Source of the DNA: Pelagibacteraceae bacterium AG-410-N23
Lineage (GTDB): Bacteria; Pseudomonadota; Alphaproteobacteria; Pelagibacterales; Pelagibacteraceae
Direction of reading: 5' to 3'
Length of the DNA stretch: 34,402 bases
Assembly (NCBI GenBank): GCA_003215055.1
Contig: QCKW01000010.1
Span: forward strand, 1-34,402
The position numbers were made by a program, and so were the translations under genes. The notes beneath the pieces are model-generated. The model was not told the origin of the DNA and made no database searches. It worked only from the letters and a program-made list of their open reading frames with translations. Shown piece by piece: positions 1 through 34,402 of the stretch. Numbering within the stretch: position 1 is the stretch's first letter; each line of letters begins with the position of its first letter.

Positions 1-1
1 T

Positions 2-337
2 ACATCATTTGCTTTAGCTCGAAGTACGGGCTGTAAAGAAGGAAATTGTGAAAATGGTTTTGGTAAATGGGTTTACACAGATAAAACTACTTACGAAGGA
101 GAATGGGTAGGAACAAAAAAAAACGGTCAAGGAGTTGAAACTTGGCCTAATGGATACATCTACACGGGTGAGTTTAAAAATAGCGAATGGAGTGGAGTAG
201 GTGTTTTAACTTTTCCTGATGGCTCAACTTATGAAGGTGAATGGGCAAAAGGATTTATGAATGGAACAGGAACTTTTACCTCATCAGATGGAACACAGAA
301 ATCAGGCACATGGAAAAATGGAAAGCTTCAAGAATAA
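2..337 (+). CDS. MORN-repeat protein, C-terminal part
   Basis: The reading frame is open from the window edge and ends at TAA 335-337; the start lies upstream. The 111 visible residues hold three MORN-type repeats of about 21-23 residues, with YEGEW at visible residue 31, YTGEF at 55 and YEGEW at 77, each followed by an NG-x-G turn and a W/F-P-(N/D)-G ending. The first residues (SFALARS) resemble the end of a signal peptide, so the protein may be exported; this is inferred from a short stretch. MORN repeats form beta-hairpin arrays often found at membranes or as scaffolds, and no enzyme activity can be assigned. The stop codon overlaps the next gene by one base (TAATG), so the two are probably cotranscribed. 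Confidence 0.8.
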   Translation, partial: TSFALARSTGCKEGNCENGFGKWVYTDKTTYEGEWVGTKKNGQGVETWPNGYIYTGEFKNSEWSGVGVLTFPDGSTYEGEWAKGFMNGTGTFTSSDGTQKSGTWKNGKLQE

Positions 338-888
338 TGTCAAAAGAAAATTATTTAAATAAGATTAAGGATTTGCCAGAAACTGTAAAACAATTTGGTG
401 GTTTAGTGTTAATAGTCCTTATTATACTTTTTTCTTTTTCAATTTTAAATATTATGTTTGGTGGAGGAGATGAGCTGGTAAGAAAAATGAAATTGGAGGA
501 AGAAAGAATTGCGGAAGGAAAAAAATTAAGTGAATTAATATCTAAATTACCTTCTGGAATATTAGTAACTTTTGATGGTACTGATCATTATAAATTAACA
601 GATGAAGTATATGAACAAGTTTGTAAAGCAACAAAACTCATTCCTCAAAGAGCAATTATGGGTGCAAATTTTTTAAATTTTAGAGCACACGAAATCTATA
701 CAATTAATGGTAATAAAATTGATGAAACTTTTGTTAAGTGGGATGAAGAGAAAAATAAATGTTATGCAGGTTTTACAGTAAGTGGAAATAATGTTGGAGT
801 TAATGAGTCTGTAAGTGTGAGCGGTGAGGCATTAAGTTTTTTAAGCACAGGAATTGATACCAGAGTTTATTACATTAAAAATTTTTAA
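337..888 (+). CDS. Unknown membrane-anchored protein, 183 aa
   Basis: I do not recognise this family. The start is ATG 337, overlapping the previous stop by one base; an in-frame ATG at 241 would run back through the MORN gene and is not used. One strong membrane helix lies at about residues 20-38, preceded by a charged, lysine-rich N-terminus. A short charged, probably helical stretch (residues 46-66) follows, then a soluble domain of about 115 residues, probably outside the cytoplasm if the N-terminus is inside. The soluble part has two cysteines (in QVCKAT and NKCYAG) that could form a disulfide. The one-base overlap with the MORN gene suggests a joint envelope role, but function is unknown. 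Confidence 0.75.
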   Translation: MSKENYLNKIKDLPETVKQFGGLVLIVLIILFSFSILNIMFGGGDELVRKMKLEEERIAEGKKLSELISKLPSGILVTFDGTDHYKLTDEVYEQVCKATKLIPQRAIMGANFLNFRAHEIYTINGNKIDETFVKWDEEKNKCYAGFTVSGNNVGVNESVSVSGEALSFLSTGIDTRVYYIKNF

Positions 889-952
889 GGAGGAAAACAT
901 TAATATTATGGATTTAATTTTATCTTAATTTCATATAACTTAATTAAAATTT

Positions 953-1981
953 ATGTCTGAACCAGTAATCAAATGTGAAAATGTTTATAAAATCTTTGGA
1001 GCAAATGCTGAAAAGATGCTGAAAGATTCTAATGGTAATGTTGATGCCAAAACTTTTCAAGAAAATGGATGTATTGTAGGAGTTAATAATGCTTCATTTG
1101 AAGTTTCCAAAGGAGAGATGTTGGTTGTTATGGGTTTGTCTGGTTCAGGAAAATCAACTTTATTGAGATGTATTTCTAGATTAACTGATGCAACAGGGGG
1201 AAAAATTTTTATAGAAGGTCAAGATTTATTACAATTAAACAACAAAGACCTGATTGATCTTAGAAGAAATAAAATGGGAATGGTTTTTCAAAGTTTTGCT
1301 TTGCTTCCTCACAAAACTGTAGTTGAAAATATTGCTTTTCCACTTCAAATTAAAGGTGTCAAAACTGAAGATAGTATAAGTAAAGCAATGGACATGGTTA
1401 AGTTGGTTGGACTTGATGGCAGAGAAAATTATTTTCCAAGAGAGTTGTCAGGAGGACAACAACAAAGAGTAGGTATAGCAAGATCTTTAGCAGTTGAGCC
1501 TGATATATGGTTTTTAGACGAACCTTTCTCTGCTTTAGATCCATTAATTAGAAAAGAAATGCAAGATGAGTTTTTAAGACTTCAGGAAAAATTACAAAAA
1601 ACAATTATGTTCATTACACATGATTTTGATGAAGCTTTAAAACTTGCTGACCGTATTGCAATTATGAAGGATGGTATAATTGAGCAATTAGATACACCAG
1701 CCAACATTGTATTAAATCCAGCCACTGAATATGTGAGAAAGTTCACAGAAGAAGTGCCTAGAGAGAAAGTTTTATTAATTGCAGATGTTATGGACAAAAC
1801 TAAAGATAATCTTAGTGATTTAAAAGTTTCAAAAGATGAAATTATAGAGAATGTAGCTGAAAAAATTCTTACTCAAGAAAAATCAGTAGCTGTGGTAGAT
1901 AATAATAATAACATTATCGGTTCTATAAACCCAGCAAAAATAATCAACACAGTTTTTGGAGGAAGAAAAAATAATAATTAA
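953..1981 (+). CDS. proV: Glycine betaine/proline-type ABC importer ATPase (ProV/OpuAA family)
   Basis: This 342-residue protein is the ATP-hydrolysing subunit of a quaternary-amine importer. Visible motifs are Walker A GLSGSGKST (61-69), Q-loop VFQ (111-113), signature LSGGQQQR (165-172), Walker B IWFLDE (185-190) and the ITHDF switch histidine. Between the first strand and Walker A lies the insert typical of ProV/OpuAA rather than other ABC ATPases. The C-terminal ~70 residues resemble a reduced CBS region, which in this family senses ionic strength. The permease follows after two bases and Tmm lies just beyond it on the other strand, so TMAO as well as glycine betaine is a plausible substrate. 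Family assignment is firm; the exact substrate is inferred. Confidence 0.92.
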   Translation: MSEPVIKCENVYKIFGANAEKMLKDSNGNVDAKTFQENGCIVGVNNASFEVSKGEMLVVMGLSGSGKSTLLRCISRLTDATGGKIFIEGQDLLQLNNKDLIDLRRNKMGMVFQSFALLPHKTVVENIAFPLQIKGVKTEDSISKAMDMVKLVGLDGRENYFPRELSGGQQQRVGIARSLAVEPDIWFLDEPFSALDPLIRKEMQDEFLRLQEKLQKTIMFITHDFDEALKLADRIAIMKDGIIEQLDTPANIVLNPATEYVRKFTEEVPREKVLLIADVMDKTKDNLSDLKVSKDEIIENVAEKILTQEKSVAVVDNNNNIIGSINPAKIINTVFGGRKNNN

Positions 1982-1983
1982 TT

Positions 1984-4137
1984 ATGGAATTTTTTAAGAA
2001 ATATCCAAAAACATTTCAATGGTTATTTTTATTAGTTGTATTTTTTGCATTATGTTTTGCTATTGAAGTTCCTGAAACATATAAATTTATTCGAGGTCAA
2101 GCAGAATTTGTAAAAGATCCTAATCAGAGCAGCTACGTATTTTTAGGTAAAGAAGTAAGATACTATGCTTTTGATGTTTTTTGGAGATTGCCACCACTTC
2201 TAGGGTGGTTACCTATCTGGATAAACGACTCGTTATTTTTTTTAATGAACGAATGGATGCCAATCGAAGTTTGGAATGAAGATACTCAAGAGTTTAAGAG
2301 TCGTCCTCTGGTTCTACAGATAAGTAGAAATATTACTGCATTTATGACTTTTCTAATACAGTTAATTAGAGAAGTTTTATTAGGAGGTCTTGAAACTATA
2401 GTAGCTTTTAGTAGCTGGGATTGGATAGATAAGAATCCTTGGGCTGAACTACCAGGGTTACCATGGACGATTGTTGCAGCAGGTGCAACTTTACTTGCTT
2501 ATAAATTAAGTGGAAAAGGTTTAGCTTTGTTTGCAGGTCTAACAATGGTTTACATTTCTATATTTGGTCAATGGAAACCATCAATGCAAACTTTATCATT
2601 TATACTAGTCGCAGCACCTTTATCATTTATTTTTGGATTAGGATTAGGAATAGCGGCATTTAAAAGCAAACGTGTTGAAAAAGCTTTATATCCAATATTG
2701 TTAGTGATGCAGACAATGCCACAGTATGCAGTTTTAGTTCCTGCCTTAGTTCTTTTTGGAGTAGGTGATCATGCTGCAGTAATAATAACTATGGTTGTTG
2801 CTGTGCCGCCTATGATTTTATTAACTATACTAGGTTTACGAGCGGTGCCGCCAGAAGTTATTGAAGCTGGTAGAATGAGTGGTTGTAACAATTTTCAATT
2901 AATGTTTAAGGTGTTAATTCCAACTGCAAGAAGAGATATATTAATTGGAGTAAACCAAGTTATCATGGTTTGTTTTTCAATGGCAGTTATTTCAGCTTTC
3001 ATTGGCGCAAAAGGTTTAGGATTTAATTTATTATTAGCATTGAACCAGCTAAACATTGGATTAGCACTAGAGGCAGGTTTATGTATAAGTTTAATTGCAA
3101 TTTTATTAGACAAGATGTCTTTAGCTTGGGCAAATAAGCAAGAGGATTATTTTGGAAACCTTACATTCTTTCAAAGAAACAAAAATCTACTATTTTTTGC
3201 AGCGACAGTAGTTATTGGATTAATACTTGCTTACGTTGGAACCTTTTTATTTAAAGGTACATTCAATTATTTATTTGAAATTCCACATAATAAAGGAATC
3301 TCAACAGCTGATTTTTGGAATAAAGGTGTTGATTGGATTTTTGAAACCTTCTTTGTGTATATCAAGGCATTTAACACTTGGTTGATTCAAGAGGTACTTC
3401 AACCAATGAGGGCACTGTATTTAAGAATGCCTGCAATAGCTACAATAGTTTTAGTTGTCGGCGCAGGATATTTAATTGGTGGCGTTCGTTCAGCTTTAGT
3501 TGTTTGTGCTTTAACTTTATTCATCGCTTTTAGTCCATGGTGGGATAGGGCTTTAGTAACTGCATATATGGCAACTTTTGGGGTAATTGTATCTTGTATA
3601 ATAGGATTTACGGTTGGAACCTTATGTTTTCAGAACAAACAATCTGCAAAATTTATGTTAGGTGTATGTGATATATTTCAAACATTCCCATCTTTTGTAT
3701 ATTTAATTCCAGTAATGATGTTATTTGGTATAACTGATACATCTGTTTTAATAGCTGTTATAGTTTATGCCACTATACCTGCTACTAGATACACAATTGA
3801 AGGACTTAGAAGTGTTCCAGCAGGCTTGCATGATGCTGCAACTATGTCAGGTGTAAATAAGTTTCAAAGATTAACTAAAATAGAATTCCCTTTAGCATTT
3901 CCTCATATGATGCTTGGAATAAACCAAACAATAGTATTTGCATTATTTATGGTAATTATTGGAGCATTCATTGGTACAGAAGATTTAGGTCAATATATTT
4001 TAAAAGCATTATCAGATAAAAAAGGTGCAGGTATTGGATTAACACTTGGTATATGTGTCGCTTTTATAGCTTTGATATTTGATAACTTAATTAGAGCTTA
4101 TGTTCAAAAAAGAAAAAAACACCTAGGTATTGATTAA
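1984..4137 (+). CDS. proW: Fused double permease of betaine/TMAO-type ABC importer (ProW-like)
   Basis: The 717-residue protein is about twice the length of a standard ProW and carries two permease domains. The cytoplasmic EAA-type loop appears twice: GLRAVPPEVIEAGRMSG near residue 283 and GLRSVPAGLHDAATMSG near residue 607. Both are followed by a GxNQ helix (GVNQ, GINQ). One polypeptide would therefore supply both halves of the membrane channel. The N-terminal 200 residues add a helix near 12-28 and a tryptophan-rich loop. It sits two bases after proV. A periplasmic binding protein is expected for a ProXWV system but none lies in this window. The gene ends 7 bases from the end of the converging tmm gene. 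Confidence 0.9.
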   Translation: MEFFKKYPKTFQWLFLLVVFFALCFAIEVPETYKFIRGQAEFVKDPNQSSYVFLGKEVRYYAFDVFWRLPPLLGWLPIWINDSLFFLMNEWMPIEVWNEDTQEFKSRPLVLQISRNITAFMTFLIQLIREVLLGGLETIVAFSSWDWIDKNPWAELPGLPWTIVAAGATLLAYKLSGKGLALFAGLTMVYISIFGQWKPSMQTLSFILVAAPLSFIFGLGLGIAAFKSKRVEKALYPILLVMQTMPQYAVLVPALVLFGVGDHAAVIITMVVAVPPMILLTILGLRAVPPEVIEAGRMSGCNNFQLMFKVLIPTARRDILIGVNQVIMVCFSMAVISAFIGAKGLGFNLLLALNQLNIGLALEAGLCISLIAILLDKMSLAWANKQEDYFGNLTFFQRNKNLLFFAATVVIGLILAYVGTFLFKGTFNYLFEIPHNKGISTADFWNKGVDWIFETFFVYIKAFNTWLIQEVLQPMRALYLRMPAIATIVLVVGAGYLIGGVRSALVVCALTLFIAFSPWWDRALVTAYMATFGVIVSCIIGFTVGTLCFQNKQSAKFMLGVCDIFQTFPSFVYLIPVMMLFGITDTSVLIAVIVYATIPATRYTIEGLRSVPAGLHDAATMSGVNKFQRLTKIEFPLAFPHMMLGINQTIVFALFMVIIGAFIGTEDLGQYILKALSDKKGAGIGLTLGICVAFIALIFDNLIRAYVQKRKKHLGID

Positions 4138-4144
4138 TTCTAAT

Positions 4145-5476
4145 TTATTTATCTAAAAATGTTTTCATTGAGTCATCCATAGCAGTTGCCCATGGAGTAT
4201 GATGAATTGGAGCAACAGATCCTGTTACAGGTGAAGAAAAAGACTTATTTCTATAAGTTAAAATATCATCAACTTTATGATGTTCCCACTCTTTAAAGTG
4301 CTTTCTAATTAATTCAAAATCAATTTTTGGATAATCAGACATTTCATGAAGTTCTTTCGTATATTCAGTTTGAAAATCAATCATTTGATCTGGATTTTCT
4401 AATTTTTCTTCCATAGCAACCCATTTATTAATATCACTTTCAATTTCTTTATCATTTGGGACTTTAATCTTATTCATTGTCACATCTCTTGCGTACCAAG
4501 CCTGACAATCAAACATATTAAATGTATGAAACTGGTCTTGCATACCAAGATATAAAAGTTTGTGATTATCTTGCCATATCACTCCTTTGTATAGTTTTGG
4601 TGGATAAAGCCTGTTTCTAGTTTTTAATTGTAAATTTTCTTCTAAAAAAGGAAAATGATGAAGATAACCAGTGCACAAAATTACAACATCTGCTTCTTGT
4701 TCTGTGCCATCTTTAAAAATTGCTTTTTTCCCCTCTAATCTATCTAGATAATGAACTTCTTTCACCCCTTTCGGCCATTTAAATCCCATTGGATTATGTC
4801 TGTATCCAATAGTTACGCTTTTTGCTCCATATTTATTACATTGAAGCGCCACATCTTCAGCAGAATAACTACTTCCTAAAACAATTACATTTTTATTTCT
4901 AAATTCCTCTGCATCTCTAAAATCATGGGAATGCATAATTCTTCCAGGAAAAGAATTCATCCCTTCATATTCTGGAATGAAAGGAACTGAAAAATGTCCA
5001 GTAGACACTACCACAAAATCAAAATTATCTTTTAATACTTTATCGTTAACTTTATCTTGATAACTAACTTCAAATTTATCATTTTTATAGATTGTATTTA
5101 CTACTCTTGTATTGAACTTGATTTTATTTTTTAATTTTCCTTTGCTTACTCTTCCAATGATATAGTCATATAAAACTGCTCTAGGAGGAAAAGATGGAAT
5201 AGGTTTTCCAAAATGTTCATCAAATGAATAATCTGCAAATTCTAAACATTCTTTCGGTCCATTAGACCAAAGATATCTGTACATGCTATTGTGAACTGGG
5301 TCTCCATATTGATCAGAACCAGTTCTCCAATTATAGTTCCACAATCCTCCCCAATCTTCTTGCTTTTCAAAACAAACTATTTCTGGGATCTTTTCGCCAT
5401 TCTTTTCTGCTAACTCAAACGCTCTGAGCATAGACAGTCCACATGGTCCAGCTCCTATTATTGCTACTTTAGTCAT
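4145..5476 (-). CDS. tmm: Trimethylamine monooxygenase (flavin-containing)
   Basis: The 443-residue protein oxidises trimethylamine to TMAO with NADPH and O2. Visible elements are the FAD dinucleotide motif GAGPCG (8-13), the GGLWNYNWRTG stretch, the FMO fingerprint FPGRIMHSHDF (176-186), the NADPH motif GSSYSAED (201-208) and a late LCTGY motif. The sequence closely matches what I recall of bacterial Tmm, including the MYRYLWSNGPKE stretch, the PMGFKWP stretch and the C-terminal HHTPW region, which separates it from other FMOs. The start ATG is the first residue of the FAD-binding strand. Neighbours fit: the betaine/TMAO-type importer converges on it and one-carbon genes lie across the 144-base divergent region. 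No Tdm (TMAO demethylase) is in this window. Confidence 0.95.
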   Translation of the reverse strand: MTKVAIIGAGPCGLSMLRAFELAEKNGEKIPEIVCFEKQEDWGGLWNYNWRTGSDQYGDPVHNSMYRYLWSNGPKECLEFADYSFDEHFGKPIPSFPPRAVLYDYIIGRVSKGKLKNKIKFNTRVVNTIYKNDKFEVSYQDKVNDKVLKDNFDFVVVSTGHFSVPFIPEYEGMNSFPGRIMHSHDFRDAEEFRNKNVIVLGSSYSAEDVALQCNKYGAKSVTIGYRHNPMGFKWPKGVKEVHYLDRLEGKKAIFKDGTEQEADVVILCTGYLHHFPFLEENLQLKTRNRLYPPKLYKGVIWQDNHKLLYLGMQDQFHTFNMFDCQAWYARDVTMNKIKVPNDKEIESDINKWVAMEEKLENPDQMIDFQTEYTKELHEMSDYPKIDFELIRKHFKEWEHHKVDDILTYRNKSFSSPVTGSVAPIHHTPWATAMDDSMKTFLDK

Positions 5477-5490
5477 ATGATATTCTGTAA

Positions 5491-5532
5491 ATTTTAAATT
5501 TATTTTACTAACAAATTAATGAAATTTAAAAT
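5491..5532. repeat. 11-bp inverted repeat in the tmm/gpsA divergent region
   Basis: Arms ATTTTAAATTT (5491-5501) and AAATTTAAAAT (5522-5532) are exact reverse complements with 20 bases between them, centre-to-centre 31 bases or about three helical turns. They lie 15-56 bases upstream of the tmm start. This could be an operator or part of the tmm promoter. The arms are purely A/T in a very AT-rich gap, so chance is a serious alternative. Confidence 0.3.
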
Positions 5533-5620
5533 AAAATACTCAAATATTATGAAAATTTACAAATAATGTTTTTTTCACGTATGTGTTGTAATTATAAGAT
5601 GACTTTAAATCTAGAGTAAT

Positions 5621-6577
5621 ATGAAAAGAATATTAGTTATTGGCGGTGGTGCGATGGGGTCAGCTTTTACAATCCCATGTCTAGAAAACAAAAATGATGT
5701 CACAATTACTGAACCATATAGCAAAAAATTTATAAGAGACCTATCAACTAAAAAAAAATTCCATTCAGCTTTAAAAGTTAAGCTTTCTAAGAAGTTAAAA
5801 TTTAAGAAATTTTCCAAGAATTTATTGAGGGAAAGATTTGATCTTATAGTAATCGCCTTAAGCTTACCCGGAATAGATTTTATTGGAAAAGAGCTGAAAG
5901 ACAGTAATGTTAAAACCCCAATTTTAGTTCTTACCAAAGGTCTCAAGTATGAGAAAAAAAGTAAAAGAATTTTAACTATTTCTGAACAACTTAGAAAAGT
6001 TTCCGGAACTAGAAATATATCTGTTTTAAAAGGCCCATGTTTAGCAAAAGAATTGGCAAGAAAAAATCAAACAAGTGTTGTTATTGCTAATAAGAGTATT
6101 AATTTTGCGAAGAAAATTGGAAAGAGAATTTCCACAAAATATTATCTTACTGAATTTTCAAAAGATGTGATTGGAGTAGAAGTTTGTTCAGCTATAAAAA
6201 ATATATACTCAATGATAATAGGAGCTGGACAAAGTTTGAATATATCTTCAAATTTATTTCAAAAATCGATAATCGAAATGAAATATCTCACAAAGTATTT
6301 TAAAGGTAATGAAGAGACAACTTTAGGACTCGCTGGAATAGGAGACCTTTACGTAAGTGCAGCAGGAGGCAGAAATAGCAAAATGGGAAATTATTTAGGA
6401 AAAGGATACACATTCAAGAATGCAAAAAAAAAATTCATGCCAAATGATACTGTTGAGGGAGAACAGCTTGCTAGAGAAATTTCTCCTTTTGTCCTAAAAA
6501 AAATAGATAAAAGTAAAGTACCATTGATGGTAAATTTGATTAGAACAATAATTAAAAATAAAAAATTTAAAATTTAA
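5621..6577 (+). CDS. gpsA: NAD(P)-dependent glycerol-3-phosphate dehydrogenase-like protein
   Basis: The 318-residue protein has GpsA family structure: N-terminal Rossmann motif GGGAMGSA (8-15), the GPCLAKELA segment, the SAIKNIYS helix with the catalytic lysine, and [21 protein letters not shown] with the substrate-site aspartate and RN pair. The role would be reduction of dihydroxyacetone phosphate to glycerol-3-phosphate for lipid synthesis, in the cytoplasm. It is divergent (GPCLAKE rather than the usual GPSFAKE) and rather lysine-rich, so it may be a paralogue acting on a related substrate. It starts at ATG 5621, divergent from tmm, and its stop shares the bases TTAA (6574-6577) with the stop of the converging fhs gene. 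The family is confident; true GpsA function is likely but not certain. Confidence 0.78.
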
Positions 6578-8265
6578 AACAAACCTTCAATCTCACCTTT
6601 TTTATTCAGTTTAATTGAGTTGGCTGCAGGAATTTTAGGTAGTCCTGGCATTGTCATTATTGATCCACAAACAACAACTACAAATTCAGCCCCAGAAGAT
6701 AATCTTACCTCTCTAATCGGTATTTCATGGTTAGAGGGTGCTCCCTTAAGTTTAGGATCTGTAGAAAAACTATATTGTGTCTTTGCAATACATACTGGTA
6801 AATGTCCATGACCATTATTTTCAAAAATTTTTAATTGATCTTTAACTTCATCACTACCTGTAATATTACTAGCTTTATAAATTTTTTTGGCAATTAATTC
6901 AATTTTGTCCCATAATTTGAGATCATCCTTGTATAGAAATTGAAATTTATTTTTACTTTTTTTACTAATGCAAATCTTAACAACTTTTTTTGCAAGGTCA
7001 GTTGCTCCTTTTCCGCCTTTCGCCCAATGCTTACATTCACTTACTTCAACTTTCATATTTTCACAAAATTTTAATACTGTCTCAACTTCATTTTTTGTAT
7101 CTAAAGCAAAATGATTTATTGCTACGATTGGCTCTAAACCAAATTGTTTTATATTTAAAATATGTCTCTCTAAATTTACCAATCCTTTTTTTAATGCTTC
7201 TACATTTTCATTTTTTAAATCCTCTTTTTCTACGCCTCCATGCATTTTTAAAGCTCTGATAGTAGCAACGATAACTACACAACTAGGGGTAAGACCAGCT
7301 TTTCTACATTTAATATCTAAAAATTTTTCAGCACCAAGATCTGCACCAAAACCTGCTTCAGTAACTACATAATCTGACAATTTAAGTGCTGTTTTAGTTG
7401 CAATGACAGAATTACATCCATGTGCAATATTTGCAAAAGGACCTCCATGAATAATTGCAGGGTTATTTTCTAAACTTTGAGTTACGTTTGGTCTTATTGC
7501 CTCTTTTAACAAAACTGTCATTGGACCATGAGCATTTAGATCTCTTGCGTAAAGAGGATTTCCCTCTTTATTATAAGCAATTGTAATATTTCCAATTTTT
7601 TTTTCTAAATCATTCAAGTCATTAGATAGACAGAATATTGCCATTACTTCTGATGCAACCGTTATGTCAAAACCATCGACTCTTTTAAAATCTTTTGCTA
7701 CTCCATTTGTATTGATATCAATAAATCTAAGTGCACGGTCATTCATATCCATTACACGTTTCCAAACTATTCTATTTTCATCAATATTTAGTTTATTTCC
7801 CCAATAGATATGATTATCAATCATTGCTGATAATAAATTATGAGCTGACGTTATCGCATGAAAATCGCCAGTAAAATGTAAATTTATTTGTTCCATAGGA
7901 ACAACTTGCGCGTAACCTCCACCAGCTGCACCACCTTTCATTCCAAATGATGGACCTAAACTTGGTTCTCTAAGACAAACGATAGATTTTTTTCCAATCT
8001 TATTTAAACCATCATTCAAACCTACTGAAGTAGTTGTTTTTCCTTCACCCGCTGGAGTAGGAGTAATTGCAGTGACTAAGATTAAATTACCATCTTTTTT
8101 TTTCTTTAATTTATCTAAGAATTCAAAATTTATTTTAGCTATATGTCTGCCCATTGGGCTAAAAGCACTACTTTTATCTGGGACATTGATTTTAGCTAAA
8201 ATTTTATTGATTGGTTTCATTTTAGCTTTTCTAGCTATTTCTATATCAGATTTGATTTTTGCCAT
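6574..8265 (-). CDS. fhs: Formate-tetrahydrofolate ligase
   Basis: The 563-residue enzyme makes 10-formyl-THF from formate, THF and ATP; the reverse direction can yield ATP. The length is normal for the family (about 555-560). Visible motifs are the ATP-binding [12 protein letters not shown] loop (about 68-79), [46 protein letters not shown] and the C-terminal [12 protein letters not shown] stretch. It converges on gpsA with a four-base overlap and is divergent from soxBDAG across 122 bases. Placement beside sarcosine oxidase fits oxidation or salvage of one-carbon units released from methylated amines. Confidence 0.97.
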
Positions 8266-8271
8266 TTGAAG

Positions 8272-8287
8272 TTTAATTTAAATTAAA
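8272..8287. repeat. 16-bp perfect palindrome upstream of fhs
   Basis: TTTAATTTAAATTAAA reads the same on both strands and begins 6 bases upstream of the fhs start codon in the fhs/soxB divergent region. It could be a regulator site that blocks fhs translation initiation or transcription. It contains only A and T, so chance occurrence is possible. Confidence 0.3.
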
Positions 8288-8387
8288 ACGCTTGATTAGT
8301 ATCTCTTTTTTCAGGCTTTGGAAATATCTAAAAATTATATATAAAAAAAATATGAACTATTTATATTCATTATTATAAAATTTACTC

Positions 8388-9644
8388 ATGCAAAAATACT
8401 CAATATTTAGTTTAGTCAAAAATGCATTTTCCAATCACGAAAACTGGGATTTGGCATGGAAAGACCCTACTCCAAAGAATGAATATGATGTAGTTATTAT
8501 TGGAGGTGGAGGTCATGGCTTAGCCACTGCTTATTATCTCGCAAAAGAGCACAATATTACTAATGTGGCTATCATAGAGAAAGGCTGGATCGGTGGTGGA
8601 AACGTTGGCCGTAACACTACAATAATCAGGTCCAATTATATGCATGATGACAATGCATTGTTCAGTGAATTTGGAATGGATCTTTGGAGAAAGATGAGCC
8701 AAGATTTAAATTATAACGTTATGTTTTCCCCAAGAGGAATTATTAATCTCGCACATTCTGATGCACAGATGAATGTTTATGCAAGAAGAGGAAATTCAAT
8801 GCGCTTAAATGGAATTGATGCAGTACTTTTAAATAGAGAACAAGTAAAAGAAATTATCCCTATGGCAGACTTTTCTGAAAATGTAAGATTTCCAATTTTT
8901 GGTGGACTTATGCAACCAAGCGCTGGTACAGCAAGACATGATGCGGTAGCATGGGGTTACGCTCGTCAGGCGGACTCAATGGGTGTAGATATAATCCAAA
9001 ATTGTGAGGTAATTGGGTTTGATGTTTCAAGCGGAAAAATTCAGGGAGTAAGAACATCTCGTGGAAACATTAAAGCAAAAAAAATTGGATTATGTGTTGC
9101 AGGAAGCACAAATATTTTAGCTGAAAAATTAAATATGACATTACCTATTGAAACTCATCTTTTACAAGCATGCGTTTCTGAACCAGTAAAACCAGTTTTG
9201 GATAAAGTAGTTACTTTTGGTGCTGGACATTTTTATATTAGTCAATCGGATAAAGGTGAGATGGTTATGGGTGGTGATTTAGATGGTTATAACAGCTATG
9301 CACAAAGAGGAAACCTTCCAACACTTCAACATGTTTTAACAGAGGGAATTGCAATGATGCCGTTCTTAAGTAAATTAAAAATGTTAAGAACTTGGGGTGG
9401 AATAATGGACATGTCTATGGATGGTTCTCCAATTATAGACAAAACTCATATTGAAGGATTATATTTAAATTGTGGTTGGTGTTACGGTGGCTTTAAAGCG
9501 ACTCCAGCATCTGGATGGACTTTTGCTCACACTATTGCCCAAGATAGAGTTCATGAATTAAATGCAGGATATAGTTTAAATAGATTCAATACAGGCCACT
9601 TGTTAGATGAGAAGGGCCTTGGCACAAAAACTTGGATTTCGTAA
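8388..9644 (+). CDS. soxB: Sarcosine oxidase, beta subunit
   Basis: The 418-residue flavoprotein subunit of heterotetrameric sarcosine oxidase demethylates sarcosine to glycine. The FAD motif GGGGHGLATAYYLA starts near residue 39, and TARHDAVAWGYARQ carries the histidine (about 184) that covalently binds FMN in this family. The N-terminal extension before the Rossmann strand (about 30 residues, with HENWDLAW) is typical of SoxB. It is first in soxBDAG; the soxD start codon follows the stop without a gap. Methylene-THF and H2O2 are the usual products with THF and O2. The 122-base upstream region should hold its promoter; TATTAT/TATAAA at 8371-8379 is a possible -10, too AT-rich to assert. Confidence 0.96.
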   Translation: MQKYSIFSLVKNAFSNHENWDLAWKDPTPKNEYDVVIIGGGGHGLATAYYLAKEHNITNVAIIEKGWIGGGNVGRNTTIIRSNYMHDDNALFSEFGMDLWRKMSQDLNYNVMFSPRGIINLAHSDAQMNVYARRGNSMRLNGIDAVLLNREQVKEIIPMADFSENVRFPIFGGLMQPSAGTARHDAVAWGYARQADSMGVDIIQNCEVIGFDVSSGKIQGVRTSRGNIKAKKIGLCVAGSTNILAEKLNMTLPIETHLLQACVSEPVKPVLDKVVTFGAGHFYISQSDKGEMVMGGDLDGYNSYAQRGNLPTLQHVLTEGIAMMPFLSKLKMLRTWGGIMDMSMDGSPIIDKTHIEGLYLNCGWCYGGFKATPASGWTFAHTIAQDRVHELNAGYSLNRFNTGHLLDEKGLGTKTWIS

Positions 9645-9914
9645 ATGCTTCATATTAAATGTCCACATTGTGGAATGAGATCTCAAAATGAATTTTCTTA
9701 TGGTGGTGACGCTAGTGTGAAAAGACCTGAACTAGGGAAAGAGGTTACAGATCAAGAGTGGGATGATTTTGTTTATAACAGAAAAAGTCTTAGAGGAAAG
9801 CATTGGGAGCTGTGGCAACATTTATCGGGATGCAGACAATGGATAAAAATTGAGAGAGATACAGCAACTCACGAAATTTTTAATACACTAAAAGCTAATG
9901 AGGAAATTTCATAA
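9645..9914 (+). CDS. soxD: Sarcosine oxidase, delta subunit
   Basis: The 89-residue delta subunit is the small structural zinc-binding component of heterotetrameric sarcosine oxidase. CPHCG (C6, C9) near the start and LSGCRQW with nearby histidines near residue 63 are the expected zinc ligands. The FSYGGDA and KHWELWQH segments are family hallmarks. The ATG follows the soxB stop immediately, and the stop overlaps the soxA start by one base (TAATG), so the four subunits are likely made in fixed ratio by translational coupling. Confidence 0.95.
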   Translation: MLHIKCPHCGMRSQNEFSYGGDASVKRPELGKEVTDQEWDDFVYNRKSLRGKHWELWQHLSGCRQWIKIERDTATHEIFNTLKANEEIS

Positions 9915-12910
9915 TGACTCAAAGTTTCAGATTAGAAAATATTGGGATGATTAATAGAAATAAAAAACTTTCATTCAAATTTAATGGGAAAGTTTATTAT
10001 GGTTATGAAGGAGATACTTTAGCCTCAGCTTTAATTGCAAACGGTGTTCACTTAATTGGAAGAAGTTTTAAATATCATAGACCTAGAGGTTTTTTTGGAG
10101 CAGGGGTAGATGAACCTTATGCAATAGTTCAATTATACAGGAATGGTGAAACTGAACCTAACATAAAAGCTACAGAACAAGAGCTTTTTGAGGGATTAGA
10201 GGCAAAAAGTGTGAATTGTTGGCCTAGTGTAAATTTTGATGTGGGAGCAATAAATAATTTCTTAAGAATTTTTTTACCAGCTGGATTTTATTACAAAACT
10301 TTTATGTGGCCGAAAAGTTTTTGGTATAAAATTTATGAGCCATTTATTCGAAAAGCAGCAGGACTTGGAGTAGCATCTATTAAGCATGACAAAGAAAGAT
10401 ATGAGCATAAGTATGAATATTGTGATTTATTAATTACAGGCTCAGGTCCATCAGGTTTAGCCAGTGCTTATGCTGCAGCGAAGAATGGGGCTAAAGTAAT
10501 TTTAGCTGAGGATAAATCTAGGTTTGGAGGAACATTATTAACCAGTGAAGTTAATATAGGCAATCAATCAGGTAAAGAATGGGCTGAAAGTGTAATTTCT
10601 GAACTTAAAGAAATGCCAAATGTGACTATAAAAAATCGATCACAAGTATTTGGTTATTATGATCATAACATGTTGGTGATGTCAGAAAGAATAAGTGACC
10701 ATTTACCACAAACAAAAAAATTTCATCCAAAACAAAGACTATGGTACATAAGAGCAAAAGAAGTTCTAATTTCTTCTGGATCAATTGAAAGACCAATTGT
10801 TTTTGGGAATAATGATACACCAGGAGTGATGCTTTCATCAGCTGCAAAAGAATATCTCAAAATTTATGGAGTTTTAGTTGGAAAAAATCCTTTAATATTT
10901 ACTAACAATGATAGTGGCTATGAAACCGCAATTGAATTTCAAAAAAATGGTATAAACCCAATTATTTTAGATACAAGAAAAGATCCAAAGTCTGAATTAG
11001 TTGATGAAGCAAAAAATTTAGGAATAAATATTAAATTTTCTTATGTCGTAGTAGCTGCCCAAGGCTATAAAAAAGTAAAATCAGCTGATATTGCAAAAAT
11101 TTCTGAAGATAAAGAACAACTTGGAACAGTAGAAAGTGTTAAGTGTGATTGTATATGTGTATCTGGTTTTTGGACGCCAACAATTCATTTAGCTTCACAA
11201 TCAGGAAATAAAACAAAATTTAAAGAGGATATAGATGCTTTTGTTCCAGGAACATCAAAGCAAAATGAAACTACTTTAGGTGCTGCTAATGGAACTTATA
11301 CTTTAGAGGAAACTTTAAAAAGTTCATTTGAAACTGGCCATAAATTATCAAAAGAAATTACCAAAAATGACAATAAGATTTCTTTTCCAAATGTAATTGA
11401 AAAAAAATCAACTGTTCATGATAAATTTTGGTGTGTTCCACTTCCAAAAGGAAAAAATTATAAAAGATTTTTAGATTTTCAAAATGATGTTGCGGTATCT
11501 GACATAGAAATTGCTTTAAAAGAAGGATACAGATCAATTGAACATGTTAAGCGATATACGACCCTTGGAATGGCGACTGATCAAGGTAAAACAAGTAATC
11601 TTAATGGTTTACAATTAGTATCAAAAATAGAAAACAAAGTTGTACCAGCTGTTGGTCACACAACGTTTAGACCTCCATATACTCCAGTTTCAATCGGAGC
11701 GATAGTGGGAAGGGAGGTTGGAAAACATTCAAAACCAACACGAAAATCTCCAATGCATTCATGGCATGAGAAAAATAATGCAGTCTTTGTTGATGCTGGA
11801 GTGTGGTTAAGACCGAGATATTACAAGCAGGGGGATGAAAATTTATTTGAAGGATCAAAAAGGGAAGCAAAAAATGTAAGAACTAATGTTGGAGTTTGTG
11901 ATGTAACTACATTAGGTAAAATAGATATCAAAGGTCCAGATGCTGCAGAATTGCTTAATAGAGTTTATACCAACGCATGGTTAAAGTTACCGGTAGGTAA
12001 AGCAAGATATGGTGTTATGTTACGAGAAGATGGTATTGTTATGGATGATGGAACAACCACAAGAATTTCAGAAAATCATTATCATATGACAACCACTACT
12101 GCTCAAGCTGCAAATGTTCTTTCACACTTAGAGTATTATTTACAATTAGTTTGGCCAGAGTTGAATGTGAATGTTGTCTCAACTACAGAACAATGGGCAG
12201 GGGCCGCAATAGCTGGACCAAAATCAAGAAATTTATTACAAAAATTATTTCCAAAATCTGATGTATCAAATGAGGGTTTGCCTTTTATGGGCTATATGGA
12301 GGGTGATCTGTTTGGAGTAAAGGCTAGAATTTTTAGAATTTCATTTTCAGGTGAACTTGCATACGAAATAAATGTTGAGTCAGATAATGGAAACTTTATG
12401 TGGGAAAAGATAATTGAAGTTGGTCAAGAATTTAAGATCCAACCATATGGCACAGAGGCACTATCAACTTTAAGAATTGAGATGGGGCATGTAGCAGGAT
12501 CAGAACTTGATGGAAGGACAATTCCTTATGATAATTCTCTTGAAGGTTTATTGAGCAAAAAGAAAGATTTTATTGGAAAAAGATCTTTAACTAGAAAGGC
12601 ATTTATATCTGAAGATAGACAGAAAATTGTTGGTGTTATTCCTTTAGATAAAAAAACAAGCATTCCAGAAGGATCACATTTGGTTAAAGATTCAAGTGCG
12701 CCACTACCAAATCCAAAATTAGGATATATTTCAGCTTCTTGTTGGAGCGTTGAGCACGATAATCCATTTTCTTTAGCTATTGTTAAAGATGGAAAAAATA
12801 TGATTGGTAAAAAACTATTTGTAATGTCCCCGCTGAAAAATAAAGTTATTCCAGTTGAAATAGTTTCTTCACATTATGTTGATCCAAAAGGTGAAAGAGT
12901 TAGATCATGA
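9914..12910 (+). CDS. soxA: Sarcosine oxidase, alpha subunit
   Basis: This 998-residue protein is the large subunit of heterotetrameric sarcosine oxidase. An N-terminal ferredoxin-like domain (about 15-110, with [15 protein letters not shown] and SFKYHRPRG) is followed by an NAD-binding Rossmann domain ([13 protein letters not shown], about 176-188). A C-terminal aminomethyltransferase (GcvT-like) domain from about residue 612 binds tetrahydrofolate and captures the methyl carbon as methylene-THF. The ESG-type GcvT segment appears as [12 protein letters not shown] near residue 815. Length is normal for the family. It overlaps soxD by one base and soxG by four (ATGA). Confidence 0.96.
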
Positions 12911-13494
12911 GCTCAATTTCTGCATTAGCAAAAGTTCATTTGTTAGGACAATTTGGTGATTGTGAAGGTAAAAATGAAAATAATCTTTTAAAAATCTCAG
13001 AAATAAAAAATTTATTGATAGTCCAAATAGTTCAATATAAAAATTCTACAGTTTCAATTGATAGTATTGATATTGATGGTTTAAAATTTAAAGATGAGTC
13101 ATTAAAAGTGATAAATAATAATGATACAAGAATACTATGGAATGGACCAAAAAATTGGCTTTTAGTTTCAACAAAAAAAAATTTAATTAAAAATGTTTTA
13201 CAAAATTTTAAAGAATCAGATTTTGCTGTAACAGACTTATCTCATTCAAGGGCCATAATTGAAATGGAAGGACAAGAAGTTAAAGAAGTTTTAAAGAAAG
13301 GATGTCCATTTAATTTTAGTTCTTTAGAAAAAGATAATTCAATTAACTCCATTTATAATGGAATAGCTTTCACAGTTGATTTAATTAAAGACAATCCTGA
13401 CAAGGTGAGATTATTCACTCTAAGAAGCTTTGGAGAATCTTTTTATCATTCCATCACAGATGCTTCTTTAGAATTTGGCTTTAAAACATTGTAA
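12907..13494 (+). CDS. soxG: Sarcosine oxidase, gamma subunit
   Basis: The 195-residue gamma subunit is assigned from position as the last soxBDAG gene (four-base ATGA overlap with soxA), size, and family-type segments such as [13 protein letters not shown] near residue 75 and [14 protein letters not shown] near residue 108. SoxG has a fold related to the GcvT N-terminal region and helps assembly; it has no known catalytic residues of its own. It is poorly conserved in sequence, so context is the main support. The gene ends 6 bases from the end of the converging DMT permease gene, with no room for a separate terminator. Confidence 0.9.
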
Positions 13495-13500
13495 GTATTT

Positions 13501-14349
13501 TTAATCACGAGTAGCGATATAAACACCTACAGTAGTTATCAAAAAACCCACCAAATCTAAATGAGTTAAATTTTCATTTAAAAAAAGCCAAGCCATAAAT
13601 GCAGAGGTAGCTGGTATTAGAAAAAATATTGAAACTGTTTTGCTAGCAGAATTTTTTTTAATCAAAAACATGAGTATTGTAAAGGCACCAAAAGATACCA
13701 AAAATATTTGATGGCTTATTGCAATAAGAAACGTTTTATTAAAATCTATATATGGTTCAACAAAAAAAACTATAATTAATATATGAAACAAACATCCACC
13801 GACAGCTTGATAAAAATTACTTACCGTTAAAGGCAAGTTGTTACTTAATTTCTTTTGCCAAATTGTTGAAATTGTAATCGAAATTAAAGCTACTATGGTA
13901 GCAATTAATCCTAACAAAGGAATATTATTACCTACATCCAAACCCAAAACTAATGCTGCACCTAAGAACCCAAGTAAAACTCCAATCCATTGTTTAATAG
14001 TAACTTTTTCATTTAATATAGGGCCACTAAGTGCATTGGTCAAAATAGGTTGAAGAGTCACTATTAATGCAGCTATACCTGTAGGCATACCAATTGAGAT
14101 GGAGTAAAACACACCACCTAAATATAATCCATGAAAAAGAACTCCACTAAACAAAGACTCAATTAAATTTTTATTACTGATATTTATTGATTGTTTTGAG
14201 TAAATAGAAAATAAATAAAAACCTATAGCAACAAAAAAAAATCTAAATGCTAATGCAGTAAAAGGGTCACTATTATCTATAATTGGCTTTGTAGTTATAA
14301 AAGCAGACGACCATAGTAGAATGAATATGAATGGATATATTCTGATCAT
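13501..14349 (-). CDS. DMT-family (EamA) permease
   Basis: This 282-residue protein of the drug/metabolite transporter superfamily has about ten membrane helices in two EamA repeats; the first starts at PFIFILLWSSAFITTKP, and TLQPILTNALSGPILNEKVT ends the first repeat. The substrate is unknown; family members export amino acids or other metabolites. I choose ATG 14349 (MIRIYPF) because it begins just before the first helix. The frame can be extended to a TTG at 14391, but that adds a polar cysteine/lysine segment unlike the family. The gene runs away from the lipoprotein gene across a 132-base divergent gap in which I see no clear signal. Confidence 0.85.
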   Translation of the reverse strand: MIRIYPFIFILLWSSAFITTKPIIDNSDPFTALAFRFFFVAIGFYLFSIYSKQSINISNKNLIESLFSGVLFHGLYLGGVFYSISIGMPTGIAALIVTLQPILTNALSGPILNEKVTIKQWIGVLLGFLGAALVLGLDVGNNIPLLGLIATIVALISITISTIWQKKLSNNLPLTVSNFYQAVGGCLFHILIIVFFVEPYIDFNKTFLIAISHQIFLVSFGAFTILMFLIKKNSASKTVSIFFLIPATSAFMAWLFLNENLTHLDLVGFLITTVGVYIATRD

Positions 14350-14481
14350 TTTAGGTTTTATAAAAAAATTGCACTTACATTTGATTCTCAAATTTAGTTA
14401 AATTTGTCTATGAAAATTAGTGTTTTGTATCAATTACCTAATTCTACCTTGAGTTGTATTTCTAAATGCTTAAGATTCTTC

Positions 14482-14796
14482 ATGATGATTCATAAAAAAA
14501 TAGTTTTTTGGTTATTAGTATCTGCATTTTTATCAGGATGCACTTCACCAACAGCTATGTTAGGTCCTGCATACACCTTAACCTCTAGTGGAAATATTTA
14601 TCAAGCTGGTTTGACATATGGATCAAACGAAATGATAACTCGACAGACTGGAAGAACACCAATTGAAAATATTCAAGAATTAAGCGTGAATAAAAAAAAT
14701 ATTCAAAAACAAACCTTGGAGAGTGAAGATTTTTATATTTTAGTCAAAAATAAGATCAATAAAACTAAAGGTATTTTTAAAAAATCTAATCAATAA
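14482..14796 (+). CDS. Small putative lipoprotein, 104 aa
   Basis: The N-terminus from ATG 14482 is a short basic segment, a hydrophobic run and the lipobox LSGC, so Cys20 is probably lipidated after signal peptidase II cleavage. The mature part (about 85 residues) has a T/S/G-rich stretch and ends in a lysine-rich tail; no domain is recognised. Starts further upstream (ATG 14410, TTG 14404) would put a long cysteine-containing extension before the signal peptide, so they are less likely. ATG 14485 is equally possible. The 3' end overlaps the converging unknown gene by 11 bases. Confidence 0.65.
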   Translation: MMIHKKIVFWLLVSAFLSGCTSPTAMLGPAYTLTSSGNIYQAGLTYGSNEMITRQTGRTPIENIQELSVNKKNIQKQTLESEDFYILVKNKINKTKGIFKKSNQ

Positions 14797-15226
14797 TATT
14801 TAATAACAACAATTCAGGTTGTTTAGTTTCTTTACACCACAGCTCATAACTTTCACAAATTCTCCACAGATGATCAAAAGCTCTTTGTGAAATTTCTAGT
14901 GGAAAATGACTTTTTGCATAATATAAGTTAGGGAACTGAATTAATTGTTTAATCATCATGTCTTTTTGAACTTTAAGCAGTTTTAAAGTCTCGTCTGGAA
15001 TTTTCTTTTTTGTCTTTTTATCAATAAAGTTATTTTGAGAGAGTTCTTCAAACCATTTATCATGAAATTTTCCACTACTAATTTCTATGTAAGTTTGTGA
15101 ACCAATGAAATTATCAATAGCATCAATATTTGAAAAACCAGGATTATTTTTTTTTATTTCAAAAATTTTAGAATAAATAATTTCAGCAACAAATAAAACG
15201 TATGGACGATCTTTTGATTTCCTCAT
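14786..15226 (-). CDS. Unknown soluble protein, 146 aa
   Basis: I do not recognise this protein. It has no membrane helix or signal peptide and is rich in lysine and aromatic residues. Predicted helices include the N-terminal DRPYVLFVAEIIYSKIFEI region, and there are two cysteines in RICESYELWC. Its ATG directly abuts the stop codon of the racemase-family gene upstream, with no bases between, so the two are probably one operon and may act together. The start is well placed; function is open. Confidence 0.65.
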   Translation of the reverse strand: MRKSKDRPYVLFVAEIIYSKIFEIKKNNPGFSNIDAIDNFIGSQTYIEISSGKFHDKWFEELSQNNFIDKKTKKKIPDETLKLLKVQKDMMIKQLIQFPNLYYAKSHFPLEISQRAFDHLWRICESYELWCKETKQPELLLLNIID

Positions 15227-15973
15227 TTAATTTTTATATTTTTTCATTGCTGCATAAGCTAAAATTAAATTTGGATCTAAAAAAATTTTTGACGATTTTA
15301 CAATTTTTATAGATTTAAATGCAAAAATTGCAATTGGTAATTCTGTGCACCCTAGGATAATTTTTTTACATTTTTTTTTAATCAAATAATTAATTGCAGG
15401 TTGAATAGTCTTAGCAGCTTTTTTAACATTTCCCATTTTAACATCCTTAATTGCTTTATTTACATTTTGTTTTTGAAGTTTATCTGTAGGAAAAAATAAT
15501 TTATAATTTTTGTTAAAAATCTTATCATATACCTTAGTTTTTAAAGTTCCTTCAGTTGCCAATAATCCTATTTTTGAGTTCTTCTTACATTTTTTTTTTG
15601 TGTAATCGAATACTTCTTTAGGCATATTTATAATTGGAATGTTTACTCGTTTTTGAAGATCTTCGTACCAGTAATGAGCTGTGTTACAAGGAATTACAAT
15701 AAATCTACATTTTGCCTTTTTTAACTTTTTACATCCCTCAATTAAACTTTTTAAAACTCTTTCATATTTTTTTTTTGATGTAAGGTTTTCAAATCTATTT
15801 GAAAGTGCTCCTGTAATTTTTCCAATAGACTCTGGTCTTCCAGGAATATTTGATTTATTATATAAGAAGAATAAAGGATAATCTTGATCAATTTTTCCTC
15901 TATATTGAATTGCCAACTTATTGCAAAAATCTAATCCTGCTTGTGTTCCCATTCCTCCAAGAATACCAATCAT
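15227..15973 (-). CDS. Aspartate/glutamate racemase family protein
   Basis: The 248-residue protein belongs to the cofactor-independent Asp/Glu racemase superfamily. The N-terminal GILGGMGTQAGLDF, the first catalytic cysteine in VIPCNTAHYW (about residue 84) and the second in ILGCTELPIA (near residue 210) are all present, so two-base racemisation is chemically feasible. Spacing resembles the YgeA/RacD type more than MurI. The substrate may be aspartate, glutamate or another amino acid and cannot be fixed from sequence. The protein is rich in lysine. It is followed without a gap by the 146-residue unknown. Upstream is a 104-base gap with a large hairpin separating it from cspA. Confidence 0.82.
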   Translation of the reverse strand: MIGILGGMGTQAGLDFCNKLAIQYRGKIDQDYPLFFLYNKSNIPGRPESIGKITGALSNRFENLTSKKKYERVLKSLIEGCKKLKKAKCRFIVIPCNTAHYWYEDLQKRVNIPIINMPKEVFDYTKKKCKKNSKIGLLATEGTLKTKVYDKIFNKNYKLFFPTDKLQKQNVNKAIKDVKMGNVKKAAKTIQPAINYLIKKKCKKIILGCTELPIAIFAFKSIKIVKSSKIFLDPNLILAYAAMKKYKN

Positions 15974-16006
15974 AATCTATAATTTTATAATTTGTTGAAG
16001 AATAGA

Positions 16007-16063
16007 TTATTGGCTATAAAAATAAATTAAATCTTTCGGATATTTAATTAATATAGCCAATAA
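16007..16063. repeat. Large perfect hairpin between cspA and the racemase gene
   Basis: TTATTGGCTATA (16007-16018) and TATAGCCAATAA (16052-16063) are exact 12-base reverse complements. The 33-base loop contains a second inverted repeat, ATTAAAT (16026-16032) with ATTTAAT (16042-16048), closed around CTTTCGG. The whole forms a nested stem-loop just 3' of cspA on the minus strand. No T-run follows on that strand, so it does not look like a standard intrinsic terminator. It may stabilise the 3' end of cspA mRNA, act as a processing site, or be a small RNA. Confidence 0.55.
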
Positions 16064-16077
16064 ATTATATTTGAAAA

Positions 16078-16284
16078 TTATGCAGTTTTTAAGTTAACTG
16101 CTGAAGGACCTTTAGGACCATCTTCAACATCGAAAGTCAAAGCTTGACCCTCATCTAAACCGTTCATACCAGCATCTCTTACAGCTGAAACATGTACAAA
16201 TACATCTTTTTCTTTATCTTCTCTTTCAATAAATCCATAACCTTTGGTTGGATTAAACCATTTTACTTTACCTTGTAGACTCAT
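16078..16284 (-). CDS. cspA: Cold-shock domain protein (CspA family)
   Basis: The 68-residue protein is a single cold-shock domain. It contains the RNA-binding motifs KGYGFIER (RNP1, about 14-21) and DVFVHVSA (RNP2, about 27-34), the GKVKWFN start and the C-terminal [10 protein letters not shown]. It binds single-stranded RNA and acts as an RNA chaperone; in streamlined marine bacteria such genes are often highly expressed. The leader (16285-16396) contains TTGACA on the minus strand (16366-16361), a perfect -35 match, though I see no good -10 at the right distance. An 8-bp hairpin lies about 28-47 bases before the start. A large hairpin follows the stop codon. Confidence 0.95.
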
Positions 16285-16311
16285 ATTTTTTTTTTGTTGT
16301 TATGTTAATTT

Positions 16312-16331
16312 ATTACTTATAATTAAGTAAT
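16312..16331 (-). promoter_or_regulatory. Hairpin in the cspA 5' leader
   Basis: ATTACTTA (16312-16319) and TAAGTAAT (16324-16331) are an exact 8-base inverted repeat with a 4-base loop, 28-47 bases upstream of the cspA start. An A-rich stretch without structure lies between it and the ATG. Cold-shock mRNAs are known for temperature-dependent leader structure, so a role in translation control is possible. The stem has one G/C pair per arm and would be weak. Confidence 0.35.
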
Positions 16332-16396
16332 TAGGGGTTTGTTTAGAATTTTTAGAGTTTTGTCAACTAAATTGGTATATTTATTGATCTTAAATT

Positions 16397-16864
16397 TTAA
16401 TCATTATCTATAAGCTTGGTTAAATAAAGAGAATTAATGTCTTTTTTGTAATGTGCGAACGGTTCACAAGGCTTAAAATCACACTTTTGAAATAACTTTC
16501 TTGCAGATTCAAAAAATTTTCCAGCCCCAGTCTCAATACTTATTCGCTTAATATTAAGTTTTTTTGCTTCTTCTATAAGATGTTTTATAACTTTTATACC
16601 GTTTCCTTTGTTTCTATAGTCGTTATGAACTCTTATAGATTTAAATTCTCCATGGTCTTTGTCTAAAAATTTTAATGCACCACAACCCACCAATTTATCA
16701 TTTTCCCATAAACTCCAAAACTTAATTGAAGGTATTTTTAAACCGGGAATATCTAACACATGAGCACTACCTTCAGGAGATGCTGCTCTTAGTTCAATAA
16801 AATGTTTTGTGAGAAGTTCATTTACTTCTGGATGATCAAAATTTCCTTCTATAGATTTTAGCAT
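16397..16864 (-). CDS. GNAT-family N-acetyltransferase
   Basis: The 155-residue protein has the GNAT fold: LVGCGALKFLDKDHGEFKSIRVHNDYRNKGNGIKVIKHLIEEA contains the acetyl-CoA-binding R/K-x-x-G-x-G/I motif (RNKGNGI), followed by the ISIETGAGKFFESARKLFQKCDF segment typical of the C-terminal half. The acetyl acceptor is unknown. The C-terminus is similar in layout to YhbS/ElaA-like or amino-acid acetylases, with no firm subclass. Its ATG overlaps the purK stop by one base, so it is the last gene of a purEK-GNAT operon. Confidence 0.82.
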   Translation of the reverse strand: MLKSIEGNFDHPEVNELLTKHFIELRAASPEGSAHVLDIPGLKIPSIKFWSLWENDKLVGCGALKFLDKDHGEFKSIRVHNDYRNKGNGIKVIKHLIEEAKKLNIKRISIETGAGKFFESARKLFQKCDFKPCEPFAHYKKDINSLYLTKLIDND

Positions 16865-17910
16865 TAAATTAAAGTTGTTATATGACCCATTTTTCTTTTG
16901 TCTTTTATCTCTTTTTTTAAATAATCAAAGAAAAATTCATTATCCTTTAACTGAATATTTTGTCTATAAGGTTCTATTTGACTTCCTATTAAATTAATCA
17001 TTTTTGCATTCGATAATTTTTTTAATGGAACTTTTTCGAGAGAACAAACGGCTCTAATGTGATTTTCGAATTGACTTACATTAAATGCATTAATCGTTAA
17101 ATGACCAGAGTTGTGGACTCGAGGAGCTATTTCATTAACATATAAATTTTCATTTCTATCAATAAAAAATTCAACGCATAAAGTTCCTATATATTTTAAT
17201 TCTTCTGCAATACTAATTGCCCAATTTTTTGATTGATTAAAAATTTCAGCACTTATTTCTGCAGGTATTTTTGAACATTTTAATATTTGATCTTCATGAG
17301 TATTTTCTATTGGTTCGTATATTTCATATTTATTAATTCCAAATCTAGTAATAATTACAGATATTTCTTTTTTAAGTTTTACAAGTTTTTCAAGAATATA
17401 ATTTTTAGAAAAATCAATTTTAAGTGAATCAATTTCTTCAATTTTTGTTATTGGATATTGACCTTTGCCATCATAACCCATTGTAGTTGTCTTTAAAATT
17501 CCTGGAAGAAAATCCTTTAATGCATCTAGATCTTCTTTTTTTTCGACTAAAGCATATCGAGTTGTTCTTATATTAAGTTTATTTACAAAATCTTTTTCTG
17601 CTAATCTGTGTTGAATGAGTCTATTGATCGAAGGTTTTGGCAATACTGATTTTTTTTTATTTATTTCATTTAGTGTTTCATAAGGAATATTTTCAAATTC
17701 ATAGGTAATAATATTTACTTTTTCTATAAATTTAGAAATTTTTTCTTTATCATCATATTTTCCAAATATAAATTCATCACAAAATTTTTGTGCCGGTGCA
17801 TCAATATCATCACAATAAATAGCTGTTTTAATGTTCAATTTTTTAGCTGCAACAGAAAGCATACTCCCCAATTGACCACCACCTATTATACCTAAATAAA
17901 TTTCAGCCAT
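16864..17910 (-). CDS. purK: N5-carboxyaminoimidazole ribonucleotide synthase
   Basis: This 348-residue ATP-grasp enzyme converts AIR, bicarbonate and ATP to N5-CAIR in purine synthesis. Visible features are the N-terminal GIIGGGQLGSML (6-17), the TTTMGYDGKGQYPI ATP-grasp loop (about 140-153), a VEFFIDRNENLYVNEIAPRVHNSGHLTI segment with the metal-binding residues, and a C-terminal domain. Length is normal. It follows purE after five bases in the standard PurE-PurK pairing and overlaps the GNAT gene by one base. Confidence 0.95.
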   Translation of the reverse strand: MAEIYLGIIGGGQLGSMLSVAAKKLNIKTAIYCDDIDAPAQKFCDEFIFGKYDDKEKISKFIEKVNIITYEFENIPYETLNEINKKKSVLPKPSINRLIQHRLAEKDFVNKLNIRTTRYALVEKKEDLDALKDFLPGILKTTTMGYDGKGQYPITKIEEIDSLKIDFSKNYILEKLVKLKKEISVIITRFGINKYEIYEPIENTHEDQILKCSKIPAEISAEIFNQSKNWAISIAEELKYIGTLCVEFFIDRNENLYVNEIAPRVHNSGHLTINAFNVSQFENHIRAVCSLEKVPLKKLSNAKMINLIGSQIEPYRQNIQLKDNEFFFDYLKKEIKDKRKMGHITTLI

Positions 17911-17915
17911 CTTAA

Positions 17916-18407
17916 TTATTGAGGTTTCTTTTTAACTGATTTTGTTTGAGATAGTCTTAATCTTTCTAAGTTTTTTTTTATAGTAAGATTATTGTTTGCA
18001 ATAATTGAAGCCGCAAGTAACGCAGCGTTTATAGCGCCATCTTCTCCAATAGCCAATGTACCTACTGGAATTCCTTTAGGCATTTGAACAATAGATAATA
18101 AACTATCTAATCCTTTAAGTTTTTTACTCTCAATAGGAACACCTAATACAGGAATAGTTGTTAAAGCTGAAATCATACCAGGTAAGTGTGCTGATCCACC
18201 TGCACCCGCAATAATAGCACCAATATTATTTTTCTTTGCAGAACTCGCAAATTCATACATTCTTTTGGGCGTTCTATGTGCTGAGATAATTTTAGTTTCA
18301 TACTTTACTCCCAGATTCTTGAGTGTTTTTTCTGCTAATTTCATAGTTTTGTAGTCAGATTGACTACCCATCACAATTACGACTTTAAGAGCTTTATTCT
18401 TTTTCAT
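17916..18407 (-). CDS. purE: N5-CAIR mutase (class I PurE)
   Basis: The 163-residue protein rearranges N5-CAIR to CAIR. The VMGSQSD substrate loop (about 13-19), the SAHRTP catalytic histidine segment and [11 protein letters not shown] are intact, and length matches class I PurE. A C-terminal tail of basic residues is extra to the core. It is the first gene of the purEK-GNAT transcript. The 96-base divergent gap to the M19-family gene should contain its promoter, but nothing stands out on this strand. Confidence 0.96.
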
Positions 18408-18486
18408 GGAGTTTAAACTTTATTTCAAAATTAAATTAAAATTTCAATAAAATAAATAGAATTTAAAAAAGCATATTGATATGGTT

Positions 18487-18492
18487 TATAAT
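18487..18492 (+). promoter_or_regulatory. Candidate -10 box for the M19-family gene
   Basis: TATAAT, a perfect -10 match, lies 11 bases before the ATG at 18504. TTAAAA at 18463-18468 is a weak -35 candidate with an 18-base spacer. A start site about 7 bases after the box would give a leader of only a few bases, close to leaderless. The AT-rich background makes a chance match possible. Confidence 0.4.
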
Positions 18493-18503
18493 TATTTAAC
18501 AAA

Positions 18504-19469
18504 ATGAAATTTAAAATTGATAATCTTCAATATTGTAACTGGTCTAGAAAAGTATTTGAGATAAATAGAGAAGCAGGACTGGACGCAGTGCACGTCACGA
18601 TAGTATATCATGAAGATTTTGATGAACTAAAAGATCAAATAAAGAAATGGGATAATTTATTTAGTGATAATTCAGATTTAATTTTTTTAGGAAATGATTT
18701 TAAAGATATTGAAAAAGCAAGTGAGAAAAATAAAACAGCCATTTTTTTTGGTTTTCAAAATTGTTCTCCAATTGAGGATGACATCAACCTTGTTAAAAAA
18801 ATTCATGAACTAGGCTGTAGGTTCATGCAATTAACTTATAATAATCAATCGTTATTAGCCACAGGTTGTTATGAAAAAGTTGATAGTGGAGTAACAAACT
18901 TTGGAAAAGAAGTGATAAAAGAAATGAATAGAGTTGGTGTTGTAGTTGACATGTCTCATTCAGCAGAAAAAAGTACTTTTGAAGCTATTGAACTAAGCGA
19001 AAAACCAATTGCAATTACTCATGCCAACCCATCATTTTGGCATGCAGCTAAAAGAAATAAATCTTCAGATTTATTAAAAGCCTTAAGTGATAGTGGGGGA
19101 ATTTTAGGATTATCGTTGTATCCCCATCATCTAAAAAATAATACTAATTGTACATTGGATAGTTTCTGTGAAATGGTTGCTCGAACAGCAGAGATTATGG
19201 ATGTGAAAAATATTGGAATTGGTTCCGATCTTTGTTTAAATCAACCTGACGAAGTTGTTGAATGGATGAGAAATGGAACCTGGTCCAAAAGTAAAAATTA
19301 TGGAGAAGGAACAAAAAACAAACCAGGTTTTCCAAAACAGCCAGAATGGTTCGAAGATGCAAGAGGTTTTAAAAACTTAGAGACAGGTTTGAAAAAAGTT
19401 GGTTTTTCAGAGACAGAGACTAATGGAATACTGGGTAACAATTGGTATAATTTCTATAAAACAATTTAG
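18504..19469 (+). CDS. M19 (renal) dipeptidase homologue with one metal site lost
   Basis: The 321-residue protein aligns along its length with M19 dipeptidases. VVDMSHSAEKS supplies His152 and ITHANP His173, matching the second-metal ligands (human H198 and H219); RN and GSDLCLN match the R230/D288 region. The other site is gone: the DGHND motif reads DNLQY, so H20 and D22 are replaced by L8 and Y10, and bridging E125 is replaced by Q85. Classic two-zinc dipeptidase activity is therefore unlikely. From memory, Pseudomonas dimethylglycine-catabolism loci carry an M19-family gene beside dgcA/dgcB, which suggests a role with methylated amines. It is followed after two bases by an unknown gene. 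Confidence 0.85.
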   Translation: MKFKIDNLQYCNWSRKVFEINREAGLDAVHVTIVYHEDFDELKDQIKKWDNLFSDNSDLIFLGNDFKDIEKASEKNKTAIFFGFQNCSPIEDDINLVKKIHELGCRFMQLTYNNQSLLATGCYEKVDSGVTNFGKEVIKEMNRVGVVVDMSHSAEKSTFEAIELSEKPIAITHANPSFWHAAKRNKSSDLLKALSDSGGILGLSLYPHHLKNNTNCTLDSFCEMVARTAEIMDVKNIGIGSDLCLNQPDEVVEWMRNGTWSKSKNYGEGTKNKPGFPKQPEWFEDARGFKNLETGLKKVGFSETETNGILGNNWYNFYKTI

Positions 19470-19471
19470 AT

Positions 19472-21133
19472 ATGAATGTAGAGCTAAGAGATCCTAAAAT
19501 TATAATGAAGTTATCAAGACTTGGTTCTTTTCACCAATCAAGATTATCTTTTTTAAGAAGTTTTTTAAGTGAATTTAAGGACTGGAAATATAATAGAGAT
19601 TTATTTGATTTAGACCAAGAGGGTTATGGCACAGCAATATATTCATTTAAAAAAAATGCTAGGGTTTATTCTTTAATTTGTTATGCAAACAAAATTAACA
19701 ATGATGAAAGATCAGATAGAGTGATTGCAACTAAATGGGATGCGGCTTTTACACTACACGATGGTGTTCCTTTAAAAGATGATATTGAAAGATTAAGAAA
19801 TGAAGTTCCAAAACAAGAAGTTGGTAGATTGTCTTACAAAGAACTAACATTATCTAGAGCAAATAAGTCTATTAGGGTATTTGATCATGTTGTTGAAAAT
19901 TTAAGTAATGGTAATCAACCAAATTTAGAGCTACTTGAAAAAGTTGGATATTTATACAGAACCACAGCAGTTTATGGATCAGGTAAGTTTGGTTTGGCAG
20001 ATCGATTTAGAATTAAAAATAGAGAAGAAATTAATGGACCATTTAGACTAGAAATGATGCTAGTCTATCTGGTAAGACAATTCACATTTGATCAAGTTAA
20101 TCATGTTGCACAAAATAGAAATCCTAAATTAGCTGTTAAACTAGATCCTATAATTTGTAGAAATTTGGGGATAGGAAATTCAACTGGGTTAGGAATGGCT
20201 CCGTTTATTGTTAACCATCCAACTTTACTTAATAATTGGATACTTAGTAGGGAAATTGCACTTAAAAAAATTAGAGAAATTAAAATTGTTAAAACTAAAG
20301 ATAAAGATTTATTTAAAGAATGTGTGAAAAATTCTCTTAAAAATCTTACTAGCTGGAATACAGAAAGTGAATATCAACTCAAAAAAATTAAACTTTTGTT
20401 AAAAGATATTAAAAAATTTATTTATTTTTTAGAAAATGAATTTAATTTTCAAAAAGATTATCCTTTCAATGAAATTTACTTTTGGTTAGAGAAAGAGACT
20501 TGTGAGGAGTGTATTGAATACGTTGTCTCAATCATGATGGAGCCATTTGGTGATATAGTTCAACCACTGGTTGGGCAGATGAGCTCTGAAGAAGAAAAAT
20601 ACTTTAACATTCCAACTGAGCGTAATGTGGGAGATTTGAAGAAAATATTAGAAAATAAATATTCAGATATTCTAAAAATTAATTTCAAAACAGACGAAAA
20701 TAATCAAAAATTTTGGTTTATTTCAAAAAATAAAGAAGAGCCAAGATTAGCTAATCGTTTCGAAGAGGATGGTGCAGATTTAGAGCAACCTCTGGCAATA
20801 GCAAGAGATATAAAAAAATTATATGAAAAATTATTGTCTTTAAAAGATAATTTAAAGATTAATAAATTTTTAATTGAGAATTCTGATTTAAGACATGTTG
20901 TTAGAAGAGCCTTTATTATCGAAAAATTTCCATATTCTGAAATACAAGATAATACTATTGGAGAAAATTTAGTTCCAATTGACATGTTGCGATTAAAATT
21001 ATCTTTCTTTGGGGCTTTAAAATTTGATCCAAGATCTGACAAGTGGTTGAGAATATGTATGTTTCAAGGTGCGCCACTCCCAAATGAATTAAAAGATTAT
21101 GATGAGCAATGGGTTTATAAAACCTACTCTTAA
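19472..21133 (+). CDS. Conserved-looking unknown protein, 553 aa
   Basis: I cannot assign a family. The protein is soluble, with no signal peptide or membrane helix. Its N-terminal half is rich in ordered features such as WKYNRDLFDLDQEGYGTAIYS, VIATKWDAAFTLHDG, VYGSGKFGLADR and GIGNSTGLGMAPFIVNHP; the last two look like ligand- or nucleotide-binding loops, but no standard motif is complete. A lysine-rich helical middle (about 270-330) includes ETCEECIEYV. The C-terminus contains RHVVRRAFIIEKFPYSEIQ. It sits two bases after the M19 homologue and three before the DUF3726-like gene, so the three almost certainly work together. A role in methylated-amine metabolism is only suggested by neighbourhood. 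Confidence 0.8.
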   Translation: MNVELRDPKIIMKLSRLGSFHQSRLSFLRSFLSEFKDWKYNRDLFDLDQEGYGTAIYSFKKNARVYSLICYANKINNDERSDRVIATKWDAAFTLHDGVPLKDDIERLRNEVPKQEVGRLSYKELTLSRANKSIRVFDHVVENLSNGNQPNLELLEKVGYLYRTTAVYGSGKFGLADRFRIKNREEINGPFRLEMMLVYLVRQFTFDQVNHVAQNRNPKLAVKLDPIICRNLGIGNSTGLGMAPFIVNHPTLLNNWILSREIALKKIREIKIVKTKDKDLFKECVKNSLKNLTSWNTESEYQLKKIKLLLKDIKKFIYFLENEFNFQKDYPFNEIYFWLEKETCEECIEYVVSIMMEPFGDIVQPLVGQMSSEEEKYFNIPTERNVGDLKKILENKYSDILKINFKTDENNQKFWFISKNKEEPRLANRFEEDGADLEQPLAIARDIKKLYEKLLSLKDNLKINKFLIENSDLRHVVRRAFIIEKFPYSEIQDNTIGENLVPIDMLRLKLSFFGALKFDPRSDKWLRICMFQGAPLPNELKDYDEQWVYKTYS

Positions 21134-21136
21134 ATT

Positions 21137-21748
21137 ATGAAATCCTTTAGTGAGATAGAGACTACAGTTAAAAGGGCAAGTCGGGCTGCTGGCTACTCAT
21201 GGGGTATAGCAGAGGAAGTCGGGAAATCTATAAGATTATCCGAATTATTTGGTTTTCCAGCTATCAAACATCTTAATCAATATTATCAAAATAAAAAAAA
21301 AGAAAATTTTGAGGAGATAAAATTGATCAATGAGATTAACAAATCAGATGGATCATTTTTTTGTCCAATTATTTTGGGTGTTAATTTTATTGACCAAGTA
21401 AAAAACCTTGAAATTTTAAAAAAGTGCTCGGTCGAAAATCTTGCTTATCCATTGTTGTTTTTACCTTTTTTGAGTAGAGCTTCAGAAATTATTGGAAAAA
21501 AATTATTAATTTCATTTGACGATTGTAAATTTTTATTGAATTTTAATGTTAGTATTTCATCTAATATTTGGGATAAAGAAATGTCAATGCTAGCAAAAAA
21601 AGTAGAAATAAGTTTTTTAGACAATGAAGATAATTTTTCAGATCAAGATTGGAAAAATCTCTACAAACTTGCAGAGGATACATTTGTTGAGGAAACTGAT
21701 AGTTTAAAAGAGGGCGCAGCAGGTGCTGGCTTGACTGACAATGATTGA
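21137..21748 (+). CDS. DUF3726-like protein, 203 aa
   Basis: The N-terminal FSEIETTVKRASRAAGYSWGIAEEVGKSIRLSELFG segment resembles what I recall of DUF3726, a family of unknown function in marine proteobacteria; this is from memory and unverified. The C-terminal part contains ISFLDNEDNFSDQDWKNLYKLAEDTFVEETDSLKEGAAGAG, and the protein ends in a flexible glycine-rich tail. No catalytic motif is seen. It begins three bases after the 553-residue gene and overlaps the next small gene by eight bases, so it is the third member of a tightly packed four-gene unit. Confidence 0.75.
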   Translation: MKSFSEIETTVKRASRAAGYSWGIAEEVGKSIRLSELFGFPAIKHLNQYYQNKKKENFEEIKLINEINKSDGSFFCPIILGVNFIDQVKNLEILKKCSVENLAYPLLFLPFLSRASEIIGKKLLISFDDCKFLLNFNVSISSNIWDKEMSMLAKKVEISFLDNEDNFSDQDWKNLYKLAEDTFVEETDSLKEGAAGAGLTDND

Positions 21749-21902
21749 AGATGACAATTTAAAAGAAAAAGATTTGAAGGACCTTGATGATATATGTGAT
21801 GAATGTAAAGAAAAAGATGAGAGTGTTTCTCAAAATTTAATATTAACAGGTTTTAAAATTTGCAAATCCTGTAGAGTATCTAAAACTATTTTTCCTATTT
21901 AG
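21741..21902 (+). CDS. Small four-cysteine (zinc-ribbon-like) protein, 53 aa
   Basis: ATG 21741 starts inside the end of the DUF3726-like gene (eight-base overlap) and the frame runs to TAG 21900-21902. The 53 residues have an acidic first half with CDEC (19-22) and a second CKSC (41-44), a spacing that fits a zinc ribbon or rubredoxin-like metal knuckle. The overlap with the upstream gene and the ordered cysteine pairs support it as real. It could be a metal-binding partner of the three upstream proteins. Its end overlaps the converging Yip1-like gene by four bases. Confidence 0.7.
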   Translation: MIEDDNLKEKDLKDLDDICDECKEKDESVSQNLILTGFKICKSCRVSKTIFPI

Positions 21903-22441
21903 ATTTGATTAATCGGCAGTGCATCCATTCTACTCATAACAAATGAAATCGATAAAAATACTATGATTAAAAAAGATAAGAAAACAATACCAAAAGATTT
22001 AAAACTAGATTTAAGGTTAAAAATTTGTTTTGTTGAAATTATTAATCCAGCAAAGATCCAAAATTGTGTAAGAAAAATAATGGTTATCATAAGGTCAGGT
22101 GTGACAGCAAAAAATCTTAATAAACCTGGAGCATGTGCAAAACCTACTGCAGTAAGCACTTTCTTGAAAGATGCCTTTGTTTGTTTGTCTGGAAAAATTT
22201 TGACACCCAATACATAAATTAAAATTGACCAAACAAACCATGTTAAAATGGCAGTCAGTCCAGACATTGCTATCGCAGTTTTAATGATAGTGTTTGCAGC
22301 AACGGCCCCTGCAATACCATCTAAAATCATTATTATCCCTGCAAAGTATATTGAGGCTTCTCCAAAATTTTTTGGATCTTTATAAAGTGATTTGTCTAAC
22401 TTTATAGATTTAAATACAATATTTAGAAATTCACCAAACAT
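21899..22441 (-). CDS. Yip1-domain-like integral membrane protein
   Basis: The 180-residue protein has about five hydrophobic helices (roughly 29-48, 54-80, 92-112, 114-136 and 148-168) after a polar N-terminus with KLDKSLYKDPKNFGEASIYFAG. The arrangement and the VWSILIYVLGVKIFP and VGFAHAPGLLRFFAV segments fit the Yip1 family found in alphaproteobacteria. Function is unknown. The 5' end overlaps a possible 40-residue membrane peptide, and the 3' end overlaps the four-cysteine gene by four bases. Confidence 0.72.
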   Translation of the reverse strand: MFGEFLNIVFKSIKLDKSLYKDPKNFGEASIYFAGIIMILDGIAGAVAANTIIKTAIAMSGLTAILTWFVWSILIYVLGVKIFPDKQTKASFKKVLTAVGFAHAPGLLRFFAVTPDLMITIIFLTQFWIFAGLIISTKQIFNLKSSFKSFGIVFLSFLIIVFLSISFVMSRMDALPINQI

Positions 22442-22545
22442 TTATTTTTTTTATTTTTTTGTTCATTATATGACATAATTAATGGAAAGATTATTAATGC
22501 AATAATTATGATAATGCAAATTGCAATTAAAAAGGCCTTAGACAT
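22423..22545 (-). CDS. Possible 40-aa single-helix membrane peptide
   Basis: ATG 22543-22545 opens a 40-codon frame: MSKAF, a run of about 18 hydrophobic residues rich in isoleucine, then a basic KNKKNK tail. It ends at TAA 22423-22425 inside the Yip1-like gene (19-base overlap). One membrane helix with a charged tail is plausible for a real small protein, and the overlap would couple it to the Yip1-like gene. It has no SD sequence, and AT-rich DNA readily gives such frames by chance. Confidence 0.35.
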   Translation of the reverse strand: MSKAFLIAICIIIIIALIIFPLIMSYNEQKNKKNKCLVNF

Positions 22546-22553
22546 TTAAATTG

Positions 22554-22582
22554 AAAAAGGGAGGGGATTTAATTCCCCTCCC
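22554..22582 (-). terminator. Intrinsic terminator of the metF-gcvT-like operon
   Basis: On the minus strand GGGAGGGGA and TCCCCTCCC (22559-22567 and 22574-22582) form a perfect 9-bp G/C-rich stem with a 6-base loop, immediately followed by TTTTT (22554-22558). It lies 8 bases after the demethylase-like gene. In DNA this AT-rich such a G/C stem is very unlikely by chance. Confidence 0.92.
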
Positions 22583-22590
22583 AAGAAATA

Positions 22591-23949
22591 TTAACCTTTG
22601 CTAACCTCTCTAGTGTTTGCGTTGAAAGACTCTTTAAATGGTATATCAACTACAACTGCATCTACAGGTTTTCCTGGAGTATTAGAGTATTTTTCAGGTA
22701 AATGAACTTTAAATTTTGTCCCAACTTTGCCTTTTGGAAATCCATTTGCATTTAAAGTTCCATCAAATGGTACGTATCCCATAGCAATATTAGTTTTCTT
22801 TTCTGGGTGGTACCATGGTGAAGTTACAAATCCTACAGGGTCTCCACCAGATTCATTAGATATTAACCAAAAATCTGGAGCGTAGTCCTCGATAGGTTTA
22901 CCACCTAATTCCAGTCCAACTAACTGAAGCTTATAAGGTTTTTTACCATCCTTAAGTTCTTTGCCCATTTTTTCTAAAGTGGCTTTACCAACATAATCTG
23001 CTTTTTTATTCCACTCACCTTTGCCAGATAGTGAAACTTGATAACCTAAATTACATTGATAAGGATTATGTTGCATATCCATATCTTGTCCCCACGAAAG
23101 AATACCAGCTTGAATTCTTCTATGGTGCGCAGGAGCAATAACCATTAATTTATGTTTTTTACCCGCCTCAAGAACAGCATTCCACATATCATCAGCATAT
23201 AAAGTAGCATTTCTTAAATAAATTTCATATCCAGCCTCGCCAGAGAAACCTGATTGTGAAATTACACAACTTCTTCCACCAACTTTAACTTCAGCTAAAC
23301 CATAAAAAGGCATATTGTCAAAATCAACTTGATCCCCACAAAGATCTTTCATCAAAGCTTTTGATTTAGGACCTTGTATTTGAACAGGGCAAGCATCTAT
23401 TTCTTCAATAGTACAATTAAATCTACCATCAGCATTGACACCCTGTAAATACATTCCTATGTCAGAGTCAGATAATGAAAACCAAAATTCATCTTTCGAA
23501 ATTCTTAAAAGAATTGGATCATTTAAAACTCCACCATAAGCATTACATAAAATTACATATCTCGCCCTCATGGGAGAAATTTTAGTTGCATCTCTAGTAA
23601 TAACGTAATCTGTAAATTTTTCTGCATCAGGACCTTTAACTCTTATTTGTCTTTCAACAGCAACGTTCCACATTGTAACGTGATTTACAATAGCATCATA
23701 TTCAACCATTGCTCCACCATCTTCAGGTCTGACATATCCCCTAGGATGATAAATACGATTATAAACAGTTGCTCTCCAACATCCTGCTTTCATTGATAAA
23801 TGCCAATAAGGTGATTTTCTAACCCTTGTTGAAATTAACATTTCAACTTTAGTTGGCCCACTTTGTCTTAAATTGTATGGTACTTCTCTATCTGATTGAT
23901 CAACAGAGGTAACATGTTTTAGTTTAGTATAGTCAAATTCTTTAGACAT
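22591..23949 (-). CDS. GcvT/DmdA/LigM-family tetrahydrofolate-dependent demethylase (substrate unknown)
   Basis: The 452-residue protein belongs to the aminomethyltransferase fold. Visible features: IRVKGPDAEKFTDYVITRD, the NAYGGVLNDPILLRI stretch that lines the THF site in GcvT, VQIQGPKSKALM, and SGFSGEAGYEIYL near residue 232. The GcvT C-terminal barrel lies at about 330-440. It is longer than SAR11 DmdA (about 370) or GcvT (about 365) and nearer in length and layout to LigM, the THF-dependent vanillate O-demethylase. I start it at ATG 23949: AAGGAGA lies 7 bases upstream, whereas ATG 23955 has the SD directly against it. Its start overlaps metF by eight bases, so methyl-THF from demethylation would pass to the coupled reductase. 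A DMSP demethylase paralogue remains possible. Confidence 0.85.
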   Translation of the reverse strand: MSKEFDYTKLKHVTSVDQSDREVPYNLRQSGPTKVEMLISTRVRKSPYWHLSMKAGCWRATVYNRIYHPRGYVRPEDGGAMVEYDAIVNHVTMWNVAVERQIRVKGPDAEKFTDYVITRDATKISPMRARYVILCNAYGGVLNDPILLRISKDEFWFSLSDSDIGMYLQGVNADGRFNCTIEEIDACPVQIQGPKSKALMKDLCGDQVDFDNMPFYGLAEVKVGGRSCVISQSGFSGEAGYEIYLRNATLYADDMWNAVLEAGKKHKLMVIAPAHHRRIQAGILSWGQDMDMQHNPYQCNLGYQVSLSGKGEWNKKADYVGKATLEKMGKELKDGKKPYKLQLVGLELGGKPIEDYAPDFWLISNESGGDPVGFVTSPWYHPEKKTNIAMGYVPFDGTLNANGFPKGKVGTKFKVHLPEKYSNTPGKPVDAVVVDIPFKESFNANTREVSKG

Positions 23950-24715
23950 AACCATTCTCCTTCAACCACTTGTTAGTTTCCTTCAAGCCGCCGAATGTAT
24001 AAATGTGGAAGAAATCAGTATGCGATTTAACTTTCCCAATTAAGTCATTAGGGTCTTTAGGTTTCAATAAATCTAACGCCTTACTAAAATTAGATTTAAG
24101 AAAGTTAAGGGAATTTTTTGCTCCAACAATATTAGCAAATTTAATTAAGCTAGATATTTTTAGAGGCCCAGTAATTCCTACATGTACTGGCACGCTTTGT
24201 TTAGATATAAAGTCAATGATAGGCTGAGGATCGAGTAACCATTGAGTTACAATATAGTCAGCATAAGGCTTTTTATCTATCATAGCTTTTTCTAAATCTG
24301 AGTCGGATATATCAGGACTCCCCTCTGGGTGTCCAGCAATTCCTATTGTCATCTTCTCAAAATAACCAGTTTCTAAAAGTTGAAACGAGCTGTCAAATTT
24401 TCCTAAAGGTTCTCTACCACCACCAATTATTAAAACCTGTTTTACCCCTCCATCCTTACACCTTGAAATATAATCTTTTAGTTGTTTCTCGTCATGCATT
24501 GATCTTGCTGGAAAATGAGGTACGGGGTTAAAGCCTTTTTTTACAAGCTCAACTGCCTGTTGTGCAGTTTCTCTGTAGTCTCCTCCAGGCAACATTGTAA
24601 TGTAAATATCATTTACAGGAGGTACCGTTGAAAGGTCAGTTTGAGGTCCAATTTCCAAAGAAAATTTCATTATCCGATCATTATCTTTTTTAAAAAAGCT
24701 GTCAAAGAAATTCAT
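23942..24715 (-). CDS. metF: Methylenetetrahydrofolate reductase-like protein
   Basis: The 257-residue protein has the MetF TIM-barrel layout: FSLEIGPQ holds the catalytic glutamate (E21, as E28 in E. coli MetF), HFPARSM lies at about 67-73, and VLIIGGGREPLG is the flavin-binding region. IGIAGHPEGSP and YIVTQWLLDPQPIIDF follow, ending in VGITGPLKISSLIKFA. It interconverts methyl-THF and methylene-THF. Paired with a demethylase it would run in the oxidative direction. It is a little shorter than E. coli MetF (296). ATG 24670 (MKFSLEI) is an alternative start 15 residues in. A divergent Rieske gene starts 34 bases upstream, so the two units likely share a control region. Confidence 0.88.
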   Translation of the reverse strand: MNFFDSFFKKDNDRIMKFSLEIGPQTDLSTVPPVNDIYITMLPGGDYRETAQQAVELVKKGFNPVPHFPARSMHDEKQLKDYISRCKDGGVKQVLIIGGGREPLGKFDSSFQLLETGYFEKMTIGIAGHPEGSPDISDSDLEKAMIDKKPYADYIVTQWLLDPQPIIDFISKQSVPVHVGITGPLKISSLIKFANIVGAKNSLNFLKSNFSKALDLLKPKDPNDLIGKVKSHTDFFHIYTFGGLKETNKWLKENGYV

Positions 24716-24748
24716 TAAAGGGTGTGGCGAAATTTGTTGCCAAAAAAA

Positions 24749-25966
24749 ATGCTCGTGTTAATTTTTTTTGTGGACCAAAATCTAAAAAACTTACCCCTCT
24801 CAAAAATACTAGATATTGAGAAACTTAATAATGTTGATAATTCAATAGAAGTGGCTAATGGCCTACCCAATGAGTGTTATACGAGTAAAGACTATTTTGT
24901 GCATGAAAGAGAAAAGGTTTTTTTCAATAAATGGACTGTTGTTGGGGTAGCAAGTTCTTTACCAAATCCTGGAGATGCTAAACCTCATAATCTTTTAGGA
25001 GTTCCACTGATTATAGTAAGAGATAAAAAAATGCAGATTCGTGTTTTTCATAACGTTTGTAGTCACAGGGGTTTTAAACTCTTAGATAAACCATGTTCTT
25101 TAAAAAATGTTATTAGATGTCCTTATCATTTTTGGTCATATGATTTTAGTGGAAAACTTGTTGCAACACCCCATATTGGTGGTTTGAATATCCATCAATC
25201 AAATAATTTTGATAAAACAAAAAGTAATTTAAAAGAAGTAAAAACTAAAGTTTGGATGGATATAATTTTTGTTAATATCAATTCAAATGAAATCGATTTT
25301 GATGAATATATTAAACCTTTAGAAAACAGATGGTCAAAGTTTGTAAGTAAAAAAGATCATAATTTTCTAGTACACTCAAATGACTACGGTTATTTCAATT
25401 TAGAAGTAGGATGTAATTGGAAATTTGCAATTGAAAATTATTGTGAAAGTTATCATTTGCCTACAATTCATCCAGAGTTAAATAAAGTTTCAAACATTAA
25501 TGATCATTATCATATTCAAGGACTACCTAATAGATTTGCTGGACAAGGAAGTAAAAAGTACGAACAACCCATAAAAGGAAATAAAAAATTTAACACTTTT
25601 TCTAATTGGGATAAAGGGATGTTAAAAAATTCTGAGTATATAGCCTTGTTTCCAAATATAATGATAGGTTTACACATAGATCATTTTTATGTTTTTTGGT
25701 TAGAACCGTTAGCCATGAATAAAACTAAAGAACATATGCAAATATATTATGTTGGAGATGAAAGTGCTAACGGTAATGAATTAAAAGATTTAAGAAAAGA
25801 AAACTCAAGGTTCTGGAAAGATGTTATGTTAGAGGATGTTAGAGCAATTGAGGGAATGCAAGAAGGAAGAAATTCACCAGTTTATAATGGTGGAAATTTT
25901 TCTCCTGTAATGGATCAACCGACTCATCAATTTCATAAATGGGTAGTAAATAGTTTAATGAGGTAA
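24749..25966 (+). CDS. Rieske [2Fe-2S] oxygenase, quaternary-amine type
   Basis: The protein (405 residues from ATG 24749) is the oxygenase subunit of a Rieske non-haem iron enzyme. The cluster motif CSH-17 residues-CPYH is intact. The iron-site segment ENYCESYHLPTIH has Glu before Tyr-His and a second His four residues later. An E-x-Y-H arrangement is what I recall from glycine-betaine, stachydrine and carnitine oxygenases (GbcA, Stc2, CntA) and differs from the Asp of aromatic dioxygenases. The frame opens earlier at GTG 24722, and GTG 24770 is also possible; the true start is unsettled. No reductase partner is in the window. It is divergent from the metF-demethylase pair. Confidence 0.85.
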   Translation: MLVLIFFVDQNLKNLPLSKILDIEKLNNVDNSIEVANGLPNECYTSKDYFVHEREKVFFNKWTVVGVASSLPNPGDAKPHNLLGVPLIIVRDKKMQIRVFHNVCSHRGFKLLDKPCSLKNVIRCPYHFWSYDFSGKLVATPHIGGLNIHQSNNFDKTKSNLKEVKTKVWMDIIFVNINSNEIDFDEYIKPLENRWSKFVSKKDHNFLVHSNDYGYFNLEVGCNWKFAIENYCESYHLPTIHPELNKVSNINDHYHIQGLPNRFAGQGSKKYEQPIKGNKKFNTFSNWDKGMLKNSEYIALFPNIMIGLHIDHFYVFWLEPLAMNKTKEHMQIYYVGDESANGNELKDLRKENSRFWKDVMLEDVRAIEGMQEGRNSPVYNGGNFSPVMDQPTHQFHKWVVNSLMR

Positions 25967-25972
25967 AAGATA

Positions 25973-26602
25973 ATGGCACTTAAAGATGTTGGAAATAAAG
26001 TTCCTATTTATAAACTCAAAACAACCAGCGAGGTAATGAAATATTATGACGAGTGGGGTGAGCAGAATAAATATAATAAAGATATGGTTGAATGGAATTA
26101 TACTGGCCCACAAGAAACTGTTGAAGTTTTTAAAAAATATGAATTAAATAAGGAAGCGCTTATTTTTGATGCTGGTTGTGGAACTGGTTTAGTAGGATTA
26201 GAATTAAAAAAATTTGGTTATAAAAATTTTTATGGAGCTGATCTTTCACAAAAGTTACTAGATACAATTCCAAATAATCTTTACCAAAAATTAACTAAAG
26301 TTGATTTAAATAAAGCTATAGATGAAAAAAATGATTTTTATGATTCAGTAATGTGTGTTGGAACTTTTACTTTTGGACACGTTAAACCACAAGCTCTAGA
26401 TGAATTTGTGAGAATTACAAAAAAAGATGGATTAATATGTTTTACAATAAATGAGGGTATTTATAAAGAATATGGTTTTGATAAAAAGATTGATACATTA
26501 AAAAAAGAGGGGAAATGGAAAGAATTGGAATTTTTTAAATCTGATTATATTGCTAGTAAAGATGTAAATGCATGGCTTGGATTGTATAGGGTAAATAAAT
26601 GA
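25973..26602 (+). CDS. Class I SAM-dependent methyltransferase
   Basis: The 209-residue protein has the SAM-binding motif DAGCGTGLVGLELKKFG (about 67-83), an acidic GADLSQK strand-2 end and a VMCVGTFTFGHV motif where motif IV should lie, so the fold is that of small-molecule methyltransferases. The N-terminal KYYDEWGEQNKYNKDMVEWNY segment resembles a lid helix of that group. Acceptor substrate is unknown. It begins 6 bases after the Rieske gene and overlaps the kinase-like gene by four bases (ATGA), so it is the second gene of one transcript. Confidence 0.88.
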   Translation: MALKDVGNKVPIYKLKTTSEVMKYYDEWGEQNKYNKDMVEWNYTGPQETVEVFKKYELNKEALIFDAGCGTGLVGLELKKFGYKNFYGADLSQKLLDTIPNNLYQKLTKVDLNKAIDEKNDFYDSVMCVGTFTFGHVKPQALDEFVRITKKDGLICFTINEGIYKEYGFDKKIDTLKKEGKWKELEFFKSDYIASKDVNAWLGLYRVNK

Positions 26603-27006
26603 AAATAATATTAATTATGGGACTACCAGGATCTGGAAAAACTACTTTAGCTAACGAACTTGGTCCAATGTTAAATGCAAAGAGGTTGAATGCAGATGAA
26701 GTTAGAAAAGCCGCTAACGATTGGGATTTTTCTGAAGAAGGTAGAAAGAGGCAAGCAAAAAGAATGGCTGACTTCGCAATCAAATTAAAAGAAGCTGGAA
26801 ATTTTGTTGTTGCAGATTTTATTTGCCCAACACCAGAAGCAAGAAGTTTATTTCCCGCGGATTATATTATTTGGGTAGATACGATTAAAGAAGGAAGATT
26901 TGACGATACTAACAAGATGTTTGTTAAACCTGATAAGTATGACTTTCATGTTACAACTCAAGATGCTAAAAATTGGGCGCCAAAAATATATAAGGATATT
27001 AAATAA
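26599..27006 (+). CDS. Short CysC-like P-loop kinase
   Basis: The 135-residue protein has Walker A GLPGSGKTT (8-16), LNADEVRK at the position of the APS-kinase LDGDxVR motif, a FSEEGRKRQAKRMADFA helix and VVADFICPTPEARSLF corresponding to CysC VVxAFISP. It lacks the insert and C-terminal part of a standard CysC (about 200 residues). It is therefore a kinase of the APS-kinase fold whose substrate may not be adenylyl sulfate. It is locked between a methyltransferase (four-base overlap) and a nucleotidyltransferase (one-base overlap). Confidence 0.82.
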   Translation: MKIILIMGLPGSGKTTLANELGPMLNAKRLNADEVRKAANDWDFSEEGRKRQAKRMADFAIKLKEAGNFVVADFICPTPEARSLFPADYIIWVDTIKEGRFDDTNKMFVKPDKYDFHVTTQDAKNWAPKIYKDIK

Positions 27007-27380
27007 TGGGTTACGAGTGGGACAATAAAAAACCAACTGCACAAATGTTAGGAAGGTGGCAACCTTTTCATGATGGCCATTATACTTTATTTAAAGAGAT
27101 AATAAAAAAAACAGGCCAGGTTTGTATTCAAATTAGAGATGTGCAAGGTGTTGATGATAATCCTTTTGACTTTGAGACAGTTAAAAAAAATATAGAAGAA
27201 AGACTTAATCCTGAATTTGAGGGAAGATTCAAAATTATGTTAGTACCTAATGTTACAAATATTTGTTATGGCAGAGGCGTCGGTTATAAAATTGAAGAGA
27301 TTGTATTACCAGAAGAAATTCAGAAAATTTCAGCTACTAAAATTAGAGCTAAAATGAGAGAAGAAGGTAAGCTAAAATAG
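27006..27380 (+). CDS. HxGH nucleotidyltransferase, 124 aa
   Basis: The protein has the nucleotidyltransferase fingerprint PFHDGH (H22, H25) and ISATKIR (108-114), equivalent to the ISSTxxR motif of NMN/pantetheine-phosphate-type adenylyl- and cytidylyltransferases. GRWQPFHDGHYTLF places it near small NMNAT/CTP-transferase-like proteins. Substrate and nucleotide (ATP or CTP) cannot be told. Its one-base TAATG overlap with the kinase-like gene implies a two-step sequence: phosphorylation followed by nucleotidyl activation of the same small molecule. The next gene starts 7 bases on. Confidence 0.85.
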   Translation: MGYEWDNKKPTAQMLGRWQPFHDGHYTLFKEIIKKTGQVCIQIRDVQGVDDNPFDFETVKKNIEERLNPEFEGRFKIMLVPNVTNICYGRGVGYKIEEIVLPEEIQKISATKIRAKMREEGKLK

Positions 27381-27387
27381 AATCTTG

Positions 27388-28161
27388 ATGAACATAAAGG
27401 TTAAAAATTTATCTAGTGGAATTTCTATTGTCATTATAAATGAACCAAAAACATATAACTCGTTATCATTTAAAAATCTAAATGATTTAATAAAAGTTTT
27501 TAGAAAGCTTGATAAAGACAATAAAACAAAAGTAATTATTCTTGAAGGCTCTGGCAAAGGTTTTAGTGCTGGACATAATCTTAAAGAAGTAAAAAATTTG
27601 AAAGCAAGAAACAAATATCAAAAATTATTTAATCTTTGCTCAAAACTAATGCTTCAAATAGTTGAAGGAAAAAAGCCAGTGATTGCAAAAGTACATGGCG
27701 CTGCATATGCCGCTGGATGTCAATTAGTTGCAAGTTGTGATTTAGCATACAGCACAAATAATGCCCTGTTTGCTACGCCAGGTGTAAACATAGGATTATT
27801 TTGTAGTACACCAATGGTTGCTGTGAGTAGAAAAATTAGCAGAAAATCAATGATGAAAATGTTGTTAACAGGAGAACCAATTAAAGCAAATTATGCTAAA
27901 GAAATTGGATTGATTAACGATTATTTTCCAAAATCTAAATTAAATAATGAAGTTTTAAAATTAGCTAAAAAAATTGCTTCAAAATCTAATTTAACAATTA
28001 AAATTGGAAAGCAAGCTTTTTACAAACAATTAGAGATGCCATTGAGGAAAGCATATGCTTATACAAGTAAGATGATGACACTCAATATGATGGCAATGGA
28101 TGCAAAAGAAGGAATTTCAGCCTTTCTTGAAAAAAGAAAACCAAAATGGAAAAATAAGTGA
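27388..28161 (+). CDS. Enoyl-CoA hydratase/isomerase family protein, ECHDC3-like
   Basis: The 257-residue crotonase-fold protein has the first oxyanion loop GKGFSAGHNLKEV and the second AAYAAGCQLVASCDLAYS, so CoA-thioester binding is expected. The two catalytic glutamates of enoyl-CoA hydratase (E144 and E164 in the rat enzyme) are replaced: GGCEL reads AGCQL, and the later PE pair is FATPGVNIG. The stretch matches what I recall of the ECHDC3 subfamily. It probably does not hydrate enoyl-CoA in the classical way. ATG 27388 is preferred; a TTG lies one codon before it. It overlaps the next gene by four bases. Confidence 0.85.
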   Translation: MNIKVKNLSSGISIVIINEPKTYNSLSFKNLNDLIKVFRKLDKDNKTKVIILEGSGKGFSAGHNLKEVKNLKARNKYQKLFNLCSKLMLQIVEGKKPVIAKVHGAAYAAGCQLVASCDLAYSTNNALFATPGVNIGLFCSTPMVAVSRKISRKSMMKMLLTGEPIKANYAKEIGLINDYFPKSKLNNEVLKLAKKIASKSNLTIKIGKQAFYKQLEMPLRKAYAYTSKMMTLNMMAMDAKEGISAFLEKRKPKWKNK

Positions 28162-28346
28162 AAATTAAAAATTTTATAACTATTATCCTAATTATTGTTG
28201 GTCTTTATTTTATTTTTACTTTCAGAGATCATAACTTTAAAAGGGCTATAGATGCATGTATCGCAGGCAGTCAAAAATTAGAAAAACCCATGACTGTTCA
28301 AGAGGCAAAGAAGTTTTGTGAAGATAAAATTATGAATAATAATTAA
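28158..28346 (+). CDS. Small membrane protein, 62 aa
   Basis: The start is GTG 28158, overlapping the crotonase stop (GTGA). One hydrophobic helix (about 5-22) is followed by a polar segment with two cysteines (DACIAG and KFCEDK) and a lysine/asparagine tail. I do not recognise a family. The overlap with the upstream gene and short distance to the next make it a likely real member of the operon; the two cysteines might be redox-active or ligand residues. Confidence 0.6.
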   Translation: MKIKNFITIILIIVGLYFIFTFRDHNFKRAIDACIAGSQKLEKPMTVQEAKKFCEDKIMNNN

Positions 28347-28351
28347 GCCAA

Positions 28352-28753
28352 ATGGAGAATACGAAAGAAATTTTAGAAAAATATAAAAAAATTGCTTTAG
28401 TAGGTGCTAGCAAAGATTTAACAAAAACCTCTTCAGTTGTGATGAAGTATTTACAGCAATATGGATTCAAAGTTTATCCAGTAAACCCATCAATGAGAGG
28501 AGAAGAAATATTAGGTGAAAAAGTTTTTGGAAGCATTTCAGAAATAGATAGTGCTGTTGAAATAATTAATGTATTCAGACCATCTAATGAGGCTATTGAA
28601 ATTGCTAAAGAAGCTATAAAAATAAATGCAAAAGTCTTATGGTTGCAATTAGATATTAAAAACGAAGAGGCAAAAAAAATGGTTGAGAAAAATAACATTT
28701 TGTATATTGAAAATAAATGTACAAAAATAGAATTTGAAAAGTATTTTAATTAA
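28352..28753 (+). CDS. CoA-binding domain protein (YccU-like)
   Basis: The 133-residue protein is a stand-alone CoA-binding domain with a Rossmann-like fold: LVGASKDLTKTSSVVMKYLQQYGFKVYPVNPSMRGEEILG covers the first half, FRPSNEAIEIAKEAIKINAKVLWLQ the second, and ENKCTKIEF ends it. Family members bind CoA, but their function is unknown. It lies between a small membrane protein and a flavodoxin-fold reductase, with a one-base TAATG overlap to the latter. Confidence 0.88.
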   Translation: MENTKEILEKYKKIALVGASKDLTKTSSVVMKYLQQYGFKVYPVNPSMRGEEILGEKVFGSISEIDSAVEIINVFRPSNEAIEIAKEAIKINAKVLWLQLDIKNEEAKKMVEKNNILYIENKCTKIEFEKYFN

Positions 28754-29322
28754 TGAAAAAAATAATTCTTATATATGGACATTATAGTGATAAATCATTC
28801 AATGCTGCAATTAGAGACACTTTTGTTAATACAGTAAAAGAAAAAGGCCATTCAGTTGATGTTATTGATCTCTATAAAGAAAAGTTTAACCCAGTTTTTG
28901 CAGGTGAGGAACCAGATAATACAGTTTTAAATCATAGAAAAAAAATAGAAAGCTCTGATGCAATTGTCTTGATTGCTCCAATATGGAATTTTAGAATGCC
29001 AGCTATTGTTGAGGGTTGGATAGATAAAGTTCTTGCTCCACCATGGGCATTTAGATTTAAAAGATTATTTGGAAATTATGGTTATCCCTTGGGTAACTTG
29101 AAAGGCAAAAAAGCAGTAGTATTTTGTACTTATGGCTCTCCTCAATTTGCTGTAAGAACTTTCTTCTTAAATATGCCAACTAAACGACTGAGAAGAGGAG
29201 TTTTTAATATATGTGGCATAACGGATGTTGTTTACAGAAGATATTTTGCTGTACCATTTGTTGGTGATGAAAAGCGAAAACAATTTCTCAATGATGTTAA
29301 AAAAACAGCTCTTAACGTTTAA
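28753..29322 (+). CDS. NAD(P)H:quinone oxidoreductase family (flavodoxin-fold)
   Basis: The 189-residue protein has the NQO/YwrO-type layout: IILIYGHYSDKSFNAAIRD phosphate loop for flavin, DVIDLYKEKFNPVF, IVLIAPIWNFRMPAIVEGWIDKVLAPPWAF and GKKAVVFCTYGSPQ. It probably binds FMN or FAD and reduces quinones or other acceptors using NAD(P)H. The end overlaps the start of the DUF4864-like gene by about 29 bases. The substrate is unknown. Confidence 0.85.
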   Translation: MKKIILIYGHYSDKSFNAAIRDTFVNTVKEKGHSVDVIDLYKEKFNPVFAGEEPDNTVLNHRKKIESSDAIVLIAPIWNFRMPAIVEGWIDKVLAPPWAFRFKRLFGNYGYPLGNLKGKKAVVFCTYGSPQFAVRTFFLNMPTKRLRRGVFNICGITDVVYRRYFAVPFVGDEKRKQFLNDVKKTALNV

Positions 29323-29767
29323 TATCATTTTATTATGTCTTTTTACTACTGTTCCACTTAAAGCTGACTTAATTTATCCGAGTAATTCAATAAAACCAAA
29401 GGAAGTAATTAAAATTCAACTCACTGGATTAATGAAAAATGATGATAATTTCAAAGATAGTGGTATTGAACAGACTTGGAATTTTGCACATCCTGAAAAT
29501 AAAAAAAATACTGGACCATTAACTAACTTTAAGATGATGATTAAAGGAAGATCTTATCAAATGCTTTTAAATCATTTGAGTCATACAATTACTGAGGTAG
29601 GAAGTAGTGACAAATGGGCTCAATTTGAGGTGATAATTTTGGACAGCGAAAAAATTTATCATAAATTTAATTGGCAGGTTGAAAAATACACAGAGGATGG
29701 GCCATTAAAAGATTGCTGGTTAACTACCATGGTCTCAAGCCCTGTTCCTTTGGGAAGTTCAATTTGA
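29294..29767 (+). CDS. Exported DUF4864-like protein
   Basis: From ATG 29294 (ATG 29291 is equally possible) the protein has 157 residues: a signal-peptide-like N-terminus ending at about PLKADL, then a domain with VIKIQLTGLMKNDD, WNFAHPENKKNTGPLTNFKMMIKGRSY and a C-terminal DGPLKDCWLTTMV strand. This order matches what I recall of DUF4864, a family of unknown function with a cystatin/NTF2-like fold. It starts inside the reductase gene and is followed by a 56-base gap before the DMGDH-like gene. ATG 29225 further upstream would add a segment without a signal peptide and is not used. Confidence 0.68.
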   Translation: MLKKQLLTFNIILLCLFTTVPLKADLIYPSNSIKPKEVIKIQLTGLMKNDDNFKDSGIEQTWNFAHPENKKNTGPLTNFKMMIKGRSYQMLLNHLSHTITEVGSSDKWAQFEVIILDSEKIYHKFNWQVEKYTEDGPLKDCWLTTMVSSPVPLGSSI

Positions 29768-29823
29768 TCATCCACAATACAATTTTGTTTCGCAATGAAT
29801 AAAAATTTAGTAGGAATCGTTTA

Positions 29824-32256
29824 ATGAAATCTAAAACAAAAGTAGTAGTCGTTGGTGGTGGAGTAGTTGGTGTAAGTGCACTTTACCATTTAGCAAAAAA
29901 AGGGTGGTCAGATGTTGTCTTAGTTGAAAGAAAAGAATTAACGTCTGGTTCAACTTGGCACGCGGCTGGATTATTACCTCTTTTTAATATGAGTTATTCA
30001 GTCGGACAACTTCACAAATATGCAGTCGACCTATATAAAAAATTAGAGGAAGAAACAGGAAAAAATGTTGGTTTTAGTGTTGTATCAAATATTCGTTTAG
30101 CTAGCACTAAAGATCGTATGGATGAGTATCATCAATATGCTGGTGTTGCAAAAACTATCGGAGTTGATGTAAAATTTTTAACTCCTCAACAAGTAAAAGA
30201 GATTTGGCCCTTATGTCATACAGATGATTTAGTTGGAGCTATTCAACATCCTGAAGATGGATATATTCAGCCTGCTGACTTAACACAAGCACTGGCAACT
30301 GGGGCAAGAAACAGAGGAGCAGAAATTTATAGAAACACAACTGTCTTATCTATGAAACAAACCAAAAATGGATGGATCGTTGAAACTGATAAAGGATCAA
30401 TAGAATGTGAGCATGTTATTTCTTGTTCAGGAAATTTTGCAAGACAAACTGGAGAAATGGTTGGTTTAGATATTCCAGTTATTCCAGTTGAACATCAATA
30501 TATTGTAACTGAACCTCATCCTGAAATTCAAAAAAGAAAAAAAGATGGTTTACCTGAAATGGGAGTATTAAGAGATAGTGATAGCAGATGGTATATGAGA
30601 GAAGAAGCTGGTGGTTTAATTTTAGGTCCTTACGAAGATGGAGCACCTGCTTGTTATGTTGAGGGTCCATCAAAAGAGTCAGAGTATGAATTATTTCAAG
30701 AAGACTTAGATAGACTTGCACCGCATATTGAAGGAGCAATACATAGAGTACCAGCGTTTGGAGAGGTAGGTGTAAAAAAAGTTTACAATGGAGCAATTTG
30801 TTATACTCCAGACGGTAATCCGATAGTTGGACCTGCTTGGGGATTAAAAAATTTTTGGATTAATGAAGGACATAGTTTTGGAATTACTGCTGCAGGTGGT
30901 GCAGGTTGGCAATTAGCAGAATGGATTGTAGATGGAGAACCAACAATTGATATGCTCGGCGTGGAACCTAGACGTTATGGAAATTATGCAACTAAATCTT
31001 ATTTAAAGGCTAAAAATGAGGAAGCATACAGTCATGTTTTTATAGTTCATTATCCAGATGAGGAAAGACCGGCAGCAAGACCACTTAGAACTTCACCATG
31101 TTATGAAAGAATGAAAAATCTTGGTGCTGTATTTGGACAAAAGTTTGGATGGGAAAGACCTAATTTTTTTGCAACTGATGGTATGGAACAAAAAGATGAT
31201 TGGTCTTTTAGAAGATCAAAATGGTTTGATGCAATAAAGAAGGAATGCGAAAATGTAAAAAAAAATGTTGGTCTTTTAGATATGACCGCGTTCGCAAAAT
31301 GTAGAATTAAAGGTCCCAAAGCCGAAGAATTTTTAGATTACTTAGTGGCTAACAAACTTCCAAAAAAGATTGGAAGAATTAATTTATGTCACGCACTTAA
31401 TACTAAAGGTGGAGTTCATTCAGAGTTTACAATAATGAAAGAAGCTGAAAATAGTTATTATCTTGTTTCTGCAGGAGCAAACTTAAGACTAGATCACGAT
31501 TGGATACAAAAATGGATGCCAACTGATGGATCTGTAATATTTGAAGATCTTACAAATAGTAATGGAGTACTTGTAGTAGCAGGTCCAAAAGCTAGAGAAT
31601 TAATGCAAAAAGTTTCAGCTGACGATTTTTCAAACGAAAATTTTAAATGGCTTACAGCTAAAAATGTAAATGTTGGATATGCGCCTGTTAATGCTATGCG
31701 AGTAAACTTTGTAGGTGAGCTAGGCTGGGAATTGCATCATCCAATTGAGTATCAAAACCATATTTTTGATAAATTGATGGATGCGGGTAAAGATCTAGGA
31801 ATTAAACCTTTTGGTATTAGAGCCATGAATAGTTTGAGAATTGAAAAATCTTATAAACTAGTTGGTACAGAATTATCAATTGAGTACTCACCTTACGAGT
31901 CTGGATTAGATAGGTTTGTTCATCCTAATAAAGGAAACTTCATCGGCCTTGAAGCACTAAATAAATGGAGACAAAAAGGTTTTGATAATAAGTTAGTTAC
32001 ACTTGAAGTCCACAACACAACTGACTCAGATGTTTTAGGAAACAACCCTATTTACAAAGATGATAAGGTAGTTGGAAGAGCTACTGGCGGTGAATATGGA
32101 TTTAGATTAGATAAATCAATTGCTTTAGCAATGGTTAAACCTGATTTAGCGAATGTTGGTGAAAAACTTAAAGTTGATATTCTTGGAAAAATGTATGAGG
32201 CTACAATATTAGAGGAAAGCCCATATGATGCAGAAAATAAATTATTGAGAGCTTAA
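29824..32256 (+). CDS. Dimethylglycine dehydrogenase-like flavoprotein with GcvT domain
   Basis: The 810-residue protein pairs a DAO-type FAD domain with a GcvT-like domain. [17 protein letters not shown] binds FAD, and STWHAAGL carries His46, the residue that covalently holds FAD in DMGDH and sarcosine dehydrogenase. The GcvT part begins near residue 440, with [11 protein letters not shown] near residue 635. It should oxidise N-methylglycine compounds, form methylene-THF and pass electrons to ETF, whose genes follow with one-base overlaps. Sarcosine is already covered by soxBDAG, so dimethylglycine is the likelier substrate, but sequence alone does not separate DMGDH from sarcosine dehydrogenase. 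Confidence 0.85.
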
Positions 32257-33005
32257 TGAAAATCTTAGTCGCAGTAAAAAGAGTTATTGATTATAATGTT
32301 CAGATTAGAGTTAAAGAAGATGGTACAGGTGTTGTTACTGATAATGTTAAGATGTCAACTAATCCACCTGATGATAATGCAATAGAAGAAGCAGTGAAAA
32401 TTAAAGAGGCTGGAAAAGCAACCGAAGTTGTTGCAGTTTCTGTAGGAGAAGAAAAAGCACAAGAGACTGTTCGAAAAGCTTTGGCCGTGGGTGCTGATAG
32501 AGGAATTCTTGTAAAGGCTGATGGAGTTATTGAGCCACTAGCAGTATCAAAAATTTTACAGAAAGTTGTTGAAAAAGAAAAGCCTGATTTAGTTTTTATG
32601 GGGAAACAAGCAATTGATGATGATTGTAATCAAACCGGACAAATGTTGGCAGCATTATTGAATTGGCCTCAAGCAACATTTGCATCTAAAATTGAAGTTA
32701 AAGATAAATCATTAGAGGTTACAAGAGAAATAGATGAAGGTTTAGAAACCATTGAAGTAAATGTCCCAGCAATTGTAACGTGCGATTTGCGATTAAATGA
32801 ACCCAGATATGCCTCTTTACCAAATATAATGAAAGCCAAAAAAAAACCAATTGAACAAATTACAGCATCAGATCTTGGTGTAGATACAAAACCAAGGATA
32901 GAACAGATTAAAGTTGAAGAACCACCAAAAAGAAAAGCAGGGATAAAAGTCGCAAGTGTAGAAGAATTGGTTCAAAAATTAAAAAATGAGGCTAAAGTAA
33001 TATAA
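32256..33005 (+). CDS. etfB: Electron transfer flavoprotein, beta subunit
   Basis: The 249-residue beta subunit binds AMP in the ETF heterodimer. It shows the family segments [65 protein letters not shown] and the ETF-beta signature around [21 protein letters not shown]. It overlaps the DMGDH-like gene by one base (TAATG) and etfA by one base, so the electron acceptor is made with the dehydrogenase. Confidence 0.97.
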
Positions 33006-33958
33006 TGTCAGTTTTATTAATCGCAGAACATAACAATAAAGAATTTAAACCTTTTACATTAAATGCAATTTCAGCTGCATCACAAATAAATGAAGATGTA
33101 CATGTTTTAATTTTGGGCTCAAATTCAGACAGTGTTGCTAAATCTATTTCTGAAGTTCCTAATGTGAAAAAGGTTATACATGTAAATAATAGCCTATATG
33201 AAAATTATCTTGCTGAAAACTATACTTCAGCAGTAATTAAGATTGCTGGAAATTATTCACACATCGTCTGCTCAGCCAATACATTCGGTAAAAATCTAAT
33301 GCCAAGAATTGCAGCTTTATTAGATATTTCTCAAGTAAGTGATATTACAAAAGTAATTTCTGAAGATACTTTTTTAAGACCAATCTATGCTGGAAATGCA
33401 TTCGCAACAGTAAAAAGTACAGATAAAATTAAATGTGTAACAATCAGGCCCACGTCTTTTGATCCTGCACCAACGTCTGGAGGGTCTGCTGAAATTACAA
33501 ATGGTGAGCCTGGAGATGCTTCTGAAGTATCAAAATTTTTAAAAAAAGAAGAAATTAAATCTGATAGACCAGAATTGGGTACTGCAAGGGTGGTTGTATC
33601 AGGTGGAAGGGGAATGCAAAGTGGAGAAAACTTTAAATTAATTACAGCAGTAGCTGATAAACTTAATGCTGCAATTGGAGCATCAAGAGCTGCTGTGGAT
33701 GCAGGATATATTACAAATGACCATCAAGTTGGACAAACAGGCAAAGTTGTCGTGCCCGATTTATACATCGCAGTAGGAATTTCTGGAGCCATTCAACATT
33801 TGGCTGGAATGAAGGAAAGTAAAGTAATTGTTGCAATAAATAAAGATGGAGAGGCCCCAATATTTAGTATTGCAGATTATGGTCTTGAAGCAGATCTTTT
33901 TGAGGCACTCCCAAAATTTCTTGAAGAATTGAACAAATTAAACACTATACAAAAATAA
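33005..33958 (+). CDS. etfA: Electron transfer flavoprotein, alpha subunit
   Basis: The 317-residue alpha subunit binds the FAD of ETF. The C-terminal half has VVSGGRGM, GASRAAVDAGYITNDHQVGQTGKVV, PDLYIAVGISGAIQHLAGM and KDGEAPIFSIADYGLEADLFEALP, all matching ETF-alpha. It is placed between etfB (one-base overlap) and the ETF-quinone oxidoreductase gene (24 bases downstream). Confidence 0.97.
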   Translation: MSVLLIAEHNNKEFKPFTLNAISAASQINEDVHVLILGSNSDSVAKSISEVPNVKKVIHVNNSLYENYLAENYTSAVIKIAGNYSHIVCSANTFGKNLMPRIAALLDISQVSDITKVISEDTFLRPIYAGNAFATVKSTDKIKCVTIRPTSFDPAPTSGGSAEITNGEPGDASEVSKFLKKEEIKSDRPELGTARVVVSGGRGMQSGENFKLITAVADKLNAAIGASRAAVDAGYITNDHQVGQTGKVVVPDLYIAVGISGAIQHLAGMKESKVIVAINKDGEAPIFSIADYGLEADLFEALPKFLEELNKLNTIQK

Positions 33959-33982
33959 TATAATCTGTAAGAAATATAGAAT

Positions 33983-34402
33983 ATGTCCAGAGAGACAATG
34001 GAATATGATGTTGTTATTGTTGGTGGTGGTCCATCAGGCTTATCTACTGCTATCAAACTAAAACAACTTGACCCAAACTTGAATGTTTGTCTTTTAGAAA
34101 AAGCCTCAGAAATTGGTGCCCATATATTAAGTGGAAATGTTTTTGAAACTAGAGCACTAGATGAATTAATACCAAATTGGAAGGATTTGAATTCACCAAT
34201 CAGAACAAAAGTTAATAAAGAAAAATTTTTATTTTTAGGAAAAAATAAATCATTAAGTTGGCCAACATGGCTTCTTCCTTCAGTTCAGCAAAATCATAAA
34301 AATTATATTATTAGTTTAGCTAACCTATGTAGATGGCTTGCAGAACAAGCTGAAGCTTTAGGTGTAGAAATTTTTCCAGGATTTCCAGCAAGTGAAGTTT
34401 TA
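33983..34402 (+). CDS. ETF-ubiquinone oxidoreductase, N-terminal part
   Basis: From ATG 33983 the frame runs open to the window edge (140 codons). The FAD-binding motif GGGPSGLSTAIKLKQ (about 14-28), LEKASEIGAHILSGNVFE and the NYIISLANLCRWLAEQAEALGVEIFPGFPASEVL region match ETF-QO. The full protein (about 550 residues) should carry FAD and a 4Fe-4S cluster and pass electrons from ETF to membrane quinone. Its position after etfBA completes the chain from the DMGDH-like enzyme. Confidence 0.93.
   Translation, partial: MSRETMEYDVVIVGGGPSGLSTAIKLKQLDPNLNVCLLEKASEIGAHILSGNVFETRALDELIPNWKDLNSPIRTKVNKEKFLFLGKNKSLSWPTWLLPSVQQNHKNYIISLANLCRWLAEQAEALGVEIFPGFPASEVL

Follow-up and report, generated by a model that had tools for sequence, protein, structure and literature searches.

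A metF-coupled GcvT-family protein of SAR11 bacteria forms a clade apart from DmdA and is a candidate tetrahydrofolate-dependent demethylase of glycine betaine

DmdA of Ca. Pelagibacter ubique (3TFH) shares with the GcvT-family protein analysed here, a member of a group termed clade X, the GcvT fold, the tetrahydrofolate (THF)-binding positions and an expected redox-neutral transfer giving 5-methyl-THF (PMC5395565). In the ligM-metF-ligH operon of Sphingobium SYK-6 a THF demethylase is likewise paired with metF and formate-THF ligase, but that demethylase is distant in sequence and fold and acts on O-methyl aromatics instead of the onium osmolyte proposed below. A dedicated paper on the biochemistry of the SYK-6 MetF was not found among the matches listed. 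The conversion of glycine betaine to dimethylglycine, the step proposed for clade X, is performed by BHMT, MtgB (MTTB) and GbcAB, which belong to other protein families and use homocysteine, cobalamin or O2 (for the glycine betaine demethylase GbcAB, O2 use is read from the family name). BHMT and MtgB are named as glycine betaine demethylases in PMC12478193, in which BHMT is proposed for the first step in SAR11, 'not experimentally validated'. The same paper offers MtgBCD for other marine lineages, roseobacters among them, and found no MtgC in Pelagibacteraceae.

In strain HTCC1062, SAR11_1264/SAR11_1265 were described as a 'probable AMT with unknown substrates' adjoining metF and close to dmdA (Sun 2011, PMC3160333). 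Judging from this pairing and description, rather than from the HTCC1062 sequence, they are presumably the same gene pair as the one analysed here. A functional assignment of the pair was not found in the literature searched, and the substrate of its AMT is left unassigned by Sun 2011, in agreement with the original prediction, which named no substrate. A second DMSP demethylation was speculated for the pair by Sun 2011, whereas glycine betaine is preferred here; another aminomethyltransferase (AMT), SAR11_1303, located beside glycine betaine transporter genes, was postulated for glycine betaine metabolism in the same paper. The berberine demethylenase BrdA is THF-dependent (PMC5547118); neither that paper nor PMC12421898, PMC3686209 and PMC7157515 had a bearing on the substrate of clade X.

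Within the window (the whole stretch of 34,402 nucleotides that was analysed), the GcvT-family gene and metF form an overlapping pair on the minus strand (Table 1), so that the word 'fused' in the original prediction was wrong. The GcvT-family ORF covers 22591-23955 and gives 454 aa counted from its first ATG, while the ATG at 23949 is the start aligned in relatives and gives 452 aa. The predicted eight-base overlap with metF is present and measured exactly 8 bp in all 30 SAR11 loci examined, the window's own (L007) included. The metF ORF reaches 24715 (23942-24715; 257 aa); its true start is probably the ATG at 24670 (242 aa), since in at least 9 of these 30 loci an in-frame stop interrupts the N-terminal extension, and two of four SAR11 loci inspected have the 242-aa ORF. 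The terminator that had been attributed to the pair could also be located, and its support comes from the quality of the stem (perfect, with 7 GC pairs; -19.5 kcal/mol) and not from the site count, as the scan gave one terminator-like site against 1.6 in shuffles. Promoter-like sites in the region were not enriched (7 versus 10.1 in shuffles).

Table 1. Features of the gene pair and of the C1 genes in the window
Feature	Position	Strand	Basis
Clade X protein of the GcvT family, related to DmdA; 452 aa; putative THF-dependent demethylase	22591..23949	-	PF01571/PF08669, own clade, AF2 model
Short MetF of the 5,10-methylene-THF reductase family, probably 242 aa	23942..24670	-	PF02219, PDB match 7XG9
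metF stop / GcvT-family start overlap, 8 bp	23942..23949	-	From ATG 23949
Intrinsic terminator closing the pair (9-bp stem and 6-nt loop, followed by T5)	22559..22582	-	Sequence scan
Promoter-like TTGACA-17-AATGAT, shortly before the start codon of the 242-aa metF	24677..24705	-	Consensus match only, 10/12
Formate-THF ligase (Fhs), C1 oxidation	6574..8265	-	PF01268, 875 bits
Sarcosine oxidase-like gene group (SoxB-like, SoxA, SoxG); putative third step	8388..13494	+	SoxA TIGR01372, 1312 bits; DAO and SoxG Pfam
Dimethylglycine dehydrogenase (DMGDH; DAO-FAO_M-GCV_T) of the same C1 island; putative next step	29824..32256	+	Full-length match to rat/human DMGDH
ETF beta and alpha, after DMGDH	32256..33958	+	PF01012, PF00766

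Profile searches gave the 452-aa protein 135 bits with PF01571 and 26.5 bits with PF08669. It scored below the cut-offs of the DmdA model NF009133 (225 bits, cut-off 410), of the GcvT models NF001567 and TIGR00528 (146 and 125 bits, cut-offs 300 and 235.85) and of the LigM/DesA models NF047885 and NF047633 (35.4 and 39.4 bits, cut-offs 580 and 800). Other clade X members reached 229-275 bits with NF009133, and the deepest row (G212) 337. The best GCV_T score in the assembly (263 bits) belongs to a separate frame of 395 aa. DmdA was the closest solved relative in a PDB sequence search (E 7.5e-41) and, as 3TFH, the best fold match of the AF2 model (pLDDT 80.5), with a TM of 0.76 by query and 0.92 by target; to LigM the predicted fold gave 0.59 by either. 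The protein is about 80 residues longer than DmdA (452 versus 369), and residues 1-41 of the model mostly have a pLDDT below 50; much of the added length is thus, in the model, a low-confidence N-terminal tail.

In the tree, clade X formed its own clade of 37 rows (SH-aLRT 99) outside DmdA, GcvT and LigM, with members from SAR11, SAR86, other Proteobacteria, Gemmatimonadota, Actinobacteria and haloarchaea that are 51-82% identical to the window's copy. The original prediction had set the protein apart from DmdA and GcvT and would have been refuted by a place squarely within either; the tree puts it in neither. It had also likened the protein to LigM, a reading rejected here on the LigM/DesA scores, the TM of 0.59 and the tree distance: the LigM rows, two in number, of which one scores below the LigM cut-off, join via a branch of 6.15 changes per column in a tree that holds no DesA or TMAO demethylase rows. 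This is a single tree by a quick method with long branches flagged; the order of its deep forks, which separate X, DmdA and further DmdA-like clades, and with it the sister of clade X, is provisional. A further row placed outside the DmdA clade, D_L180, scores above the DmdA cut-off.

The S, E and Y positions of DmdA are described as folate-binding in PMC7487153, the residue numbers of which were mapped onto 3TFH numbering by this analysis. The DmdA positions S122, E204, Y206, D108, W58 and W120 were kept in 34-37 of the 37 clade X rows, E204 and D108 also in both GcvT rows. Clade X differs from DmdA at K199/Q200, replaced by G/E in 37/37 rows, and at the positions of E238 and N249. The Trp named as key for DMSP (W171 in PMC7487153, here mapped to W197 of 3TFH) is F in 36/37 clade X rows, while the DmdA set of 17 rows is itself divided between 9 W and 8 Y. 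This set consisted of 15 rows above the cut-off (D_L180 left out) together with P_L195_0 and P_L197_0, the latter identical to D_L170.

For the neighbourhood in other genomes, 80 loci were used, the best 80 of at least 588 relatives ranked by likeness to an alphaproteobacterial sequence, and neighbour genes were counted for a chosen set of families. A DMGDH-type gene was found in 34 of these best 80 of 588, within 600 bp in 18; the chance of such a neighbour is about 1.3% per locus, a rough value calculated as if genes were ordered at random and loci were independent, an assumption that related genomes violate. SoxA was present in 8 and metF in 23 (within 600 bp in 20) of the same best 80 of 588. 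SoxB-SoxA-DMGDH-type-MetF-X forms a same-strand run in three loci (L064, L065 and L067), and BCCT, DMGDH-type and X genes are consecutive in a SAR86 locus (L098) and a gammaproteobacterial one (L101); the best model of the L098 BCCT is glycine betaine uptake (466 bits, under the cut-off of 650). The window DMGDH matched rat and human DMGDH over the full length (658/649 bits, E 2e-196), and its relatives (56-79%) lie beside clade X in other Alphaproteobacteria. The DMGDH-type partners are themselves divergent and fall into at least three kinds, the window type, the halo type and the Arthrobacter type. No sought C1 or dimethylglycine gene was present in the stretch covered for 36 of the best 80 of 588, nor in 21 of the 51 among them flanked by 5 kb or more on each side, and in Arthrobacter sp. 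C2 the clade X gene lies among housekeeping genes. In Louvain clusters of neighbour ORFs from the best 80 of 588, the gene itself covered all 80 loci, DMGDH-type genes 33, MetF 17 and the next cluster 10; this clustering was blurred by spurious ORFs, clusters of 44, 34 and 20 loci being represented by frames across or antisense to the gene.

The window MetF matched PF02219 (25.8 bits) and is the only MTHFR match in the assembly. Its sole PDB match at the E 0.001 threshold was 7XG9 (E 5e-34), which we take to be the SYK-6 MetF. Besides the MetF type, the order X-metF-fhs of L128, L147, L157 and L159 mirrors ligM-metF-ligH. Two kinds of metF are paired with clade X: the short kind, and a canonical-type one directly after the gene in L083 and L090, the products of which are 76% identical (L083: PF02219 217 bits; TIGR00676 239 bits, under the cut-off of 294). 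The divergent Rieske gene at 24722-25966 was rejected as part of the unit on account of its weak GbcA score (120 bits, cut-off 670) and because metF-X is kept without Rieske in G113, a SAR11 genome in which profile search found no NF058607 match.

In the Alphaproteobacteria draw, FAO_M (DMGDH type) was present in 19/19 clade X carriers versus 120/366 non-carriers (Fisher 1.7e-9 by genome, 1.1e-6 by genus). It was also found in 24 of 25 carriers of our own choice, 18 from the 80 loci and 7 others, overlapping with the 19 in G003, G017, G226 and G224, plus G494. Profile searches for GbcA, PF06253 and stand-alone PF02574 all remained without match in five of the 25: G113, two SAR86 genomes (G600, G602), Arthrobacter castelli (G607) and Rhodospira trueperi (G608). 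The remaining 20 had at least one match among GbcA, MTTB and stand-alone PF02574. GbcA scored 836 bits in Halomonas salinarum and 861 bits in Litchfieldella, above its cut-off of 670, an MTTB-family protein was present in 8/25, and PF02574 in 18/25, some of them MetH-sized. FAO_M was not found in Halomonas salinarum, despite X-metF-fhs there, and Arthrobacter sp. C2 has a GbcA-like gene that scores 392 bits, short of the cut-off, some 5 kb away from one of DMGDH type.

From the gene structure, fold class, separate clade, neighbourhood and DMGDH-type co-occurrence that this analysis establishes, a route can be proposed. The 452-aa protein, with its predicted DmdA/GcvT-like fold, would bind THF and transfer to it one methyl group of a small quaternary ammonium osmolyte, giving 5-methyl-THF in a redox-neutral demethylation. 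The short MetF would act in the oxidative direction, and the resulting 5,10-methylene-THF could be oxidised further by FolD and Fhs, yielding NAD(P)H and ATP. A unit of methyl transfer to THF and methyl-THF oxidation had been predicted originally, and it fits a GcvT-family protein outside DmdA and GcvT that is coupled to metF. As the substrate of this pair glycine betaine appears the likeliest, and we lean slightly towards it; its conversion to dimethylglycine by the 452-aa protein would require neither cobalamin nor oxygen, and DMGDH and then sarcosine oxidase may perform the following steps. In its favour are the DMGDH-type neighbours and their co-occurrence with clade X, the runs that include BCCT or Sox genes, and the five carriers in which no GbcA, PF06253 or stand-alone PF02574 was matched. 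Evenly balanced, in our judgement, is the wider proposition that clade X adds a fourth class to the enzymes that demethylate glycine betaine, acting as a direct glycine betaine:tetrahydrofolate methyltransferase that needs no cobalamin, homocysteine or O2 and would feed methyls via MetF into energy metabolism across all the lineages of the clade. Counted against glycine betaine are the carriers with GbcA, MTTB or PF02574, the 36 of the best 80 of 588 loci lacking a C1 neighbour, Halomonas salinarum without FAO_M, the layout in Arthrobacter sp. C2, the predicted BHMT of SAR11, and SAR11_1303.

The same chemistry on another methylated onium osmolyte (e.g. proline betaine, beta-alanine betaine, carnitine-related compounds, choline or a non-DMSP sulfonium) is unlikely, though the likeliest alternative. 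DMGDH-type enzymes are not all specific for dimethylglycine, and the partner could act on another demethylated product or be a mere fellow C1 gene. The retention of the clade X gene in carriers with an alternative glycine betaine route, the loci without dimethylglycine neighbours, the divergence among DMGDH-type partners and the assignment of glycine betaine to SAR11_1303 by Sun 2011 all favour this. It is opposed by the full-length match of the window DMGDH to the characterised mitochondrial enzyme, relatives of which (56-72%) adjoin X in five loci (L139, L147, L148, L151 and L156), by the recurrence of sarcosine oxidase-like genes in the best 80 of 588, and by the conservation of the clade X gene across phyla and haloarchaea, which suggests one common substrate.

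A second DMSP demethylation step (methylmercaptopropionate to mercaptopropionate), as proposed by Sun 2011, or a back-up DMSP demethylase would suit the kinship with DmdA, but is improbable: DmdA above the model cut-off was not found in 16 of the 25 carriers, K199/Q200 are replaced throughout and the DMSP-key position is F in all but one row (a weak point, given the W/Y division within DmdA). The recurring neighbours are moreover dimethylglycine and C1 genes, DMSP genes lying outside the families sought, and for MMPA the literature describes DmdB/C/D in SAR11.

In most bacteria MetF has a biosynthetic role, and the demethylation direction of both enzymes is predicted only, so that the pair might run in reverse, MetF making methyl-THF with which the GcvT-family protein methylates an acceptor; with catabolic neighbours (DMGDH, Sox, Fhs, BCCT), and with SYK-6, the ligM operon of which carries metF, needing O-demethylation for methyl-THF, we consider this very improbable. 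Least probable of all is an aromatic O-demethylase like LigM/DesA, which has a similar length (LigM PDB chains of 474-475) and the shared operon logic with metF and fhs in its favour, but is contradicted by the scores, tree and fold above and by the sole aromatic-type gene among the window genes scanned being the adjoining Rieske, which the pair in G113 lacks as a neighbour.

Among marine osmolytes glycine betaine is a major one. BHMT alone would bind each of its turnovers to one homocysteine. SAR11 oxidises glycine betaine methyl groups to CO2 (Sun 2011, PMC3160333), and MetE/MetH are described as absent from SAR11, where methyl-THF would therefore have no methionine-synthase outlet. If glycine betaine is indeed the substrate, a THF-dependent enzyme with an oxidative MetF would explain how such cells burn methyl groups for energy, would help to explain glycine betaine breakdown by the ocean's commonest bacteria, and would assign a role to a gene that has lacked one since its description in 2011. 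The clade X gene is present in about 112 of the 197 genomes of the window's family, its own included, as counted by eye from 128 genomes with any match minus 16 with a best match weaker than 1e-100; one of these 16 (G112) carries a 78%-identical fragment.

Profile searches with the 452-aa GcvT-family protein gave 225 bits for DmdA (cut-off 410), 146 for GcvT (300), 39 for DesA (800) and 35 for LigM (580). The nearest solved sequence was DmdA 3TFH (E 7.5e-41; LigM E 1e-6), and an AlphaFold2 model built from 24 rows (pLDDT 80.5, pTM 0.82, residues 1-41 mostly below 50) fitted DmdA best, with a TM-score of 0.76 by query and 0.92 by target, LigM being lower (0.59). A tree of 83 rows (IQ-TREE quick, LG+C20) placed it within a clade of 37 rows, here called clade X, with an SH-aLRT of 99, or 100 without the deepest row. 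Clade X is separate from the DmdA clade and from a roseobacter/SAR11 clade (clade R), and is remote from the two LigM rows, across a branch of 6.15; several long branches are flagged, and the sister of X among the DmdA-like clades is left open by this tree. The LigM likeness put forward in the original prediction was therefore not borne out, while a position outside DmdA held in the tree.

S122, E204, Y206, D108, W58 and W120 (DmdA numbering) are conserved in 34 or more of the 37 X rows; two GcvT rows share E204 and D108 and are without the other four. K199, Q200, E238 and N249 of DmdA are replaced by G, E, R and Q in 36-37 of the 37 rows. W197 is replaced by F in 36 of 37, a weak comparison because 8 of the 17 DmdA rows used carry Tyr there. 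The folate-binding residues are described as S, E and Y and the key DMSP residue as Trp (PMC7487153), with residue numbers mapped onto 3TFH by the present analysis and not by that paper. Because of these kept and replaced positions, clade X looks conserved in the core that would transfer methyl groups to THF and altered on the donor side.

The eight-base overlap of metF with the GcvT-family gene, predicted from the window, was exactly 8 bp in all 30 SAR11 loci compared (the window's own among them), and the pair's own terminator was likewise confirmed. In at least 9 of these 30 loci a stop interrupts the 257-aa metF frame near its beginning; the real start is therefore probably the ATG at 24670, giving a product of 242 aa. 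The sole PDB match of this MetF was 7XG9, which we take to be the MetF enzyme of Sphingobium SYK-6. With 120 bits against a GbcA cut-off of 670, the neighbouring Rieske oxygenase scores low on that model and is a loose neighbour of the pair, since it is missing beside it in the SAR11 genome G113. In genus g4, one in-frame TAA or TAG lies within the matched frame of each of five clade X copies (G181, G117, G027, G128, G075). Judged by its gene content, the window is a C1 island.

Features of the window, with positions where assigned
Feature	Position	Strand	Basis or remark
Trimethylamine monooxygenase	4145-5476		NF058570, 744 bits (above cut-off 675)
553-aa protein	19472-21133		No Pfam or NCBIfam match; of 4 SAR11 loci viewed, 2 have it at 77-80% identity
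DUF3726 protein	21137-21748		Follows the 553-aa protein gene
180-aa protein	21899-22441		No Pfam match; past the pair's terminator; in all 4 SAR11 loci viewed it adjoins the pair (83-87%)
Terminator of the pair	22582-22559	minus	Perfect 9-bp stem then T5, -19.5 kcal/mol
GcvT-family gene, 452 aa	22591-23949 (ORF opens at 23955)	minus	ORF call
Short metF (257-aa frame)	23942-24715	minus	ORF call
Rieske oxygenase	24722-25966		Divergent, 6 bp from metF ORF
Kinase-like P-loop protein; nucleotidyltransferase-like protein	26599-27006; 27006-27380		Adjoining small genes; 88-99% identity in SAR11 loci where found; family matches weak
Formate-THF ligase			Family match
Sarcosine oxidase-like genes			Profile matches
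Dimethylglycine dehydrogenase (DMGDH)			Full-length match to rat (658 bits) and human (649 bits) DMGDH
ETF beta/alpha			Family matches

The THF-dependent demethylases DmdA and LigM produce 5-methyl-THF (PMC5395565, PMC6888825). In SYK-6, ligM is paired with metF and ligH, and the strain is reported to depend on demethylation for methyl-THF despite the metF beside ligM (PMC6888825), which suggests that this MetF runs in the oxidative direction. MetE and MetH are described as absent from SAR11 (PMC12478193, PMC5069961), and metF was the sole MTHFR match in the assembly containing the window (0.92 Mb, 80% complete). Taken together, these points suggest a route in which X would move a methyl group from a donor to THF, leaving the demethylated donor and 5-methyl-THF, MetF would convert the latter to 5,10-methylene-THF, and this would pass to FolD and Fhs. 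In HTCC1062, metF and SAR11_1265, presumably the same pair, move together in expression (PMC5069961): stationary-phase mRNA relative to exponential (sulfur-limited/control) was 0.20/0.12 and 0.10/0.10, respectively, listed protein changes were 1.29- to 1.46-fold, and sulfur-limited exponential phase brought no listed mRNA change for either gene, unlike bhmT (PMC5069961 Table 1).

Of the 197 genomes in the window's family, 112 (the window's own included) have a match at E 1e-100 or better, and X was present in 19 of 385 genomes drawn from the class. The single-contig genome G003, of the window's genus, has a copy at 96% identity, and its DmdA matches 3TFH (Ca. Pelagibacter ubique) along the whole length (643 bits), which suggests that the window is SAR11 DNA. 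The best 80 of 588 relatives placed X in Rhodobacterales, SAR86, Gemmatimonadota, Halomonas, Litchfieldella, Marinobacter, Arthrobacter, Pseudonocardia, Rhodospira, Nitrospinae, Halocatena and others. Among these 80 loci a DMGDH-type gene was present in 34 (within 600 bp in 18; rough chance expectation 1.3% per locus), metF in 23 (within 600 bp in 20), Fhs in 12, SoxA in 8 and BCCT in 6; in 36 the search for C1/DMG genes found none, and among the 51 loci flanked by 5 kb or more on each side 30 had one or more. BCCT, DMGDH-type and X genes are consecutive in L098, a SAR86 contig, and in L101, a gammaproteobacterial MAG. The order X-metF-Fhs occurs in Halomonas salinarum and in two loci of Marinobacter (L128, L157, L159), and in Rhodospira trueperi (L148) Sox and DMGDH genes accompany X-metF. 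Three alphaproteobacterial genomes of 1.4 Mb (L064, L065, L067) carry the series SoxB-SoxA-DMGDH-type-MetF-X on one strand. A MetF of canonical type, not the short kind, follows X in Rhodobacterales L083 and L090, apparently by independent recruitment.

On haloarchaeal plasmids X was found at 50-57% identity, with methylene-THF reductase nearby in three of the four loci viewed: L037, where SHMT is also close by, L038, with FolD and a BCCT transporter, and L039, with Rieske and FAD oxidoreductase genes. In the fourth, none of these genes was seen. The L037 and L039 plasmids, of about 0.4 Mb, also carry an aspartoacylase-family gene and FAD oxidoreductase genes, with creatininase added in L037 and Rieske in L039, a hint that Archaea may have a catabolic island of the betaine or creatine type.

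In the class draw, FAO_M, the domain marking DMGDH-type enzymes, matched in 139 of 385 genomes: 19 of 19 X carriers and, for comparison, 120 of the 366 genomes without X. Fisher's test gives p 1.7e-9, or 1.1e-6 when counted by genus, with the caveat that related genomes do not count as independent observations. Among 25 hand-picked carriers (18 behind named loci and 7 other genomes), all except Halomonas salinarum had FAO_M. Since 16 of the 25 had no DmdA above cut-off, X is, on gene content, not tied to DMSP. In the choline-to-glycine route the methyl donor before dimethylglycine is glycine betaine, the leading candidate substrate of X, whose quaternary amine would suit redox-neutral transfer, a step on which flavin enzymes such as DMGDH should be unable to act. 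Five of the 25 carriers, G113 (SAR11), G600 and G602 (SAR86), G607 (Arthrobacter castelli) and G608 (Rhodospira trueperi), had no match to GbcA, MTTB or a stand-alone BHMT-family S-methyltransferase, the sole PF02574 match of G608 falling in a MetH-sized frame. The remaining 20 had at least one match to these families, some weak or of other function. GbcA above cut-off accompanied X in Halomonas salinarum and Litchfieldella, and MTTB in G494, Halocatena and the six carriers examined that we take to belong to Rhodobacterales; because of this co-occurrence, X would not always be the sole glycine betaine demethylation route.

Sun et al. 2011 (PMC3160333) called the substrate of SAR11_1265, beside metF, unknown and speculated on the second DMSP methyl group; for glycine betaine they named BHMT and also postulated a role for another AMT, SAR11_1303. 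A 2020 study (PMC7487153) sorted DmdA homologs into 'non-DmdA' clades and, from threading, labelled one of them DmgdH. In 2025, many marine bacteria, Pelagibacteraceae not among them, were described as using MtgBCD for glycine betaine (PMC12478193). A literature search, with most subscription journals outside its coverage, found no functional assignment of the pair since, so the pair is an open question already in print, which comparative genomics here sharpens to one leading, testable substrate.

Clade R, a second DmdA-like clade besides X, comprises L041:6971-8113, L042:6974-8113, SAR11 loci L192, L193, L194 and L196, and L189. On the two roseobacter plasmids (L041, L042) the order is Lrp regulator-GcvT-like-OsmC-enoyl-CoA hydratase-acyl-CoA synthetase, the SAR11 members are paralogs at 34-36%, and the DmdA-model scores of three members (376, 384 and 394 bits) fall slightly below the cut-off of 410. 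A further DmdA-like paralog, at 33-34% to the window protein and adjoining a DMGDH-type gene, lies between X and metF in three contigs, two from SAR86 and one from Cryomorphaceae (L102, L108, L111). Another separate DmdA-like clade (L190:5181-6371 and L191) occurs in relatives of the window's family, its L190 gene being flanked by two DMGDH-type genes at 42% and 33% to the window's DMGDH.
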